From Bacillota bacterium (GTDB lineage: Bacteria; Bacillota; Sulfobacillia; JAJYWN01; JAJZPE01): DNA of 64,000 nucleotides. Location: positions 62,001 through 126,000 of the forward strand of contig JAJYMC010000010.1 of NCBI GenBank assembly GCA_021787335.1. The letters are read 5' to 3'. Positions 1 through 64,000 of this stretch are shown here, piece after piece (position 1 is the first letter of the stretch; the number at the start of each line of letters is the position of its first letter). Below the pieces are notes generated by a model, which saw only the letters and a program-made list of their open reading frames with translations, made no database searches and was not told the DNA's origin. Position numbers and translations under genes: made by a program.

Positions 1-572
1 CGCTCCCGGAGGAGCCGCAGGGCGTCGTCGAAGGAGACCTTGCGGCCGCCGGACGGCCGGAAGACCACGATCTCGGCCTGCATCTTGTCGCGGGACACGG
101 TGACCTCGGCCTTGCCGTCGACGATGATCTCCGGCTGGGCCGCGGCGACCCTGACCGGCTGCGAGGACTGGGCCTGGACGGCCCCCTCGACGGCGGCGGC
201 GTCGACCCCCCGGACCTTGGCGTCGGCCAGGCCACGGGTGACCCCCTCGAGGGAGCACGGGCGACCAGACCCGGTCGGCGGGTTGACCACCAGGTAGATG
301 CCATCCTCGCGGCTGAGGATGAGCCAGCTCCCGTCGCGGGAGTCGTCGGCCGCTTCGGCCTCCTTGGCGGCCTGCTCGGCCGCGGCGGCGGCCTTGGCCG
401 ACCGCGGGGTTATCCGCAGTCGGAAGCGCTTGTCGGCGTCCTCGGACGTCGGCCGCTTCTCGAGCACCTCGACCTCGATCTCCTTGGGCGAAACGCCCAG
501 GGTCGCGCAGGCCTTGGCGATGCCGTCCTGCAATGAACGGGCTTCGATTTCAATAGCTTCCGGCTTGCTCAT
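1..572 (-). CDS. fapA: FapA-like flagellar assembly protein A (DUF342), partial
   Basis: Start of a gene whose 3' end lies outside the window (about 190 codons seen). The ATG at 572 is followed by a region (IEIEARSLQDGIAKACATLG) resembling the Jag-N domain found at the front of many FapA/DUF342 proteins, then an Ala/Glu-rich linker and the beginning of a DUF342-like beta-rich part. DUF342/FapA proteins are commonly encoded just after the flagellar sigma factor in clostridial flagellar operons, which is its place here, 66 bp after sigD. The family's role is poorly defined; polymer-forming DUF342 proteins are linked to cell-envelope assembly. The ribosome site is weak. Family inferred from N-terminal sequence and position only. 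Confidence 0.7.
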   Translation of the reverse strand, partial: MSKPEAIEIEARSLQDGIAKACATLGVSPKEIEVEVLEKRPTSEDADKRFRLRITPRSAKAAAAAEQAAKEAEAADDSRDGSWLILSREDGIYLVVNPPTGSGRPCSLEGVTRGLADAKVRGVDAAAVEGAVQAQSSQPVRVAAAQPEIIVDGKAEVTVSRDKMQAEIVVFRPSGGRKVSFDDALRLLRE

Positions 573-638
573 CGCCCAACCAACTTTCCATGGAGCGTGG
601 GGGAACAGTTCCTTCTGCGTCCGGCCGCGGGGCCCGGG

Positions 639-1424
639 CTAGGAGACCAGGCGGCCCTTGAGCCGGCTCAGTCTCCCGCGCAGGCGGAGGATGGCCTTCG
701 AATGGAGCTGCGAGATGCGGGATTGCGAGAGGTCCATGACCTGGCTTATCTCCTTGGCCGTCAACCCCTCGTAGTAGAACAGGGCGACCACCAGGCGTTC
801 CTTCTCGGGGAGCTTGTCGATGGCCTCGGCCAGGACGGCCTTCTTCTCCTCGAAGACGACGAAGGTCTCTGGGTTGGGAGAGTTCTCGTCGACCAGGGTG
901 TCGAGCGGCCGGACCAGTCCGTCGCCGGCCCCCTCGTTGGGCCACAGGTCATCCAGGGATAGAAGCGCCAGCGAGGAGACTTCCGCCAGGCGGTTCTGGA
1001 GCTGGTCGAGGGAGATCCCCAGGTGCTCGGCGACCTCATCGTCGGTCACCGACCGGCCGAACTTGGCTTCCAGGTCGCCGTAGGCGCGCTCCAGGTCACG
1101 GGCCTTCAGGCGAAGAGAGTGCGGCGCCCAGTCGAAGGCCCGCAGGCCGTCGAGGATGGCCCCCTTGATCCGGGCGATGGCGTAGGTCTCGAACTTCACC
1201 CCGCGCCCCGGGTCGAACTTCTCGATGGCGTCGATCAGTCCGAAGATGCCGTAGCTGATGAGGTCGTCGAGCTCGACGTTGGGGGGCATGCCCATGGCCA
1301 GGCGTCCGGCGATGTACTTGACCAGCGAGGCGTAGGTGAGGATGAGCTCCTCCCTGGCCTTCAGGTCCTTCCCCTTCTTATAGAGGGTCCAGAGTCTTTC
1401 GCGGTCGTCGGCGACGGCTGCCAT
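639..1424 (-). CDS. sigD: RNA polymerase sigma factor for flagellar operon (FliA/SigD/WhiG type)
   Basis: 261-residue sigma-70 family member that directs RNA polymerase to late flagellar promoters (flagellin, motor, chemotaxis genes). Region 2 is clear (DLISYGIFGLIDAIEKFDPG, then KFETYAIARIKGAILDGLR, residues about 55-95), region 3 follows, and region 4 shows LPEKERLVVALFYYEGLTAKEI with helix-turn-helix SQVMDLSQSRISQLHSKA. No region 1.1 is present, as expected for this class. The ATG at 1424 overlaps the previous stop (TGATG) and sits behind AGGAGGTGG; a TTG three bases upstream is a possible alternative. Position near the operon's 3' end matches other Bacillota. Its usual antagonist FlgM is not in this window. 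Confidence 0.95.
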   Translation of the reverse strand: MAAVADDRERLWTLYKKGKDLKAREELILTYASLVKYIAGRLAMGMPPNVELDDLISYGIFGLIDAIEKFDPGRGVKFETYAIARIKGAILDGLRAFDWAPHSLRLKARDLERAYGDLEAKFGRSVTDDEVAEHLGISLDQLQNRLAEVSSLALLSLDDLWPNEGAGDGLVRPLDTLVDENSPNPETFVVFEEKKAVLAEAIDKLPEKERLVVALFYYEGLTAKEISQVMDLSQSRISQLHSKAILRLRGRLSRLKGRLVS

Positions 1425-1792
1425 CAACCGGCCACCTCCTTACCCGTTCCCGCGTTCAGCATCTCTTCAGCCGAGGTCCCCGGAAGGACCACGTTCAGGC
1501 GCCCGCCCCGGTCGTCCGGGGCGGCTGGGGCGTTCCTCACGGCCCCCCTGCTCACGGCCCCTTTGTCCGTCCCGCCCTTGACCTCCGCTGGCCCCGCTGT
1601 CCCGCCCGCCAACTCTGGGACGAGGTAGGTGGCGGCGACGGCGACGCCCTTGGTCAACAGGGCGAAGAGGACGAAGGCGAGGGCCGAACGGGTGAACATC
1701 TCCGTCTCGGTGACGCCCGCCCCACCGGCCAGGAGCGCCGACAGGCCGGCGGCCACAAGCCCGGCGAGAAGCGCCAGTCTTCCACTGCCCAA
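1424..1792 (-). CDS. Small two-helix membrane protein of the flagellar operon, unknown function
   Basis: 122 residues starting with TTG at 1792, one base after the ycgR stop and overlapping the sigD start (TGATG), so clearly translated with its neighbours. Two hydrophobic segments (about residues 5-25 and 35-58) suggest two membrane helices, followed by a hydrophilic Gly/Ala-rich tail of about 60 residues. No motif I recognise. Hypothetical two-helix proteins occur at this spot between the PilZ gene and sigD in related operons, which suggests a minor envelope role in flagellar biogenesis, but that is inference. Confidence 0.65.
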   Translation of the reverse strand: MGSGRLALLAGLVAAGLSALLAGGAGVTETEMFTRSALAFVLFALLTKGVAVAATYLVPELAGGTAGPAEVKGGTDKGAVSRGAVRNAPAAPDDRGGRLNVVLPGTSAEEMLNAGTGKEVAG

Positions 1793-1793
1793 A

Positions 1794-2480
1794 TCAGATG
1801 AGCCCCCTTCGCCGCAGGCGACGTTGCTCCTCGAAGATGAAGCTGATGATCGTGTCCATCTGGTGGTCGTCGATGTCGAGGAACCTCACGCCGGTCCAGT
1901 AATCGGTGTAGGTCCCCTTGTCCTCGGTGCGGATGACCCGGACGATCTCGCCCATCAGGTTGATCGTCTCTCGCGGCTTGAGCTGGACCTCCAGGTCGAC
2001 GAGGGTGCCCGAGTCGAGCTTCTGGTCGAGGACGATCATCGAGCCGCCGCCCGAGAGGTCCTTCGTCCGGCCGCGGTAGACGGACATGTTCTTCTGCGCC
2101 GACAGCTCCGGTGAGGGGTCATCCGGCCGGGCCAGGATGGTGTAGAGGATCGGCAGGCTGATCTCCAGCCGGACATGGGTGCGGCGCTGCATCCGCTGGA
2201 TGGTGTCGGGCCTGGCGACGACCCACATCGCGGTGACCCCGGCCTGCAGCCGGAGGATTTCCGACTCAAAGGAGTAGGCGGCCGCGTCCCCGGTGTAGTC
2301 GAGCCTGAGGAGCGCGCCGATGCCGGGCGTCAGGGCCGTGCCCTGGACCAGCGGGGCGGCGATGACCAGCCCGTCCTTGGCCTCCTCGATGAAGTGGGTA
2401 CTGTACTTTCCGGCCTGGGGGCCGGCCAGGATCTCCACCATGACTTTCTGGTTGACTCTCAGATCTCTGTCTGTAGGCAC
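1794..2480 (-). CDS. ycgR: YcgR-type c-di-GMP-binding flagellar brake (PilZ domain)
   Basis: 228 residues. An N-terminal YcgR-like beta domain (about 1-95) is followed by a PilZ domain with both c-di-GMP ligands: an RxxxR motif (QRRTHVRLE, near residue 100) and a D-x-S-x-x-G motif (KDLSGGGSM). YcgR proteins bind c-di-GMP and then slow or bias the flagellar motor by contacting MotA or FliG/FliM. I place the start at GTG 2480 because GGAGGG lies nine bases upstream; a TTG at 2489 is too close to that site. Its position directly after flhG ties it to the flagellar operon, whose leader holds a c-di-GMP riboswitch. Confidence 0.88.
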   Translation of the reverse strand: MPTDRDLRVNQKVMVEILAGPQAGKYSTHFIEEAKDGLVIAAPLVQGTALTPGIGALLRLDYTGDAAAYSFESEILRLQAGVTAMWVVARPDTIQRMQRRTHVRLEISLPILYTILARPDDPSPELSAQKNMSVYRGRTKDLSGGGSMIVLDQKLDSGTLVDLEVQLKPRETINLMGEIVRVIRTEDKGTYTDYWTGVRFLDIDDHQMDTIISFIFEEQRRLRRRGLI

Positions 2481-2498
2481 TTCTTCCAAACCCTCCCG

Positions 2499-3398
2499 TC
2501 AGGAAGCCGTGCTGCTCGAAAAGGTGCGGACCAGCCGGCCGAAAAAGCCCCTGACCCCCTTGACTTCCGAGGTGGTCTTGGACACCGGCGCCCCGAGGAG
2601 CTTGTCGGCCAGGCGCTTCAGGCACCGGCTGGCCGGCGTGCCCGGGTAGGCCAGGAGGAACGGCTTCTGGCTCTTGACCGCCCGGGAAACATTGGGGTCG
2701 TCGAGGATGTAGCCGAGGACGTCCAGGCTGATGCCCAGGAAGCGCTGGCATACCTTGACCAGCCGGCTCTGGGCGGAGTGGAACTCCTCCTCGTCGCCGG
2801 CCCGGTTGATGAGGAGCTTGGGCCGCGCCGACGGGCTCTTCTTGACGATGGCCTTGATCGTCACGTAGGCGTCGGTCAGGGCGGTCGGCTCGGGGTTGGT
2901 GACGACGATGACCTCGTCGGCGGCCAGGACGAACGACAGGACGTTCTTGGACAGGCCGGCCCCCGTATCGAGGAGGATGATGTCGGCCATCTCCTCCATC
3001 GCCTCGAGGCTGGAGAGGAAGCGCGACAGGCGCGGGTTGTTGATGCTGATGAGCTCCTGGAAGCCGGAGCCCCCGGCGATGAGCTTGACCCCGGCCGGGC
3101 CCTCGACGACGATCTCCTCGATCGCCTTCTCGCCCTTGAGCACCTGGGACAGGCTGAACTGCGGGGTGACCCCGAGGACCACGTCGGCGTTGGCCAGGCC
3201 GAGGTCGGTATCGATGACCAGGACCCGCTTGCCCGCCTGGGCCATGGCGATGGCCAGGTTGGTCGTGACGTTGGTCTTGCCGACCCCACCCTTGCCGCTG
3301 GTGACGGCGATGACCCGGGCCCGGGTCGCACCCTTCTGCTTGGCCTCCTGCTTCATCTTCTCCGCCAGCAGGCGCAGGCGTTCCGCTTGATCAACCAT
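2499..3398 (-). CDS. flhG: Flagellar number regulator FlhG (MinD/ParA-like ATPase)
   Basis: 299-residue MinD-like ATPase that with FlhF sets flagellar number and placement. The deviant Walker A is clear (TSGKGGVGKTNVTTNLA, about residues 25-41), followed by LVIDTDLGLANADVVLG (Walker A'), and ADIILLDTGAGLSKNVL (Walker B). The C-terminal end (RGFFGRLVRTFSSS) could form the amphipathic membrane helix usual in FlhG/MinD. The N-terminal DQAERLRLLAEKM element resembles the FlhF-activating DQAxxLR motif of FlhG. The ATG at 3398 overlaps the flhF stop by eight bases and has a GAGGGGG site; longer reading-frame extension upstream is antisense-like flhF sequence and is not used. Confidence 0.93.
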   Translation of the reverse strand: MVDQAERLRLLAEKMKQEAKQKGATRARVIAVTSGKGGVGKTNVTTNLAIAMAQAGKRVLVIDTDLGLANADVVLGVTPQFSLSQVLKGEKAIEEIVVEGPAGVKLIAGGSGFQELISINNPRLSRFLSSLEAMEEMADIILLDTGAGLSKNVLSFVLAADEVIVVTNPEPTALTDAYVTIKAIVKKSPSARPKLLINRAGDEEEFHSAQSRLVKVCQRFLGISLDVLGYILDDPNVSRAVKSQKPFLLAYPGTPASRCLKRLADKLLGAPVSKTTSEVKGVRGFFGRLVRTFSSSTAS

Positions 3399-4713
3399 TG
3401 TCGGACCCCCTCGTGAGCAGCCTGGCCAGCTTGGGCAGGTTGGCGAGTTCGATGTCCTCGGGGACGCTCTGGCCGGTGGTGAAGTACGACAGGCCCTTCT
3501 GGGTGGCCGCCGCCAGGTTGAGGATGATCCCGTAGGTCGAGGTCTCATCGAGCTTCGTGAACAGCAGCCGGTCGAAACCGGCGAAGCCGTAGTTCTTGAC
3601 GATGTCCATGGCGTCGCGGTACTTGGTCGTGGCCGAGAGGACCAGGAAGGTCTCGTCCGGCCGGGCCGCCTGGAGAAAGCCCTTCAGCTCGGACATCTGC
3701 ATGACGTTGCGGTGGCTGCGACCGGCGGTGTCGATGAGGATGACGTCGCGCTTGGCGTGCCGGAGGATGGCTTCCTTGAGTTCCTGCGGGGAGAAGACCA
3801 CGTCGACCGGGACGCCGATAATCTGCCCGTAGGTCTTGAGCTGCTCGACGGCGGCGATGCGGTAGGTGTCACAGGTGATCAGGGCGACGTCCTTCCTCTC
3901 CAGGAGGGAGAAGTTGGCCGCCAGCTTGGCGATGGTCGTGGTCTTGCCGACCCCGGTCGGGCCGAGGAAGGCGACCACCCGGCGCCCGCCGCGGAAGTCG
4001 ATCGGGCGTGGCTCGCCGGTCATCTCCCGGATGCACTCGGCCAGCTGGCCCTGGGGGTCGTCGCCGGCGGCGCCGGTCAGGCCGGGTTGGCTCAGGCGGA
4101 GGGCCACCTCGTGGGCCAACCGCGGGTTGACGTCCTGGGACAGGAGGGTGTCGTGGAGGGCCTTGACCCGCCCCGGCAGGTCCTGAGCGGCGGCCGGGGG
4201 CTCCATCTGGCGGAGCATGGTCGCCAGGATATCCTTCATCTTGGCCAGTTCGTTCTCGAGGGCCGAGGCCTCATGGGCCGGGTCGTGCTCGGCCACGGCC
4301 AGGCTGCCGACGACGGCCGGGGCGGCCGCGGCGGCCGTGGCGGGGGACGCGGCGGCGACGGGGGCCGGGACCTGGATTGGAGCCTGGCTTGGCCCCTGTA
4401 GCTGGGCCGGAGCCGCGGTCGCGGCCTTCGGGACGGCCTTCTTCTTCCGCCCGCCGGCCGGCGATGACCGGGGGGCCCTGGTAGACTTCGCCCTCGACTG
4501 GGCCGGGGCCTTCCCGACCGGGGCCACCGGCCGGGTCTCGATCTCGTCGTCGATGGCCGCGGTGACCTCGACGACCCCCTGGGTGAAAAGGCCCATCAGC
4601 CCGCCGGGCTTGACCCGCTTGGTCTGGAGGATGATGGCCTCTTGGCCCATCTCCCGCTTGACCAGGGCCATCGCTTCGGCCAGGGTGTTGGCCTGGTATT
4701 TTCGCACCTTCAC
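3391..4713 (-). CDS. flhF: Flagellar biosynthesis SRP-type GTPase FlhF
   Basis: 440 residues with the three-part FlhF layout. A basic N-terminal B domain begins KVRKYQANTLAEAMALVKRE; an Ala/Pro-rich linker of roughly 90 residues follows (about 75-160); then come the N and G domains with P-loop FLGPTGVGKTTTIAKLAANF, DTYRIAAVEQLKTY, DTAGRSHRN and TKLDETSTYG. FlhF is the SRP-like GTPase that marks the site of flagellar assembly and recruits early export components to the membrane. GTG start at 4713, directly abutting the flhA stop. The long Ala/Pro/Lys linker is unusually low in complexity. Confidence 0.95.
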   Translation of the reverse strand: MKVRKYQANTLAEAMALVKREMGQEAIILQTKRVKPGGLMGLFTQGVVEVTAAIDDEIETRPVAPVGKAPAQSRAKSTRAPRSSPAGGRKKKAVPKAATAAPAQLQGPSQAPIQVPAPVAAASPATAAAAAPAVVGSLAVAEHDPAHEASALENELAKMKDILATMLRQMEPPAAAQDLPGRVKALHDTLLSQDVNPRLAHEVALRLSQPGLTGAAGDDPQGQLAECIREMTGEPRPIDFRGGRRVVAFLGPTGVGKTTTIAKLAANFSLLERKDVALITCDTYRIAAVEQLKTYGQIIGVPVDVVFSPQELKEAILRHAKRDVILIDTAGRSHRNVMQMSELKGFLQAARPDETFLVLSATTKYRDAMDIVKNYGFAGFDRLLFTKLDETSTYGIILNLAAATQKGLSYFTTGQSVPEDIELANLPKLARLLTRGSDNG

Positions 4714-6783
4714 TTAAGCGTTCACCGTCCCGACGGACTCCACTTCCACCCCGGAGTCCAGCTCGTTGTAGGAAAGGACGACCAGCTTCGGCAGGGCCTT
4801 CTCGATCAGGCGGCGGAAGTAGAGCCTGACGATGGGGGAACAGAGGACTATCGGTTGCCGCCCGAGGGCGGTCAGTCGTTCAGCCTGTTCGCGGAGGGAG
4901 CCATAGACCCGCTGGCTCACCTCGGGGTCCAGGGCCAGGTAGGAGCCCTGGTCGGTGCGCTGGACCGAGCGCAGGATGGTCTGCTCCAGTTCGGGGTCCA
5001 GGGTGACCACGTTGTTCGGACCCTTGTCCAGCCCGTACTGCCGGGTGATGGTCCGATAGAGGGCCTGGCGCGCGTACTCGGTCAGGACGTCGGGGTCCTT
5101 GGTCTGCCGAGCGTGGTCGGCCAGTGACTCGGTGATGGCGACCAGGTCCCGGATGGAGACCCCTTCCCGGAGGAGGTTCTGGAGGACCTTCTGGACCTCG
5201 CCCAGGGTCATCAGGTTCGGGATGAGTTCCTCGATGACCGCCGGGTGGTGCTGCTTGACCGCGTCGATGAGGGTCTGGACCTCCTGCCGCCCGAGGAGGT
5301 CGGGGGCGTGGCCCCGGACGGCCTCGGTCAGGTGGGTGGCCAGGACGGAACCCGGGTCGACGATGGTGTAGCCGAGGACCTCGGCCCGCTCGCGCTGCTC
5401 CTCGGTGATCCACAGGGCCGGTAGCCCGAAGGCCGGTTCGTGGGTCTGGATGCCCTCGATCTCCTCTTCGACGACCCCCGGGTTCATCGCCAGGAAGCGT
5501 CCGAGCATCAGCTCGCCCTGGGAGATCTGGATCCCGCGGAGCTTGATGACATAGTTGTTCGGGCGGAGCTGCATGTTGTCCATGATCCGGATGGGCGGGA
5601 CGACGAGCCCCAGTTCCAGCGCCATCTGGCGGCGGATGGCGGCCACCCGCTCGGCCAGGTCGCCGTTCTGCGTCCGGTCGGCCAGCGGGATCAGCCCGTA
5701 GCCGAGCTCGATCTCCAGCGGGTCGATCTGCAGAAGGGTGAGGACGTTCTCTGGGCGCTTGTCCGCCTCGACCGCCTCGGCCTTGGCCTTCTCCTCGGCC
5801 TCGGCCGCGTCGGTCTTGATCGCCCGCCGCATGTAGGTGCCGAGCCAGTAGGTCAGGATGGCCAGGGCGAAGAACGGGATCTTCGGCAGGCCGGGGACGA
5901 GCCCCAGGAGGCCGAGGACGCCGCCGGCGATCTGGAGCACCCGCGGCTGCGCCAGGAGCTGAGCCACGAGGTCGTGGCCCATGGCCGCATCGGAAGCGGC
6001 GCGGGTGACGATCATGCCGGTGGCCGTCGAGACCAGGAGGGCGGGGATCTGGGTGATGAGCCCCTCGCCCACGGTCAACAGGGTATAGGTGCTGAGGGCC
6101 TCGGTGACCGACAGGCCGCGCTGGACCATGCCGATGATGAAGCCCCCGATGATGTCGATGACGATGATGAGGATGCCGGCGATGGCGTCGCCGCGGACGA
6201 ACTTCGAGGCGCCGTCCATGGCCCCGTAGAAGTCGGCCTCGCGCTCGATGGTCAGGCGGCGGGCCCGCGCCTCTTTCTCGGTGATGATGCCGGCGTTGAG
6301 GTCGGCGTCGATGGCCATCTGCTTGCCGGGCATGGCGTCCAAGGTGAAGCGGGCGGCCACTTCGGCCACGCGCTCGGCGCCCTTGGTGATGACGATGAAC
6401 TGGATGACGACGAGGATGAGGAAGACGATGAAGCCGACGACCGGGTTACCGCCGACGACGAACTGGCCAAAGGTCCGGATGACCTCGCCGGCATAGCCGT
6501 TGAGGAGGACGAGCCGGGCCGAGGTGACATTGAGGGACAGGCGGAAGAGGGTGGTGACCAGGAGCAACGAGGGGAAGATGGAGAACTGCAGCGGCTCGGA
6601 GGTGTACATCGTGACCAGCACGATGACCAGCGAGAAGGTCAGGTTGAAGGACAGCAGCAGGTCAAGGAGGGCCGTCGGGAGGGGCACGACCATCATCACG
6701 ATCATGCCGATGACGGCCACGGCCACGAAGACGTCGCTGTATTTGAAGATCCTGGAGGTGAGCGTTCCGCCGTTGACGGGCAT
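4714..6783 (-). CDS. flhA: Flagellar type III export gate protein FlhA
   Basis: 689 residues, the normal FlhA length. The N-terminal half holds about eight membrane helices (starting at residue 15) with the conserved FHIPEP-type loop region around RLSLNVTSARLVLL and the cytoplasmic stretch DAMPGKQMAIDADLNAG. The C-terminal half (from about residue 330) is the soluble docking ring that receives substrate-chaperone complexes. FlhA forms a nonamer beneath the FliPQR gate and couples proton flow to export. ATG at 6783 with GGAAGGAG seven bases upstream. Flanked by flhB and flhF, as in most Bacillota. Confidence 0.97.
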   Translation of the reverse strand: MPVNGGTLTSRIFKYSDVFVAVAVIGMIVMMVVPLPTALLDLLLSFNLTFSLVIVLVTMYTSEPLQFSIFPSLLLVTTLFRLSLNVTSARLVLLNGYAGEVIRTFGQFVVGGNPVVGFIVFLILVVIQFIVITKGAERVAEVAARFTLDAMPGKQMAIDADLNAGIITEKEARARRLTIEREADFYGAMDGASKFVRGDAIAGILIIVIDIIGGFIIGMVQRGLSVTEALSTYTLLTVGEGLITQIPALLVSTATGMIVTRAASDAAMGHDLVAQLLAQPRVLQIAGGVLGLLGLVPGLPKIPFFALAILTYWLGTYMRRAIKTDAAEAEEKAKAEAVEADKRPENVLTLLQIDPLEIELGYGLIPLADRTQNGDLAERVAAIRRQMALELGLVVPPIRIMDNMQLRPNNYVIKLRGIQISQGELMLGRFLAMNPGVVEEEIEGIQTHEPAFGLPALWITEEQRERAEVLGYTIVDPGSVLATHLTEAVRGHAPDLLGRQEVQTLIDAVKQHHPAVIEELIPNLMTLGEVQKVLQNLLREGVSIRDLVAITESLADHARQTKDPDVLTEYARQALYRTITRQYGLDKGPNNVVTLDPELEQTILRSVQRTDQGSYLALDPEVSQRVYGSLREQAERLTALGRQPIVLCSPIVRLYFRRLIEKALPKLVVLSYNELDSGVEVESVGTVNA

Positions 6784-6827
6784 CTTGGGGCTCCTTCCCT
6801 GGAATCAATCGGCCCTTCCGTGGGCCA

Positions 6828-7880
6828 TCAGATCTTGCCCTTGAGCTTGTAGACGAAGGCCAGCACTTCGGCGACGGCCTGGTAGAGTTGCTCGGGGACG
6901 GACTGGCCGATCTCGACCGTCTTGTAGAGGGCCTGGGCCAGCGGCTTGTTCTCGACGATGGTGACCCGGGCGGCCTGAGCGATCTCCCTGATCCGGAGGG
7001 CCACGTAGCCCTGGCCCTTGGCGACCACCACCGGCGCCTTCATCTTCAGCGGGTCGTAGCGGATGGCGACGGCGAAGTGGGTCGGGTTGGTGACGACCAC
7101 GTCGGCCTTGGGCACCTGGGTCATCATCCGGCGGCGCGAGAGCTGTCGCATGCGCTCCCGGACCTTGCCCTTGATCTCCGGGCGGCCCTCGGTCTCCCGA
7201 CTCTCCTGGATGATCTCCTGGCGGGTCATCTTCAGGCCCTGCTCATACTCCCAGTACTGGTAGAACCAGTCGAAGGCGGCCATCACCAGCATCATCACCC
7301 CGGCCCGGATGCCCGCTGAGTAGGTCACCGTGCCGACCCACCGGAGGGACTCGACCATCCCCATGTCGAGGAGCTTGGGCAGGTTCTTGGCCTGGCTGAG
7401 CACCGTCGAGTAGGTGACCCAGCCGACGATGACCATCTTCAGGAGGGTCTTCGCCAGCTCCACCCAGGCCCGCCGGGAGAACAACCGGGTGAAGCCCTGG
7501 ACCGGGTTGATGTGGGAGAGGTCGGGGGTCAGGCCCTTGCCGGTGAGGACCAACCCCACCTGGGCCACGTTGATCATCAGGCCGGCGACGAAGGCGGCTC
7601 CGAGGACCGGGATGACCACCTTGAGCCCGACCGTCCCGGCGCCGATGAAGAGGTTGCGGATGTCGAGCGCCGTCAGGTCGTTCGTCGGGAGCTTGGAGAG
7701 GCTGTCGACGACGTAGGCGGTGATGGAGCGGCCCATGGTCGGGACGGCCAGGCGGATGGCGGCGAAGGTGACCAGGAGGATGACCGCCGAGGTCAGTTCG
7801 ACGCTGCGGAAGACCTGGCCGCGCTCGCGGGCCTGCTGCCGCCGTCGTGGGGTGGCTGAAAAGGTGCGTTCCTGCGACAC
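6828..7880 (-). CDS. flhB: Flagellar export switch protein FlhB
   Basis: 350 residues: four membrane helices in the first 210 residues, a charged linker, then the cytoplasmic domain with the autocleavage motif NPTH at about residues 265-268 (KADVVVTNPTHFAVAI). FlhB self-cleaves between N and P, which lets the export apparatus switch from rod/hook to filament substrates, working with the hook-length ruler FliK. The GTG start at 7880 gives the usual FlhB beginning (ERTFSATPRRRQQARERGQV). It lies seven bases downstream of the fliR stop. Confidence 0.96.
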   Translation of the reverse strand: MSQERTFSATPRRRQQARERGQVFRSVELTSAVILLVTFAAIRLAVPTMGRSITAYVVDSLSKLPTNDLTALDIRNLFIGAGTVGLKVVIPVLGAAFVAGLMINVAQVGLVLTGKGLTPDLSHINPVQGFTRLFSRRAWVELAKTLLKMVIVGWVTYSTVLSQAKNLPKLLDMGMVESLRWVGTVTYSAGIRAGVMMLVMAAFDWFYQYWEYEQGLKMTRQEIIQESRETEGRPEIKGKVRERMRQLSRRRMMTQVPKADVVVTNPTHFAVAIRYDPLKMKAPVVVAKGQGYVALRIREIAQAARVTIVENKPLAQALYKTVEIGQSVPEQLYQAVAEVLAFVYKLKGKI

Positions 7881-7886
7881 GTCCGC

Positions 7887-8696
7887 CTACCTCAGGGCGC
7901 CGACGACGCCGAAGAAGGTCGAGTACATCTGACCGACCGCGGAGTCGAGGGCGTAGACGTAGAGGGGCAGGATGACCGCCAGGAGGGCCGTGCCGACCAT
8001 CGTCTTCATGGGCAGCCCGATGATGAAGACGTTGATCTGCGGGACCGTCCGGGCGATGATGCCCAGGGCCACGGTGGTCAGGAAGAGCCCGGCCAGGATG
8101 GGCAGGGCCAGCTTGACGGCGACCGCGAACATCTGGGCGAACATGTCGACGATCAGGCCGACGACCGCCGCGCCCGTCCCCGTGGCCCCGGTGAGCCCGG
8201 ACCCGAGGAGCCCGGCGGCCCCCAGCGGGAGCGCCTTGAAGCTCTGGGCGAGGCCGGCGAAGAGCCAGTAGTGGCCGTCGACGGTGAGGAAGAAGAGGAG
8301 CCCGAGGAGGTACTGGAAGTTGCCGATGAGCGGCGACTCCAGGTTGAGGTGCGGGTCGACGACATTGACGATGGAGAAGCCCATGTCGAGGTCGAGGATC
8401 TGCCCGGCGACCTGGACGCCGACCAGGATGAGCAGCGAGGCGTAGCCGATGGCGAGACCGATGGCCGCCTCGGTGACGAGGGCGGCGGTGTAGCCGATGA
8501 GGTTCTCGGCCCCCACCGGGGTCACCGGGACCAGCGGCAGGAGGAGGAGGGCGACCAGGAGGGCCAGGGCCGCGCGGACGGTGGCCGGGATGTACCGGCT
8601 GCCCAGGAAGGGGGCCACGGAGAAGATGCCGCTCGTCCGGGCCAGGACCAGCAGGTAGGTATCCATGCGGTTGAGGACGAGCTGGGTGAGGTCCAC
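7887..8696 (-). CDS. fliR: Flagellar export gate protein FliR
   Basis: 269 residues, strongly hydrophobic with about six membrane segments. FliR, with FliP and FliQ, makes the helical export gate in the centre of the MS ring. Recognisable stretches are RTSGIFSVAPFLGSRYIPAT near the start, the glutamine/aspartate-rich loop VQVAGQILDLDMGFSIVNVV, and the ending TIIGLP-like IIGLPMKTMVGTALL. The GTG start at 8696 has GGAGGG six bases upstream. Order fliP-fliQ-fliR-flhB is standard. Confidence 0.95.
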   Translation of the reverse strand: MDLTQLVLNRMDTYLLVLARTSGIFSVAPFLGSRYIPATVRAALALLVALLLLPLVPVTPVGAENLIGYTAALVTEAAIGLAIGYASLLILVGVQVAGQILDLDMGFSIVNVVDPHLNLESPLIGNFQYLLGLLFFLTVDGHYWLFAGLAQSFKALPLGAAGLLGSGLTGATGTGAAVVGLIVDMFAQMFAVAVKLALPILAGLFLTTVALGIIARTVPQINVFIIGLPMKTMVGTALLAVILPLYVYALDSAVGQMYSTFFGVVGALR

Positions 8697-8745
8697 GTGG
8701 TTCCCTCCGGGGATGTCGGTGCGACGCGGGGCTTCGGGCGCGGGT

Positions 8746-9015
8746 TCAGCGGATGACCGTCGGCAGGCTCTCCAGGAGCTTGGTCGTGAAGTCGGCGAGG
8801 ACTCTGAGCATCCAGGGGCCCAAGGCGACCAGGCCGATGGCGGTGGCCGCCATCTTCGGGGCGAAGGTCAGGGTCTGCTCGTTGATCTGGGTGGTCGCCT
8901 GGAAGATGCTGATGACCAGCCCGACCAGGAGCCCGATCCCGATGAGCGGCGCGCCGACGATGAGGGACGTGGTCATCGCCTGCCGGCCGAGGTCCATGAT
9001 GTACTGTTCAGTCAA
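8746..9015 (-). CDS. fliQ: Flagellar export gate protein FliQ
   Basis: 89 residues, the typical FliQ size, with two long membrane helices (about residues 17-38 and 52-72) forming a hairpin; four copies complete the FliPQR gate. The sequence LVGLVISIFQATTQINEQTL is characteristic of the family. I set the start at TTG 9015, preceded by GGAGGTG with six bases between; the TTG at 9028-9030 further upstream overlaps that ribosome site and would give a non-standard length. Confidence 0.95.
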   Translation of the reverse strand: MTEQYIMDLGRQAMTTSLIVGAPLIGIGLLVGLVISIFQATTQINEQTLTFAPKMAATAIGLVALGPWMLRVLADFTTKLLESLPTVIR

Positions 9016-9039
9016 GGGGTTCACCTCCAAGGTTCAAAG

Positions 9040-9864
9040 TCAGTGGAAGCTCAGGAGGAGTGATCTGACCACCAGGTGCCAGCCGTCGACGAGGACGAAG
9101 AGGATGATCTTGAAGGGCAGCGAGATCATCATCGGCGGGAGCATCAACATGCCCATGGACATCAGGGTCGAGGCGACGATCATGTCGATGACGATGAAGG
9201 GGATGAAGAGGACGAAACCCATCTGGAAGGCCGTCTTCAGCTCGCTGATGGCGAAGGCCGGGATGACGACGTAGGTGGCGACGTCCTCCGGCCGGTCCGG
9301 CGGCTTCTGGCCGGAGAACTCGACGAACATGGCCAGGTCCTTGGCCCGCGTGTGGGCCAGCATGAACTGGCGGAGCGGGACGATGCCGCGGTCGAAGGCC
9401 TGCTGCTGGGTGATCTGGCCGTTCATGTAGGGCTGGATGGCGACCTGGTTGATCTGCCCGAAGACGGGGGCCATGACGAAGAAGGTCAGGAAGAGGGCCA
9501 GCCCCACGAGGACCTGGTTGGGCGGCATCTGCTGGGTGGCCAGGGCGCTGCGGACGAAGGAGAGGACGATGATGATGCGGGTGAACGAGGTCGTCAGGAT
9601 GAGGATGGCCGGCGCCAGCGAGAGGACGGTCAGCAGGAGCAGGATCTGCACGCTGTTGGCCACCTGGCCCGGGGTCTGGGCCGTCCCGACTGACACGCTG
9701 AGGCTCGGGATGCCGATCCCTCCCCCGGCCGGAGCGGCCAGGACGGCCTCGGCGCCGCCGACGGCGTAGACCCCGAGGATGACCAGGAGGGCCAGCCCGA
9801 ACCAGAAGCCGCGGCTTCGTGAGAATATGGACTTGGGCTTACCCTTCGTGGTCTTGCGCCTCAA
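9040..9864 (-). CDS. fliP: Flagellar export gate protein FliP
   Basis: 274 residues with an N-terminal signal-type hydrophobic segment (about residues 20-43, ending in Ala-rich AEAVLAAPA), then the family core with TSFTRIIIVLSFVRSALATQ and the C-terminal helices (LMLPPMMISLPFKIILFVLV). FliP pentamers form the outer part of the export gate. The TTG start at 9864 overlaps the fliO stop by four bases (TTGA), a sign of translational coupling. The N-terminal 20 residues are strongly basic. Confidence 0.95.
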   Translation of the reverse strand: MRRKTTKGKPKSIFSRSRGFWFGLALLVILGVYAVGGAEAVLAAPAGGGIGIPSLSVSVGTAQTPGQVANSVQILLLLTVLSLAPAILILTTSFTRIIIVLSFVRSALATQQMPPNQVLVGLALFLTFFVMAPVFGQINQVAIQPYMNGQITQQQAFDRGIVPLRQFMLAHTRAKDLAMFVEFSGQKPPDRPEDVATYVVIPAFAISELKTAFQMGFVLFIPFIVIDMIVASTLMSMGMLMLPPMMISLPFKIILFVLVDGWHLVVRSLLLSFH

Positions 9865-10343
9865 GGCTCGTCGCTCTCCGTTCCACCGTCTTCGCGGCGC
9901 CCCGCGCCGCGCCCATTCTCGCCGGCCCGGCGGGTCCCGATGGCCCGGAGCCGCTCGATCTTCTCCTGCATCTCCTCAGCGAAGGTCCGGCCGCCGGAGC
10001 CCTTTCGCCGGAAGCCGAACAGGTTGACCGGGGCCTCTTCGACCGGGATCTCCTCGCCGCCCTCGGCCAGGAGGCGGGTCGCCTCGGGGCCGTCGAAGGT
10101 GGTCAGGAGGTTCATCCGGCTCTCGGTCACGCCCACCACGAGGACTCGGCCGGCCAGTTCGATGAGGTAGAGGCCGGACTTCTGGCCCATCGGCACGCCC
10201 TCGATGACGTGTAGGAACTTGCCGCCGCGGGCCCCGCCGACCCGTTTGCCGACCAGCTTAGAGGTGGCGAAGACGAGCCCGATGACGAGGGCGAAGAAGA
10301 AGAGGAACTTGATTATCTGCCAAGCTAAGTCGAGGGAGTTCAC
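9861..10343 (-). CDS. fliO: Flagellar protein FliO/FliZ
   Basis: 160 residues. A single N-terminal membrane helix (about residues 7-27) is followed by a small beta-rich cytoplasmic domain (KFLHVIEGVPMGQKSGLYLI, LAGRVLVVGVTESRMNLL) and a charged C-terminal tail. FliO helps assemble the FliP ring and is the least conserved export component. Identification rests on topology, size and position directly before fliP; the GTG start at 10343 overlaps the fliY stop by four bases. Confidence 0.85.
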   Translation of the reverse strand: MNSLDLAWQIIKFLFFFALVIGLVFATSKLVGKRVGGARGGKFLHVIEGVPMGQKSGLYLIELAGRVLVVGVTESRMNLLTTFDGPEATRLLAEGGEEIPVEEAPVNLFGFRRKGSGGRTFAEEMQEKIERLRAIGTRRAGENGRGAGRREDGGTESDEP

Positions 10344-11527
10344 CTGAGGTTCTGCACCCTTTCGATCTGGCTGACGACGTCGGTGATCCGCACGCCGAAG
10401 TTCTCGTTGATGATGACGACCTCGCCCTTGGCGATGAGCCGTCCGTTGATGAGCACGTCGAGGGGTTCCCCGGCGAGCTTGTCGAGCTCGATGACGGCCC
10501 CGGTCCCGAGGGCCAGGATCTGCCGCACCTGCATCTTCGTCCGACCCAGCTCGACCGTGAGGTGCAGAGGCACGTCCATGATCAGGTCGATGTTCTGCGG
10601 GTCGGAGGTCGTCGGCGACGGCTTCAGGCTCTCGAACTTGGCCGATTGGACCTGCACCTTGGAGACGCTGCCGACGACTCGGCCGGGGGGCTTGGCCGCC
10701 GGCCGCTGGGTCTTGGCGCTCGTGGCCTGCGGCCTGGTCATGACCTCCGGCGGCAGTTCGGGTTCATCGGGCTCCGCCTCCTCGTCATCCGCCCGCGCTT
10801 CGGCCATCTCGTCCTGCCCGGCGGCCACCTCGCCGGCGGCCTCCTCATCCTCATCGGTGCCCGCCTGCTGCTGCGCGGTCAGCCGCCTCAGCAGTTCCCG
10901 AGCCAGTTCGGCCGGGTAGTGGATGCGGATGTCGCCCTCGGCCAGGTCCGGCAGGCTGAGTTTGCCGACAAGTTCGACGAAGACGTGGTCCGGGTCGAAG
11001 TCGGAGAAGTAGGCGACCTCCTCGTGGCCGGCGCCGGCGGCGCTGGTGGCCCCGGCGGTCAGCTTGATCTTGTCGCCGAGGGCCCCGGTCAGGGCCTCGG
11101 CCGCCGTTTCGAGACCGTTCTGGAAGGCTTCCTTGAGGGTCGTCAGCTGGGTCTCGCCGAGACTCTCCGGCGGGTTGGTCCCGTCGCCGCCCAGGAGGAC
11201 GTCGCAAAGGACGGCCGACAGGGCGCCTTCGGCGGTCCACAGGGCCTGGCCGGTGACGGCCCCCTCGTAGAGGGCGCTCACGCAGACGGCCCCGGCCGGG
11301 ACCTTCTTCTCGACGATGCTCCGCCGGTTCAGGCTGATCTCCGGCCGCTCGAACTCGAGCTCCCGGCTGATCAGGGCGGACATGGCCCCGACGGCCGCCT
11401 CGATGGAGAGGTTGGTCAGCTCGATGAGCGCCTCTTTCTCGGTATCCGTGAAGCGCTCGCCGCCGGTCTCCTCGACACTCTTGAGGAGCGCGTCGATCTC
11501 ACCCTGGGACAGAACTTCCTTACTCAT
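10340..11527 (-). CDS. fliY: Flagellar motor switch phosphatase FliY (FliN-CheC fusion)
   Basis: 395 residues in three parts: a FliM/FliY-type N-terminal peptide (LSQGEIDALLKSV), a CheC-like domain (about 25-205), a Glu-rich linker, and a C-terminal SpoA/FliN domain (LTVELGRTKMQVRQILALGT to IINENFGVRITDV). FliY replaces FliN in the switch complex of many Bacillota and dephosphorylates CheY-P. The first CheC active-site motif E-x2-N is present (ELTN near residue 37). The second reads E-A-F-Q-N, one residue out of the usual E-x2-N spacing, so phosphatase activity may be reduced. The ATG at 11527 overlaps the fliM stop by eight bases. Confidence 0.93.
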   Translation of the reverse strand: MSKEVLSQGEIDALLKSVEETGGERFTDTEKEALIELTNLSIEAAVGAMSALISRELEFERPEISLNRRSIVEKKVPAGAVCVSALYEGAVTGQALWTAEGALSAVLCDVLLGGDGTNPPESLGETQLTTLKEAFQNGLETAAEALTGALGDKIKLTAGATSAAGAGHEEVAYFSDFDPDHVFVELVGKLSLPDLAEGDIRIHYPAELARELLRRLTAQQQAGTDEDEEAAGEVAAGQDEMAEARADDEEAEPDEPELPPEVMTRPQATSAKTQRPAAKPPGRVVGSVSKVQVQSAKFESLKPSPTTSDPQNIDLIMDVPLHLTVELGRTKMQVRQILALGTGAVIELDKLAGEPLDVLINGRLIAKGEVVIINENFGVRITDVVSQIERVQNLR

Positions 11528-12509
11528 AGTCCTCCTCCTCGCCGCCGGCCAGGGCGGTGACCTTCAAGGCCATTCGTCTGCCGACGTTGCCCGGGCGGCC
11601 CCGGAACTTGACCCGGCTACCGATGAACCCTTTCATCTCGCTGGTCACGGGGTTGTCCATCTGGACGACGTCCCCGACCTGCAACCCCAGGAGGTCGCGG
11701 ACGCTGATGTTCGTCTCACCGAGGAGCACCGAGACCGGGATGGTGGCGTCCTCGAGGCGCTTCTGCAGGAGCTCCGGACTGGCCTGGGCGACCGTCCGCT
11801 GGCTGGTGGAGAACCAGTGCTGGGCCGAGAGCTTCGGCAGGATCGGCTCGATGACCAGGTACGGCAGGCAGAAGTTGATGCTCCCGACGGCCTCCCCGAG
11901 CTTGGCCGAGAAGGTTATCAGGACGGCCATCTCGGTTGACCCGACGACCTGGGCGAAGAGCGGGTTGGACTCGATCGTCTCCAGCTTCGGCTTGATCTCA
12001 CTGATGTTCTTCCAGGCTTCCTTGAGGGTGTCGAGGAACTGGACGAAGATCCGTTCCATCACGATGACCTCGATCTCGGTCAGGGCCCGGGCCCGCTCGT
12101 CGGTCTGGCCGGCCCCGCCGAAGAGGCGGTCGATCATCGGGAAAGCGATGGTGTGGCTGATGTCCAGGACGGCGTTGCCCGGCAGCGGGGCCAGGTTGAC
12201 GATGGCCACGATGGCCGGGTTCTTCAGCGCCCGCACATACTCCCCGTAGGTGACCTGGTCCACCGAGGCGATGTTGGTCTGGACCATCGTCCGGAAGTGG
12301 GCCGAAAACGTCGTCGTGAGCAGCCGGGCGAAGTTGTCGTGGAGCATCTGGAGGGTGCGGATCTGGTCCTTGGAGAACTTGTCCGGCCGCCGGAAGTCAT
12401 AGATGCGGACCGGGCGGTCCTCTTTTTTGGCTTCCTCGACCGCCAGCCCGCCTGTGGACAGGGAGGCGATGAGGGAGTCGATCTCTTTTTGCGTCAGGAT
12501 CTCGGACAC
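11520..12509 (-). CDS. fliM: Flagellar motor switch protein FliM
   Basis: 329 residues: N-terminal CheY-P-binding peptide (ILTQKEIDSLIASL), a middle domain related to CheC that contacts FliG (includes LDISHTIAFPMIDRLFGG), and a C-terminal SpoA domain (PVSVLLGETNISVRDLLGLQ). FliM forms the C-ring with FliG and FliY and turns CheY-P binding into a change of rotation. GTG start at 12509, 22 bases after the fliL stop. No che gene is in the window, but the N-terminal peptide looks intact. Confidence 0.96.
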   Translation of the reverse strand: MSEILTQKEIDSLIASLSTGGLAVEEAKKEDRPVRIYDFRRPDKFSKDQIRTLQMLHDNFARLLTTTFSAHFRTMVQTNIASVDQVTYGEYVRALKNPAIVAIVNLAPLPGNAVLDISHTIAFPMIDRLFGGAGQTDERARALTEIEVIVMERIFVQFLDTLKEAWKNISEIKPKLETIESNPLFAQVVGSTEMAVLITFSAKLGEAVGSINFCLPYLVIEPILPKLSAQHWFSTSQRTVAQASPELLQKRLEDATIPVSVLLGETNISVRDLLGLQVGDVVQMDNPVTSEMKGFIGSRVKFRGRPGNVGRRMALKVTALAGGEEEDYE

Positions 12510-12531
12510 GTCGGTCCCTCCATCGCCTTGA

Positions 12532-13005
12532 CTACTGGGTCATGAACTCCAGGAAGTTCACCTTGAGGACCTTGCCCTTGGTCAGGAACCCGCCGATGGC
12601 CTTGGTCAGGTCGCCGGCCACGGCGGCCATCCCGTCCGCCCCCTGGACCTCGTCCAGGGTCTTGGCCCTGAGGACAGCCAGGACGGCGTCCCTGACGGCG
12701 CTGGACTGCTTCTGCAGTTCCTGCACGGGCTTGTCGCCGTCGACCTCGACCTCGAGGACGATCTTGATGAACCTCTTGCTGCCGGGATCGGCCAGGTTGG
12801 TCGAGACTTCGCCAACCCGGTAGGTCTTGGCGACGACGGGCTTTTCGCCGCCCTTGCGGCCGAGGACCATGAACAGCCCCCCGCCGACGACGGCGACGAC
12901 GACCACCACCACCACGATGATCAGGACGGCGGCCGATACGGCCCCGCGTTCGTCGCGGCGGCCGGGGATGCTTGGCGCGGGCTTTCGATCGGGTGACAAG
13001 CGCAT
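12532..13005 (-). CDS. fliL: Flagellar basal-body-associated protein FliL
   Basis: 157 residues: a short basic cytoplasmic tail, one membrane helix of almost pure Val/Ile (about residues 23-48), and a periplasmic-type domain with the FliL pattern (RVGEVSTNLADPGSKRFIKI, LEVEVDG, ending KVNFLEFMTQ). FliL surrounds the stators and supports torque at high load. ATG at 13005 with GGAGCACC upstream, two bases after the flbD stop. Its partners MotA and MotB, often found next to flbD and fliL, are missing here. Confidence 0.92.
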   Translation of the reverse strand: MRLSPDRKPAPSIPGRRDERGAVSAAVLIIVVVVVVVAVVGGGLFMVLGRKGGEKPVVAKTYRVGEVSTNLADPGSKRFIKIVLEVEVDGDKPVQELQKQSSAVRDAVLAVLRAKTLDEVQGADGMAAVAGDLTKAIGGFLTKGKVLKVNFLEFMTQ

Positions 13006-13007
13006 CT

Positions 13008-13220
13008 TCAGGTGCTCCTCCTCCCGCGGACCGGCCGGGCGCCGTAGATCTGGCGCCGGTAGGTGACGATCCGCTTGATGACCTCGTCGACGGGCTCCCG
13101 GGCGACGATCTTCTTCCCCGTCGTCGTCGTGATGACGGTGTCCGGCGTACCCTCGATGAACTCGATCAATTCGGCGTTGATGTAGAGCTCGGAACGGTCG
13201 AAACGGGTGACCTTGATCAC
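13008..13220 (-). CDS. flbD: FlbD family flagellar protein
   Basis: 70 residues with the FlbD signature (IKVTRF, ELYINAELIEFIEGTPDTVI, TTTTGKKIVAREPVDEVIKRI). These small proteins sit between flgE and the motor genes in most Bacillota and spirochaete operons; their function is not established. I chose the GTG at 13220 because AGGAGG lies about eight bases upstream; the longer reading frame to 13367 adds Pro-rich sequence unlike the family. The basic C-terminal tail (about ten residues, Arg-rich) is slightly longer than usual. Confidence 0.9.
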   Translation of the reverse strand: MIKVTRFDRSELYINAELIEFIEGTPDTVITTTTGKKIVAREPVDEVIKRIVTYRRQIYGARPVRGRRST

Positions 13221-13426
13221 TTGGACTGCCTCCTCTGGCCGGGCGGCCTCGGCTTTGGGGCCGGCGCGGGGCCGGAAAAAAGAGGGGGGTGGGCGGGGGC
13301 CGGTGGGCATCTGGTGGAGGGTTGCCGTTCGGAGCTTGGTCCGTCCCCCGCCCGTCTGATCTCCCATTGGGGCGTTGCCGTTCAGGCTTTAGTCCCGGGA
13401 GAAAACTTTATCGCTCATGGGCTGGC
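13221..13426 (-). other. 206-bp flbD-flgE spacer with two imperfect direct repeats
   Basis: Gap between the flgE stop and the flbD start. It holds the flbD ribosome site and two related stretches on the plus strand, GTTGCCGTTC at about 13321 and again at about 13375, each followed by a similar CTTxxGTCC-like tail, 54 bp apart, plus a G/C tract near 13280-13310. No convincing terminator or promoter was seen. Confidence 0.4.
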
Positions 13427-14662
13427 TTACCGCTTGAGGTTGACCAGCTCCTGGAGCATCTCGTCGGAGGTGGTGATGATCCGCGAGTTGGCCTGGAAGC
13501 CGCGCTGGGTGGAGATCATGTTGGTGAACTCCAGGGACAGGTCGACGTTGGCCATCTCGAGGGTGCCGGGGGCGATGGTCCCGCGGCCGCCGGTACCGGT
13601 CTCACCGATGTCCCGGATGCCGGAGTTGTTGGACTCCTGGAAGAGGTTCTCGCCCATCTTCAGGAGGCCGCCCGGGTTGGCGAAGGTGGCCACGGCCGTC
13701 TGGGCGATTTTCTGAGTCAGGCCGTTGGAGTAGACGCCGGTGACGGTCCCCGTGGAGTCGATGGTGAAGGTCATCAGTGAGCCCATCGGATAACCGTCGC
13801 GGCCGGTGGCGGCGACCGTCGACTGGGTGGCGTACTGGGTCAGGCCGGTGAAGTTGAGGGCGGTGGTGAAGTTTCCGGCCCCAGCGCTACCAGTGACCGT
13901 CATCGTGCCCGTTCCACCGGCCGTCAACTGACCGGCCGCGTTGAAGGTCAGGCTGCCGGTCCCGGCGCCGTCGCCGCTGGCCGTCCAGCTCCAGGTGCTC
14001 GTCGGGGGCGGACCGGGGGCGACCGCCGTCTTGCTGAAGGTCATCGTCACCGAGCGCCGGGCGCCGAGTGAATCGTAGACATCGATGGACGTGACATAGG
14101 TCCCGGCGACAGGGGTTCCGGCATCAAGGTTCTTGGCGAAGGACACGTTGGCGGTGGCGGCGGCGGCGATGCTCTGACCGACCGGGATCTGGATGTCCTT
14201 GATGGTGTTCGGGTTCTTGGCCGGGAAGGCGCCGGTGGCGTCGGCCATCCAGCCCTGGACCTTCATGCCGTTGGACGGGTTGATGAGGTTGCCGTTGGCG
14301 TCGAGGTCGAAGGCCCCGTCGCGGGTGTAGGCCAGGTTGCCGTCAGCGTTGAGGACGAAGAAGCCGTTGCCCTGGATGGCGAGGTCGGTCATCTTGCCGG
14401 TGGTCTGCAGGTTGCCCTGAGTCTGGAGGGTGTCGATGGAGGATAGCCCCATGCCGAGGCCGACCTGTTGCGGGTTCGTGCCGCCGCGCGACCCCAGGGG
14501 GGAAGACGCGCCGCGGATGGTCTGGTTGAAGATCTCCTGGAAGTTGACCCGGCCGGTCTTGAAGCCGACGGTGTTGACGTTGGCGATGTTGTTGCCGATG
14601 ACGTCCATTCTGATCTGGTGGTTCCGCAGGCCCGAGACGCCCGCGTACATCGAACGCATCAT
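13427..14662 (-). CDS. flgE: Flagellar hook protein FlgE
   Basis: 411 residues. The N-terminal rod/hook signature is complete (MYAGVSGLRNHQIRMDVIGN, NIANVNTVGFKTGRVNFQE) and the C-terminal helical segment ends VDLSLEFTNMISTQRGFQAN...ELVNLKR, both needed for axial polymerisation. Between them is a Gly/Thr/Ala-rich variable surface domain (about residues 165-290) with the FlgE D2 features (IDVYDSLGARRSVTMTF). ATG at 14662 behind GGAGGTC. Subunits pass through the FliPQR gate and build the hook on the FlgD cap. Confidence 0.96.
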   Translation of the reverse strand: MMRSMYAGVSGLRNHQIRMDVIGNNIANVNTVGFKTGRVNFQEIFNQTIRGASSPLGSRGGTNPQQVGLGMGLSSIDTLQTQGNLQTTGKMTDLAIQGNGFFVLNADGNLAYTRDGAFDLDANGNLINPSNGMKVQGWMADATGAFPAKNPNTIKDIQIPVGQSIAAAATANVSFAKNLDAGTPVAGTYVTSIDVYDSLGARRSVTMTFSKTAVAPGPPPTSTWSWTASGDGAGTGSLTFNAAGQLTAGGTGTMTVTGSAGAGNFTTALNFTGLTQYATQSTVAATGRDGYPMGSLMTFTIDSTGTVTGVYSNGLTQKIAQTAVATFANPGGLLKMGENLFQESNNSGIRDIGETGTGGRGTIAPGTLEMANVDLSLEFTNMISTQRGFQANSRIITTSDEMLQELVNLKR

Positions 14663-14776
14663 GGTTGATTGACCTCCTTGTAGTTGCCGCCCTCAGTCAT
14701 TCGGGCGGTCCTCAGGGCCCCCTCAAAGAGGTCCGGCCCTGTCACGCATCCGTGCCTGTCGGCCTTACCTGGTGCT

Positions 14777-15223
14777 TCAGACGATGACGGCGCTGTCGAT
14801 GTTGGTGAAGACGCTGTCCTTCATCCGCTCGCCGTCGACGGCCGTGATCACCGTCCGGTTCTTCACACTGACCACGAAGGCCATGTCCCGCATGAGGATC
14901 AGCGATTCTCTGGCTCCCCTGGCCGAGGCCTTGTCCACCGCCTCGCTCAGCTTGGCCAGGTCCTCCGGTCCGAGCGGTCGGCTCCGGCCGGCCAGTCTTT
15001 CCCGCGCGTGGAGCGAGAACTTCAGCTTTTCGCGGTCCACCTGCTGTTGCAGGATGTCCCGGAAGTCGGCCCCCGGTCCGGTCGTCGCCGGCGCCCCGCC
15101 GGTCGGCCGTGGTCCGCCGGTCGGCCGTGGTCCGCGCGGACCCTGCGGCCCCTGTGGTCCTTGCGGTCCCGACGTTCCCCGCGGCCCGTTCACCGGGAAA
15201 GCCCCGTAGATCCTGGGGTCCAA
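14777..15223 (-). CDS. TIGR02530-type flagellar operon protein with collagen-like insert
   Basis: 148 residues between flgD and flgE. The C-terminal 95 residues match the TIGR02530 flagellar operon family found at this locus in Bacillota (LKFSLHARERLAGR, then LSEAVDKASARGARESLILM, VSVKNRTVITAVDGERMKDSVFTNIDSAVIV); function unknown, possibly a hook-assembly helper. Residues about 13-45 are an inserted Gly-Pro-rich run (GPQGPQGPQGPRGPRP and two copies of a PTGG-containing unit), a collagen-like repeat I do not expect in this family. The TTG start at 15223 follows AGGAGG by ten bases. Confidence 0.8.
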   Translation of the reverse strand: MDPRIYGAFPVNGPRGTSGPQGPQGPQGPRGPRPTGGPRPTGGAPATTGPGADFRDILQQQVDREKLKFSLHARERLAGRSRPLGPEDLAKLSEAVDKASARGARESLILMRDMAFVVSVKNRTVITAVDGERMKDSVFTNIDSAVIV

Positions 15224-15229
15224 CGTTTT

Positions 15230-15694
15230 TCAGCCTCCTTGCGACGGTGCCGACGCGGGCGCGACCACGGTCACGTTGGCCAGGGGGACCTCGGTCTGGG
15301 TGGTGCCGCCGTTGGACCCGGGGACCGCCACGGTCAGGCTGATCTTGCCGCCCTCACCGAACTTGATCCCGGCTACCGCGCCCTGCGCGGCCTGGTTGTC
15401 AACGTCCTTGCCGCTGACCGTCTTGCCCATCAGAGAGAGGGTTAGGAGCTTGCTCACGTCGCCGTTCATGTTCTGCATCTGCTCAAGCGACGAGAACTGG
15501 GCCATCTGGGCGATGAACTCGGTGTTTTCCATGGGCTTCAGGGGGTCCTGGTACTGGAGCTCGGTCACGAGGAGCTTGAGGAAGCTGTCCTTGCCGAGCG
15601 TCTTCGGCCCCTCGAAGACCTGCGCCGTGCCCATCGCCGGCGGGGTCTGGCTCAGGGTCCCGGTCGAGAGCGATGTGGTCGGTATCGTGCTCAT
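15230..15694 (-). CDS. flgD: Flagellar hook-capping protein FlgD
   Basis: 154 residues, a short FlgD. The conserved N-terminal export and cap region is clear (LGKDSFLKLLVTELQYQDPL, KPMENTEFIAQMAQFSSLEQ), followed by a Gly-rich beta part. FlgD caps the growing hook so FlgE can polymerise, and is removed when the hook is complete. The C-terminal Ig/tudor-like domain of longer FlgD proteins seems reduced. ATG at 15694 with GAGGTGG upstream; six bases separate its stop from the next gene's start. Confidence 0.93.
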   Translation of the reverse strand: MSTIPTTSLSTGTLSQTPPAMGTAQVFEGPKTLGKDSFLKLLVTELQYQDPLKPMENTEFIAQMAQFSSLEQMQNMNGDVSKLLTLSLMGKTVSGKDVDNQAAQGAVAGIKFGEGGKISLTVAVPGSNGGTTQTEVPLANVTVVAPASAPSQGG

Positions 15695-15709
15695 CTCGGT
15701 CCACCTCTT

Positions 15710-17602
15710 TCAGGCCACGTAGTCGAGGGCGTGTCCGCCGGTCGGCCGGATGGCCGTCGGCGCCGGTCCGCGGGCCGGGGTCGCAACCCCGCCGGCGGTC
15801 CGCACGGCCGCCTGGGAGAAACTCCCCCAACCGGTCCCGCGGTCCCAACCTTGCCGTCCCCAGGCCGCCGCGCCCTGCCCCATCATCTGGGCGGAGAAGG
15901 CGTCCTGGCCGAGGGTCACGGCGATGTGGTCGGTCCGCAGTCCCTGCCCGGCGAGGGCCTCCTTCAGTTGCGGAAGGGCTGCCTCGAGGGCCTCTTTCAC
16001 CATCTGGTTCTGGGTCGTCAGGTGGGCGGTCACCCCGCCGCGCTCGACGATGACCCGCAGGTTCAACGGTCCCAGGTACTCCGGCTTCAGCTGGACTCTC
16101 ATCTCGCCGCCGTTCCCGTCCCCACGGGCGCTGGCCCTGGCGACGATCTGCTTGATGAGGTCGCTCGGGTCCGGCCGCGTGCTCGCCGGCTTGCCGTCCT
16201 CCGCGCCGCTCGCGCGGGCTTCGGTCGTCTTGGTGGTCCGGGCGTCCTGGCCGGTGGTCCGGTTCAGTTGTCCGGCGGTCGGGTCGTCCATGGTCCGCGG
16301 CCGGTCGGCGTTCGCGGCCCCGGGCTCTCCGCCCGCCTTCCGCGTCTCGGTCCGTCCGGTCGCACCGCCCTCGGCGGCCCGCCCCGTTCCGTCGACCCGG
16401 TCCTTGGCGACCGACTTCAGGTCGGCTCTCGCCAGTCCTTCGGTCGTCCCCACCTCGGCGCTCTGGGCCGTCCCGGTGACCCCGGCCGTCTGGCCCGCGT
16501 CCCCATCGGCTTCACCGTCCTTCCGGTCCCCCGCCGTCCGGGGTGTCTTGCCCGTCCTGGCGGCGGCGTCCGTCGCGGCCGGCTTCATCTGACTCGTCAC
16601 GTTTTCAAGATTCGGCGCCCGCGTCCCCGGCCCGTCCGGGTCGGTCGAGCCCTTGTCCATCGGGGCCTGCCCCTGGATCTGACCTTTGGTCTGGGTCTGG
16701 GTCTGGGTCTGGGTCTGGGCCGTGCTTGCCTCGGCTCCCCGGGCCGTCTGCCCGAGCCCGCTGGGGTTCATCCCCCGCGCGCCCTGGCCGTCATTCTTGG
16801 CCTGGTCCGCCGCGGCCGCTCCGGCCGTCGCTCGGGGGACCGTTCCGTCCGGCTCCGTCCGTCCGGCTTCGGCCTTGCCCACCGTCCCCTGGACCGCTGT
16901 GCCCTGAAGGTCCGGCGTGTCCTTGGAGACCGGTTGGGCCTGGGCGCCTGTCCGGACTGTCCCGCCCAACCCCTGGGCCTTTCCCCTCGCCTCGGCGATC
17001 ATCGCCTGGATGGCCTGGTCGCTTACGGCTTCGAGCGGGGAGGTGTCCGCGGCCGTCGCTTCAGCCTTCTTGGGCCAAACCCGACCGGCATCAGCGGTGG
17101 GCCCCTGCGGCTCCGTCCCGTCCTGGTTCGTCGGGGCGACTTCCTGGGGGGCGACCTTCTCGGTCGTCGGGCTCTGGGGTCCCCCGTTCGGCGTCTCCGC
17201 CGTCCGCTTCGTCCCCTCGGTGAGCCCCGCGGCCTTCGCGGCCTCTGATCTCGTTGAGCCGGTCTCGGTCACCCGTCCGTCTTCCCCGCCTCGCTCCCCG
17301 TCGCTTCTGACCTCCGCCCGCTCGGTCCGGCCGTTCTGGCCGGCCAGGGCGGCTCGCTCGGTCTGGTCCGGGGTCGGGTCCTGGCGGCGGCGCCCGGCGG
17401 TCCGGCTCTTAAGGCCGGCTCGCTCGGTCTTCGCCCACTTGGTCCCGTCCGCCCCGGCCCGCCTGAGGTGCTCGGCGAAGTCGCTGGTTCCGCCACGTTC
17501 GGTGCGTTCGGTCCGGTCGGTCCGGTCGCGCCGTCTCACCGGTTGCGCGGACGGGGTGTCCATAAGGCTCATGCTCATCGGTTCAAAATCCGCTTGAAAC
17601 AT
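15710..17602 (-). CDS. fliK: Flagellar hook-length control protein FliK
   Basis: 630 residues. Roughly the first 480 are disordered and rich in Thr, Glu, Arg, Ala, Gly and Asp, with a Thr-Gln repeat tract; the conserved C-terminal switch domain follows (MRVQLKPEYLGPLNLRVIVE, GGVTAHLTTQNQMVKEALEA, LPQLKEALAGQGL), which contacts FlhB. FliK is the secreted ruler that ends hook growth and triggers the substrate switch. ATG at 17602 behind GGAGGTG. The ruler region is long for the family and almost free of hydrophobic residues, as expected for a protein exported unfolded. Confidence 0.9.
   Translation of the reverse strand: MFQADFEPMSMSLMDTPSAQPVRRRDRTDRTERTERGGTSDFAEHLRRAGADGTKWAKTERAGLKSRTAGRRRQDPTPDQTERAALAGQNGRTERAEVRSDGERGGEDGRVTETGSTRSEAAKAAGLTEGTKRTAETPNGGPQSPTTEKVAPQEVAPTNQDGTEPQGPTADAGRVWPKKAEATAADTSPLEAVSDQAIQAMIAEARGKAQGLGGTVRTGAQAQPVSKDTPDLQGTAVQGTVGKAEAGRTEPDGTVPRATAGAAAADQAKNDGQGARGMNPSGLGQTARGAEASTAQTQTQTQTQTKGQIQGQAPMDKGSTDPDGPGTRAPNLENVTSQMKPAATDAAARTGKTPRTAGDRKDGEADGDAGQTAGVTGTAQSAEVGTTEGLARADLKSVAKDRVDGTGRAAEGGATGRTETRKAGGEPGAANADRPRTMDDPTAGQLNRTTGQDARTTKTTEARASGAEDGKPASTRPDPSDLIKQIVARASARGDGNGGEMRVQLKPEYLGPLNLRVIVERGGVTAHLTTQNQMVKEALEAALPQLKEALAGQGLRTDHIAVTLGQDAFSAQMMGQGAAAWGRQGWDRGTGWGSFSQAAVRTAGGVATPARGPAPTAIRPTGGHALDYVA
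16688..16720. repeat. Hexanucleotide tandem repeat inside fliK
   Basis: About five copies of GGTCTG on the plus strand, encoding Thr-Gln repeats on the minus-strand fliK. The unit is a multiple of three, so copy-number change would alter ruler length without frameshift. Confidence 0.9.
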
Positions 17603-17656
17603 CTCGTTCTCACCTCCTTTCGCCGTGGGCTTTCTATTGGATGAAGCTTGCTCTCG

Positions 17657-18358
17657 TCACTGTCCTGACTGGAGGGCCACCATCATCCGGCTCAGTCTGG
17701 CCGACGTCGCCGGGGACATGGCCCCGAGGACCCTGGCCGCCTGCCGCTCATCCATCCGGTTGAGGACGGCCACGACCAGTTCGTCGTCGAGCCGCTCGGT
17801 CACCGCCGCCACTTCGGTCGGTTTCATCTGGTCATACAGCCGGGCCAGCTTGTCAACGGTGTCTTTCTTGCTCTGCAGCTCCGACTGGAGCTTGGCCACG
17901 GCGGCTTCCTTCACGGCCAGCTGGGCCTCGCGGTCGGCCACTTCCTTGGTCTTGGCGTCCAGGGCGGCCTGGGCTTCCTGCAGGGCGGCCTCCCTGGCGG
18001 CCAGGTCGGCCTGGTCCTTGGCCAGCTTCTGGCGGTCCGCCTCGAGCGGGTCGACCTTGGCCGCCGGCTTGGCCCCGAAGACCTTGCCCACCACCGGCAA
18101 CCCGGCGAGGGTCTCCTTGGCCTTGGGGTTGACCGAGACGAGGACGAACGACCCGACCGCGACGACGATCCCCAGGACCAGGACCACCAGGAGCGCGGCC
18201 ATCAGGCCGCCGCCCTTCTTGCCCCGGTCGGCCTTCGGGTCCTTCTTGTCCTTCTTGCCTTTGCCTTTGCCTTTGCCCTTGCCCTGGTCTTCCGGCTCAG
18301 GCCCGCCAAGGATATCGGCCTTCGGGTCGAGATCATCGAGCAGCGATTCACGTCGCAT
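17657..18358 (-). CDS. MotE/YlxF-like membrane coiled-coil protein of the flagellar operon
   Basis: 233 residues: a basic N-terminal tail with alternating GKGKGKGKGK, one membrane helix (about residues 52-75), a long coiled coil (about 100-165; DRQKLAKDQADLAAREAAL, KEAAVAKLQSELQSKKDTV), then an MgtE-N-like helical domain (LYDQMKPTEVAAVTERLDDE, VLNRMDERQAARVLGAMSPA). This layout is that of MotE/YlxF proteins, which sit after fliJ in Bacillota; MotE of alpha-proteobacteria chaperones the periplasmic motor protein MotC. The role here is inferred from layout and place. Confidence 0.82.
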   Translation of the reverse strand: MRRESLLDDLDPKADILGGPEPEDQGKGKGKGKGKKDKKDPKADRGKKGGGLMAALLVVLVLGIVVAVGSFVLVSVNPKAKETLAGLPVVGKVFGAKPAAKVDPLEADRQKLAKDQADLAAREAALQEAQAALDAKTKEVADREAQLAVKEAAVAKLQSELQSKKDTVDKLARLYDQMKPTEVAAVTERLDDELVVAVLNRMDERQAARVLGAMSPATSARLSRMMVALQSGQ

Positions 18359-18416
18359 TCGTCCTCACCTCCGTCCTTATCCGACCTGTCATCCGCTTCC
18401 CGCGAGGTCTTTCGCC

Positions 18417-18869
18417 TCAGGCCGGGGTGCGCTTCCGCGCGGCTTCCCGCCCACCGACCTCGTCCAAGACCTTCTGCTCTTCGGCCAGGGCCTGCCGGGT
18501 GTGGTCGGCCTGCCGTTTGGCCTTCAGGTTCTCGAGGCTCTTGCGCTCCGTCCTTATCTCCAGGAGGGCCCGCATCTTCTCGGCGGCGACGGCGGCGGCC
18601 GCGGCCACCGCGGCCTGTCCCTGTTCCCGATCGGCCCCCAACTTCTTCAGGTAATCCCGGTGCTTCTTGATCTCGGTCACGTTGGCCGGGTGCCGCTCCA
18701 GCTCCCGGGTCCTGGTCATCGTCTGCACCAGGTGGACCTCGATGAGGGTCAGGCGCCGGTGTTCCTCTTCCTCGCGGCGCCGGGCCTCGGCCAGCTCGGC
18801 CTCGGCGGCCTTCTCGCGGGAGAGGCAGAGCCGCAGGAGCTTTTCCAGCCGGAACGTGAAGCGCTTCAA
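18417..18869 (-). CDS. fliJ: Flagellar export chaperone FliJ
   Basis: 150 residues, almost wholly a charged antiparallel coiled coil beginning FTFRLEKLLRLCLSREKAAE, the usual FliJ start. FliJ inserts into the FliI ATPase ring like the gamma subunit of F-ATPase and links it to FlhA. The TTG start at 18869 overlaps the fliI stop by four bases (TTGA). Length and heptad pattern fit the family. Confidence 0.88.
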   Translation of the reverse strand: MKRFTFRLEKLLRLCLSREKAAEAELAEARRREEEEHRRLTLIEVHLVQTMTRTRELERHPANVTEIKKHRDYLKKLGADREQGQAAVAAAAAVAAEKMRALLEIRTERKSLENLKAKRQADHTRQALAEEQKVLDEVGGREAARKRTPA

Positions 18870-20260
18870 TTCGCGTCACCCCGTGTTCCGCCGGCCAGTC
18901 CCAGGAGGTGCTCTCGGGTCGCCTGGAAGTCGGCCCTCTCGAAGACGTCCTGCCTCAGGAAGGCCCGCACCGGCTCGATCTTCGCCTTGGCCCGGTCGAT
19001 GCCGGGGTTCGAACCATCGACGTAGGCCCCGATGTTGATGAGGTCGGCCGCGTCCTGATAGGTCGAGAGGACGTTGCGGACCTCGGAGGCCGCCTCCCGG
19101 TGCTCCTTGGGGACGACGTCGATCATCAGGCGGCTGACACTTCCGAGGATGTCGATGGCCGGGTAGAGGTTCTGGGCGGCGATGGCCCGGGAAAGGAGGA
19201 TGTGTCCGTCGAGGATGCCCCGGACCGTGTCGGTGACCGGCTCGGTGATGTCGTCCCCGTCGACGAGGACCGTGTAGAACCCGGTGATGCTGCCCCGCCT
19301 GGCCGTCCCCGAGCGCTCCAGGAGCTTCGGGAGGATGGAGAAGACCGAGGGGGTGTAACCCCGCGTGGCCGGCGGCTCGCCGACGGCCAGTCCCACTTCG
19401 CGCTGGGCCATGGCGAACCGGGTGACCGAGTCCATCATCAGGAGGACGTCCAGGCCGCTGTCGCGGAAGAACTCGGCGATGGCCGTGGCCACGAAGGCCG
19501 CCTTGATCCGGACCAGCGCGGGCTGGTCCGAGGTGGCCACCACGACCACCGAGCGCTTGAGGCCCTCGGGACCGAGGTCCTTCTCGAGGAAATCGCGGAC
19601 CTCGCGGCCGCGCTCCCCGACCAGGGCCACCACGCTGACGTCGGCCTCGGTGTTACGGGCGATCATCCCCAGGAGGGTGCTCTTGCCGACGCCGCTCCCG
19701 GCGAAGATCCCGAGACGCTGCCCCTTGCCGCAGGTGAGGAGGCCATCGATGGCCCGCACGCCGACCGCCAGGTGTTCCTGGATACGCGGCCGGTCGAGCG
19801 GCTTCGGGGGGGCGTTGTGGGCGGCGTACTGGGCCTCTTCCGCCAGTGGTCCGACCCCGTCGATGGGGCGCCCGAGCCCGTCGACCACCCGGCCCAGAAG
19901 GGCCCGGCCGACCCCCACGCGGAGCGGCTCGCCGGTGGCCACGACCTCGCAACCGGGGCCGATGCCGCCCATCTCGCCGAGGGGCATCAGGAGGACGCGG
20001 TCGTTGCGGAACCCGACGACCTCGGCCGGGATCGGCTCGGCGCTGCCGCGCGGGAAGAGGTGGCAGAGCTCGCCGACGTTGACCCCCGGGCCGTCGGACT
20101 CGATGAGGAGCCCGATGACCTGGGTCACCCGGCCGTTGAGGGCGAGGATATCCGTCTTGTCAAGGAGCTTCAGGTAGCTATCGGCTTCGAAGCGGCCGGC
20201 CCTGGCGGGCTCGGCCTCCGGGGATTCGGCTTTGGCGGACCCGGCCTTCTTACTTCTCAC
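18866..20260 (-). CDS. fliI: Flagellum-specific ATPase FliI
   Basis: 464 residues, related to F1-ATPase beta. Walker A is GIFAGSGVGKSTLLGMIARN (about residues 190-209), Walker B LDVLLMMDSVTRFAMAQREV, and the family signature PPATRGYTPSVFSILPKLLE follows. FliI hexamers energise and organise delivery of export substrates. GTG start at 20260; its first 11 bases overlap the end of fliH. The first 25 residues are an Ala/Glu/Lys-rich extension before the FliI N-terminal domain. Confidence 0.96.
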   Translation of the reverse strand: MRSKKAGSAKAESPEAEPARAGRFEADSYLKLLDKTDILALNGRVTQVIGLLIESDGPGVNVGELCHLFPRGSAEPIPAEVVGFRNDRVLLMPLGEMGGIGPGCEVVATGEPLRVGVGRALLGRVVDGLGRPIDGVGPLAEEAQYAAHNAPPKPLDRPRIQEHLAVGVRAIDGLLTCGKGQRLGIFAGSGVGKSTLLGMIARNTEADVSVVALVGERGREVRDFLEKDLGPEGLKRSVVVVATSDQPALVRIKAAFVATAIAEFFRDSGLDVLLMMDSVTRFAMAQREVGLAVGEPPATRGYTPSVFSILPKLLERSGTARRGSITGFYTVLVDGDDITEPVTDTVRGILDGHILLSRAIAAQNLYPAIDILGSVSRLMIDVVPKEHREAASEVRNVLSTYQDAADLINIGAYVDGSNPGIDRAKAKIEPVRAFLRQDVFERADFQATREHLLGLAGGTRGDAN

Positions 20261-20987
20261 TGTTCATCACGTCCCGGAGGGCCCTCTCGGCCCGGGCCAG
20301 TTGCCGCTCGAGCCGGGCGTCGACGCTGCCCCGCGGGCCGTCGACGACGCAACCTCCGGGTTCGATGGTCGGGTCCTCGGTGATGGTCAGCCTCTTCAGC
20401 CCTCGGGCGGCGGCCCGCAGTTCCTGGCGCCGCTCCTCGAGCTCGACCGCGTCGCGGGGGTTGGCCCGGATGGTCAGTTCCTCTTCGTCGCGGACCTTCT
20501 TGACCGCGTCGAGGGCGGCGCGGAAGGCCATCTGCGAATCGTCCTCGGTGGCCTCGCGGATGATCTTGTGGGCCACCGCCAGGGCCAGTCGGAGGATCTC
20601 GGGACGGGCTTCGGCGATTATCTCCTCGCGCTCGGCGCGGGCGGTCTCGAGAACCTGCCCGGCCTCGGCGATGATGGCGCGGCTCTCTTCCTGGGCCAGG
20701 CGCAGACCCTCTTCGCGGCCGGCGGCGAGCCCCTTCTCGTGGGCCTCACGCTCGATGGTCGCCGCTTCGTCCCGGGCGTTGGCCACGATGGCCTCGGCCT
20801 CGGCCCGCGCCTCGGCGTCCTTGACCAGCCGGGCCGCGGGCTCGGCGTGGACCTCAGACATGGTCGAGGTCTCGATGGCCCCGCCGGCGCCGTCCCGGAC
20901 GACGACCTTGACGGAGGAACCAGCCGTGGACACCAGCCTCGGCATCCCGCTGTAGAGCTTCCTGGCCTTGATGACTCTAGACGACAA
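20250..20987 (-). CDS. fliH: Flagellar assembly protein FliH
   Basis: 245 residues. Long Ala/Glu-rich helix with coiled-coil character (about residues 55-130; RLVKDAEARAEAEAIVANAR and similar), then a C-terminal domain related to V/F-ATPase subunit E (RLALAVAHKIIREATEDDSQ, DPTIEPGGCVVDGPRGSVDA). FliH binds FliI and tethers it to the C-ring. The start is set at TTG 20987, five bases after GGAGGTGA; the frame is open further upstream, but that part is a shadow of fliG. Overlaps the fliG stop by 11 bases. Confidence 0.92.
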   Translation of the reverse strand: MSSRVIKARKLYSGMPRLVSTAGSSVKVVVRDGAGGAIETSTMSEVHAEPAARLVKDAEARAEAEAIVANARDEAATIEREAHEKGLAAGREEGLRLAQEESRAIIAEAGQVLETARAEREEIIAEARPEILRLALAVAHKIIREATEDDSQMAFRAALDAVKKVRDEEELTIRANPRDAVELEERRQELRAAARGLKRLTITEDPTIEPGGCVVDGPRGSVDARLERQLARAERALRDVMNSEK

Positions 20988-21993
20988 GCTCGTCACCTCC
21001 ACCGCGGGCAACCACGATCTCGCCCTCTTCTTCGAGCTTACGGATGATGTTGACGATCTTCTGCTGGGCCTCCTCGACCGACCGCAGCCGGACCGGACCG
21101 AGGTAATCCATGTTCTCCTGCAGGTTGTCGACGGCGCGTTTGGAGATGTTCTTGAAGATCTTGTTCTTGACGTCATCGGAGGCTACCTTGAGGGCCAGCG
21201 GCAGGTCCTTGGAGAGGTCCACGTCGCGAAGGACCCGCTGGATGGACCGGTCATCGAGGAGGATGATGTCCTCGAAGACGAACATCTTCTTCTTTATCTC
21301 TTCGGCCAGTTCGGGGTCCTGGACCTCGAGGGTCTCGATGATCGACTTCTCGGTGCTGCGGTCGACGTAGTTGAGGACGCCGACCACCGTGTCGACCCCG
21401 CCCGCCGCCGCGTAGTCCTGGGTCATCAGCGACGAGAGCTTGCGTTCGAGGACCTTCTCGACCTCCCGGAGGATCTCCGGCGAGGTCCGGTCCATCGTCG
21501 CGATCCGCCTGGCCACGTCGGCCTGGCGTTCCGGCGAGAGCGACTGGAGGATGACCGAGGCCTGCTGGGGGTTCAGGTAGGCCATGATGAGGGCGACGGT
21601 CTGCGGGCTCTCCCCCTGGATGAAGTTCAGAAGCTGGCTCGGGTCGGTCTTCCGAATCAGGTCGAACGGCCGGACCTGGAGGGTGGTCGTCAGGCGGTGC
21701 AGGATGTCGACCGCCTTCTGGGTCCCGAGGGCCTTGTCCAGGATCTCTCGGGCATAGTCGATGCCGCCCTGGTCGATGTACTCCTGCGCGGTGCAGAGGG
21801 CGTGGAACTCGTCCATGACCTTCTCCCGCGCCTCGTAGGGGATCTTCTTGAGGCTGGCGATCTCCAGAGTGAGCTGCTCGATGTCGTCCTCGCCGAGGTA
21901 CTTGAGGACCTTCGCCGAGTTCTCGGTGCCCAGGGCGATCAGGAGGATGGCCGCTTTTTGTTTTCCGGAGAGCCCACCTGGCGCTCTAGCCAA
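20977..21993 (-). CDS. fliG: Flagellar motor switch protein FliG
   Basis: 338 residues with N, M and C domains: KQKAAILLIALGTENSAKVL at the start, the M-domain motif written ESPQ (usual EHPQ) at about residue 127 in FIQGESPQTVALIMAYLNPQ, and the torque domain with MFVFEDIILLDDRSIQRVLR and GPVRLRSVEEAQQKIV. FliG binds FliF and meets the stator; the charged torque residues appear present. TTG start at 21993. The His-to-Ser change in EHPQ lies at the FliM contact and may be a lineage variant. Confidence 0.96.
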   Translation of the reverse strand: MARAPGGLSGKQKAAILLIALGTENSAKVLKYLGEDDIEQLTLEIASLKKIPYEAREKVMDEFHALCTAQEYIDQGGIDYAREILDKALGTQKAVDILHRLTTTLQVRPFDLIRKTDPSQLLNFIQGESPQTVALIMAYLNPQQASVILQSLSPERQADVARRIATMDRTSPEILREVEKVLERKLSSLMTQDYAAAGGVDTVVGVLNYVDRSTEKSIIETLEVQDPELAEEIKKKMFVFEDIILLDDRSIQRVLRDVDLSKDLPLALKVASDDVKNKIFKNISKRAVDNLQENMDYLGPVRLRSVEEAQQKIVNIIRKLEEEGEIVVARGGGDELVV

Positions 21994-22011
21994 TGTCCTG
22001 TCTCCCTCTCT

Positions 22012-23562
22012 CTACTCTTCAGCCAACCAGGTCTTGAGGAGCTTGGCGAACTCCTCCGGTTTCTTCTTGGCGAGTTGGTCGATCTGGTCGTGGAGCCGCC
22101 GCCGCTCGGCTTCCTCGGGGGGTAGATCCTCGCCGATATCGGCGATGATCTGCGCCCGTCGCTCCTTGCTGGTGAAGACGTCGCTGAGGATCTCCTCGCG
22201 CTTCTTCCCGCTGCCGAAGAGGATCCGCCAGAGGACGAAGCCGACCACCAGGGCCAACGCCCCGCGCACCGCCAGGCTCGTCCACCGGTTCTGCTTGCTG
22301 GCCCGGGTCATGTCGGCGGCGACCGCGTCGGCCATGCTGGTATCGAACTTGATGCCGCTGACGGTGATCTGGTCATTGCGGGCCGTGTCGAAGCCGATGG
22401 CCGAACGGACCGTGTCCTCGATGGCCGTCTGCTCCTTGGCCGAGAGGTCGCGGTTGACGACCACGGCCACCGACAGACGCTTGACCGTCCCGGGGGCGAC
22501 GACCGTGTGTTCCTTGATGTTGTTGATCTCGTAGGTCTTGCTCGTCTGCCGCTTCTCCGAGCTCGAGTTCCCGCCGCCCGTGGTCTGGGCGTAGCCCGGG
22601 ATGTTCGAGGTCGTGCCGGCCGGGCCGCTCGGTGACCCGCTGGCTCCCGACATCGTCTCTTCGAGTTCCTCGATGGTCCGGACGATCCCGGTGGTGTTGT
22701 CGATGGGCTCGAAGAGGTCCTTGTCGACGACCTTCTCATCGAAGTTCAGCTCGGCGGTGACCCTGGCGACCACCTGGCCGGGGCCGAGGACCTGCTCGAG
22801 CAGGGTCTGCAGACTCTTCTCGAGGTCCTTCTGGAAGGTCTGCTGAACCGCGAGGAGACCGGTGGTGACCTGTTCGGTCGTCCCGGACTCGCCGTCGAGG
22901 TCGGCCGAGAGGAGGTTGCCGTGGACGTCGATGACCGAGACGTCCTCCGGCTTGAGCCCCTCGACGCTGCGCGAGACGAGGTTGACGACGCCCTTGATCT
23001 GGCTCTTCCCAATGGTGGCGCCCGGCTTCAATTTAAGGAAGACGGCCGCGGTGGCCGGTTTGGCCATGGTCACGAAGTAGCTCTGCTCGGGAAGGACGAT
23101 ATGGACGCGGGCCTCTTCGACCTCGGCGATCTGCTGGATGGTCCGGGTCAGCTCGCCTTGAAGGGCCCGGATGTAGTTCACCCGGCGCTCGAAGTCCGTC
23201 GCGCCGAGCTTGGTCTGGTCGATGATCTCGAAACCGACCACGCCGCCCCGCGGGAGCCCCTGCCCGGCGAGGGCGAGCCTGGTCGAGTAGACGTCCTTGG
23301 CTGGGACCTGGATGCTCGTGCCGCCGTCGGCCAGCTTGTACGGGGTCTTCTGGGACTGCAGGACCTTGACGATCTCCGCCGCGTCCTGTTCGGCGAGGCT
23401 GGAGAAGACCGTGGCGTACTGCGGGCCGCGGGCGTAGAGGACGCTCCAGAGGGCCAGGGTCAGCACGACGACAAGGGCCGCCCCGGTCACGAGGACCCGT
23501 TGACGGGTGGTCAGGCGAGACCAGGTGCTGGTTATCTGGCGGCGGATAAGGTTGAAATCCAA
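22012..23562 (-). CDS. fliF: Flagellar MS-ring protein FliF
   Basis: 516 residues: N-terminal membrane helix (about 25-45), ring-building domains with LAGQGLPRGGVVGFEIIDQT and ARVHIVLPEQS, a Gly/Ser-rich loop near residues 305-330, a second membrane helix (about 430-450), and the C-terminal tail that binds FliG (KKPEEFAKLLKTWLAEE). FliF forms the MS ring, the first basal structure built, around the export gate. TTG start at 23562 with GGAGGTG six bases upstream. An unusually long spacer separates it from fliE. Confidence 0.96.
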   Translation of the reverse strand: MDFNLIRRQITSTWSRLTTRQRVLVTGAALVVVLTLALWSVLYARGPQYATVFSSLAEQDAAEIVKVLQSQKTPYKLADGGTSIQVPAKDVYSTRLALAGQGLPRGGVVGFEIIDQTKLGATDFERRVNYIRALQGELTRTIQQIAEVEEARVHIVLPEQSYFVTMAKPATAAVFLKLKPGATIGKSQIKGVVNLVSRSVEGLKPEDVSVIDVHGNLLSADLDGESGTTEQVTTGLLAVQQTFQKDLEKSLQTLLEQVLGPGQVVARVTAELNFDEKVVDKDLFEPIDNTTGIVRTIEELEETMSGASGSPSGPAGTTSNIPGYAQTTGGGNSSSEKRQTSKTYEINNIKEHTVVAPGTVKRLSVAVVVNRDLSAKEQTAIEDTVRSAIGFDTARNDQITVSGIKFDTSMADAVAADMTRASKQNRWTSLAVRGALALVVGFVLWRILFGSGKKREEILSDVFTSKERRAQIIADIGEDLPPEEAERRRLHDQIDQLAKKKPEEFAKLLKTWLAEE

Positions 23563-23863
23563 GCGTCACACCTCCGGAGCGAACGGGGACGGGAGACTGT
23601 CGGTCGAGCGGGCCCGGTCGGGAAAGACAAAGAGGGGGTGAAACCCACCGGGCCGCCTTGCGTCCTTCCGGTCCCGCGAAGGACCGAAAAGACAACAAGA
23701 GTAACCTCCATGTTATGAAGGGACCATTCTGGCCCCAGCCGCCATCCTTGGCGTATACGGGCCCGGGGGTTCCACCCCCCCGGCGACTGACTATGGGCGC
23801 TTCCTCGGTCCCGGCCGCGACGGCGGCCGGCGGCGGCTGAATTCCTTCGAGCTGGGCTGGCTC
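23563..23863 (-). other. 301-bp hairpin-rich spacer between fliE and fliF
   Basis: These genes normally almost touch. On the minus strand the gap contains several strong stem-loops, including a G-rich/C-rich pair around 23760-23785, GGTCC-TTCGC-GGACC-type pairing near 23668-23685 and CGCC/GGCG near 23745-23760, but no long U run. A 59-codon reading frame starts at about 23710 without a ribosome site. I see no family I can name; it may be a processing or regulatory RNA element. Confidence 0.4.
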
Positions 23864-24193
23864 CTACACCGGCATCCTCATGATCTCCTGGTAGGCGTCG
23901 ATGACCTTGTTGCGGACCTGGATCGCCAGCTGCAGGGCCAGGTCGGCCTTCTCGGTCATGATCATCACCTGGTGGATATCGGTCACCTTGCCGGCGGCCA
24001 GGTCGGCCCCGGCCTGCTCGGCCTGGAGCTGCATCTGGTTGACATCCCCCACCGCCTGCTTGAGGAGGTCGGCGAAGGAGGTCCCACCGGTCGCGGCGTC
24101 CCCGACGGCGGCGCCGGTACCGGCACCGGCCGCACCGGTCGAGCCCGTCGACAGCGGCGCGGGGAGCCTGGGCATCGTCAGGTCGATCTTCAT
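23864..24193 (-). CDS. fliE: Flagellar hook-basal body protein FliE
   Basis: 109 residues. A Gly/Ala-rich N-terminus is followed by the conserved helical part (GTSFADLLKQAVGDVNQMQL, DIHQVMIMTEKADLALQLAI, QVRNKVIDAYQEIMRMPV). FliE links the MS ring to the rod and is the first axial protein exported. ATG at 24193, 14 bases after the flgC stop. Standard place after flgC. Confidence 0.94.
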   Translation of the reverse strand: MKIDLTMPRLPAPLSTGSTGAAGAGTGAAVGDAATGGTSFADLLKQAVGDVNQMQLQAEQAGADLAAGKVTDIHQVMIMTEKADLALQLAIQVRNKVIDAYQEIMRMPV

Positions 24194-24207
24194 TCTTCAC
24201 GCCCCCC

Positions 24208-24684
24208 TTAGGCTCGTCCGATGTCGATGGCCCGCATGGCCATGGTCTTGGCGGCGTTGATGGCCGTCACATTGGCCTCGTAGGCTCGCGTCGCTTCCAT
24301 CATATCGACCATCTCGGAGACGACGTTGACGTTGGGGAGTTTGACGTAGCCGTCCTTGTCGGCGTCGGGGTGGCTCGGGTCGTACTTGAGTTTCGGCGGG
24401 CTCTGGTCCTCGACCACCGCCACCACCTGGACCCCGGCCGCGCCGGCGGGTCCCTGCCCGCCGTTCCCGTCCCCGCCGTCCGGCCGGGTGGCCGACCCGA
24501 GGAACCCGGAGAAGAGGTTCGGTCCCTGGCGGGGAGCCAGGACGGCGACCTGGCGGCGGTACGGCCCGCCCTGCTCGGTACGGGTCGTGTTGGCGTTGGC
24601 CAGGTTCGCGGCGATCAGGTCAAGCCTCAGTCGCTGGGCGGTGAGGCCCGACGCGCTCGCGTCCATGGCCGAGAAGAGTCGCAT
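24208..24684 (-). CDS. flgC: Flagellar proximal rod protein FlgC
   Basis: 158 residues with both axial signatures: LFSAMDASASGLTAQRLRLD and LIAANLANANTTRTEQGGPY at the start, and VVSEMVDMMEATRAYEANVT at the end. A Gly-rich insertion (about residues 72-85) makes it slightly longer than usual. I prefer ATG 24684; a TTG directly before it (24687) abuts the flgB stop and is possible. Ribosome site GGGGAGG. Confidence 0.95.
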   Translation of the reverse strand: MRLFSAMDASASGLTAQRLRLDLIAANLANANTTRTEQGGPYRRQVAVLAPRQGPNLFSGFLGSATRPDGGDGNGGQGPAGAAGVQVVAVVEDQSPPKLKYDPSHPDADKDGYVKLPNVNVVSEMVDMMEATRAYEANVTAINAAKTMAMRAIDIGRA

Positions 24685-24687
24685 CAA

Positions 24688-25062
24688 TTAACGCCTCCCC
24701 TCGGTGATGGCCGACCGGAGCATCGCGAACTGGCTGGTCAGCTGCTTGACCAAGGCCTCGTAATAAATGGAGTTCTCGGCCAGATTGGTCATCTCCGCGT
24801 CGACGTCGACGTTGTTGCCGTCTTGACGCATCGATGTGTTGGTGTCCACGACCACCTGCGGCTTCCATTCCTGGGTCCCGAGCTTGCCGGCCTTCCGGGT
24901 CTCCTCCTCGAGGAGCCCCTCAAAGCTGACGTCCGAGCGCTTGAACCCCGGCGTGTCCACATTCGCCAGGTTGTCGGCCAGGACCGCGTTCCTCAGGGAG
25001 GACGCGTCCAGGCCGCGCTCGAGGTACTGGACCACCTTCGGGAAGATAGCCTGCGAGATCAT
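24688..25062 (-). CDS. flgB: Flagellar proximal rod protein FlgB
   Basis: 124 residues, first gene of the operon. Contains the rod signature LRNAVLADNLANVDTPGFKR and the C-terminal MTNLAENSIYYEALVKQLTS. ATG at 25062 is ten bases after AAGGAGGG; the open frame continues upstream to 25320, but that part crosses the riboswitch terminator and is not protein-like. With FlgC it builds the rod between FliE and the distal rod. Expression depends on read-through of the leader terminator at 25240-25280. Confidence 0.95.
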   Translation of the reverse strand: MISQAIFPKVVQYLERGLDASSLRNAVLADNLANVDTPGFKRSDVSFEGLLEEETRKAGKLGTQEWKPQVVVDTNTSMRQDGNNVDVDAEMTNLAENSIYYEALVKQLTSQFAMLRSAITEGRR

Positions 25063-25239
25063 ATCGTGGGTGCCCTCCTTGGACCACCGCGCCGGGCTTC
25101 CTTGCCCGACCCGACCTGTCCGGACCGAGAGACTTGGCAATCTTTTTAGTTGGCCCCGGGCCGTTTCTCTAAACTTCTTCGCCCCGGGTGACGATACTGA
25201 GAGTGGGAGAAGCGCGCTCATCGCCGGAAAAGGCCCGAT

Positions 25240-25280
25240 AAAAAAACCTGTCCTTTGGCGCATGGCGCCGAAGGACAGGT
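25240..25280 (-). terminator. Intrinsic terminator in the flgB leader (riboswitch expression platform)
   Basis: On the minus strand, ACCUGUCCUU pairs perfectly with AAGGACAGGU, with an inner GGCG/CGCC stem, and is followed by seven U (plus-strand A run 25240-25246). It lies about 30 bases after the c-di-GMP aptamer and about 180 bases before flgB. This is the expected output element of a transcription-terminating riboswitch. Confidence 0.93.
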
Positions 25281-25311
25281 AAGGCGACCGATTACTGCCT
25301 TCCCAATGGAC

Positions 25312-25403
25312 CTCCGGCAACCCGGCCGTCGGCGGCGGACTTCACCGCACCGACCCGTAGGCTTTGCGTCCCCACCTTGCGATGGGTTTGCCCTTATACG
25401 GAG
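25312..25403 (-). promoter_or_regulatory. Cyclic-di-GMP-I (GEMM-I) riboswitch aptamer upstream of flgB
   Basis: Read on the minus strand, the conserved GEMM-I blocks occur in order: GGGCAAACC (25384-25393), GGGGACGCAAAGCC (about 25359-25373), ACGGGUC, and the 3' GGGUUGCCGG (about 25314-25323). Outer strands CUCCG (25399-25403) and CGGAG (25312-25316) form P1. The aptamer is followed by a strong terminator. In Clostridioides difficile the same riboswitch class precedes flgB and turns the operon off when c-di-GMP is high; the same sense is likely here. The 3' P1 strand (GGAGGU) could also pair with ACCUGUCC of the terminator's 5' arm, a plausible antiterminator. Confidence 0.95.
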
Positions 25404-25410
25404 CTTTTTG

Positions 25411-25439
25411 AATCGACACTTCGTTCGGTATTTAGTCAA
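25411..25439 (-). promoter_or_regulatory. Probable sigma-A promoter of the flagellar operon
   Basis: Minus strand TTGACT (25434-25439), 17-base spacer, TCGATT (25411-25416). The -10 is weak, but transcription would start near 25404, exactly at the 5' edge of the riboswitch aptamer, which supports the call. The surrounding DNA is AT-rich against a GC-rich background. Confidence 0.65.
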
Positions 25440-25533
25440 ATACGCCACCTGGAATGAAACTCCTGCTTTGGCAGAAAAAAAATTTTAACTCTTTGTGTCG
25501 TACCCCCCAAATTCCCGCCCTGGTAGACGAAGT

Positions 25534-26331
25534 TTAGGAGCCCTTTTTGAGCCGCCGCCGGACCCCGGCGGCGCCCTTTTTAGCTGGGCTTTTGTGCCGG
25601 GAACGGCGCGGCGATGGACCCTCCTGGGCCCCCTCCCGCCGGCACACCGCGTCCAGGGGGCATTCGCCGCACTTCGGCCCCGTCCTGAGGCAGAAATGAT
25701 GGCCTATCCGGTCGATCTGGGCGTGGAAATCGTTGTAGATGGCGACATCGGCGGGCAGCCGGGCCTGGAAAAAGGCCCGGACATCCTCGTAGCGGGGCCG
25801 GCTGAAGACCTCCGGCCAGTGGCCGAGCCGTCCGAAGACCCGGAAGGTGTAGGCGTCGACGACGAAGGACGGAAGCCCGACGGCATAGAGGATGATGGCG
25901 TCGGCCGTCTCGCGCCCGACGCCGTAGATGGCCAGGAGCTCCGGGCGCAGCTCGTCCAGGGGCCTGGCGGCCATGGCCTCGATCCGCCCGCCGTAGCGGT
26001 CGACGATGTGGCCGGCCAGGGCCCGAAGCTTCCCGGCCTTGGCCCGGTAATACCCGGCCGGGCGGACCAGTTCCGCCAGCCGCTCGGGGTCGGCGGCGGC
26101 GATGGCCCGGGCCGACATCAGGCCGGCCGCCTCCAGGCGGGCGATGGCCGTCTCGACGTTGCGCCAGGCGACGGCCTGGGTCAGGATGGCCCCCACCGCC
26201 ACCTCGAAGGGGCTCTTGGCCGGCCACCAGTGGCGCGGCCCGAAGCGATCGACGAGCAGCCGGTGGAGGTCGAGCGGCTCGGGCGCCGGGGCGCGGCGCC
26301 CCGTCGCGGGCCGTCTGGGCCGAGCTACCAC
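25534..26331 (-). CDS. Endonuclease III-like base-excision repair glycosylase (HhH-GPD, 4Fe-4S)
   Basis: 265 residues. The helix-hairpin-helix and GPD motif are clear (ELLAIYGVGRETADAIILYA, then FVVDAYTFRVFGR with the catalytic Asp), and a C-terminal C-x6-C-x2-C-x5-C cluster (CLRTGPKCGECPLDAVC) is that of the Nth/MutY 4Fe-4S loop. The likely role is removal of damaged bases from DNA. The sequence fits the 'endonuclease III domain-containing' group better than classical Nth, as the catalytic Lys of Nth (in the HhH) is not obvious: the equivalent position reads R-E-T. GTG start at 26331 overlaps the nitroreductase stop by seven bases. The C-terminal tail is Lys/Arg-rich. Confidence 0.85.
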   Translation of the reverse strand: MVARPRRPATGRRAPAPEPLDLHRLLVDRFGPRHWWPAKSPFEVAVGAILTQAVAWRNVETAIARLEAAGLMSARAIAAADPERLAELVRPAGYYRAKAGKLRALAGHIVDRYGGRIEAMAARPLDELRPELLAIYGVGRETADAIILYAVGLPSFVVDAYTFRVFGRLGHWPEVFSRPRYEDVRAFFQARLPADVAIYNDFHAQIDRIGHHFCLRTGPKCGECPLDAVCRREGAQEGPSPRRSRHKSPAKKGAAGVRRRLKKGS

Positions 26332-27164
26332 TCGATCCCCTGCTTCTTCAGGTCGGCCAGGAGGGGGGCGAGGAAGCGGCCCATCGGCCGCTGCCCGTAT
26401 TTCCGCGAGACGTGCTCGCCCCAGCCATACTCGTCGTAAGTCATCTGGTCCTGCCCCTCGTGGAGGGGGATCTTGCCGTTCAGATCGCGGTAGTAGCCCT
26501 CGCGGATGAGCCCGGCGTCCATGACCCCCAGGGCCCGCTCGACGTCGGCCTCGCTGAGGTCCCGGTAGCGCTCGTGAAACATGACCAGGTCCAACGGCAC
26601 GCGGGGCCGCGGCCCGGGACGCCGCCCCGCTGGGTAGCCGAGGACCAGCCCGACCAGCGGGTAGACCCGCTTCGGCAGGTCGCACATGGCGCTGAGCCTG
26701 GCCCCGTGGAAGGCCGCGCCGCCCAGGAAGCACGAGCCGAGCCCCAGGCTGTCGGCGGCCAGGACGAGGTTCTGCCCGAAGTAGGCGGCGTCCTGGATCC
26801 CCAGGAAGAGCATGGCCAGGTCGTTGGCCTGGTTCTTCCGACCCTTGGCGGCGATGAACCGCTCGAGCTTGTTGAAGTCGACGCAGATGAGCATGAAGAC
26901 CGGGGCCCTGACGGCCATCGGGCCGAAGAGCTCGGCCAGTTCCTCGCGGCGGGCCCGCTCGCGGATGACGATGACCGAGTACATCTGGCCGGTGAAGGGG
27001 GCCTGCCGCCCGGCGGCGACGATGGTCTCCAGGACCTCCGCCGGGACCTCGCGGTCCTCGAAGCGGCGGACCGAAGCCCGGTTCATGATGGCCTCGATGA
27101 CCGGGTTGGAGAGCCGCGCGGCCCCGTCACCTTCTGGCTTGCTGAAGTCTTCAGGCTTGCTCAT
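26325..27164 (-). CDS. Nitroreductase family flavoprotein (NADPH-dependent oxidoreductase type)
   Basis: 279 residues. The FMN-binding nitroreductase pattern is visible: IEAIMNRASVRRFEDREVPA near the start (phosphate-binding RxSVRxF), GRQAPFTGQMYSVIVI, GIQDAAYFGQNLVLAADSLG and GSCFLGG; VYPLVGLVLGYPAGRR follows. The C-terminal part (about residues 200-279, including YYRDLNGKIPLHEGQDQMTY) resembles the NfsA/Frp-type extension. Likely reduces nitro or quinone compounds with NAD(P)H. Start set at ATG 27164, seven bases after GGAGGTG; the ATG at 27170 is too close to that site. Overlaps the acetyltransferase 3' end by 14 bases. Confidence 0.88.
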   Translation of the reverse strand: MSKPEDFSKPEGDGAARLSNPVIEAIMNRASVRRFEDREVPAEVLETIVAAGRQAPFTGQMYSVIVIRERARREELAELFGPMAVRAPVFMLICVDFNKLERFIAAKGRKNQANDLAMLFLGIQDAAYFGQNLVLAADSLGLGSCFLGGAAFHGARLSAMCDLPKRVYPLVGLVLGYPAGRRPGPRPRVPLDLVMFHERYRDLSEADVERALGVMDAGLIREGYYRDLNGKIPLHEGQDQMTYDEYGWGEHVSRKYGQRPMGRFLAPLLADLKKQGIEW

Positions 27165-28212
27165 CGGCATGCACCTCCGAATCGGTTAGAAAACGTCGCA
27201 GGATGTACTCCCGGCTGACCTCACTCATCCGGAAGAAGAAGCGGAGCTTGGAGAACTCAGGGCCGGTGAGGTAGGTGCGAAAGTGCGTGTAGCCGAGGGC
27301 CGCCGCCCATCGCTGCAGCTCGGCGAGGGCCGCTCGGCCCAGGGGGCTGAAGGAGGTATCCGGACCGGCGCCGTCCGGCTCGGCCAGGCAGTAGAGGATG
27401 ACCTCGTTCGGGTCGATCTGGTTCTCGCGGAAGAAGGCCACCGCCTGGCGCAGGCCTCGCCCGGGTGCGGCCGGCAGGTCGAGGAGCGAGACCTCAAGGC
27501 GGTGGGCCGTGAACTCGGGGTCGTCGTACGGCTGGGCCCGATAGAGGAACCAGGTCTGTCCCGGTCCGGGGTGGACGCCGGCGACCGACGGCCAGACCCC
27601 GCGGGCGAAGAGGCCCTCCGGCGGCGGCGCCAGGGGCGGGCGCCCGGCCTCCCGGGACTTCGGCAGCCCACCCTCGACCGTGACCACCGGGGTCAGCCCG
27701 CTGAAACCACACTTCCTATAGAAAGGAAGGTTGTCCCGGCCGCAGACCACGGTCACCTTGCGGGCCCCGCCGGCGGCCGCCTCGCGGCAGGCCCGTTCGA
27801 CCAGGGCCCGGCCGAGGCCGCGGCGAAAAAAGCCCCGTTCGACCTGGAGGACTCCGATGTGGGCGGCGAGCCGATCGGGGTCCGCGGCCTCGTGGTAGAG
27901 GAAGACCTCGATCTCGCCTCGCACCGGCCACCCCGCCCCCGGCCCGGTCCCCGGGACATACTCCTCGGCGACATAGGCCCGGTGGCCCTCGGCCGCCAGC
28001 CGCCGGAGATGGACGGCCAGGTAATCGGGGTTCATCCAGGGGCCGCCGTTCAGCCATTGCTGGAACGGGGTCAGGTCTTCCAAGTGTGCCGACATGCGCT
28101 GGTTGTGGTCGAAGCGCCACCACGACCCGTCGATGAGGTCGCTGCGATAGACGCGCACGATCGCTGGGACATCGCCGGGCTCCGCCGGCCGAACGCGATG
28201 GGTCGCCGTCAT
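27151..28212 (-). CDS. GNAT-family N-acetyltransferase with uncharacterised C-terminal domain
   Basis: 353 residues. The N-terminal half is a GNAT fold (RPAEPGDVPAIVRVYRSDLI; acetyl-CoA loop RGFFRRGLGRALVERACREA; GGARKVTVVCGRDNLPFYRK, CGF). The C-terminal half (about 190-353) has no motif I can name; its alternation of beta and helix might be a decayed second GNAT unit. Substrate unknown. ATG at 28212 with GGAGGG 11 bases upstream; a longer open frame to 28380 looks like leader. First gene of the operon with nitroreductase and the glycosylase, all overlapping. Confidence 0.75.
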   Translation of the reverse strand: MTATHRVRPAEPGDVPAIVRVYRSDLIDGSWWRFDHNQRMSAHLEDLTPFQQWLNGGPWMNPDYLAVHLRRLAAEGHRAYVAEEYVPGTGPGAGWPVRGEIEVFLYHEAADPDRLAAHIGVLQVERGFFRRGLGRALVERACREAAAGGARKVTVVCGRDNLPFYRKCGFSGLTPVVTVEGGLPKSREAGRPPLAPPPEGLFARGVWPSVAGVHPGPGQTWFLYRAQPYDDPEFTAHRLEVSLLDLPAAPGRGLRQAVAFFRENQIDPNEVILYCLAEPDGAGPDTSFSPLGRAALAELQRWAAALGYTHFRTYLTGPEFSKLRFFFRMSEVSREYILRRFLTDSEVHADEQA

Positions 28213-28516
28213 GACACGTTCCGCCCTCCGGTGGATAGCGAAAGCGGGCCGCTTGTTAAGCGCGCCCGCCAATATCTCCCGGACCTTCGCAGGCCCGGGG
28301 CCAAAAGGACCGGCCACGGCTGAGGCCGGAAATAACCGTCTCGGTGCAGGGTGCCCACCCCTCACGGAGAAGTCATCCAATTTCCTCGGTTGTTTCCGCG
28401 GCCCGCTGTTACCAACGACAGTATTCTACTTCCACGTCCTCAGTCCTTCCAACGGCAAACCGCGGTGGCGGGTCTTTTTTTTCCCTATTCAGCCAGAGCG
28501 TCCCTCGCGAAGGGCC
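28213..28516 (-). other. 304-bp region: leader of the acetyltransferase operon and end of the regulator unit
   Basis: Holds the promoter candidate at 28423-28452 and a leader of about 205 bases to the acetyltransferase ATG, with several GC hairpins (for example around 28270-28310). Just after the regulator stop the minus strand has CCCTTCGCGAGGG-type pairing without a U run. Eight T on the plus strand near 28478 follow a weak CCGC/GCGG stem. No gene seen. Confidence 0.5.
28423..28452 (-). promoter_or_regulatory. Promoter candidate for the acetyltransferase-nitroreductase-glycosylase operon
   Basis: Minus strand TTGGAA (28447-28452), 18-base spacer, TAGAAT (28423-28428). It matches the sigma-A consensus reasonably and lies in an AT-richer patch, about 205 bases before the first ATG. 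Confidence 0.55.
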
Positions 28517-29146
28517 TCAGACGGCCGGGCGGACGATGTAGGTGCAGCGCTGGCCGCCATGGGCGAGGCATTCCTCGGTATGGACGATGCAGCCCAGCGC
28601 CCTCTCGACCATCCTCTTCTCATACTCGCAGACCACCGGGTGGGCCTGGGCGATCTTGTGGATGCTGCAGTTGAACTCACGGATGGCGTACGAACCGTCC
28701 TCGAGTCGCTGCACATCGCCCATCGAACCGTGCTCGTCGAGCAGCTTGCCGAGCTCCTCCACCCGTTGATTGAAATTGAGGCCCTGCCAGCGTTCCTTGA
28801 GCACCTTGACCTCGCGGTCGACGCGGCGGGCGAGGAGTTCCTCGAGCTTCTCCGGGCCGGCCATCTCAACCAGGTCCTTGATGAGACTGATGGCGAATTC
28901 CTCGTAGTGTTTCGGGAAGTGATCCTGGGCGGTCTCGGTCAGCGAGTAGAGGTGGCTCGGCCGACCGATCCCCCTTCGGACCTGGCTCGGCGTCACCAGG
29001 TCGTCCCGTTCGAGGATGGCCAGGTGCTGCCGGATGCCCATGGGGGTGATGCCAAGTGCCTGACTGAGCTCGTCGACGCTGAGGCTGCCCTTTCGCTTGA
29101 GCATGTGCAGGATTTCGTGTCTGGTGGAGTGTTTTTCCCGCGCCAA
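28517..29146 (-). CDS. SufR-like iron-sulfur HTH transcriptional regulator
   Basis: About 209 residues. A winged helix-turn-helix (HEILHMLKRKGSLSVDELSQ, ALGITPMGIRQHLAILERDD) is followed by a helical region and a Cys-rich C-terminus with five Cys in about 45 residues: FNC, VVCEYE, LGCIV, EECL, QRC. This is the layout of SufR/DeoR-like sensors in which a C-terminal iron-sulfur cluster controls DNA binding, commonly for Fe-S assembly or oxidative stress. The start is uncertain: TTG 29146 has AGGGAGAG seven bases upstream; GTG 29164 is the alternative. Its own promoter and palindromes suggest autoregulation. Confidence 0.82.
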   Translation of the reverse strand: MAREKHSTRHEILHMLKRKGSLSVDELSQALGITPMGIRQHLAILERDDLVTPSQVRRGIGRPSHLYSLTETAQDHFPKHYEEFAISLIKDLVEMAGPEKLEELLARRVDREVKVLKERWQGLNFNQRVEELGKLLDEHGSMGDVQRLEDGSYAIREFNCSIHKIAQAHPVVCEYEKRMVERALGCIVHTEECLAHGGQRCTYIVRPAV

Positions 29147-29173
29147 GCCCCGTCTCTCCCTCACGGACCATAT

Positions 29174-29233
29174 TTGTGTTCTTTGGCACAATCCCTCTAG
29201 TGCCATTCTACCACACCTGGGTGTCTTTGTAAA
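29174..29233 (-). promoter_or_regulatory. Promoter and palindromic operators of the SufR-like regulator
   Basis: Minus strand TTTACA (29228-29233), 17-base spacer, TAGAAT (29205-29210), a good sigma-A promoter. Directly downstream are two overlapping inverted repeats: TGGCAC-N10-GTGCCA (about 29185-29206) and TTGTG-N8-CACAA (29174-29191). A dimeric regulator bound there would block transcription start, fitting autoregulation. Confidence 0.7.
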
Positions 29234-29573
29234 CTTATTCACCTAAAAATCGCCGATTGCCCCCGCTTTCTTGAGTTAATACTATGATATCTTGCTCTCC
29301 CTCCCTCTCACATCCGTCTCCGGTTGGGACCGGCCTTCCCCACCGGGGCTGCTTCGTCTCCCGAAGCGCCTGATAATTCCGCGCTTGTGCTTGTGCGCCC
29401 AAGTGCCAATTGGGGCCGGCTCCCGCCCGAGGCATAAAAGCCCAGCCACGCAGCAAAGCAGCCGGCCCCATGGGGACCGGCTGCGAAGCGCGCTCTTGGG
29501 GCACCTTGTCGGCGTCCGGCTCAGACCGTCCTAGTGCGCACGGGCACCAAGGGGTTCGGGCCGCCACGGGGCC
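29234..29573. other. 340-bp gap between the regulator promoter and nuoN
   Basis: No gene seen. It contains the nuo terminator candidate at 29458-29484 and otherwise moderately GC-rich sequence of no clear kind. Confidence 0.5.
29458..29484 (-). terminator. Probable terminator of the nuo operon
   Basis: Near-perfect stem GCAGCCGG/CCGGCTGC continuing into CCCC-AT-GGGG, about 90 bases after the nuoN stop on the minus strand. Only a short T-rich tail (TTTGCTG) follows, so it may act weakly or protect the mRNA end. Confidence 0.6.
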
Positions 29574-30995
29574 CTAGCGAAGCAGCGAGGCCAGGCCGAT
29601 CAGGCGGATGAAGGGCTCCGAGAAGACGCCCAGGGCCAGGGTGGCCAGGGCGCCGGTGAGGAGCACGGCGCCCAGGGCGCGCGGGACCTTCACCGGGCTG
29701 GCGTCCTTCGGGGCGTCCAGGTACATCGCCTTGACCACGCCGTAGTAGTACCCGACGGAGATGGCGCTGTTGACGGCCAGGATGATGGCCAGCCACATGA
29801 ACCCGCTCTGGACGGCCGCCGCGAAGATGAAGAACTTGGCGAAGAAGCCCGAGGTGAACGGGATGCCGATGAGGGCGATGAAGAAGACGACCATGGCCGC
29901 GGCGGCCACCGGAGCCCGCTGGCTCAGGCCGGCGTAGTCCTCGATCTTCTGCCCGATGCCCCGCTCGTCGAGGAGGATGATCATCGAGAAGAGGCCGGCG
30001 TTGATGAAGACATAGGCCATGATGTAGAACATGATCGCGTTGACGGAGGCGGCCGTGGCCACGGCCAGGCCGATGGTGATGTAGCCGACCTGGGCGATGG
30101 ACGAGTAGGCCATCATCCGCTTGATGTTCTTCTGGCTGAGGGCGGTCAGGTTGCCGACGGTCATGGTCACCGCGGCGATGATCGCGAACAGCAGCGACCA
30201 CTTGCTGGTCAGGGCGGAGAGGCCGACCGGGAAGATGCGGATCATGGCGGCCAGGCCGGCGGCTTTGGGGCCGATGGAGAAGAAGGCGGTGACCGGCGTC
30301 GGGGCGCCCTCGTACGCGTCCGGGGCCCACATGTGGAAGGGGACCATGGCCACCTTGAAGCCGAACCCGGCGACCAGCATGAACATGGCCACGCCGAGGA
30401 CGGCCGGGCCGGCCAGCGCCTTCGTCTCGATCTGGGCGATGTCAACGAGGTTGGTCGTCCCGGTGTAGCCGTAGACCAGCGACAAGCCGAACAGAAGGAC
30501 CGCCGAGGCGATGGCGCCCATCAGGAAGTACTTGATGGCCGCCTCGTTGGACTTCGGGTCCTCCCGCCGGTAGCCGGCCAGGATGTAGGAGGAGATGGAG
30601 ACCAGTTCGAGACCGAGCCAGATGGCCAGAAGGTCGGTGCTCGAGGCCATGAAGATCATGCCGGTGACGGCGAACATCAGGAGGACGTAGTACTCGCCGC
30701 CCGAGGTCTTCTGCTTGCTCATGTAGCCGGCCGAGGACAGGGTCACGAGGACCCCGACGATCAGGAAGATGACCTTGAAGAACTGGGCGAAGCCGTCGAC
30801 GGTGATCATCCGTCCGAAGATGTTGGTCTCCTGGCCCAGGGCCGGATAGACGGCGACCAGGGCGGCCAGGAAGCCGGCCGTGGCCACCACGGGCATGTAG
30901 CCCTGCCGGTCCTTGGGCGACAGGGCGGCGCCCACCAGGAGGACCAGGGCGACCGCGACGATGATCAGCTCGGGCAGGATGTACAGGTAATCCAA
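29574..30995 (-). CDS. nuoN: NADH-quinone oxidoreductase subunit N
   Basis: 473 residues with about 14 membrane helices, an antiporter-like proton-pumping subunit of complex I. The conserved lysine/glutamate core is visible (YILAGYRREDPKSNEAAIKY, PFHMWAPDAYEGAPTPVTAF, MMAYSSIAQVGYITIGLAVA). Last gene of the operon; TTG start at 30995 behind GGGAGGG, one base after the nuoM stop. Confidence 0.96.
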   Translation of the reverse strand: MDYLYILPELIIVAVALVLLVGAALSPKDRQGYMPVVATAGFLAALVAVYPALGQETNIFGRMITVDGFAQFFKVIFLIVGVLVTLSSAGYMSKQKTSGGEYYVLLMFAVTGMIFMASSTDLLAIWLGLELVSISSYILAGYRREDPKSNEAAIKYFLMGAIASAVLLFGLSLVYGYTGTTNLVDIAQIETKALAGPAVLGVAMFMLVAGFGFKVAMVPFHMWAPDAYEGAPTPVTAFFSIGPKAAGLAAMIRIFPVGLSALTSKWSLLFAIIAAVTMTVGNLTALSQKNIKRMMAYSSIAQVGYITIGLAVATAASVNAIMFYIMAYVFINAGLFSMIILLDERGIGQKIEDYAGLSQRAPVAAAAMVVFFIALIGIPFTSGFFAKFFIFAAAVQSGFMWLAIILAVNSAISVGYYYGVVKAMYLDAPKDASPVKVPRALGAVLLTGALATLALGVFSEPFIRLIGLASLLR

Positions 30996-30996
30996 C

Positions 30997-32493
30997 TCAC
31001 ATCCCTCCCAGCTTGGCCACCAGCTGGACCAGCGCCGGGTTCATCATGTTGACCAGGATCGAGGGCGCGACGCCGAAGATGATGATCATGATGGTCAGCG
31101 GCACCAGGGTCGTCAGTTCGCGCGGGTTGGCGTCCGGCATCTTGTCGTACTCGGGCTTCTTCTGGCCCATCAGCACGCGCCGCATCATCATCAGGTAGAA
31201 GGCGGCGGTGAAGACCAGACCCGCGGTGGCCAGGATGACGAAGACCTTGAAGATCGGGAAGGCCCCGAGGAGGACGAAGAACTCGGCGACGAAGCCCGAC
31301 AGGCCCGGCAGGCCCAGCGAGGCGAAGGCACCGAAGGCCATGAAGGTGGCCCAGACCGGGAAGGTCAGGTAGAGGCCGGAGAGCTTGTTCATGTCGCGGG
31401 TGTGGGTCCGGTCGTAGACCACGCCGACCATGAGGAAGAGCATCCCTGAGGAGAGGCCGTGGGCGAACATCTGGTAGGCCGCGCCGGTGATGGCCAGCTT
31501 GGCGGCCAGGGCGTTGCCCGGGCCGGCGGCCATCGCGGCGGCCAGGCCGAGCATGACGTAGCCCATGTGGTTTATGGACGAGTAGGCGACCATCTTCTTC
31601 AAGTCCTGCTGGGCCATGGCCACCAGGGCCCCGTAGACGATATTGATCAGACCCAAGACGGCGAAGATCGGCGCCCATGCTCGGGCGGCGTCCGGCAGGG
31701 TCGGCAGGGCGATGCGGAAGAAGGCGTACGTGCCCATCTTCAGCAGGACGCCGGCCAGCAGGACGGAGATGGCCGTCGGGGCTTCGACGTGGGCGTCAGG
31801 CAACCACGTATGGAATGGGAAGACCGGGACCTTGACCGCGAAGCCGAGAAAGAGGAGGAGGAAGATCCACCACTGCCAGGTCACCGGGTAGTGGTGCTGA
31901 GCCAGTGCCAACATGTCGAAGGTCCCCAGGCCGCTCTGGAAGTAGATGGCCAGGATACCGACGAGCATCAGGACGCTACCGGTCAGAGTGTAGATGAAGA
32001 ACTTCATGGCCGCGTACTCGCGCCTCGGACCGCCCCAGATGCCGATGAGGAAGAACATCGGGACGAGGACCAGTTCCCAGAAGACGTAGAAGAGGACGTA
32101 GTCCAGGGCGACGAAGACGCCGTACATGCCCGTCGTCAGGAGCAGGAAGAGGGCGAAGTACTCCTTCGACCGATGGTTGATGTTCCACGAGGCCAGGGCG
32201 GCCAGGACGGTCAGGAGACCGGTCAGGATGAGCAGCGAGAGGCTGATGCCGTCGATCCCCATCAGGTACTGCACGCCCAGGCTGGGGATCCACGAAGCCC
32301 GCTCGGTGAACTGCATCCCGGCCACGCCGTAGCGGAACTGGGTCCACAGGTAAGCCACTAATGCCGCGGAGACCAGTGTGGCCACCAGGGCGATCTGCTT
32401 GATCGCCTTGTCCTTCTCCCTCGGGACAAACATGATTAGAAGGCTCCCGAGGAGCGGGACGAAGACGATCAGCGTCAGGATTGGCAGGCTCAT
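30997..32493 (-). CDS. nuoM: NADH-quinone oxidoreductase subunit M
   Basis: 498 residues, about 14 membrane helices. Typical features are YVFWELVLVPMFFLIGIWGG, PFHTWLPDAHVEAPTAISVL, LKKMVAYSSINHMGYVMLG, and the conserved Lys/Glu of the proton channel. Antiporter-like subunit of the membrane arm. ATG at 32493, six bases after the nuoL stop. Length matches the family. Confidence 0.97.
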   Translation of the reverse strand: MSLPILTLIVFVPLLGSLLIMFVPREKDKAIKQIALVATLVSAALVAYLWTQFRYGVAGMQFTERASWIPSLGVQYLMGIDGISLSLLILTGLLTVLAALASWNINHRSKEYFALFLLLTTGMYGVFVALDYVLFYVFWELVLVPMFFLIGIWGGPRREYAAMKFFIYTLTGSVLMLVGILAIYFQSGLGTFDMLALAQHHYPVTWQWWIFLLLFLGFAVKVPVFPFHTWLPDAHVEAPTAISVLLAGVLLKMGTYAFFRIALPTLPDAARAWAPIFAVLGLINIVYGALVAMAQQDLKKMVAYSSINHMGYVMLGLAAAMAAGPGNALAAKLAITGAAYQMFAHGLSSGMLFLMVGVVYDRTHTRDMNKLSGLYLTFPVWATFMAFGAFASLGLPGLSGFVAEFFVLLGAFPIFKVFVILATAGLVFTAAFYLMMMRRVLMGQKKPEYDKMPDANPRELTTLVPLTIMIIIFGVAPSILVNMMNPALVQLVAKLGGM

Positions 32494-32499
32494 ACGACC

Positions 32500-34434
32500 T
32501 TATCCCCCTATCAGCTCGTAAATGATGACGCCGATGATGACCGTGGCGAAGAAGGTCAGCGCGTACGACTGGACATAACCCGTCTGCCACTTGCGCAGAC
32601 GGCGGCCGGCCCCGCTGACCACGGCGGCCACGCCGTTGACCGCGCCGTCGACGGCCGTCAGGTCGAACCAGCCCGAGATGTTGCCGATCTGGGCTCCCAA
32701 CCAACCGACCGCGTTGACGATACCGTCGACGACGTTCTTGTCGACCCAGCCGGCGATGGTCGCGAGGACCTGCGTCCCGCCGATGACTGTGTACGCGTAG
32801 AGCTCGTCGAAGTACATCTTGTGCTTGAGGAAGGTGTAGACCGGCTTGGTCGCGGCGATGGCCTTGCGCCGGTCGACCAGCCTCGTCCCGTAGATGACAT
32901 AACCGACCAGGATGCCGAGGAGGGCCGCGCCGATGGCCATGGCCATGACCGAAGGCACCGCCGCCTCCGCCTCGAACTCGCCGAAGTGGATGAACTTGCC
33001 GAACCAGTTGCCCATCAGCGGCGAGCCGGGGAACCCGGCGACCACGGCCAGGATGGCCAGGACCACGAGGGGCCCGGTCATGTTGGCCGGCGACTCGTGG
33101 GCGTGCTCGTACTTGTGGTGGTCACGCGGCTTGCCGAAGAAGGTGAGGATGACGGCGCGGGTCATGTAGTAGGCCGTCAGGAACGCGACGAAGACGGTCA
33201 GGCCGAAGATGATCGGGTTGTAGTGGTAGGCCGAGAGGAGGATCTCGTCCTTCGACCAGAAGCCGGCGAAGGGCGGGATGCCGGCCAGGGCGGCCGTGCC
33301 GATGATGAAGGTCCAGGCGGTCACGGGCATCTTCTTGACCAGCCCGCCCATCTCGTGCATCTCCTGGGTGTGCAGGGCGTGAATGACCGAGCCGGAACCG
33401 AGGAAGAGCAACGCCTTGAAGAAGGCGTGGGTGGTCAGGTGGAAGACGCCGGCCGTGTAACCGCCCACCCCGAGGCCGACCATCATGTAGCCGAGCTGGC
33501 TGATGGTCGAGTAGGCGAGGACCTTCTTGAGGTCGGAGGCCAGCGTGGCGATGAGGGCGGCGATGACCGCGGTGATCGTCCCGATCCAGGCGACGACCCC
33601 CAGGGCCGTGGGCGAGCCGGCGAAGATGCCGTAGGACCTGGCGACCAGGTAGACGCCGGCGGCGACCATCGTCGCGGCGTGGATGAGGGCGGAGACCGGG
33701 GTCGGGCCCTCCATCGCGTCGGGGAGCCAGACGTGCAGCGGGAACTGCGCCGACTTGCCGACCGCGCCCGAGAAGACGAGGATGGCGGCGATGGTCAGGA
33801 GCGTCCCGCTGATCTTCCCGGCGGCCACCCCCGCGGCCACCTCGGGGAACCCGAAGGCCCCGGTGGTCAGGTAGAGGATGATGATCCCGATGAACAGCCC
33901 GACGTCGCCGATACGGGTGGTGATGAAGGCCTTCATCGACGCGTAGCGCGGGCCGGGGTTCTCGAACCAGTGGCCGATGAGGAGGTAGGAGGACAGACCG
34001 ACGAGCTCCCAGCCGATGTACAGGAGCAGGAGGTTGTCGGCCAGGACCAGGGTCAGCATGGAGAACGTGAAGAATGACAGCGTCGCGTAGTACCGGGTGT
34101 AGCGCACGTCGCCGTGCATGTACCCGCGCGAGTAGATCTGGACCAGCATGCTGACCAGGGTCACGACGACCAGCATGATCGCCGTGAGGTTGTCGACGGC
34201 GATGCCGTTCTGGACCTGCACCCCGCCCAGGTTGAGCCACGTGAAGGTGAACCGGTACGGCTCGGCGCCGCCCGCCAGCTGGCCGAAGACCAGCAGCGAC
34301 AGGACGAAGCTCACGGCGATGGCGGCGATGCCGATAAAGTCCCCGCCGTTCTTGAAGCGCCGGCCGAAGAACATAACGGCCAGGCTGGCCAGCAGGGGCA
34401 AGGCGGCGATAAGCCAGGCGTAAGGCAGCATCAT
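32500..34434 (-). CDS. nuoL: NADH-quinone oxidoreductase subunit L
   Basis: 644 residues, the distal antiporter-like subunit. Shows YIGWELVGLSSYLLIGHWFE, FPLHVWLPDAMEGPTPVSAL, LKKVLAYSTISQLGYMMVGL, and the C-terminal part with the lateral helix and last membrane segment (FFATVIIGVIIYEL). ATG at 34434 (a second ATG follows at once). Full length, so the membrane arm should be complete. Confidence 0.97.
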   Translation of the reverse strand: MMLPYAWLIAALPLLASLAVMFFGRRFKNGGDFIGIAAIAVSFVLSLLVFGQLAGGAEPYRFTFTWLNLGGVQVQNGIAVDNLTAIMLVVVTLVSMLVQIYSRGYMHGDVRYTRYYATLSFFTFSMLTLVLADNLLLLYIGWELVGLSSYLLIGHWFENPGPRYASMKAFITTRIGDVGLFIGIIILYLTTGAFGFPEVAAGVAAGKISGTLLTIAAILVFSGAVGKSAQFPLHVWLPDAMEGPTPVSALIHAATMVAAGVYLVARSYGIFAGSPTALGVVAWIGTITAVIAALIATLASDLKKVLAYSTISQLGYMMVGLGVGGYTAGVFHLTTHAFFKALLFLGSGSVIHALHTQEMHEMGGLVKKMPVTAWTFIIGTAALAGIPPFAGFWSKDEILLSAYHYNPIIFGLTVFVAFLTAYYMTRAVILTFFGKPRDHHKYEHAHESPANMTGPLVVLAILAVVAGFPGSPLMGNWFGKFIHFGEFEAEAAVPSVMAMAIGAALLGILVGYVIYGTRLVDRRKAIAATKPVYTFLKHKMYFDELYAYTVIGGTQVLATIAGWVDKNVVDGIVNAVGWLGAQIGNISGWFDLTAVDGAVNGVAAVVSGAGRRLRKWQTGYVQSYALTFFATVIIGVIIYELIGG

Positions 34435-34453
34435 CTCACCCTTCTCCTACCCC

Positions 34454-34780
34454 TTACCACTTAAGGAGGTTGATCTTATCGATATCGATGACATTGCGGC
34501 GCCGGACGACCTCGAGGATGATGGCCAAACCGACGGCCGCCTCCGAGGCGGCGACGGTGATGATGAAGATGGAGAAGATCTGGCCGTTGACGTAACCCGG
34601 GCTGAGGTACTGGTTGAAGGCCACGAGGTTGATGTTGACCGCGTTGAGCATCAGCTCGATGCTCATCAGGATGCGGACGGCGTTGGTCCGGAGGAGCGCC
34701 CCGTAGAGGCCGAGCCCGAAGAGGAGGGCCCCGAAGACGAGCACGTACGCCAGGGGGATCTGGCTCACGGCGGCGGTCAT
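34454..34780 (-). CDS. nuoK: NADH-quinone oxidoreductase subunit K
   Basis: 108 residues with three membrane helices; contains the conserved Glu-bearing RILMSIELMLNAVNINLVAF and SIFIITVAASEAAVGLAIIL. Part of the proton path between the quinone site and the antiporter subunits. The ATG at 34780 overlaps the nuoJ stop by four bases. Confidence 0.96.
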   Translation of the reverse strand: MTAAVSQIPLAYVLVFGALLFGLGLYGALLRTNAVRILMSIELMLNAVNINLVAFNQYLSPGYVNGQIFSIFIITVAASEAAVGLAIILEVVRRRNVIDIDKINLLKW

Positions 34781-35352
34781 GACTTATCCTCCTTGCCCGT
34801 CAGGACGATGGCCCCGACCAGGGCCACGAGCAAGACGACGGACGCGACTTCGAACGGGATGGCGTAGGTCGAGAACAGCTGGGCCCCGACCAGCGAGGTG
34901 TTGGGCGTGGCCGGACCGACCCGGTCGGCCAGGAGCATCCGCACCGGCCAGGACGCCCGGGCATAGACCCCGAACATGGCCAGGGCGAAGGCCAGCGCGA
35001 AGACCAGCGGCAGGAGGCCCCACTGGCTGGAGACCAGCCGCATCCACAGGCGCCGCGTGAAGGGCGGCCGGCCGCACTCCTCGATCTTGACCTCACCGGC
35101 CTGCGACATCATGATGGCGAAGATGATCATGACGGTCACCGCGCCGGCGTAGACCAGCACCTGGGTGACGGCCAGGAACTCGGCCCCGAGCATCAGGAAG
35201 ATGCCGGCGATGGCCACGAAGACGAGGGCCAGGAAGAAGGCGGCGTGGGTGATGAGGCGGTTGGTGACCACCTCGTAGGCGGCGACCAGGGCGATGAAGG
35301 CCAGCAGGCCGAAGAACACGGTGTAGAGGTTGATGGTCAATGGAAAGCTCAA
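34777..35352 (-). CDS. nuoJ: NADH-quinone oxidoreductase subunit J
   Basis: 191 residues, five membrane helices; includes the family stretch FLALVFVAIAGIFLMLGAEF and AVTQVLVYAGAVTVMIIFAI. TTG start at 35352 overlapping the nuoI stop by four bases (TTGA). A short hydrophilic loop (about residues 88-105) faces one side of the membrane. Normal length. Confidence 0.94.
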   Translation of the reverse strand: MSFPLTINLYTVFFGLLAFIALVAAYEVVTNRLITHAAFFLALVFVAIAGIFLMLGAEFLAVTQVLVYAGAVTVMIIFAIMMSQAGEVKIEECGRPPFTRRLWMRLVSSQWGLLPLVFALAFALAMFGVYARASWPVRMLLADRVGPATPNTSLVGAQLFSTYAIPFEVASVVLLVALVGAIVLTGKEDKS

Positions 35353-35906
35353 GCTCCCTCACCTCCCGGGCCCGGCTTGGCTTCGCCGGCGGGCTTGGCT
35401 TCGCCGGCGGGCTTGGCTTCGGCCGCGGCTTTCTTCGGCTCATCGACGTGGAACGGGTCGCTGTGCTCGTACGGCCGCCCCAGTTCGACGAGCCTATCCT
35501 TATGGAAGTAAAGCTTATCGGGGTCATAGTCGGCCAGCTCGTAGTCGTTGGCCATGACCAGCGAGTCGAAGGGGCAGGACTCGACGCACAGGTTGCAGAC
35601 CATACACCGGCCGGCCTCAAGGGTGTAGTCGTTGAGGATCCGCTTCTTGTCCGGCCCGAGCACGGAGTCGATCTTGATCAATCCCAGCGGGCAGGTCCGG
35701 GCGCAGATGCCGCAGGCCGTGCAACGCGCCTTGCCGGTCTCCTTGTCGGAAAGGAGGGCCGGGATGCCGCGGTAGCCGACCGGCAGGACCGGCCGTTCGT
35801 CGGGGTACTGCAGGGTGACGGGCTTGCGGAGGAAGTTCTTGAACGTCACCCCGAGCCCTTTGGCGAAGCTCACCGACGACCGGTAGATGTCTTCCAGAGT
35901 GTTCAT
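35349..35906 (-). CDS. nuoI: NADH-quinone oxidoreductase subunit I (two 4Fe-4S clusters)
   Basis: 185 residues. Two ferredoxin motifs, CTACGICARTCP and CMVCNLCVESCP, carry the N6a/N6b clusters that pass electrons to NuoB. The C-terminal 30 residues are a Lys/Pro/Ala/Glu repeat (AKPAGE units) with no counterpart in the core family. With NuoE/F/G absent, this subunit may be where electrons enter, for example from ferredoxin. ATG at 35906. Confidence 0.96.
   Translation of the reverse strand: MNTLEDIYRSSVSFAKGLGVTFKNFLRKPVTLQYPDERPVLPVGYRGIPALLSDKETGKARCTACGICARTCPLGLIKIDSVLGPDKKRILNDYTLEAGRCMVCNLCVESCPFDSLVMANDYELADYDPDKLYFHKDRLVELGRPYEHSDPFHVDEPKKAAAEAKPAGEAKPAGEAKPGPGGEGA
35374..35421. repeat. 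18-bp tandem repeat in the nuoI 3' end
   Basis: About 2.7 copies of an 18-bp unit (plus strand GGCTTGGCTTCGCCGGCG) encoding the repeated AKPAGE tail of NuoI. In-frame copy change would alter tail length only. Confidence 0.9.
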
Positions 35907-35934
35907 GTAGGCCTCACCTGACTCATGGATTGGT

Positions 35935-36951
35935 TCAGACGACGAGCAGGACCAGACCGGTGATAGCGATGTTGACGAGGGCGGCCGGGATGAGGAACTT
36001 CCAGCCGACCTCCATCATCTGATCGATGCGGATTCGCGGCATTGTCCACTTGATCCACATGATGAGGATGACGAAGAAGTAGGTCTTCAGGACGAACCAG
36101 ACGATGCCCGGCAGGAACGGCCCGCTCCAACCGCCGAGGAAGACCGTGGCGGCGATGGCCGAGGCGGCCAGGAGGTTGGCGTACTCGCCGAGGAAGAAGA
36201 ACGCCCACCGCAGGCCGGAGTACTCGGTATTGAACCCGGCGACCAACTCCGACTCGGCCTCGGTGAGGTCGAACGGGGTCCGGTTCAGTTCGGCCATGGT
36301 GGAGATTAGATAGATGATGAAGCCCAGCGGCTGGAGGAAGATGAACCACACGCGGTGCTGGGCGGCGACGATGCCCTGCAGCGAGAGGCTGCCGGCGATC
36401 ATCACCACGCCCATCAGCGACAGCACCGACGGGACCTCGTAGCTGATGATCTGGGCCGCGGCGCGCATGGCGCCCAGGAGCGACCACTTGTTGTTGGAGC
36501 CCCAGCCGCTCATGAAGATGCCGAGGACGGCCAGCGAGCCGGCGGCGGCGACGTAGATGAGGGCGACGTTGAGGTCGGAGACGATCCAGTTCTTGGTGAA
36601 GGGAACGACCGCCCAGACCAGGAGGGCCGGGGTGAAGACGACCGCCGGGGCGATGACGTAAAGCCACCGGTCGACGCCGCGCGGGATGATGTCCTCCTTG
36701 ACCAGGAGCTTGATGGTGTCGGCGAGGGTCTGGGCCCAGCCGTGCGGCCGGCCGACGCGCATCGGGCCCAGGCGGCTCTGGAGGCGGCCGGAGAACTTGC
36801 GCTCCAGCCAGATCAGGATGAGCACGTTGATGACGATCCACCCGAACACGGCCAGCACCTTCAGCAATCCGGCGATGGGGACGAGGATGGCCGTGGGGAG
36901 GGCGAAGTACCAGTCGAGCAGGGCCTGCCAGGTATCGGCGAGGGCGGCCAT
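35935..36951 (-). CDS. nuoH: NADH-quinone oxidoreductase subunit H
   Basis: 338 residues, about eight membrane helices, forming the quinone chamber with NuoD and NuoB. Family signatures: WLERKFSGRLQSRLGPMRVG, STMAELNRTPFDLTEAESEL, VAGFNTEYSGLRWAFFFLGE. The ATG at 36951 shares a base with the nuoD stop. Complete. Confidence 0.97.
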   Translation of the reverse strand: MAALADTWQALLDWYFALPTAILVPIAGLLKVLAVFGWIVINVLILIWLERKFSGRLQSRLGPMRVGRPHGWAQTLADTIKLLVKEDIIPRGVDRWLYVIAPAVVFTPALLVWAVVPFTKNWIVSDLNVALIYVAAAGSLAVLGIFMSGWGSNNKWSLLGAMRAAAQIISYEVPSVLSLMGVVMIAGSLSLQGIVAAQHRVWFIFLQPLGFIIYLISTMAELNRTPFDLTEAESELVAGFNTEYSGLRWAFFFLGEYANLLAASAIAATVFLGGWSGPFLPGIVWFVLKTYFFVILIMWIKWTMPRIRIDQMMEVGWKFLIPAALVNIAITGLVLLVV

Positions 36952-38117
36952 CAGCGGTCAACCTCCCCAAGGACGACGTCAAAGCTGCCCATGATCATGA
37001 CCGCGTCGGCGATCTTGAAGCCCCGCACCGTGTCCGGGATGAGCTGCAGGTTGGCGAAGGTCGGCGCCCGCCAGTGGAGCCGGTACGGGTTGCCGGTGCC
37101 GTTGGAGACGATGTAGACCCCGGTCGCCCCGCGGGGCGCCTCGGTCATGGCGTAAATCTCGCCCTCCGGCGGCTTGATGACCTTCGGGACCTTGGCCATG
37201 ACCTCGCCGTCCGGAAGGGCGTCGAGGCACTGCTCGATGATCTTGAGGCTCTCGTGCATCTCCTTGATCCGGCAGATGTACCGGTCATAGGTGTCGCCGT
37301 TCTTCCCCACCGGGACCTCGAAGTCGAGCTTGTCGTAGACCAGGTAGGGCTCAGCCCGGCGGACGTCGTAGGCCACGCCCGAGCCGCGCAGGGTCGGGCC
37401 GGCGGCCGAAAGGGCGATGGCCCACTCGGCGCTGAGCGGCCCGATGCCCTTCGTCCGGGCCTCGAAGATGCGGTTCCCGGTGAAGAGGGCGTCGTACTCC
37501 TTGAGCCGCTCCCGCATGAGCTTGATGAAGTCGCGGGTCTTCTCGACGAAGCCGGGCGGGAGGTCGTTGCGAACCCCGCCGATGCGCATGTAGCTGTAGG
37601 TCAGGCGGGCGCCGGTGGCCATCTCGAAGAGGTCGAGGATCTTCTCCCGTTCGCGGAAGCAGTAGAGGAAGACGGTCAGCGCGCCCATATCGCCCCCGAA
37701 GGCCCCGAGCCAGACCAGGTGGCTGGCGACGCGCTGCAGCTCGGCCATGAGGACGCGGATGTAGGCGGCCCGCGGCGGGACCTCGAGGCCCATCAGCTTC
37801 TCGACGCCGAGGACGTAGGTCAGCTCGTTGCTTATCGCCGCGACGTAATCGAGCCGGTCGGTCATCGGGATGAACTGCGGGTAGGTCCAACCCTCGGCGA
37901 TCTTCTCGACGCCGCGGTGGAGGTAACCGATATCCGGGTAGGCGTCGACGATGGTCTCGCCCGACAGCCTGAGGACCACCCGGAGGACGCCGTGCGTGCT
38001 GGGATGCTGCGGACCCATGTTGACCAGGATCTCGTCCTCATGGAGGTCCTTCTGGACCACGTCCCGGAGTTCGGGCCTATCCCCGCCGGTCACCGTTCTG
38101 AGGTCAATTTCAGCCAT
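36951..38117 (-). CDS. nuoD: NADH-quinone oxidoreductase subunit D
   Basis: 388 residues, the 49-kDa homologue that lines the quinone site. Features: MGPQHPSTHGVLRVVLRLSG, DIGYLHRGVEKIAEGWTYPQ, and the C-terminal TVRGFKIADAVMIMGSFDVV. No NiFe cysteine motifs, so it is a complex I subunit, not a hydrogenase large subunit. Separate nuoC and nuoD genes. ATG at 38117. Confidence 0.97.
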   Translation of the reverse strand: MAEIDLRTVTGGDRPELRDVVQKDLHEDEILVNMGPQHPSTHGVLRVVLRLSGETIVDAYPDIGYLHRGVEKIAEGWTYPQFIPMTDRLDYVAAISNELTYVLGVEKLMGLEVPPRAAYIRVLMAELQRVASHLVWLGAFGGDMGALTVFLYCFREREKILDLFEMATGARLTYSYMRIGGVRNDLPPGFVEKTRDFIKLMRERLKEYDALFTGNRIFEARTKGIGPLSAEWAIALSAAGPTLRGSGVAYDVRRAEPYLVYDKLDFEVPVGKNGDTYDRYICRIKEMHESLKIIEQCLDALPDGEVMAKVPKVIKPPEGEIYAMTEAPRGATGVYIVSNGTGNPYRLHWRAPTFANLQLIPDTVRGFKIADAVMIMGSFDVVLGEVDR

Positions 38118-38150
38118 ATCTTTCGCTCCACCTCGTTTTCGCTTGGCGCC

Positions 38151-38585
38151 CTAGCGGGTGTGCGGCACGCGCTCGCGCTTCTGCCGCTGGTCGACGAAGT
38201 CCTTGCGCAGCGGGTGCCCGGTGAAACCCTCGGGGGTCATGATCCGCCGCAGGTCCGGGTGGCCGGGGAAGTCGACCCCGAAGAGGTCCCAGACTTCCCG
38301 CTCATACCAGTTGGCGCCGGGCCAGATGGGCGTGACGCTATCCAACGACGGGCGGTCCCGTTCGATCTCGGTCTTGACCCGCACGTGCCGGCCGAAGCCG
38401 GTCCGGGGGTCGGTCCCCGGGTTCACGGCGGCCAGATGGACGACGACCTCGATGATCCCTTTGTCCTTCCAGTCGACCGCGGTCAGGTCGGACAGGTAGT
38501 CAAGTCCGTCCTTCTTCAGGGACTTCATCGTCTCGAGGTACTTGTCGGCCTCGACCTTGATCAGTTCCCAGGTGTCGGCGCTCAT
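38151..38585 (-). CDS. nuoC: NADH-quinone oxidoreductase subunit C
   Basis: 144 residues with the 30-kDa signature [20 protein letters not shown] and [16 protein letters not shown]. Bridges NuoD and the peripheral arm. The ATG at 38585 overlaps the nuoB stop by four bases. Slightly short at the N-terminus but with the conserved core whole. Confidence 0.95.
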
Positions 38586-39241
38586 GACTTGGTCCCCTCC
38601 TCGGGAGCGCCCTCGGTCGGGGCGCCCTGGCCGTCGGTCTTGACGCCGGCGGGGGCCTTTATCTTCACATGGCCGAGGGCCTCATCGACCCCGGGCCGCT
38701 TGATCTTGTGCTGACGGATCTTCTCCTGAAGCTTGAGGAGGCCGTAGAAGAGGGCCTCGGGCCGCGGCGGGCAGCCCGGGACGTAGACGTCGACCGGGAT
38801 GATCTTGTCCACGCCGAGGACCGTGTTGTAACCGCCGGCGAACGGGCCACCGGCGATGGCGCAGGTGCCCAGGGCGATGACGTACCGCGGCTCGGCCATC
38901 TGCTCCCATAGCGTCCGGATGCGCGGGGCCATCTTCTCGGTCACCGTGCCGGCCACCAGCATCAGGTCGGACTGCCGGGGCGAGGCCCGGAAGAACAGGC
39001 CGAGCCGGTCCAGGTCGTAGCGCGAGGCGCCGGCGGCCATGATGTCCTCGATGGCACAGCAGGCCAGACCGAACGACATATACCACATGGAGCTCTCGCG
39101 GCCCCAGTTGATGACCTTCTGCAGGGTGGTCGTGAGGATGCCCGGCAGGTGCTGGCCGAGGCGGAAGTCCGTGCCCGTGGGTGCCGGGACTTCGGTGGTG
39201 ACGTTGGGCAACTTTGGTTCGTTGGTCTGGTTCATACCCAT
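38582..39241 (-). CDS. nuoB: NADH-quinone oxidoreductase subunit B (cluster N2)
   Basis: 219 residues. Carries the N2 4Fe-4S cluster: tandem Cys in [10 protein letters not shown], then [10 protein letters not shown] and [12 protein letters not shown]2 hands electrons to quinone. The C-terminal 35 residues are an extra Gly/Glu/Pro tail. I take ATG 39241 (GAAGAAGGTG five bases upstream); ATG 39235 is an alternative with an ATGA overlap with the nuoA stop. Confidence 0.96.
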
Positions 39242-39585
39242 TCGAGCACCTTCTTCTTCCAGGCATAGACGAGACCGACGACGAGGATGACCAGGAACAC
39301 GAGCATCTCGAAGAAGCCGAAGACCCCGAGCTGCCTGAAGAGGACGGCCCAGGGATAGATGAACACACTCTCGATGTCGAAGACGACGAAGATCAGAGCG
39401 AAGATGTAATACCGGATGTTGAAGCGGACCTGGGCGTCCCCGAAGGGGACCTCCCCGCATTCATAGGGGTCCAGTTTCTTGGGATCCGGGTAACTCGGCC
39501 GCAGGAGCCAGGCCATGCCCAGGCCCACCGCGACGACGACGACCCCGGCGATGAGGAAGATAGCTACGTTCACCCAGCTTAACAT
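39232..39585 (-). CDS. nuoA: NADH-quinone oxidoreductase subunit A
   Basis: 117 residues, three membrane helices, with the family core [20 protein letters not shown] and [16 protein letters not shown]. First gene of the operon. ATG at 39585; an open extension upstream to 39630 lacks support. It surrounds the quinone entry with NuoH. Confidence 0.95.
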
Positions 39586-39976
39586 GCAAGTGCCCCCCGT
39601 GACGGTTTTCCGGGCGCGGCGCGCGGCCACGCCCGGCGACAGGCAGCAAAAACCGGGTCAAGCGAGCTCGTGGTGAAAGCGTGAGCACGCACAACCCTAA
39701 AGACCAATATATCCAAGGAAAAAACCGGCGTCAATCAGTCTGCGGCCGAGCCGTACCTGTTCTGTAGGGCTCAGCCCGGCGAGGCTCGGCGCGGCGATTG
39801 AAAGCTGGAAATTTCACCAGTATCACAGATATTGTCTTTTTGTGAAATAAGTCGCTAGCAAAACCTCCAAATGGTTCGCCACCTGATATTCCATTTCCTG
39901 CCCAGGGCCAGAAGTTCTGATCTTTTCTCTTCTTTAGTACCAGACCTCTCTTGCGGGCCCCGCTTCGTCGTTCCAT
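39586..39976 (-). other. 391-bp nuo leader and promoter region
   Basis: Contains the nuo promoter (39706-39734), a 120-base leader rich in GC stems, and upstream an AT-rich patch with the inverted repeat ATTTCAC (39811-39817) and GTGAAAT (39842-39848). An 81-codon frame on the minus strand (39731-39976) runs through these signals and I do not accept it as a gene. Confidence 0.55.
39706..39734 (-). promoter_or_regulatory. Sigma-A promoter of the nuo operon
   Basis: Minus strand TTGACG (39729-39734), 17-base spacer containing a T run, TATATT (39706-39711). This is the best consensus promoter in the window. It drives nuoABCDHIJKLMN with a leader of about 115 bases. Confidence 0.85.
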
Positions 39977-40804
39977 TCAGTATTTCCGCTTCCGCCACCA
40001 CATCCGGTCTCCGGCGGCGACCTCACGGGCGGTCTCGACTAAGGCGCGTTCCTCGTCCGCGGTCAGCGGGCGGTGAGCCTCGGCGGCGCGGACGGCCGCC
40101 TCGATCTCGGCCGGGCTTCTTGCCCCGAGGATGGCCACATCGATGGGCCGGCTGAGGGCGAAGCGGATGGCCTCGTCGACGTGACCGGCCAGGGCCCCCT
40201 CGGCCAGGACCTTCATCGCCAGGACGCCGGCCCCGCGCTCGCGGGCCACCGGCACGAGGCGCTCGGTGAACTCCCCGAGGTGCGTCTCGGCTGCGTTGAC
40301 CGGGAAGAAGACGGTCGCGAAAGGAAAGGCCCGGAGGGCGACGATGAGAGGCTCCGGGTCGTGATGGCCGGTGATGCCGATGAACCTCGCCAGGCCCTTC
40401 TCCCGGGCCTCGACCGCCGCGGCCAAGGAGCCTTCGGGCGCGGCGACCTCGTCCCACATGGCCCGGGTCTGCACGGCGTGGATCTGGAGGAGGTCGACGT
40501 GGTCCGTCTGCAGGCGGCGGAGACTCTCGCGGAACTCCTCGGCCGCCTCGGCCTTGCCCCGCTTGAGGATCTTCGTCGCCAGGAAGACCTCGTCCCGCCG
40601 GGTCCGCATGACCTCGCCGACGCACTCCTCGCTGTGGCCGTCGCCGTAAGTGCTGGCCGTGTCGAGATAGTTCACGCCGAGGTCGATGGCGCGGTTGACC
40701 GTGGCGACCCCCCGCCGGTGCCCTTCGATGGACAGGAACGCGCCTCCAAGCCCGATGACCGTGGCCTGGTGGCCGGTGCGTCCCAGCGGCCGTCCTTCAA
40801 GCAT
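39977..40804 (-). CDS. Aldo/keto reductase
   Basis: 275 residues of the AKR fold: N-terminal LGRTGHQATVIGLGG, catalytic region NYLDTASTYGDGHSEECVGE (Asp and Tyr of the tetrad), LATKI (Lys) and LLQIHAVQT (His), then IGITGHHDP. NAD(P)H-dependent carbonyl reduction; substrate unknown. C-terminus is Arg/Lys/Trp-rich without the 4Fe-4S motif of some AKRs. ATG at 40804 overlaps the YlbF-family gene by eight bases. Confidence 0.9.
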   Translation of the reverse strand: MLEGRPLGRTGHQATVIGLGGAFLSIEGHRRGVATVNRAIDLGVNYLDTASTYGDGHSEECVGEVMRTRRDEVFLATKILKRGKAEAAEEFRESLRRLQTDHVDLLQIHAVQTRAMWDEVAAPEGSLAAAVEAREKGLARFIGITGHHDPEPLIVALRAFPFATVFFPVNAAETHLGEFTERLVPVARERGAGVLAMKVLAEGALAGHVDEAIRFALSRPIDVAILGARSPAEIEAAVRAAEAHRPLTADEERALVETAREVAAGDRMWWRKRKY

Positions 40805-41192
40805 CCTTGTCCTCCCCCGCCGCCTCCCGGGTCAGGCTCTCGGTGATCTCGTCGGCGAACTTATACCAGGCCTCGACGGCCTCGATCTGGATCCGCTGGA
40901 CGTCCGAGAAGAACTGGCTGAACCGGTACTCCGCGGTCAGGAACTCCCCGATGTCGGCGTGCAGGCTTATTATCTCCGCCAGCCGTTGAAACTGCTCGAC
41001 CTTCTCCTTGGCCGGCTCCTGCCCCATCATCTGGGCCGCCTGCAGCTCCAGCTGGCGGCGGCGGAAGTCGAGGAGCATCTCGGTGGCCGATGGGTTGGCG
41101 TCGAGCTTCTTCTTCGCCTCGAGGAAGGCGCGGTACTCATCCGAGTCGGCGACGGCCCGGGCGAGCTGGTGGGCCAGGTCGTAGGCGTTCAT
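40797..41192 (-). CDS. YlbF/YmcA (DUF964) family protein
   Basis: 131 residues, all helical, with the pattern AYDLAHQLARAVADSDEYRA and FRRRQLELQAAQMMGQEP. In Bacillus, YlbF and YmcA with YaaT form a complex controlling RNase Y and developmental phosphorelay. Whether this member acts so is unknown. ATG at 41190-41192; lies between the MFS gene and the aldo/keto reductase. Confidence 0.8.
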   Translation of the reverse strand: MNAYDLAHQLARAVADSDEYRAFLEAKKKLDANPSATEMLLDFRRRQLELQAAQMMGQEPAKEKVEQFQRLAEIISLHADIGEFLTAEYRFSQFFSDVQRIQIEAVEAWYKFADEITESLTREAAGEDKDA

Positions 41193-41234
41193 CTCCGGAG
41201 ACCTCCTTCGCGGTTGCGTGGTCTTGGGGGCGGG

Positions 41235-42443
41235 TCAGATCAGGAAAGCCAGACCGAGCGAGGCCAGAAAGCCCATGATCCCCCCGAAATAGAACGGGGC
41301 CACGGGACCGAAGAACTTCCACAGGAGGCCGGCGATGACCGAGGCCGGCAGCAGACCGACGCCGACGAGCATGGCGTGCAGGCCGATCATCGTCGCCCGC
41401 AGGTTGCCGGGGGCGATGTCGGAGACGAAGGCCTTCTCGACGCCCTCGCTCATCCCGATATAGACCCCGTAAAGGATGAACAGCCACCAGTAGAGCGGCA
41501 GGGCCTGGACCCGGGCGAAACCGATGTAGACCAGCCCGTAGAAGGCGTACCCGATGACCAGCAGGGTCTTGCGGCCGATGCGGTCGGAGAGATGGCCGGC
41601 CGGGTAGGAGATGAGCGCGTAAGTCACGTTGTAGACGAGATAGAGAAGGATGACCGTGGGCGCGCTGAAGCCGACGTTGCCGGCCCGGAGGAGGAGGAAC
41701 TCGTTGGTCGAGTTGCCGAGGGAGAAGACGAGGGCGATGATGAGGAAGGCCTTCAGCCGCCGGTCCAGGGCCCCCCACTTGAAGCTCAGCTCCTTGGCCA
41801 GCTTGCGGCGGCTGACCGGCTCGCGGGCGAAGCTCAGGGCGACGAGCCCGATGAGCGCCGGTACCACCGACCAGAGGAAGACCGCCTGGTAGTTGCCATT
41901 ATACCGGGTCAGGAAGAGGTAGCCGAGGGAGACGCCGATGACCGCCCCGGTCGAGTCGAGCAGGCGGTGCAGACCGAAGGCCCGGCCGCGGGCCTCGGCG
42001 GGGACGGTGTCGGCGATGAGGGCGTCGCGCGGGGCCGTCCGGACCCCCTTGCCGAAGCGGTCGACGATGCGGGCGACGAGGACCATCGGCCACGACCCGG
42101 CCAGGTAAAGAACGAACTTGCCGGCGGTCGAGCCGGCGTAGCCGGCGATGGTCAGGGGTTTGCGCTTCCCCGACCGGTCGGAGATGTGCCCCGAGAAGAC
42201 CTTGAGCACGCTGGCCAAGCTCTCGGCGATGCCCTCGATGGTCCCGACGACGGCCGGGCCGACCCCGAGCTTCATCACCAGGAACAGCGGCAGGAGCGGG
42301 TAGACCATCTCCGAGCTGATGTCGGTCAAGAGGCTGGTGACGCCGAGGACGAAGACGTTGTAGAAAGGGCCATGCCGGGCCGGGGGGCCGGCGGTCGCGC
42401 CCGCGCCCTGGGACGGCGCTTGATTCTGCGGTTCCTGGCTCAT
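41235..42443 (-). CDS. MFS transporter
   Basis: 402 residues with about 12 membrane helices. The family loop 2-3 motif is seen as GHISDRSGKRKPLTIAGYAG, and again between helices 8 and 9 as GHLSDRIGRKTLLVIGYAF. The N-terminus has TSLLTDISSEMVYPLLPLFL, typical of a group of uncharacterised MFS permeases. Substrate unknown. ATG at 42443 with GGGGAGGG upstream. Confidence 0.88.
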   Translation of the reverse strand: MSQEPQNQAPSQGAGATAGPPARHGPFYNVFVLGVTSLLTDISSEMVYPLLPLFLVMKLGVGPAVVGTIEGIAESLASVLKVFSGHISDRSGKRKPLTIAGYAGSTAGKFVLYLAGSWPMVLVARIVDRFGKGVRTAPRDALIADTVPAEARGRAFGLHRLLDSTGAVIGVSLGYLFLTRYNGNYQAVFLWSVVPALIGLVALSFAREPVSRRKLAKELSFKWGALDRRLKAFLIIALVFSLGNSTNEFLLLRAGNVGFSAPTVILLYLVYNVTYALISYPAGHLSDRIGRKTLLVIGYAFYGLVYIGFARVQALPLYWWLFILYGVYIGMSEGVEKAFVSDIAPGNLRATMIGLHAMLVGVGLLPASVIAGLLWKFFGPVAPFYFGGIMGFLASLGLAFLI

Positions 42444-42470
42444 CTGTTTCCCCTCCCTGTCTCCTCGGGT

Positions 42471-43378
42471 CTATTTCCCGGCCATCGAACCGGCCGGCCT
42501 ACCGCCGGCCAGGGTAAGCCGGCGTTGGTAAGCTTTCAGGACGTCGCTCCGGGTGACCAGCCCGACCAGGTGCCCGTGGTCATCCCCGGTGAGCGTGCCG
42601 CGGATGTCCTCGAGGGTGATCATCCCGACCAGCCGCCCCCCGGCGTCGACCACCGGGAAGCCGTTGTGCTTGGTCGACTGCATCAGGGCGACGACGTCGC
42701 CGAGGGTCATCTCCGGGCGCACCGTGGCTACCGGCGCGGACATGGCCTCGGACACGGGGATGGCCGCCATGACCCGGGTCAGGTGGCCCTGGCGCAGCTT
42801 GATGCCCCGCCTGGCCAGTTTCATCGTGTAGATGGTCTCCTCGCTCAGCCGCGCCGAGAGGAGCGTGGCGATGACCGACGAGAGCATCAGCGGCAGGATG
42901 ATCCGGTAGTCCTGGGTCATCTTGAAGAGGATGATGATGCCCGTGATGGGGGCCTGGGTCATCCCGGCGAAGAGGGCGGCCATGCCGACCATGGCGTAGG
43001 CGCCCGGGCCCGCGGTCCACGGAAAGAGGCCGTGGATGAGCCAGCCGTATGCGCCGCCGATCATGGCCCCGATATAGAGGCCGGGATAGAAGATGCCGCC
43101 ACGTGCCCCTTGGCCTCACGGGCCCAAAAGTAGATCATCGGGCCGACGACCAAGCCGCCCACGGCCCCGTAAAGCGGAAAACGCCACAGCCCAAGGGGGG
43201 CCAAGCATCCTCCCAGAGCCGCGAAGACCTGGATGAGCCGGAAGAAGACGAACGACGCCAGGCCGCCGCCTAGGCCGACCAGGGCGGCGACGACGATCAG
43301 TCCTGACTGTGAACGGGCCGCCGGGACCCAGGTCTTGACGGGCCCGGCGGGCTGGGTTGGGAGCGGAGTCTGGTCCAT
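42471..43378 (-). pseudogene. Decayed ClC-type chloride channel/transporter with CBS domains
   Basis: Two frames make one damaged gene. 43061-43378 gives the ClC start (first helix LIVVAALVGLGGGLASFVFF, then REAKGH); 43120-42471 resumes in another frame at GGIFYPGLYIGAMIGGAYG and runs through the last ClC helices and one CBS domain (PVSEAMSAPVATVRPEMTLG). The middle, about 230 codons including the GSGIP and GREGP ion-selectivity motifs, is missing, and the second CBS domain is cut to about 20 residues (HLVGLVTRSDVLKAY). It cannot be a working channel as read. GTG/ATG start near 43378. Confidence 0.82.
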
Positions 43379-43392
43379 GAGCCGCCTTCTTC

Positions 43393-44336
43393 TCAGCCTC
43401 GTTTGGTGCGGATGAAGCGGGCCGGCTCGCCGGACGGGTCGCGCCGGACCGGGTTCTCCAGGGTGCCGATGCCCTCGATGGTCACCCGGACCACGTCCCC
43501 AGGGGTGATTGGGGCGACGCCGCTAGGCGTGCCGGTGGCGATGAGGTCGCCGGCCTCGAGGGTCATCAGGTTGGAGACGGCGGCGATGATCTCCGGGATC
43601 TTGTAGACCATGTCGCCGGTGTTGGTGGCCTGGCGGACCTCGCCGTTGACGGCGAGAGTCAGGCGCAGCGCATGTGGGTCCGGGATCTCGTCGGCGGTGA
43701 CGAGGTACGGACCCAGCGGCCCGAAGGTGTCGATGGCCTTGCTGCGAAACCAGGGCCGCGACCGGGCGACGTCGGACCACTGGATGTCGCGGGCGCTGAC
43801 GTCGTTGATGATGGTGTAGCCGGCGACATGGTCAAAGGTCCGGTCGGCCGCGACGCGGCGGGCGGCATGGCCGATGGCCACCACCAACTCGCCCTCGGGG
43901 TCGACCCGGTCGAGGCCTTCCGGGATGAGGATTTCCTCGCCGTGAGCGATCAACGATGACGTGGCCTTGGTGAAGTACAGGGGTTCTTCGGGGACGGCGT
44001 TGGCGAGCTCGGCGGCGTGGGCGGCGTAGTTCCGCCCCATGGCGACGAGCTTGCCCGGCCGGCGCACCGGCAGCCGGAAGAGATAGCGTCCTCGAGGCGC
44101 AGGGTCAGCTCACACGCGGTCGCCGGGTCGAGGGCGGCGACCAAGCGGCCGGCCGCCGCGACGAAAGCCCTGTCGGCGGCGACCGCCACGGTGTCCGGGG
44201 AGTCCGAGGAAAGGCCCGCCGGGAGGGCGAGCCCCCCGCGACGGGCCAGTCCGGCCAGATCGATCAGACCTTGCTCGGCGGCGACCGCGACGACCGGTGC
44301 GCCGCCTTTGCGTTTGCTGAGGATAGCGAGCTTCAA
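43393..44336 (-). pseudogene. Fumarylacetoacetate hydrolase (FAH) family gene with one frameshift
   Basis: N-terminal part (TTG 44336: KLAILSKRKGGAPVVAVAAE, ending about LEDAI) and the catalytic part (RRPGKLVAMGRNYAAHAAEL, FTKATSSLIAHGEEILIP, DPEGELVVAIGHAARRV, TGTPSGVAPITPGDVV) are in different frames; the shift is at about 44080-44110. The metal-binding Glu/Asp residues of the FAH core are present. Family members hydrolyse or isomerise acylpyruvate-type compounds. One base restores it, so a sequencing error or a recent mutation are both possible. Overlaps the AOR stop. Confidence 0.82.
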
Positions 44337-46309
44337 GCCGTCTTCCTCCTGGTCGACCGGGTCGCGCGGCGCGGGGCGGACTTGGCCTTCGCCGCGGTCC
44401 GCTTGGCGGGCGCCTTCGCCTTGGCCTGGGCCTTGGTCTTCGGCAATTGCGCCGCGGCCCACTCGATGCCCAACTCGTCCAACTTGGCTTCGGAGGGCCG
44501 GCCGGTCTCGCGGTCCCAGCCCATCATGGCGTAGTATTCACCCTTCGCGGCGTCAGCAAGTTTGCGGGAGATCTTCGTCCCGGCGATGGCGCCGTTCCCG
44601 AGGCCTTGGAAGAAGCGGTCCGGCAGGCGGTCGTTCGCCGCCGCGAGGCCCTCACGGACGTTGAAGACCCGGGCCAGGTTGGCCGCCCGTTCCCCGGCCA
44701 GCGACAGCTCGAGGAGGGAGGTGCTCCAGCCGGTAACGGCGTGGAGCAGCTCGACCTGCTGGTCGTAGCTCCACGAGACGAACTGGCACAGCCCCAGGGA
44801 GTTGATGGTGTGGCGGAGGTCGGTGACGCGCTTGAGGGTCTTCACCTTCCGCGGCGACAGGTCGGTGGCCGGCATGGTCTCCAGGATGCCCAGGGGCTTG
44901 ACCGACTCGACCCGCTTGACGAACATCGTGTCGTGGATGTTGTGGCAGTGGTCGGCGCCGGTCGGGGAGATGGTGTAGCCGATCCCGAGGCCCATCTTCA
45001 TGCGCGGCTCGTGCATCGGTAGTTCCTGCCCGCGGACATGGATTGCGAAGCGGCGGGCCTTCGGGCCGAGCTTCTCGGCGGCCCGGGCGACGCCCTCGGC
45101 CAGGAGGTCGCCTAGGCCGCGCCGGTGAGCGATGTCCTCGACCATCTGGACCAAGGCCTGGCCGTTGCCAAAGCGGAGGTCGAGGCCGCCGGTGTCCTTC
45201 TTGGTCAGGATGCCGTTCTCATAGCACTCCATGGCGAAGGCGACGGCCGCGCCGGTGGAGATGGCGTCAAGGACGTAGGCGTTGCAGAGTTCCGAAGCCT
45301 TGCAGACGGCCTCCAGGTCGTCGACCCCGCAGAGGGAGCCGAGGGCGGCCAGGGCCTCATACTCGGGACCGCCGTAGTTGCGGTCGATGACGTAGCGGCC
45401 TTCGCCGGGCTTCCGCTCGACCACCCGCTTGCAGTGGATGGCGCAGGCGAAACAGCTGTCGCGGCCGACCAGCAGGGTGTCGCGCATGGTCGTCCCGTCG
45501 ATCTTCTTCGCCCCCTCGAAGGAGCCGTCGCGGAAGTTCCGCGTCGGCAGGCCACCGCCGGCGTCGAGGGCGACGACGGTGCCCGTCGTCCCGAGGTCGG
45601 TGAAGCCCTTCTCGTTCTCCGTGATGTGCTGGGTCATCGCCCGGCCCATTTCCTTCACCCGCTCGGCGTTGACCGAAGCGTACTGGGCGTGCCCGCGGGC
45701 GGCCACGGCCTTCAGGTTCTTGGCCCCCATCGCCGCGCCGATGCCGCCGCGGCCATAGAAGTGGGTGACGTCGTTGGAGACGCAGGCGAAGCGGACCTTG
45801 TTCTCTCCACCCACGCCGCACTGGGCGACGCGGATGCCCTTGTCGCCGAGCTCGGCCCGGATGGCCTGCTCGACGTCATAGGCCTTCTTGCCCCACAGGC
45901 CCGCGGCGTCCCTCAGCTCGGCCTGGCCGTCATGGACCCAGAGGTAGACCGGGCGCTTGGCCCGCCCCTCGATGATGACCGCGTCGAAGCCGGCCCGCTT
46001 CAGTTCGGGACCGAAGAAGCCGCCCGCCTCAGCGTCGCCGTAGCCGCCGGAGAGGGGCGACTTGGCACCGACGCTGTTGCGGCCGCTGCCCGCCACGGGG
46101 GCGCCGGTCAGGACGCCGGTGGCGAAGATGACCTTGTTCTCAGGGCCGAGCGGATCGACGCCCGGCTTCAATTCCTTGAGCAGGTAGTGGGCGATGAGCC
46201 CGCGACCGCCGAGGTGCGCGCGGTAGAAGTTCTCATCCGGGGTCTCGACGCTGATGGCTCCGCGCGTTAGGTCGACGCGGAGGATCTGGCCGCAAGATCC
46301 GTTGGGCAT
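44333..46309 (-). CDS. aor: Aldehyde:ferredoxin oxidoreductase (tungsten-type AOR family)
   Basis: 658 residues. Family features: LRVDLTRGAISVETPDENFY, HLGGRGLIAHYLLKELKPGV, ATGVLTGAPVAGSGRNSVGA, FYGRGGIGAAMGAKNLKAVA, and the 4Fe-4S ligands C-x2-C-x3-C (SCFACAIHCKR) with a later Cys in NSLGLCQF. AORs oxidise aldehydes with ferredoxin using a bis-pterin tungsten (or Mo) cofactor. The C-terminal 40 residues are a Lys/Ala/Arg-rich tail (AKAKAPAKRTAAKAK) not part of the fold. ATG 46309 with GGGAGG nine bases upstream. The MoaD-like gene just before it supports cofactor use. Confidence 0.93.
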   Translation of the reverse strand: MPNGSCGQILRVDLTRGAISVETPDENFYRAHLGGRGLIAHYLLKELKPGVDPLGPENKVIFATGVLTGAPVAGSGRNSVGAKSPLSGGYGDAEAGGFFGPELKRAGFDAVIIEGRAKRPVYLWVHDGQAELRDAAGLWGKKAYDVEQAIRAELGDKGIRVAQCGVGGENKVRFACVSNDVTHFYGRGGIGAAMGAKNLKAVAARGHAQYASVNAERVKEMGRAMTQHITENEKGFTDLGTTGTVVALDAGGGLPTRNFRDGSFEGAKKIDGTTMRDTLLVGRDSCFACAIHCKRVVERKPGEGRYVIDRNYGGPEYEALAALGSLCGVDDLEAVCKASELCNAYVLDAISTGAAVAFAMECYENGILTKKDTGGLDLRFGNGQALVQMVEDIAHRRGLGDLLAEGVARAAEKLGPKARRFAIHVRGQELPMHEPRMKMGLGIGYTISPTGADHCHNIHDTMFVKRVESVKPLGILETMPATDLSPRKVKTLKRVTDLRHTINSLGLCQFVSWSYDQQVELLHAVTGWSTSLLELSLAGERAANLARVFNVREGLAAANDRLPDRFFQGLGNGAIAGTKISRKLADAAKGEYYAMMGWDRETGRPSEAKLDELGIEWAAAQLPKTKAQAKAKAPAKRTAAKAKSAPRRATRSTRRKTA

Positions 46310-46340
46310 GCTGCTTTGCCTCCCTTGGCAAGGTGGGTTT

Positions 46341-46577
46341 CTAGCCTCCGGCCACCGGGGCGAAGATGTTGACCCGGTCACCGTCGAACAGGATCTGCTC
46401 TGGTTTGGCCAGGAGGTCGTTGACGCTGACCATCCAGACCTCTACGTCGGGCATGCCGATGGCCTTCAGGAGGTCGACCACCCGGCTGCCATCCGGCAGC
46501 GTGAAGTCGGCTTCATCGCGCCCGCCGGGAAAGTGGCGGCGGAGGTTGCCGTGAGCCCGCGCGCTGATGGTGATCAA
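46341..46577 (-). CDS. MoaD/ThiS family sulfur-carrier protein
   Basis: 78 residues of ubiquitin-like fold ending in the required Gly-Gly (FAPVAGG). The pattern LPDGSRVVDLLKAIGMPDVE and ILFDGDRVNIFAPVAGG fits MoaD/ThiS. Encoded immediately before an AOR, as often seen, so it probably donates sulfur to the pterin cofactor. TTG start at 46577, seven bases after GGGAGG. Confidence 0.9.
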   Translation of the reverse strand: MITISARAHGNLRRHFPGGRDEADFTLPDGSRVVDLLKAIGMPDVEVWMVSVNDLLAKPEQILFDGDRVNIFAPVAGG

Positions 46578-46619
46578 TGGCTTTCCTCCCCGCGCGCTGG
46601 CGGGCGCCGCGGCCCTTTC

Positions 46620-47111
46620 TCAGTCGCCCTGCGGGTCGCGGGCCATCCAGGTGGTCTGGTAACCGCGGAACCCCAGGCGCTCGAAGAACGGGACGACGTC
46701 GGCGTTGGCGCTGACCATGAAGAGCACCCCAGGGTACTCGGCCATGAGCTTCTCCACGAGGCGCCGGCCGATGCCGCGCCGCCAGTACTGCGGGCGCACG
46801 GCGACGTTGTTGACGTAGCCGATGAAGGCCCCGTCAGTCAGGCACCGGCCGAAGCCGACCAGGGCCGGCCCGTCCCAGGCCGTGACCACCAGGCTCGAGC
46901 CGGCGATGAGCCGCCCGAGCCGCTCCAGCGGGCCGCGTTCCGCCGGCCCTTCCCCGCCGGCGTCGTCGCCGGCCGCGTCGCCCTCACTACCCTCGGCGGC
47001 GTCGAAGCGCCAGCCGACGGTTTTGTAGAGCTCGGCCAGTTGCTCCGGCTTGACGGCGTCAGCCCCGATGATGAAGCGGATCGGATTTCCGGTCACGATA
47101 GTGGGTCTCAA
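46620..47111 (-). CDS. GNAT-family N-acetyltransferase
   Basis: 163 residues. Acetyl-CoA motif NNVAVRPQYWRRGIGRRLVE and the ending ADVVPFFERLGFRGYQTTWM are typical. An acidic Gly/Asp/Glu-rich insert (about residues 38-60) interrupts the N-terminal part. Substrate unknown. The start is uncertain: TTG 47111 is used, with only a weak ribosome site; a GTG lies 14 codons or fewer downstream. Confidence 0.8.
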   Translation of the reverse strand: MRPTIVTGNPIRFIIGADAVKPEQLAELYKTVGWRFDAAEGSEGDAAGDDAGGEGPAERGPLERLGRLIAGSSLVVTAWDGPALVGFGRCLTDGAFIGYVNNVAVRPQYWRRGIGRRLVEKLMAEYPGVLFMVSANADVVPFFERLGFRGYQTTWMARDPQGD

Positions 47112-47196
47112 TGAGCACCACCGGAATCCTTAGGCAACAAGCCCTGGAATTCGTTTAGGGGAGGAAGAGTGGTGTTCCTTCTTTTCAGTCCTGTGG

Positions 47197-47202
47197 TATA
47201 AT
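47197..47202 (+). promoter_or_regulatory. -10 element before the tnpB relic
   Basis: Perfect TATAAT seven bases before the GTG of the plus-strand transposon gene; a poor TTCCTT lies 16 bases upstream as -35. Probably the remaining promoter of the element. Confidence 0.45.
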
Positions 47203-47208
47203 AGACCC

Positions 47209-48367
47209 GTGAAGCGAACAGGTGTTCTCCTCCTTCTGCCGACAAGAACTCAGGCCGTGATTCTTGCCACCATGGCTGATCGCGCTGCCGCGCTTTGGAA
47301 CAGCGTCAACTACCGCTGCCGACAGGCGTTTTTTACGGGTGGGCGCGTCCCAAGTTATGAGGCCCTCTGCCGCGAGTTCGTCTCGCACCCGGCGTACAGA
47401 GCGCTACCATCAGAGGTGGGCCAGGAGACGCTCAAGAAGGTGGCCGCCGCGTGGCAGTCGTTCTTTGCCTTACGCCGTGCCTTTGGCCAGGGGAGACTGG
47501 AGCACAAGCCATACCCGCCCCGCTACTGGAAGGACCGGAAGACCGGCCAGCGTCTATCCCGCGGCATCTTCGTCAAGTCGCCGCGGAGCTACTCCGTCAG
47601 CCGCAAGGCTCTGGCGCTGACACTTCCATCCGACGTGCGAAAGCGGCCGGGTGACCGCCTTGTAATCCAGACCCGCGGCCTCTTGCGTTATGAGGGAGAA
47701 CTGAGAACGTGTGAGCTTCAGTACGACCGTGTGACTACGCGGTGGTATGCCCACATCACCGTGGAGATGCCCGAACCCGTCCGCGCACCACGACCGGAGA
47801 AATGGGCCGGAACTCCGCACCTCAAGAGCAGTACGACGACTGTACCGCAGACGCCGGCTTCGCCTGCTGCACGCCCTGCAGGCCCTGGCGCGGCAGGTCG
47901 CCATCGGGCTCCGTCGCACCGGCGTGACCCACGTGGCCCTGGAAGACCTGACCGGCATCCGCGAGCACATGGATTTCGGCCCAGGAAACCTCTTGGTTCA
48001 CAACTTCTGGGCGTTTGCCCTTTGGCGCCGGACGCTGGAGGCGGCCCTTGGCCGCGTGGGAATCCGGGTCGTCGCCGTCGAGGCCCGGGGCACCTCATCA
48101 CGATGTGCCATTTGTGGGCAGCCGGTTGCCCGTCCGGTCCGTCATAAGGTCGTCTGCCACCATTGCAGGACCATCTTTCATGCTGACGCCAACGCAGCGA
48201 GAAACATTCTTTGCAAGGCAGCTGGCTTTCAGGCTCCCTCGAAGGGAGACGGGGCGAAGGCCAAAGCCCCGGCGCCTCTGGCCCAACGGTGGGACCGTCA
48301 CCGCTGGGTGCCGACCGGCGCCAAATCCGCGGCTGCTCGCGCAAGCCGCGACTCCAGGGTGGCTTAG
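47209..48367 (+). pseudogene. tnpB: Relic IS605-type tnpB (RNA-guided nuclease family), frameshifted
   Basis: The first part (to about 47810) is a TnpB N-terminus in one frame (LWNSVNYRCRQAFFTGGRVP, ending RPEKWAG, where the first RuvC Asp motif should follow). The second part (from about 47830, another frame) continues RRLYRRRRLRLLHALQALAR, HVALEDLTGIREH (RuvC-II Glu), zinc finger CAIC...CHHC, and FHADANAARNIL (RuvC-III Asp). The RuvC-I segment with its Asp is absent in every frame, so a deletion with frameshift removed it. No tnpA is next to it. It is the only insertion-sequence gene seen and one of few plus-strand genes. Confidence 0.85.
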
Positions 48368-48413
48368 GGCCGCCTCGGAGGGTCCTCGGACTTCAATCCG
48401 GGGAGGAGGTCAA
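48368..48413 (+). mobile_element. Possible right end / guide-RNA 3' region of the tnpB element
   Basis: Directly after the tnpB stop is a structured GC-rich stretch ending GGGGAGGAGGTCAA. IS605/IS1341 right ends, which make the 3' end of the omega RNA, commonly end in a similar GGGGAGGATGTCAA. The left end was not located. Confidence 0.4.
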
Positions 48414-48434
48414 GATGACCGGTTTCAAGTCAGA

Positions 48435-49376
48435 TCACCTTGTCAGGCCCGGCGTTGGGACAAGGATTCGCGGCTTTTCCTCAGGTTCCTTCATCGCCGT
48501 GGTCATGAACACGTACGTCGCGCCCTCGGAATTCGTGAAGGCGGCGTGGTTCCCTCCGGCGTCCATGGCCACGATGTTCATGCTCCCGATGTACGGATCG
48601 ACCACGGCGTGGAGGTCCTTCATCGCCTCGGTGCCCGCCTCGAGGAGCGACATCCCCATCTTCAGGTAGAGGACGACGCTGCGGGCGGTGCCGGCGCGGA
48701 TGGCCATCTCGCCGCGGCCCGTGCAGGCGGCCGCGCCGTAACGGTTGTCGGCGTAGTTGCCGGCGCCGATGATCGGCGAGTCGCCCAGGCGGCCCGGGTA
48801 TTTCCACGCCCAGCCGCTCGTGGAGACGCCGCAGGCGATGTCCCCGCGGTCGTCGCGGGCGATGAAGTTCACCGTCTCGTTGGGCTTCTCCGGGTCGGCG
48901 GCGTGCTTGACCAGCTCGCGCATGCGGTCAAGGTACCGCTCGCGGTGCCCGTAGACCTCGGGGAACTTCTCGGTCCAGAGCTTCTCGTAGACCTGGCGGG
49001 CCTCTTCGGTGAGGAGGTCCTTCTTCTCGAAGCCCATCTCGGCCGCGAAGCGCTCGGCGCCTGTCCCGACCAGGATGACGTGGGGCAGGTCCTCCATCAC
49101 CTTGCGGGCGATGGAGATGGGATGTTCATAATCCTTGATCGCCCCGACCGCCCCGGTGGCCAGGGTCCGGCCGTCCATGATGCTGGAGTCCAGTTCGACC
49201 TGGCCCAGCAGGTTGGGCAGCCCCGAGTAGCCGACGCTGTGGTCGTCGGGGTTCGACTCGACCGGCCGGATTCCGGCCTCCACCGCGTCGATGGCCGAGC
49301 CCCCCCGGCGGAGGACCTCGACCGCCTCGCGGATGCCCACGTCACCGTTCTTGCTGCAGATGACCACGCCCGGCAT
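48435..49376 (-). CDS. N4-glycosylasparaginase / isoaspartyl peptidase-like Ntn hydrolase
   Basis: 313 residues of the asparaginase-2 family. Self-cleavage produces an N-terminal Thr nucleophile; the likely site is the Thr of NETVNFIARDDRG (about residue 168), like HDTIG of human aspartylglucosaminidase, followed by GVSTSGWAWKYPGRLGDSPI and IGAGNYADNRYGAAACTGRG. The start (GSAIDAVEAGIRPVESNPDD) is also typical. It hydrolyses Asn- or isoAsp-linked bonds. ATG at 49376 behind GGAGGTG. Grouped with two amidohydrolases and an M14 deacylase, suggesting peptide or modified amino acid breakdown. Confidence 0.9.
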   Translation of the reverse strand: MPGVVICSKNGDVGIREAVEVLRRGGSAIDAVEAGIRPVESNPDDHSVGYSGLPNLLGQVELDSSIMDGRTLATGAVGAIKDYEHPISIARKVMEDLPHVILVGTGAERFAAEMGFEKKDLLTEEARQVYEKLWTEKFPEVYGHRERYLDRMRELVKHAADPEKPNETVNFIARDDRGDIACGVSTSGWAWKYPGRLGDSPIIGAGNYADNRYGAAACTGRGEMAIRAGTARSVVLYLKMGMSLLEAGTEAMKDLHAVVDPYIGSMNIVAMDAGGNHAAFTNSEGATYVFMTTAMKEPEEKPRILVPTPGLTR

Positions 49377-49445
49377 TGCCGCACCTCCAATGAGCCAGGG
49401 CGGTCACCGTCTTCGGCGACCGCCCCGGACTGTGTCTCGCTTATC

Positions 49446-50669
49446 TCAGCACTTGGCCGCCGGGAGCGGGTCGGTCAGTTGATAGACCTTCTCCCCGTCG
49501 ATGAAGACCTTCTCGCACTTCGTGTAGGTGTTGAACGGGTGGCCTGAGAAGATGGCCACGTCGGCGTCCTTGCCTGCCTCGAGGGAACCCATCCGGTCGG
49601 CCACGCCGAGGATCTCGGCCGGGTTGATGGTGATCGCCCGGAAGGCCTCGGCCTCGGGCATCCCCTCGCGCACGGCCAGGCCGGCGTGGAGGGGCAGCCA
49701 CTTGGTGTTGGACGAGGTGTCGCACTGGATGGCCACCTTGACCCCGGCCTTGGCCAGGACGCCCGGGTTCTTCAGGGTGACGTCCTCGAGCTCCATCTTG
49801 CCGCGGCTCATCAGGAGCGGGCCGACGGTCGCCCGGACCTTCTTCTTGGCCAGGATGTCGGCAATCTTGTAGCCCTCGGTGCAGTGCTCGATGACGTAGT
49901 CGAGCTTGAACTCCTCGGCCACGCGGACGGCGGTCATGATGTCGTCGGCGCGGTGGCAGTGGATGCGGGCTTTCATCTCGCGGCGGAGAACCCGGCCGAG
50001 GGCCTCGAGCTTCAGGTCGCGGTCCGGGAGCTTCGGCGGTTTGGCCGCCTCGCCCGGTTTCGTGGCCTTGGCCTCTTCCTCGGCCCGGGCGATCTTCTCC
50101 TGGTAGTTCTGGGCGGCGACGAGGGCGTCGCGGAGGACGGCGGCGTTGCCCATCCGGGTCGCCGGGGCCTGCTTCTTGCCCTCGCCGTAGACCCGCTTGG
50201 GGTTCTCGCCGAGGGCCATCTTCATACCTTCGGTACCGGGGATCATCATCTCTTCGGCGACGCGGCCGCGGAGCTTGATGACCATCCCGCTGCCGCCGAT
50301 GATGTTGGCCGAGCCGGGCCCGGTGTAGACCGAGGTGACCCCGGCGGCGACAACGTCCCTGATGGCCACGTCGTCCGGGTTCAGCGCGTCGATCCCGCGG
50401 AGCTGGGCCGTGTTCGGGCTGGTGACCTCGTTGCCGTCCATGGTGGCCCACACCGACGGCTCGCCGAACAGCGACAGATGGCTGTGGGCGTCGATTAGGC
50501 CGGGCAAAACCCACTTGCCGGCGGCGTCGACGACCTCGGCGCCCTTCGGCACCTTCACCTTGTCGGCCGGCCCGACCTCCTTGATCTTGCCCTTATCGAT
50601 GAGGACCGTGCCCTTCTCATAGGTCCCCTTGGTGATGGTCAGGACCTTGCCGTTGATGATGGCGATCAC
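49446..50669 (-). CDS. Amidohydrolase (imidazolonepropionase-like), copy A
   Basis: 407 residues. Metal-site features: GLIDAHSHLSLFGE (HxH, about residue 60), the HCHRADD and IEHCTEGYK histidines, and CDTSSNTKWLPLH with the metal Asp. A variable insert (about 175-225: Lys/Glu/Ala-rich) precedes KLPDRDLKLEALGRVLRREM. Likely hydrolyses a cyclic or N-acyl amide; substrate unknown. Start placed at GTG 50669 because AGGAGG lies nine bases upstream; an ATG at 50687 overlaps that site. Clearly paralogous to the gene at 51666-52847. Confidence 0.88.
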   Translation of the reverse strand: MIAIINGKVLTITKGTYEKGTVLIDKGKIKEVGPADKVKVPKGAEVVDAAGKWVLPGLIDAHSHLSLFGEPSVWATMDGNEVTSPNTAQLRGIDALNPDDVAIRDVVAAGVTSVYTGPGSANIIGGSGMVIKLRGRVAEEMMIPGTEGMKMALGENPKRVYGEGKKQAPATRMGNAAVLRDALVAAQNYQEKIARAEEEAKATKPGEAAKPPKLPDRDLKLEALGRVLRREMKARIHCHRADDIMTAVRVAEEFKLDYVIEHCTEGYKIADILAKKKVRATVGPLLMSRGKMELEDVTLKNPGVLAKAGVKVAIQCDTSSNTKWLPLHAGLAVREGMPEAEAFRAITINPAEILGVADRMGSLEAGKDADVAIFSGHPFNTYTKCEKVFIDGEKVYQLTDPLPAAKC

Positions 50670-50747
50670 TGTGGATGGCCTCCTCATTTCAGCCGGCCGT
50701 GCCCGACCGGCCTTTGGGTCTGAGTCTGGAGCAACGGGGCGTCTGGC

Positions 50748-51632
50748 CTAGAGTAGCGGGGCGAGGACGATCGCCGGCTGCCCGGCGAAGGCCAGCGACG
50801 ACGGGCGGACCTGCATCGCCGTGCCGTCGAAGCGGGCCTGGAGCGGCTCGCCGTCCAGGGTGGCGACGGTCTGGCCCTTGGCCACCCGTTCGCCCGGGGC
50901 GACCAGGGGCTGCAGGAAACCATCCTTCAAACAGCGGATACCCTCCAGCTTGCCGTGGAAGACCGGCCGGGGGTCGTTCCTCTGGCCGGCCACCAGGCCC
51001 TCGGCCCGGAACAGGCCGACCAGGGCTTCGAAGGCCTCGTCGGAGGCGGCCGTGGAAACCTCGCCGACGGGCCCGCCGCCGGTCAGCTCGATGATGGCCG
51101 CCGGGATGCCCTTATGCGACGCCTCCACGAAGAGCTGGCCGCGCGTCCCTCCGGACTCGATGACCACCGCCACCGAGAGCTTCTCAGCCAGTTTCCGCGC
51201 CGTCTCGTGCTCCTCGTACAGGGCCAGGGTGTAGCTGCGGCCGTAGGTGCCGCAGCAGTGGAGGTCGATGACATAGCTGGCGTCCTCGGCTTCCTCCCAG
51301 ATGGCGGCGGCGGTCCGGAGGGAGATGGTCCCGTCCTTGTCGCCCGGGAAGATGCGGTTCAGGTCCAGCTCGTCATATGGCGAGGTGCGCTGCAGGCGGC
51401 GGAAGGCGGTCGGGTTGCCCACCGGCAGGACCACGAAGCGCCCGTCCAACAGGCGTCCGGCGGCCTCCTCGGCCTTGAGGAAGTCGATCACCCGGCGCGC
51501 CGTATGGACCCCGGTGGCCTCCCCGCCGTGCAGCCCGGCGGTGATGAGGACCTTCGGGCCCTTCTCGCCGAAATGGTGGAATTCGAGCCAGCCGAGGTTA
51601 CTCGGGTCGATGAGCCGCTTGCGGACGTTCAA
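50748..51632 (-). CDS. Succinylglutamate desuccinylase/aspartoacylase-like M14 metallohydrolase
   Basis: 294 residues. Zinc ligands are seen as LHGGEATG (HxxE, residues about 34-37) and YVIDLHCCGTYGRS (His), with the catalytic Glu probably in IIELTGGGPV. The C-terminal domain (from about 225: PLVAPGERVAKGQTVATLDG) is the beta barrel usual in this group. Removes acyl groups from amino acids. TTG start at 51632, five bases after GGAGGTG. Sits between the two paralogous amidohydrolases. Confidence 0.88.
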   Translation of the reverse strand: MNVRKRLIDPSNLGWLEFHHFGEKGPKVLITAGLHGGEATGVHTARRVIDFLKAEEAAGRLLDGRFVVLPVGNPTAFRRLQRTSPYDELDLNRIFPGDKDGTISLRTAAAIWEEAEDASYVIDLHCCGTYGRSYTLALYEEHETARKLAEKLSVAVVIESGGTRGQLFVEASHKGIPAAIIELTGGGPVGEVSTAASDEAFEALVGLFRAEGLVAGQRNDPRPVFHGKLEGIRCLKDGFLQPLVAPGERVAKGQTVATLDGEPLQARFDGTAMQVRPSSLAFAGQPAIVLAPLL

Positions 51633-51665
51633 GAGAACACCTCCGGATGGTGCCGGGACGGCTGG

Positions 51666-52847
51666 TCACTTATGCTCGTAAACGACCTCGCCGTCGATGA
51701 TGGTATAGAGGCAGCTCGTGAAGTTCGAGAACGGGTGGCCGTCGAAGATGGCGATGTCGCCGTCCTTGCCCTTCTCGATACTGCCAATGCGCTTCTGCAG
51801 CCCGAGGATCTCGGCCGAGTTGATGGTCACGCCCCGGAAGGCCTCGTCCTCGTCCATCCCCTCGCGGATGATGGTCCCGACGTGAATGGGCAGGAAGCGG
51901 GTCCCCGAGAAGGTGTCGGCCTGGAGGGCGACCTTGACGCCGGCCTTGGCGCAGATGCCCGGGTTCTTCAGGGTGATGTCGCGCAGCTCCATCTTGAACC
52001 GCTCCAGGAAGAGCGGGCCGATGGTCGCGCGGACCTTCTTCTTGCCGAGGTAGTCGGCGATCTTGTAGCCCTCGGTGCAGTGTTCGATGACGTAGTCGAG
52101 GTTGAACTCCTCGGCGATGCGGACGGCGGTCATGATGTCATCGGCCCGGTGGCAATGGATGCGGGCCTTCATCTCACGGCGGAGGACCTTGCCGAGGGCC
52201 TCCATCTTGAGGTCGCGATCCGGCAGCTTCGGCTGCTCCTTCTTCTCAGCCGCCTCGGCCTTGGCCCGCTCGATGTTCCTCAGGTAGTTCTGGGCCTTGA
52301 CCAGCGACTCACGGAGGACCGCGGCGTTGCCCATCCGGGTGGCCGGGTACTTCTTCTGCATCTGGCCGTAGACGTTCTTCGGGTTCTCGCCGAGGGCCAT
52401 CTTCATGCCCTCGGTGCCCGGGATGGCCATCTCCTCGATGGTCCGGCCGCGCAGCTTGATGGCGATGCCGGTGCCGCCGATGACGTTGGCCGAGCCGGGG
52501 CCGGTGTAGAGGGTGGTGAAACCGGCGCTGCGGGCGTCGGGGATGGCCGGGTCTTCGGGGTTGATCGCGTCGACCGCACGGAGTTGGGCCGTGTTGGGGT
52601 CGGTCATCTCGTTGCCGTCGTCGTGGGCCCAGACCATCGGCTCGCCGAAGATGGCGACGTGGCTGTGGGCGTCGATGAGGCCGGGCGTGACCCACTTGCC
52701 TCGGGCGTTGATGACCCTGGCGCCCTTCGGCACCTCGACATCGGCGCCGACGGCGGCGATCTTGCCCTTGTCGTCGATGAGGACAGTGCCCTTCTCGATG
52801 GTCCCCTTGGTGATGGTCAGGATCTTTCCGTTGGTGATGGCCAGCAT
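51666..52847 (-). CDS. Amidohydrolase (imidazolonepropionase-like), copy B
   Basis: 393 residues. Same architecture as copy A: LIDAHSHVAIFGEPMVWA, shared core MKARIHCHRADDIMTAVR, IEHCTEGYKIADYLGKKKVR, and ADTFSGTRFLPIHVG with the metal Asp. It is shorter in the variable insert. Long identical stretches show a tandem duplication with the M14 gene in between. ATG at 52847 with GGGAGG rather far upstream. First gene of the catabolic cluster on the minus strand. Confidence 0.88.
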   Translation of the reverse strand: MLAITNGKILTITKGTIEKGTVLIDDKGKIAAVGADVEVPKGARVINARGKWVTPGLIDAHSHVAIFGEPMVWAHDDGNEMTDPNTAQLRAVDAINPEDPAIPDARSAGFTTLYTGPGSANVIGGTGIAIKLRGRTIEEMAIPGTEGMKMALGENPKNVYGQMQKKYPATRMGNAAVLRESLVKAQNYLRNIERAKAEAAEKKEQPKLPDRDLKMEALGKVLRREMKARIHCHRADDIMTAVRIAEEFNLDYVIEHCTEGYKIADYLGKKKVRATIGPLFLERFKMELRDITLKNPGICAKAGVKVALQADTFSGTRFLPIHVGTIIREGMDEDEAFRGVTINSAEILGLQKRIGSIEKGKDGDIAIFDGHPFSNFTSCLYTIIDGEVVYEHK

Positions 52848-53028
52848 GTGTGTGCTTCTCGCCTCCCGCTGATGGTCTTCGATCGGGGAATCTTCGGGGG
52901 AAAAATCAGAAGCTGATGACGGAATCTTCGAATGGCGAACTATTCGACCGAGGCTCGGGGAATTCCTTTTTGGAAGTCCCAGGTAATCGGGCCAAGTGGC
53001 GGGCGGGAACGTTGGCCGGCAGGAAACG
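52848..53028 (-). other. Upstream region of the amidohydrolase cluster
   Basis: On the minus strand it contains two copies of CGAAGATTCC (about 52890 and 52930), a possible regulator half-site pair, 35-40 bases apart, before the copy B start. No clear promoter hexamers were found. Confidence 0.35.
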
Positions 53029-53052
53029 AAAAAGCCCGGCGCGCAGCCAGGC
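53029..53052 (-). terminator. Terminator of the toxin-antitoxin operon
   Basis: Minus strand GCCTGG-CTGCGCG-CCGGGC (six pairs, one G-U) followed by five T, about 30 bases after the toxin stop. A well-formed intrinsic terminator. Confidence 0.8.
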
Positions 53053-53082
53053 CGTAAGCTATCGACGGACTCGGGAGTAGGG

Positions 53083-53448
53083 CTAGAGCTCAGCCCTCAA
53101 TCTACGTCTTGCACGAGCGTATGCGTCGTCGGGGTAACCCGGAAGACGTCTACCAACAGCCAAAACAACAATGTCGCCATGCTCCCCGACTCGGTAGACC
53201 AAGCGCATATCGGGCCACGGGTCCCGGTTGGGGATCCGCCCGGACGAGAACCTCAGCCTGCGATAGCCCTGCAAGGGCGGTCCCAAAGCTAGCCCGGCGG
53301 CGGGCTTTTTCCTTACGTCTTCGATTGCTCGACTAAGGCCAGAGAACATGTCGTTCCATTCGCCTGGTGTTACGAAATGAGCCTTGAGATAAGCAAGGTC
53401 GAGAGCTAACCATGGGTCGCCGGAATTCCCCGGCTTCCAGTCATTCAC
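53083..53448 (-). CDS. RelE/ParE-superfamily toxin
   Basis: 121 residues. Core pattern of RelE/ParE: helices with FSGLSRAIEDVRKKPAAGLA, then PPLQGYRRLRF, DMRLVYRVGEHGDIVVLAVG and AYARARRRL. The N-terminal 25 residues are an extra segment rich in Trp, Asp and Pro. Members cleave mRNA at the ribosome or poison gyrase; I cannot tell which. GTG start at 53448 overlaps the antitoxin stop by eight bases. Less GC-rich than the flanks, suggesting acquisition. Confidence 0.8.
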   Translation of the reverse strand: MNDWKPGNSGDPWLALDLAYLKAHFVTPGEWNDMFSGLSRAIEDVRKKPAAGLALGPPLQGYRRLRFSSGRIPNRDPWPDMRLVYRVGEHGDIVVLAVGRRLPGYPDDAYARARRRLRAEL

Positions 53449-53920
53449 TGGGTCGATTCCTTTGGAGGGCGTCCAACAGTTCCTGGGCCTTGTATCCGCC
53501 CTTGCCGCCAGCCAGACGTTCGAGACCCATCAAAGAGCATTCCAGATCTTCGCGAAGGTTCTCGAGGTGGCCCAGGTCAAACAGTACCGCAGACGGGCTG
53601 GAGTTGTAGACCAGCAGGAGCTTCCCATGTGCCTTGAGTTTTGTTTCTATGTCGCGATAGGAGCTTCTCTGCAGTTGCGTTGAGGCAAGTAGCTCACTTG
53701 GCGCGAACGAGCCAAAGAGGTGAGAGACCACGTCCCTCAGGCCGTCAATCAGGTCGAGAAGTCGCTCTAGATCGCCGCCCTGCCCTCCGTCTGCCTGGGC
53801 AGCAACAGAAGGCCCTTCCACATCCCTGGGGCCGTAGGAAACCTGCGTTTCGCGGGTGACCATGCCCCGGCGCGAGCCTGGCCTGCGCTCGGCGCCTTGT
53901 TTTTTGCGGGTTCTCGCCAT
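53441..53920 (-). CDS. Probable antitoxin with Phd-like C-terminal part
   Basis: 159 residues encoded before and overlapping the toxin. Residues 1-70 are basic and disordered-looking, then a helix (LERLLDLIDGLRDVVSHLF), then ASTQLQRSSYRDIETKLKAH followed by KLLLVYNSSPSAVLFDLGHL, which follows the Phd/YefM layout (helix, then beta strand and AVLxxxxxLxxL). In Phd that fold is N-terminal; here it starts near residue 80 and is followed by a toxin-wrapping-type helical tail. ATG at 53920 with GGGGGAG. Call depends on operon position and this partial similarity. Confidence 0.65.
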   Translation of the reverse strand: MARTRKKQGAERRPGSRRGMVTRETQVSYGPRDVEGPSVAAQADGGQGGDLERLLDLIDGLRDVVSHLFGSFAPSELLASTQLQRSSYRDIETKLKAHGKLLLVYNSSPSAVLFDLGHLENLREDLECSLMGLERLAGGKGGYKAQELLDALQRNRPSE

Positions 53921-53943
53921 GATTGACTCCCCCTCTCAGGGGA

Positions 53944-53973
53944 ATCGTATCACACTTTACACCGTTTTGTAAA
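53944..53973 (-). promoter_or_regulatory. Promoter and palindromic operator of the toxin-antitoxin operon
   Basis: Minus strand TTTACA (53968-53973), 18-base spacer, TACGAT (53944-53949). The -35 is one arm of a perfect inverted repeat TTTACA-N6-TGTAAA (53956-53973), a natural site for autorepression by the antitoxin or the complex. Confidence 0.75.
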
Positions 53974-54019
53974 CCGCTTTTAGCCCGCGCCATGCCGGCG
54001 GAATCCATAGAGGCATAGC

Positions 54020-54757
54020 CTATTTGGTCTGAGTCAGGCTTTCTGTGCCTGGATCCCACACCATGTGATAGGCGAGCACCGACTGATAGTCGGGGATGGT
54101 CTGGCCCGGGACCGCGCCAGGCACCGGCACGCGTTCGTAGACGGTGAAGCCGTCCGCGGTCACCTCGGCCGCGCGGTCTCGCCAGAAGGCAGCGGGGTCC
54201 GCCGGCCAAAGTTGTTCCCACTTGGCCCCGGCGGCATAGAGCCCACCGTGCCATTCGGAAGAGCCTTGGTAGGTGGTGCTGCCGGCGTAGCCGGGGTAAG
54301 TCCGGCCCTTGCCGGTGAAGAGGACGGTCCGGCCCTCGTCGGCGGTGAGGTAGAGGACCTCGCCGGTGAGCCGCTTCCCCTTGGCGTCAAAGACCGCGGC
54401 GGCGACGTTGTAGAAACCCTCGGCGTGAGCCTGCCCCTTCCAGGAGACCACGACGAGGTGCCCGTTAGCCCCGGCCCCCGTGAAAAACCCCGCCTCGGCC
54501 TGCTCGATGGTGAAGGCCCGGCCGTCCTGGCCAAGGTAGACCGGCTTCGCCATGGGTGTGCCGGCGGGAGTGCTCGGAGTGCCGGCACCACCGGGGGCCG
54601 CGGTGAAAACGCCCCCGGGCAGCATCTTGGCCAGCATGGCCGGATAGTCGAGGCCGGCGGCCGGAGTCCGGTGGTAGTTGGCAATGACGACACTGGCCGG
54701 GACGGCCACGGCCACCAGGAAAAAGGCGATGAGGATGAGGACGGTGCGTTGACGCAA
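54020..54757 (-). CDS. Putative exported or membrane-anchored protein, unknown
   Basis: 245 residues with an N-terminal hydrophobic signal/anchor (about residues 5-27), a Pro/Thr/Gly linker (residues 48-70), and a soluble domain rich in Gly, Ala and aromatic residues (YLGQDGRAFTIEQAEAGFFT, WKGQAHAEGFYNVAAAVFDA). No family recognised. TTG start at 54757 with GGAGTGA upstream. Stands alone between the toxin-antitoxin unit and the AhpD-like gene. Confidence 0.6.
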   Translation of the reverse strand: MRQRTVLILIAFFLVAVAVPASVVIANYHRTPAAGLDYPAMLAKMLPGGVFTAAPGGAGTPSTPAGTPMAKPVYLGQDGRAFTIEQAEAGFFTGAGANGHLVVVSWKGQAHAEGFYNVAAAVFDAKGKRLTGEVLYLTADEGRTVLFTGKGRTYPGYAGSTTYQGSSEWHGGLYAAGAKWEQLWPADPAAFWRDRAAEVTADGFTVYERVPVPGAVPGQTIPDYQSVLAYHMVWDPGTESLTQTK

Positions 54758-54861
54758 GGGCAGAGGTCACTCCTGGGTTCAAAGATGAAGGCCCCGCCCG
54801 TGAGGAGCGGGACCACCAGTTAGACGTCACAGACCTGGCCTCGGGTTCCCGGGGGGCCGAA

Positions 54862-55373
54862 TCAGTTCCGGGCGGGGTCGCCGGTCGGCTCATACCGCCC
54901 CCACCGGCCGAAAGAGATCAGGTGCAGAAAGTAGTCGAAGGTGTTGCCGCTGAGGTTACCCAGGCGGATGGCCCGAAGGATGAGGTCGATGGCCTCGGCC
55001 TTCTCGGGCCCGTAGGTCTCGGTCAGCCGGCGGACGGCTTCGGCGTCGGGCCGCCCCTCGGCCTCCGCCCAGTGCTGGGCGTAGAGCAGGGCCGGGGCCT
55101 CCTCCGGCGGACTCTCCTCGAACCCCCCACCCAGGAGCGCGCGCATCTCCGCCGGTTCCAGTCCGGATTCCAGGGCGAGCCTCGAATGGTAGTAGGTGCA
55201 GTAGCGGCAGCGGTTGACCGAGGTGACGGCCAGCATCAGCCGTTCGCGGAAGGCGAAGGACACGAGCCCCCGCGCATCACCGCCCGGAGCTTGTGTCGAT
55301 TGACCAGCAGGTGACGGAACTCGCCCCAGAACTGGCCGAAGCCGCGGTAGACGCGACGTTTAAACGGTTTCAA
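54862..55373 (-). pseudogene. Carboxymuconolactone decarboxylase/AhpD-like gene with frameshift in a G5 tract
   Basis: The C-terminal frame has the AhpD-like redox motif CRYCTYYHS (CxxC-x3-H) in FRERLMLAVTSVNRCRYCTY. The usual N-terminus of this group (PFKRRVYRGFGQFWGEFRHL, LVNRHKLRAVMRG) is present in another frame from TTG 55373. The two meet at a run of five G (plus-strand C, 55267-55271); adding one base joins them. So it is a hidden full-length gene of about 170 residues, a mutant, or a sequencing error. Overlaps the YoaP-type gene stop (TTGA), implying co-translation. Confidence 0.8.
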
Positions 55374-56248
55374 CGCGGCCCCTCTTTCAGGACCGCCGCC
55401 ACCTCGCTCTGAAAGCCGTCGCCCTCGGCGACGTGGGCGTAGATGGGGATACCATCGACGACCGCCTGCGCCCCCGGCCAATCGCCGGCGGCCGGGTCGC
55501 GCCAGGCGTCGACCAGGAGGACCTCGTGCTTGGGCGACATCTCGCGGATGACCGCGGCCATCCGCTCGGCAAAGACATACGACCACTGGCAGTGCGGCGT
55601 GTAGAAGACCAGCGCCCGACCGACGGGGAGGAGCCGCCAGCGGCGGTCTCCGGTTGGCGGCACGGCCTTAGGGCTCGTCGATCCGGCCTTCAGGCTCGAC
55701 GGCGGCTCGTAGGTCCCCTGGACCTCCCGGTACATCTCGAAGCTGCCCTCGGGCCCGCGGCTGAAGCCATAACGGCCGTACAGCTCGGCCATGGACAGGC
55801 CTTCGCCGGTCTCGAAGACGGGGGCTCGGATGAAGCGGACCCGCCGGCCGGCCACCGACTTCAGTTTACCCGCGCGGACCTCTTCTAGGAACGACCGCAG
55901 CAGGCTCGAGGCGAGACCGTGCCGGCGGTCTTCAGGCGCCCCGGTGAAGACGCAGTAGAGCACGAGGACGTCGCGGCGCCCCGGGGCCTGCGGCCCGGCG
56001 TCCTCAGGGTAGAACATCAGCTGGGCGGCCGGCTTGCCGTCCAGGTAGGCAAGCTTGGCGATGGGCCCGTTGGCCCGCGTGACCTCGGTCAGCCACTCAC
56101 GCTTGATCTGTACCCCTTCGGCGTGGACCGGATCCTTAAGTTGAGTCTTGGAGCAAACTGAGATGAGGTCGTCGAAGAGGTCCGGCGTAACGTCGCGGAC
56201 CACGACCCCCCGTTGGGCTTCCGGCGAACGCGAATCGGACACGGTCAT
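55370..56248 (-). CDS. GNAT acetyltransferase fused to a YoaP-like thioredoxin-fold domain
   Basis: 292 residues. Residues about 10-190 are a GNAT domain (LVLYCVFTGAPEDRRHGLAS, LLRSFLEEVRAG; MAELYGRYGFSRGPEGSFEM). The C-terminal 90 residues match the YoaP layout, a thioredoxin-like fold with ALVFYTPHCQWSYVFAERM (a C-x2-S redox site), then EVLLVDAWRDPAAGDWPGAQ and GIPIYAH. Function of YoaP proteins is unknown. ATG 56248 (GTG 56251 also possible). Divergent from the DUF402 gene and coupled to the AhpD-like gene, so a redox or sulfur role is plausible. Confidence 0.8.
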   Translation of the reverse strand: MTVSDSRSPEAQRGVVVRDVTPDLFDDLISVCSKTQLKDPVHAEGVQIKREWLTEVTRANGPIAKLAYLDGKPAAQLMFYPEDAGPQAPGRRDVLVLYCVFTGAPEDRRHGLASSLLRSFLEEVRAGKLKSVAGRRVRFIRAPVFETGEGLSMAELYGRYGFSRGPEGSFEMYREVQGTYEPPSSLKAGSTSPKAVPPTGDRRWRLLPVGRALVFYTPHCQWSYVFAERMAAVIREMSPKHEVLLVDAWRDPAAGDWPGAQAVVDGIPIYAHVAEGDGFQSEVAAVLKEGPR

Positions 56249-56366
56249 CACCCCCGGCGAGGTTTTCACCGTCGCGCGGGATTCTCCTGCCGCGACGGCG
56301 CAGGCCGCCGAATTGCAGGTACGCACGCCCTCTCCGGCGAACCTCCAGCCCCGGGAGGTGTCCCGG

Positions 56367-56918
56367 GTGAAACGCGAGACTGTCGACCTTGACCGGATGG
56401 TCCATATCGACCCTGAAGGTAACCCGCGCCAGCTGAGCCTGACCGAGCGGCGAGGACCGGCCACCTACATCGAGCGCCCCTTCCCGGATCACCCCGTCGT
56501 CCGGCGTTTCAAAGCCTGGCACTTCCCAGCCCTCGGCTGGCGCGTCTGCGTATACGAGAGCGACGACGGCCCGTGGCCTTGGGACTGGTACATCGACATC
56601 GCCAGGATAACCGATACCTCTGCCGACCGGAGGGGACCGCGCCGGCTCGAGGTCCTCGACCTTTTCGCTGACGTCGTCGTGCGCGAGGGGCTGAACTACG
56701 AGGTGCTGGACTTGGAGGAGTTGGCCGAGGCCCTGCGGGGCGGGGAGATTTCCCCGGGCGACGCGGCCTGGGCCCTCGAACGCGCCCAGCACCTTTGCCG
56801 GTTGCTGGCGGAAGAGGGGTTCTCGATGCGGGCCGTGTTGGACAGGGCGGTCCGCGGCGAGCTGGAGCCCGCGGGCGAGGTAGACGCGCGAGAAAGGCCG
56901 AACCGCGTGGGGCGATGA
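56367..56918 (+). CDS. DUF402 domain protein (FomD/Ntdp-like phosphatase family)
   Basis: 183 residues on the plus strand. The DUF402 pattern is clear: WHFPALGWRVCVYESDDGPW, WDWYIDIARITDTS, LDLFADVVVREGLNYEVLDL, DLEELAEALRGGEIS. Relatives hydrolyse nucleotides (Ntdp) or CMP-linked intermediates (FomD) with divalent metals. GTG 56367 has GGGAGGTG six bases upstream; an upstream extension to 56148 runs through the divergent gene and is rejected. It has no plus-strand partner. Confidence 0.85.
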   Translation: MKRETVDLDRMVHIDPEGNPRQLSLTERRGPATYIERPFPDHPVVRRFKAWHFPALGWRVCVYESDDGPWPWDWYIDIARITDTSADRRGPRRLEVLDLFADVVVREGLNYEVLDLEELAEALRGGEISPGDAAWALERAQHLCRLLAEEGFSMRAVLDRAVRGELEPAGEVDARERPNRVGR

Positions 56919-57130
56919 CGGTCGCCTGGGTCTTGGGGCCGAAGAGGCCGTCGATGGCCCCGGTGTAGAACCCGAGATCGGCCAGGACGAACTGGACAAA
57001 GGTGACGTCGAAGCCGTTGCGGCCCTGGAACAGCCCGCGGCCGCCGGCGAAGGTGTAGATCCATAGGGCGTCAAAGGTGCTGCCGTCCACGCTGCCGTCG
57101 GTCGGCGGACAAGGCGCCGAATCGGGCCAT
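56912..57130 (-). pseudogene. Relic of a peptidoglycan-binding-repeat gene
   Basis: The minus strand starts with ATG 57130 (MARFGALSAD), like the start (MARF) of the intact gene just upstream, but then shifts frame and continues at about 57100 with GSTFDALWIYTFAGGRGLFQ, GRNGFDVTFVQFVLADLGFY, LFGPKTQA, matching the last repeats of that gene. The middle is deleted and the 3' end meets the DUF402 stop. A tandem duplicate that was then deleted internally. Confidence 0.8.
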
Positions 57131-57180
57131 CTGGTTGAACCTCTTTGGTGATGTCGGAATGGTGCTGCCGGGACTTGGTC

Positions 57181-57990
57181 TCAGAACTGCACCGTCTCTA
57201 GTGGTTTGGGCGCCGGGTTCTGGTTGCGGAGGCCGATGCGGTAGAAGGTCTGTGGTCCGGCGACGCCGTCGACCGCGATATGTTCGGAGTCCTGGAAGTC
57301 CTTGACCGCCATGATGGTCTTGGGTCCGTAGATGCCGTCCAGCTTGCCGGTGTAGTAGGCGAGGGCGCGGAGGATGACCTGGACGAAGACGACGTCAAAG
57401 CCGTTCCGCCCGGAGAAAAGGCCGCGCCCGCCGGCATAGGTGTAAATCCAGAGGGCGTCGAAGGTCGCCGGGCCGACCACCCCGTCGGCGGCGAGCCCGG
57501 TGTCGCCGTTGGCGACGGCGTCGGCCTGGAAGGCCTGCACCGCCCCGGCGGTTCTGGAGCCGAAGATGCCATCGGCCGCGCCGCCCAGCAGGACCGAGTA
57601 ACGGAAGCAGTTCAGGCGGTTCTGGAGGACTTTCACATCCCCACCGGTCATGCCCTGGGAGAGGGTCCGGTTGCCGAAGGTCGGTCCACCGTAGGTCACG
57701 TTGCCCTTGACCCCCTGCCCGAAGGCGAAGTAGGTCTGGGGCCCAGCGATGCCGTCGACGGAAAGCCCGAAATAGCTCTGAACCCGGCGGACCGCGCCGG
57801 CCGTGGCCGACCCGTAGATACCGTCGATGGCGATGGGAGCGCCCAGGTCGACCTCCATCGTGTCACGCATCACGTTGAAGATGCTCTGGAGCACGGCGAC
57901 GTCGGTCCCCTTCCGGGGAACGGCGCTGAGCTTGAGGTTGCGGCTACCGAACGGGAAATAGGGGGCGAAGAGGTCTTCAAAGCGAGCCAT
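57181..57990 (-). CDS. Protein of three peptidoglycan-binding-like repeats
   Basis: 269 residues built from PG_binding_1 units: DVAVLQSIFNVMRD...IDGIYGSATAGAVRRVQSYF (about 30-90), DVKVLQNRLNCFRY...ADGIFGSRTAGAVQAFQ (about 115-165), and FVQVILRALAYYTGKLDGIY, GPKTIMAVKDFQ (about 205-250). No signal peptide and no catalytic domain, so it may be a cytoplasmic or spore-related binding protein. ATG 57990 is nine bases after AAGGAGGG. Confidence 0.85.
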   Translation of the reverse strand: MARFEDLFAPYFPFGSRNLKLSAVPRKGTDVAVLQSIFNVMRDTMEVDLGAPIAIDGIYGSATAGAVRRVQSYFGLSVDGIAGPQTYFAFGQGVKGNVTYGGPTFGNRTLSQGMTGGDVKVLQNRLNCFRYSVLLGGAADGIFGSRTAGAVQAFQADAVANGDTGLAADGVVGPATFDALWIYTYAGGRGLFSGRNGFDVVFVQVILRALAYYTGKLDGIYGPKTIMAVKDFQDSEHIAVDGVAGPQTFYRIGLRNQNPAPKPLETVQF

Positions 57991-58097
57991 GTCTTTCGTC
58001 CCTCCTTTCCGTGTCTCATAGAGGCCCCAGGCGGCGCCTCTTACCAAAATATGCAGGCTGACCGGAAGCTGCTGGCCTTGGACGAGTCAGGGACGCA

Positions 58098-58132
58098 ATA
58101 AAACGAGCCCCCCGCGGCGATGCGAGGGGCTC
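58098..58132 (-). terminator. Terminator of the ECF sigma/DUF4097 operon
   Basis: Minus strand GAGCCCC...GGGGGCTC stem followed by GTTTTATT, about 70 bases after the DUF4097 gene stop. Confidence 0.8.
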
Positions 58133-58199
58133 GACGGCTTCCGGGTTTCCGTCTACTGAGGAACCGGGCGAGGCGGTCGTGTGGGCTGGGCCTGACGGC

Positions 58200-59534
58200 T
58201 CACTTCCCGGTGATGATGACGATGTCACCAACGGCGGATCTGAGGATCACGAGGTTTCGGCCGTCGCCGACTTTGGCCCAGGCCCTGCGCCCTTCGTCGT
58301 CGGTCATCCTCGACACCTGAAGGGCGGTCTTGATGAGGCCCGACGTCGTGGCCTTCAGGTCGACGGAGGCGTCGGATGGGAGGCACAGGATTATCGGCCC
58401 CCGCCGCGTGACGGCGCTGATCGGGCCTGACCCGGTGACGCGGACGGCCCCGTCCTCCCCGATGACGTCGATCTTGCCGGGGCCGCCCGTCACTCCGACC
58501 TCGCCCCAGTCCGAGCGGATGGTGACGTCCCCGTCCACCCCGCTCACGCGGATGGTCCCGCAGTGGGTTCGCACCTCCACGGACAGCTGGGCGGGAACGG
58601 TCAGGGCGACGTCGCGGGTGACCGTCGTCTGCTCAGCCGGCGGCGGCGATGGCCGAATCGCCAAGCGCGAGCCGTCAGTGGTCACGGACGTGACCGCCCC
58701 CTCGACCAGCCGCGCGCGGGCGGCGGCCGCGGACTCGCCCCTGGCCACTTCGAGAGTCCGGATGGTGATCTGAGTCGTGTTGCGATCCCCGGTAACCTTG
58801 ACGTTCCCTACACCGTCATAGACGTAGGTCACGCTGGTCAAGCCGGCGGCCGGCCGGGTCTCGTCGAGCCACTGCTCGGCCACGTGGCGCGGCGCTTCGA
58901 GGTTAAAGACCTGCGGCAGACGGAGCGTCGAGGTGAACGGGAAACCGGTGGCATACAGGTGCACGGGCGCGGCCCAGAGGCCGATGACGACGGCGGTCAG
59001 ACAGACCAGGAGGGCCAGACCGCCAGTCGGCCTGACCGGCAGCCCAAGGCGATGGCCCCGTCGGTGAACGATCAGGGAATGGAGGCCGAATCCCAGCGGG
59101 AAGAACGGCCAGACGAAGAGGATGTCAGCGGCCCGTTCGAGGGTCGCCTGACGGAGGACCCAGCCCACCCCGACCAGCCCGATGGCGATGAAACTGATGG
59201 CCCAGACCGCGGCGCTGCGATCGGCCCGCTGTGGGGCGGCGAACCGCCGCAGGACGTCGAGAACGCTGTAGACTGTGAGGACGGGCAGATAGAGAAGGAC
59301 ATAGAAGACAAAGCTGCTTACGGCCAGTTGTTGCCGCCCCGGAGCGAGGGCGGTCGGGCCGATGAACAGGGCGGCGAACCCGCCGATGTCGGCGGCCAGC
59401 AGAATCAGGCCCTGCCTGCGGTCACCGAGGTAAAGGTGGCCGAGCCCGGGTAAGAGAGCCAGGACGGCCGCGACGGCCGGATTCCTGTGGACGGTCTCCG
59501 GGCCGGGCGCTGAGACGGCGGACTGGTCGACCAT
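58200..59534 (-). CDS. Membrane protein with C-terminal DUF4097-type beta repeats
   Basis: 444 residues. The first half has about six hydrophobic segments (AVAAVLALLPGLGHLYLGDR is TM2-like; others at about 35-55, 70-100, 115-145, 150-170, 185-205). The second half is a beta-repeat domain of DUF4097/adhesin type (VSGVDGDVTIRSDWGEVGVT, DVIGEDGAVRVTGSG, AVGDIVIITG). Such proteins often sit with ECF sigma/anti-sigma genes in envelope stress responses. ATG 59534 with AGGAGGTG six bases upstream. Confidence 0.8.
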   Translation of the reverse strand: MVDQSAVSAPGPETVHRNPAVAAVLALLPGLGHLYLGDRRQGLILLAADIGGFAALFIGPTALAPGRQQLAVSSFVFYVLLYLPVLTVYSVLDVLRRFAAPQRADRSAAVWAISFIAIGLVGVGWVLRQATLERAADILFVWPFFPLGFGLHSLIVHRRGHRLGLPVRPTGGLALLVCLTAVVIGLWAAPVHLYATGFPFTSTLRLPQVFNLEAPRHVAEQWLDETRPAAGLTSVTYVYDGVGNVKVTGDRNTTQITIRTLEVARGESAAAARARLVEGAVTSVTTDGSRLAIRPSPPPAEQTTVTRDVALTVPAQLSVEVRTHCGTIRVSGVDGDVTIRSDWGEVGVTGGPGKIDVIGEDGAVRVTGSGPISAVTRRGPIILCLPSDASVDLKATTSGLIKTALQVSRMTDDEGRRAWAKVGDGRNLVILRSAVGDIVIITGK

Positions 59535-59568
59535 CAGTGACACCTCCTGACTGCGGACCGGCTGGCCC

Positions 59569-59859
59569 TCACAGGCCGGGGGGCAGCATGAGCCTTTCGA
59601 CCACGAATAGATAAACGATGACCATGGCCGCCCCGACGCAGGCGGCCAAGGCTCCGGGGGACAGGTCGTGCCCGGCCGGCCAGAACGCGCCCCGGCGGAC
59701 GGGCTCCGACGCGGTCTGGGCCAGCGGCCCCGCTGAGAGCTTCTCGAAAAGGCGGTCGGCCAGCCCCTCAGGAAGGGCCTCACCCATCAGCGCCTGGCGC
59801 AGCCGCCCTTCCAGAGCCGCGTGACCCTTGGCCTCGCCTGCGCTTCTGGTCTTGATCAT
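59569..59859 (-). CDS. Small membrane anti-sigma-like protein
   Basis: 96 residues: a hydrophilic N-terminal part (RLRQALMGEALPEGLADRLF) and one C-terminal membrane helix (about residues 68-90). The ATG overlaps the sigma gene's stop (ATGA). Size, single helix and operon position suggest it holds the ECF sigma factor at the membrane; no zinc motif HxxxCxxC is present, so this is inferred from context. Confidence 0.6.
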   Translation of the reverse strand: MIKTRSAGEAKGHAALEGRLRQALMGEALPEGLADRLFEKLSAGPLAQTASEPVRRGAFWPAGHDLSPGALAACVGAAMVIVYLFVVERLMLPPGL

Positions 59860-60355
59860 TGGTCCATCCCGTCCTCTCCCAGTTCCACCCGGAGTCTGGC
59901 CAGTGCTCGCCCAAGGCGCGTGGCCACCGTCCGCTGCCCGACCCCCAGGGTCCGGGCGATGTCTTCGTAGCTGAGATCCTGGCCATAGCGGAGGGCCACG
60001 ACCTCGCGGTACACCGGCGGGAGCCGCCGCACCGCCTCCCGGACCACCTGCCGGTCGCCGGCCGCGTCCTCCTCGCCCGAAGCACGTCCCGGCAGACATT
60101 GACCGTTATCCGCCTCAGCCAGGCCAGGCAGGCCCCGTCACCCCTGGGTTGGAACCGCGGCAGGGCGATGAGGGCGCGCGTCAGGGTTTCCTGGACGGCA
60201 TCCTCCGCCTCGCCGTGCCCCCCGAGGATGTGACTCGCGAGGGCATGGAGGGGCCCGCCGACCTGCTCCACCAGGGAGCGGAAGGCTTCGACGTCACCGG
60301 CCCCGGCGCGGACGGCCAGTTCCTCGAGGGTCTCGGCCAAGGACGTCCCTCCCAT
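59856..60355 (-). pseudogene. ECF sigma factor gene with one frameshift
   Basis: Region 2 is in one frame (VEAFRSLVEQVGGPLHALAS, GGHGEAEDAVQETLTRALIA, WLRRITVNVCRDVL) and region 4 in another (EEDAAGDRQVVREAVRRLPP, YREVVALRYGQDLSYEDIAR, TLGVGQRTVATRLGRALARL). The shift lies at about 60077-60094. The two halves together make a normal ECF sigma of about 165 residues. Start: ATG 60355 taken; upstream TTG possible. The downstream partners look intact, so a sequencing error is as likely as a mutation. Confidence 0.82.
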
Positions 60356-60488
60356 CCCTCCACCATTCAAAACGGGGGACCAAGGGGTTTTCTTTCGGGG
60401 CGTTCACACGGGCCCGCTTCCAGACTTTGCCGGCCGCGGACGTTCTCCTTCCGGGGAGGGCTGTTCCCCAGGTGCGGCGTCCGCAAAA

Positions 60489-60512
60489 CAAAAAGAAGCG
60501 CCGAGGGGCGCT
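60489..60512 (-). terminator. Terminator after the DUF2179 membrane gene
   Basis: Minus strand AGCGCC-CCTC-GGCGCT followed by TCTTTTTG, about 50 bases after the stop at 60565. Compact and well formed. Confidence 0.85.
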
Positions 60513-60564
60513 CCTTCAACGTTGTGGCAGGCTTGGAGAGTGACCGGTCCGAGAGCGGCCGGTC

Positions 60565-61095
60565 CTACTTCCCCTTCCGGTAAGCGAACACGCCGCCGGT
60601 GGCCGAGCGGGTGTCGAGGGCGGTGATGAACGAGCCGGGGGCGAGCTCGTCGACGAGGGCCAGGAGGCCAGCCTGGGTCCGGCGGTGGAGGGTGACCATC
60701 AGCAGGTGGCGCGGGCCTTCGCGGCCTTCGCCGGTCAGGACGGTCACGCCGTAGCCGCGCTCGCGGGCGGCCGCCGCGAGGGCGCCGGCCTGGCTCTCGT
60801 CGCCGGGGATGATCTGTATGGTCAGGGTGCCGATGGCCAGCTTCTCCTCGACGAACATCCCGACATAGGTCCCCGTGGCGAAGCCGAGGGCGTAGGCGAC
60901 TATCTTGAACGGGTCCTCGAAACCGCCGGCCATGATTATCCCGAGGACGGTGATGTAGATGCCGACCTCGAAGAAGCCCGTCATCGCGGCCAAGCCCCGC
61001 TTGCCCCGGACGACGAGGATGGTCCGCACCGTCCCGAGGGTGACGTCGCAGATGCGGGCCAGGAAAATGAGCAGGTAAGACAGGAAGATGGACAT
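60565..61095 (-). CDS. DUF5698/DUF2179 (UPF0316) membrane protein
   Basis: 176 residues with three membrane helices in the first 90 residues (IFLSYLLIFLARICDVTLGT, VRTILVVRG, FFEVGIYITVLGIIMAGGF) and a C-terminal DUF2179 domain (AAARERGYGVTVLTGEGREG, LLMVTLHRR). Function unknown. ATG 61095 has GGAGGTT upstream; the longer open frame to 61191 lacks a ribosome site. Single-gene unit with its own terminator. Confidence 0.88.
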   Translation of the reverse strand: MSIFLSYLLIFLARICDVTLGTVRTILVVRGKRGLAAMTGFFEVGIYITVLGIIMAGGFEDPFKIVAYALGFATGTYVGMFVEEKLAIGTLTIQIIPGDESQAGALAAAARERGYGVTVLTGEGREGPRHLLMVTLHRRTQAGLLALVDELAPGSFITALDTRSATGGVFAYRKGK

Positions 61096-61236
61096 GCCTG
61101 AACCTCCGGGGCGCGGCCATGGCCGGCGACGGGCGCCGGCCCGGACGAGCCGCCCTCCCGTCATGTTATCGGCCCTCAGCTCTGATGTCAAGCCGCCGAG
61201 TACAGCTTGTGGAAGGTCTCCGGCTAATCCTTGTCT

Positions 61237-62118
61237 TCAGCGGTCGGCCCGGGCCTTGGTCCTTATCCGGGCCCTGGCCGGGCGGGTCGCGCGATTGACA
61301 GTCACCAGGGCGGTGCGCTGCTCCGCCGGCTTGCCGGACGAGGCGGCGCGGCCCCGGAAGACGTCGCGTTGCACGCCGCTGAGGTGATCGTGCATGGCCC
61401 GTGCGGCGGCCACCGGATGGCGGGCGGCGATGGCCTCGAAGACGCGCCGGTGGTCGTAGACCGACTGGATGGCCCGGCCTGGGATGCTCAGGCTGAAGCG
61501 GCGGCTCTCCCGGACGAGGTCGATCATGCTGTCCGTCAGCCGGATGAGCACGGCGTTGCGGGAGGCCACCGTGACCCGCCGGTGGAAGCTGGTGTCGAGC
61601 TGCTCCAGGCGGTCCAGCGGCGGGGCGCCCCGCCCGGTCGCGACGGCCTCCTCGATGAGCTTGGTCGTCTCCTCGATGACCAGCCGCAAGGCGGTGATGT
61701 CCTCGTCGGTGGCCATCTCGGCGGCCCAGGCCGCCGCCTGGCTCTCGAGGACCCGGCGGACCTCATAGACGTGGTGCAGTTCGTCCGGCGGCAGGGCCGG
61801 GCTCGGGGCCAGCCGGCGGGCGATGTCGTCAGCGCTGGCCGCCGTGACGTAGACCCCAGCACCGTGGCGGATCGAGAGGACCCCCAGGGCGCTCAAGATC
61901 TTCAGGGCCTCACGGACCGAGGGACGGCTGACGCCCAGCGAGGCCGCCAGCTCGGTCTCCCGTGGCAGCCGCTCCCCCGGGGCCATCTGCCCCGACCCGA
62001 CCTTCTCCAGGATGACCTCGGCCAGGCGCTCATACAGCGGGGCCGGGTCGCGCAGCTTCTTGAAACTGAGCGGGGCCGGGGCGCCCGCGCGCGGGCGCTT
62101 GGCACGGGCTCGGCTCAT
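61237..62118 (-). CDS. FadR-subfamily GntR transcriptional regulator
   Basis: 293 residues. Winged helix with GQMAPGERLPRETELAASLG, VSRPSVREALKILSALGVLS, then the FCD effector domain with metal-type ligands (LDTSFHRRVTVAS, DHRRVFEAIAARHPVAAARA, MHDHL). Arg/Lys-rich tails at both ends are longer than usual. ATG 62118 with GGAGGTGG five bases upstream. It lies immediately downstream of the decayed uxaA genes, so it probably once controlled sugar-acid use. Confidence 0.9.
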   Translation of the reverse strand: MSRARAKRPRAGAPAPLSFKKLRDPAPLYERLAEVILEKVGSGQMAPGERLPRETELAASLGVSRPSVREALKILSALGVLSIRHGAGVYVTAASADDIARRLAPSPALPPDELHHVYEVRRVLESQAAAWAAEMATDEDITALRLVIEETTKLIEEAVATGRGAPPLDRLEQLDTSFHRRVTVASRNAVLIRLTDSMIDLVRESRRFSLSIPGRAIQSVYDHRRVFEAIAARHPVAAARAMHDHLSGVQRDVFRGRAASSGKPAEQRTALVTVNRATRPARARIRTKARADR

Positions 62119-62198
62119 CGGTTCCACCTCCGTGGGTCGGTCGGCGCGGGTCACGGTGCTATCGCGGTCAGGAGCCCGACCGCTCATGCGCTGACGGC

Positions 62199-63152
62199 TC
62201 ATGCGGTGCGGAAGAGCTTCGTCAGGACGAACTCGCGATGGCCCAGGACTTCGGCGACGTTATCGCCTCGGCGGCGGCGGACGACGTGTCCATGAACCAG
62301 AGGCCCTTGCGCGGCGCCGGCTCGGCGGGCTCCAACGCCCCATCGACCTGCGCCCGCCCGATCTTCTGGAGGTTGCCCATGGCCTTCTATTCGATGGTGG
62401 TCAGGCCGTCCGTTATGTTACCTTGGGTCGGCTGGGAGCCGAGGAGGTCGGCCTCTTCACGCTCGATGAAGGCCAGGTAGTCGTTGAACAGTTGGAGGAA
62501 CTTGGCCCGCCCGGCGGGCGCTAGAAGCGGCCCGCGACGATCTCCTCGCCGCCGGTGAGTTCAGAGGTTTCGCCAAAGAGGACCGTCGCCCCTGCGTCGA
62601 CGGGCCGTTCCACGGCCCGCCCGACGGTCGGATTCGAAGCCAGCCCGGACGTGGTGTCCGACTCGCCGCACTTGATGCTGACGGCTCCGAGACCCGGCAC
62701 TCCTTGCGGTTCAGGGACGTCGCGTACTGGACGAACTCCTTGGCCTTGCGCGACGCGGCCTCGATGGTCCCGAGGTCCCCGTGGCGCTCGATGGCGAACC
62801 AGGCCACCGGTTTGCCTGTCTCGGCGATGCCCTCGGCGACCTTCTGCGTCCAGTTCGGCTCGATGCCGATGACGATGGCCGCGGCCACGTTCGGGTTGTG
62901 GCCGCTGCCGATGAGGGTCTTGAAGAAAAGCTCCAGGTCCGCGCCAAACTGCAGGCGGCCGTAGGGGTGCGGCAGGGCCATGGCCCCATGGATGACCCGG
63001 GCGACCGACTCGGCCGCGGCGTTGGACAGGTCGTCCAGCGGGATGATGACCACGTGATTGCGGACCCCGACCCGGCCGTCGGGACGACGATAGCCGAGGA
63101 AGGTGGTCTTGGCGGTGAGGGTAGCGTCTGGGCTCAGGCGGCCGGCGGTCAT
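62199..63152 (-). pseudogene. Decayed UxaA-family dehydratase, large part
   Basis: The N-terminal part is intact (GYRRPDGRVGVRNHVVIIPL, ESVARVIHGAMALPHPYGRL, NPNVAAAIVIGIEPNWTQKV). Then come several lesions: a shift after NRKEC, continuing IKCGESDTTSGLASNPTVGR and GATVLFGETSELTGGEEIVA; a stop and shift at about 62521; then AKFLQLFNDYLAFIEREEAD, GLTTIE, an amber stop at 62387-62389, [17 protein letters not shown]; then loss of about 100 codons before the true C-terminus ([17 protein letters not shown], stop 62199). Altronate/galactarate-type dehydratases act on sugar acids. Confidence 0.82.
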
Positions 63153-63462
63153 GAGGCCACCCCCTCTTGGCGCTTGGCGCCCGCCCAGCGCAGGCTCCTG
63201 AGATTGTGGACATGGACGTGTTGGCCGGGCTTGATGGCCTCCGTCGCCCGACCGACCGGCACGCCGTACTTGACCACCCGTTCGCCCTTGGCCACCGGCT
63301 TCAGGGCGATCTTGTGGCCGAGCGGGATATCGTCGGCCGCCACGAGGTCCACCGGCGAGCGCCCCTTCAGGTTCACGCCGAAGACCTTCTAGCCGGCCTT
63401 GATGTCCGTCACCGCCACGCCCACGTTGTCTTCCGGGTCGTGGATGAGGAACTGATGAGCAT
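63149..63462 (-). pseudogene. UxaA SAF-domain subunit, interrupted by an amber stop
   Basis: N-terminal SAF part of an altronate dehydratase: HDPEDNVGVAVTDIKAG, amber stop at 63389-63391, then VNLKGRSPVDLVAADDIPLG, HKIALKPVAKGERVVKYGVP, IKPGQHVHVHNLRS. A ribosome site (GGGAGG) precedes ATG 63462, but that ATG is in another frame from the coding part, so a second small lesion lies near the start. Overlaps the large-part gene by four bases, as in intact uxaA pairs. Confidence 0.8.
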
Positions 63463-63808
63463 GCGAGTCCCTCCCGTCGTTCCGGGTTTCGCGGCAGAGA
63501 GGTATGACCTCTTACTGTTTTGGAATTGGTCCGGCTCGCGAAGCACGAATCCCTTCTCCACCGGTAGTTTCCTCTTACTCTCGCGGGCGCGCCTAAGCGG
63601 CTGCGATAGTTATGTCAAATCCGCAGGCCAAGACACCTTTGAAAGAGGACTCTAGCCCATAATCGCGAATGCTCGTTTGGACCTCACAACTTGTACGCAG
63701 CATGGTCCTCCCTAGCCCGTTTGGCGCGGGTTCCGGGCGGACTTTTTTATTGAGGGGCCGCAGGCAGGAGTAGATGGGCAATTAGTCAGTTGAATAGGAG
63801 GAGAGCAC
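63463..63808. other. 346-bp gap with lower GC, before the plus-strand end gene
   Basis: No gene accepted; a 62-codon minus-strand frame (63593-63781) is low-quality. Sequence composition drops visibly in GC compared with the rest of the window, beginning at about 63600. A terminator-like stem is noted separately. Confidence 0.5.
63715..63750 (+). terminator. Weak terminator-like stem with T run
   Basis: GCCCG pairs with CGGGC (loop of about 14, or an alternative CCCG/CGGG pairing) followed shortly by six T. It may end a transcript or be part of a leader for the gene at 63809. Confidence 0.35.
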
Positions 63809-64000
63809 GTGGTTAAGCCCTCCGTTATTCGGCGAAGTTCCTTTCAACTCGCGTGGCTGGCAGCCTGCCGATTACTCCTTGATGGCGGAGACCAATGGAA
63901 CCTCGTCGTGAGCATCAAGGATTCAACAGCCTTCGATGAAACTCTCCACGAGAGAGTCAGCCAGTTCCATCAGGGCAATGGCGTGGCTGATCCCCGGATC
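63809..64000 (+). CDS. Unknown protein, N-terminal 64 residues (runs off window)
   Basis: GTG at 63809 preceded by AGGAGGAG with five bases between, then 64 open codons to the window end: VVKPSVIRRSSFQLAWLAAC, LLLDGGDQWNLVVSIKDST, DETLHERVSQFH. The FxxAWLAACRLLLDGG...NLVVSI pattern suggests a helix-then-strand start of a small globular protein. I do not recognise the family. Lower GC than the rest, so possibly part of an acquired region. Confidence 0.65.
   Translation, partial: MVKPSVIRRSSFQLAWLAACRLLLDGGDQWNLVVSIKDSTAFDETLHERVSQFHQGNGVADPRI

Follow-up and report, generated by a model that had tools for sequence, protein, structure and literature searches.

A predicted c-di-GMP-I riboswitch of OFF sense before the flgB flagellar operon in a high-GC class of Bacillota

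The window analyzed here, a stretch of 64,000 nucleotides from a Bacillota bacterium, very probably contains a c-di-GMP-I riboswitch of OFF sense that controls transcription of the flagellar operon flgB-fliA, so that high c-di-GMP should shut down flagellum production. This kind of switch is already known. The original prediction was right in substance, as its class, its target operon and its OFF sense are supported by the RF01051 match, the FlgB hit, the separate terminator and the complementarity between P1 and the terminator arm. The coordinates of all features are given in Table 1.

Aptamer, terminator and downstream genes

The complete GEMM-I aptamer that had been proposed before flgB was recovered on the minus strand with the Rfam covariance model of c-di-GMP-I (RF01051), which matches over its full length (model positions 1-87, 25402-25313) with 63.2 bits (E 5.3e-10) against a gathering score of 35 bits. 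Genome-wide, five RF01051 matches were identified, of which the aptamer in the flgB leader scores lowest. In the numbering of Vc2 (PMC3764141), with the C22-G45 pair and the apex of P1 as anchors, the equivalents of the ligand residues G20, A47 and C92 are G (25392), A (25365) and C (25317), and c-di-GMP is therefore the predicted ligand. The P1 stem lies outside the Rfam model of c-di-GMP-I; in a permutation test with 21 families, matched P1 strands beat permuted ones with a z of -4.0 (p about 1e-4).

A GCAA tetraloop of the GNRA type is located at 25380-25377. The usual tetraloop receptor consensus is absent from P3 in the family to which the window belongs (G000, G001, G002), and a continuous helix is found in its place. 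The receptor is kept in most other families and is missing from several other flgB leaders too. A GNRA tetraloop and a P3 receptor are common in c-di-GMP-I aptamers, though not universal, and hence not defining.

The ten-pair terminator with seven U that was expected past the aptamer was borne out as well. Its stem (ACCUGUCCUU / AAGGACAGGU, 25280-25271 with 25255-25246) is a separate hairpin with an inner five-pair stem (GGCGC/GCGCC), and seven T are located at 25246-25240, the first of which sits in the last stem pair. The hairpin has a folding energy of -26.5 kcal/mol (z -7.2), and none of 200 shuffled sequences was equally stable.

From flgB on, flagellar genes run in one direction on the minus strand for about 24.4 kb, as far as fliA, in agreement with the claim that the whole flagellar operon is located downstream. 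These genes would be transcribed as a single transcript; in a simple scan of positions 600-20500, neither a terminator nor a sigma-70 promoter was found on the minus strand. The row includes a gene for a YcgR/PilZ c-di-GMP receptor (1794-2489), which adjoins the sigma-28 gene. As the genes of the PilZ protein and of sigma-28 are located in the same row, one terminator could gate both the flagellar machine and the late genes.

Table 1. Features of the flgB leader and the flagellar operon in the window.
Feature	Position	Strand	Details
Sigma-H-type promoter candidate	25438..25464	minus	-35 AGGAGTTT (25464-25457), -10 GTATTT (25443-25438)
Sigma-A-like promoter of the original prediction	25411..25439	minus	TTGACT-N17-TCGATT; weak, not favoured
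P1 closing stem	25312..25403	minus	CUCCG (25403-25399) / CGGAG (25316-25312); from sequence
c-di-GMP-I (GEMM-I) aptamer	25313..25402	minus	RF01051 63.2 bits; RF03167 58.5 bits
Proposed antiterminator	25273..25315	minus	GGAGGU (25315-25310) with ACCU (25280-25277) and CC (25274-25273)
Linker helix enclosed by the antiterminator	25301-25297 / 25285-25281	minus	AAGGC / GCCUU
Intrinsic terminator with U tract	25240..25280	minus	same hairpin in G001 and G002
Post-terminator leader	25074..25110	minus	hairpin GUCGGGC-AAGGAA-GCCCGGC; ANGGA in loop (25103-25099)
Shine-Dalgarno of flgB (AAGGAGG)		minus	second ANGGA (25080-25076), 23 nt past the loop site
flgB	24688..25062	minus	first operon gene; start 25062; FlgB TIGR01396 110.6 bits
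Remainder of the operon in the window	639..24687	minus	flgC fliE fliF fliG fliH fliI fliJ flbB-like fliK flgD flagellar_put flgE flbD fliL fliM fliY fliO fliP fliQ fliR flhB flhA flhF flhG(MinD-like) PilZ/YcgR fliA
fliA (sigma-28)	639-1427	minus

Sense of the switch and alternative readings

In the proposed mechanism, the P1 3' strand (GGAGGU) would leave the aptamer when no ligand is bound and, together with the linker helix (AAGGC/GCCUU), would pair with ACCU(GU)CC in the 5' arm of the terminator, forming an antiterminator that lets the RNA polymerase read through. With c-di-GMP bound, P1 would be held and the 5' arm would stay free, whereupon the ten-pair terminator would form and transcription would stop upstream of flgB.

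The mechanism put forward in the original prediction, in which the P1 3' strand pairs with the 5' arm of the terminator, is supported at the level of the class. When partners were permuted among 21 families, each represented by one genome, the P1 3' strand proved more complementary to its own terminator 5' arm than to the arms of other families (z about -1.8 to -2.4 and p about 0.02-0.04 over five choices of boundaries), and the two controls over the same 21 families, P1 5' strand against terminator 5' arm (p 0.60) and P1 3' strand against terminator 3' arm (p 0.88), gave no such signal. This class-level complementarity supports the OFF sense. In the window, however, the pairing is short, with 4+2 pairs (AGGU:ACCU and GG:CC across a GU bulge), and is not favoured by static folding; in the family of the window, the duplex of P1 strand and arm does not by itself outperform mismatched pairs (ranks 0.26-0.48). 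Seven contiguous pairs are found in G001 and the near relative L035 (AGGUAAG:CUUACCU) and in G002 (AGGUAAA:UUUACCU); in G001 and G002, CUU is contested between these pairs and the linker helix. The antiterminator of G059 consists of GAAGGAGCCCU with AGGGCUGCUUC.

Static folding prefers the terminator with or without P1 once the 3' arm exists and does not favour the antiterminator. A single fold of the leader fails to show the switch, and the minimum-energy structure always includes the terminator. The choice between the two structures must therefore be kinetic, as in Cd1. For the flgB leader RNA of the window itself, the antiterminator mechanism is likely.

The position of the terminator bears on the sense of the switch. 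It starts 4-46 nt past the aptamer in all 30 leaders with a clear terminator, and 32 nt past it in the window. Because the terminator is separate from the aptamer, P1 is not part of it and both structures can coexist, and the P1 3' strand must consequently act via an antiterminator, which is the OFF layout. This separation argues against an ON switch, in which c-di-GMP binding would disrupt the terminator and turn the flagellar operon on, although static folding, with the terminator as its default state, would fit that reading. Furthermore, c-di-GMP normally lowers motility, which also speaks against ON control. Riboswitches of both senses with c-di-GMP-I-like aptamers do exist (PMC9262584), but the class I switches of C. 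difficile are uniformly OFF (PMC6200980), and an ON switch is considered very improbable here.

It is very improbable that the riboswitch has decayed, with a terminator that always forms and another promoter that drives the operon. G001 and G002 retain the aptamer core, P1, the linker helix and the terminator, and simple scans revealed no other promoter, even if the lowest score of the five aptamers, the lost receptor and the very stable terminator would be in line with decay.

Least probable of all is a variant aptamer with another ligand, of either the c-di-GMP-I-GGC family (RF03167) or the cGAMP type. RF03167 is the family reported for L035 (61.3) and scores 58.5 on the window aptamer, just below the cut-off of 59, but it also matches most ordinary members of the class. 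Its consensus has G at position 47, where both the window (25365) and L035 have A. The residues that contact the ligand thus correspond to an ordinary c-di-GMP-I aptamer, and the RF03167 assignment was rejected on account of this A. The GGC in the family name is presumably to be read as residues 20/47/92, in line with the consensus line. The cGAMP variants have A at position 20, which is G in the window aptamer. The good fit of RF03167 probably reflects the lost receptor, that is, a P3 arm in which the receptor is replaced by a continuous helix.

Promoter and post-terminator leader

For the c-di-GMP-I OFF switch, the most likely promoter is of the sigma-H type and lies about 37 nt upstream of the aptamer; transcription would then start about 30 nt ahead of the aptamer. 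The candidate in the window (AGGAGTTT-N13-GTATTT, equivalent to AGGA-N17-GTAT, p_shuffle 0.013) is conserved in G001 and G002. Upstream of c-di-GMP-I aptamers, AGGA-N17-GAAT occurs at spacing 17 in 17 of 69 regions in its strict form and in 31 of 69 with a relaxed -10, counts that are not independent as the regions include related genomes. Most other spacings gave about 0-1 of the 69 regions; spacing 20 gave 7-8, attributed to AGGAGGA repeats, and the far-upstream control contained no occurrence (0/40). When only the first genome of each family was used, 12 of the 23 families reached p <= 0.02. Genome-wide, 36 occurrences of AGGA-N17-GAATA were counted, compared to 8 for the reversed pattern.

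The consensus of sigma-H (Spo0H) is RNAGGAWWW, a spacer and RNNGAATWW (PMC8510167), and at the class spacing the candidate elements GCAGGAGTT and GGCGTATTT each match it in 8/9 positions. The genome encodes sigH (TIGR02859, 383 bits). A wider search also revealed AGGA-N17-GAATA before mraZ and before one GalU-like and one HIT-family gene; the motif is thus not confined to riboswitches, and its assignment to sigma-H is provisional. The recurring sigma-H-type promoter would offer a testable link between a stationary-phase/sporulation sigma factor and c-di-GMP signalling. AGGA-N17-GAAT recurs before mraZ in two families (L205 and L206 also).

The original prediction had instead named a promoter TTGACT-N17-TCGATT (25439-25411), with transcription starting at P1 and the aptamer at the 5' end of the mRNA. 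The -10 of this promoter matches at only 3 of 6 positions, the element is partly conserved in two relatives, and no sigma-70 site was found in the leader by a promoter scan. In view of the class-wide sigma-H-type signal further upstream, both the promoter and the start site are probably wrong. A sigma-28-type promoter (TAAA-N13-GTCGATTC) was rejected, as its spacing is too short and the relatives give no support.

Past the terminator, 180 nt of leader follow, which are conserved in the window's own family. They include a seven-pair hairpin with AAGGA in the loop (shuffle p 0.007-0.01 per leader), and the pair of ANGGA motifs is kept in G001, G002 and G003 at a spacing of 22-26 nt. A csrA gene is located on the same contig and strand among flagellar genes (C18:52670-52846). 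From these motifs, a double site for CsrA over the flgB Shine-Dalgarno is a plausible candidate.

The flagellar operon of the class may be controlled by stacked layers, namely a promoter of the sigma-H type (stationary phase/sporulation) that other genes with c-di-GMP-I riboswitches also have, the c-di-GMP-I OFF attenuator and, in the taxonomic order to which the window belongs, CsrA at the double site over the flgB Shine-Dalgarno. The receptor-less aptamer of the window would need higher c-di-GMP for a response than the four other aptamers of the genome. This model is tentative and more doubtful than probable; the sigma-H and CsrA layers would be its newer part.

Distribution and comparison with known systems

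The presence of the riboswitch in a high-GC lineage, pointed out in the original prediction, was confirmed but is not exceptional, as 58 of the 61 genomes of the bacterial class carry c-di-GMP-I aptamers. When aptamer matches were paired with FlgB hits, at least 35 of the 61 genomes (23 families) proved to have an aptamer immediately ahead of flgB. In the near relative L035, FliG is 97% identical and the leader is identical to that of G001; beyond L035, a FliG-based contig scan led to distant genomes, with no c-di-GMP-I match in the 12 other loci examined. The four other aptamers of the genome precede genes for a GGDEF membrane protein, an HD_5-domain (HD-GYP-like) protein, a pilin-like protein and, next to parB, an actin-like protein, which make up a coherent c-di-GMP regulon.

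Some further observations were made. Tandem c-di-GMP-I aptamers are located before flgB at G004:C56:58181-58472 (L187) and G020:C69:52907-53158 (L177). In L001, a c-di-GMP-I riboswitch with a terminator (aptamer 1501-1585) precedes an actin-like (ALP_N/MreB-like) gene (339-1376, minus strand) that immediately follows parB; an actin-like protein would be an unusual target for control by c-di-GMP. Positions 1-9 of the L035 contig (TTCCGATCT) resemble a leftover Illumina adapter.

With the Vc2 aptamer (PMC3764141, PMC4744006), the window aptamer shares the P1-P2-P3 layout, G20/A47/C92 and the GNRA loop on P2, whereas a continuous P3 helix is found at the expected place of the receptor and the loop is GCAA instead of GAAA. 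The covariance model of c-di-GMP-I-GGC (RF03167) fits nearly as well and its consensus likewise has no receptor, whereas the window aptamer has A in place of the diagnostic G at position 47.

For flgB of C. difficile, the OFF sense has been measured (PMC6200980, PMC9262584), and in Cd1 the terminator strands are separate from P1 and the antiterminator uses the P1 3' strand (PMC9262584). In contrast to Cd1, the window belongs to a high-GC class, has a sigma-H-type promoter candidate and candidate CsrA sites past the terminator, and is without the standard tetraloop receptor; the invertible flagellar switch of C. difficile was not seen. Common to the window and Cd1 / Cdi-1-3 of Clostridioides difficile (PMC6200980, PMC9262584) are the riboswitch class, the flgB operon as target, a terminator past the aptamer and apart from P1, and a proposed antiterminator with the P1 3' strand, and the OFF sense is expected here as well. 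Control of flgB and the genes behind it by a class I riboswitch, so far described mostly for C. difficile, would be the norm throughout this high-GC class of Bacillota.
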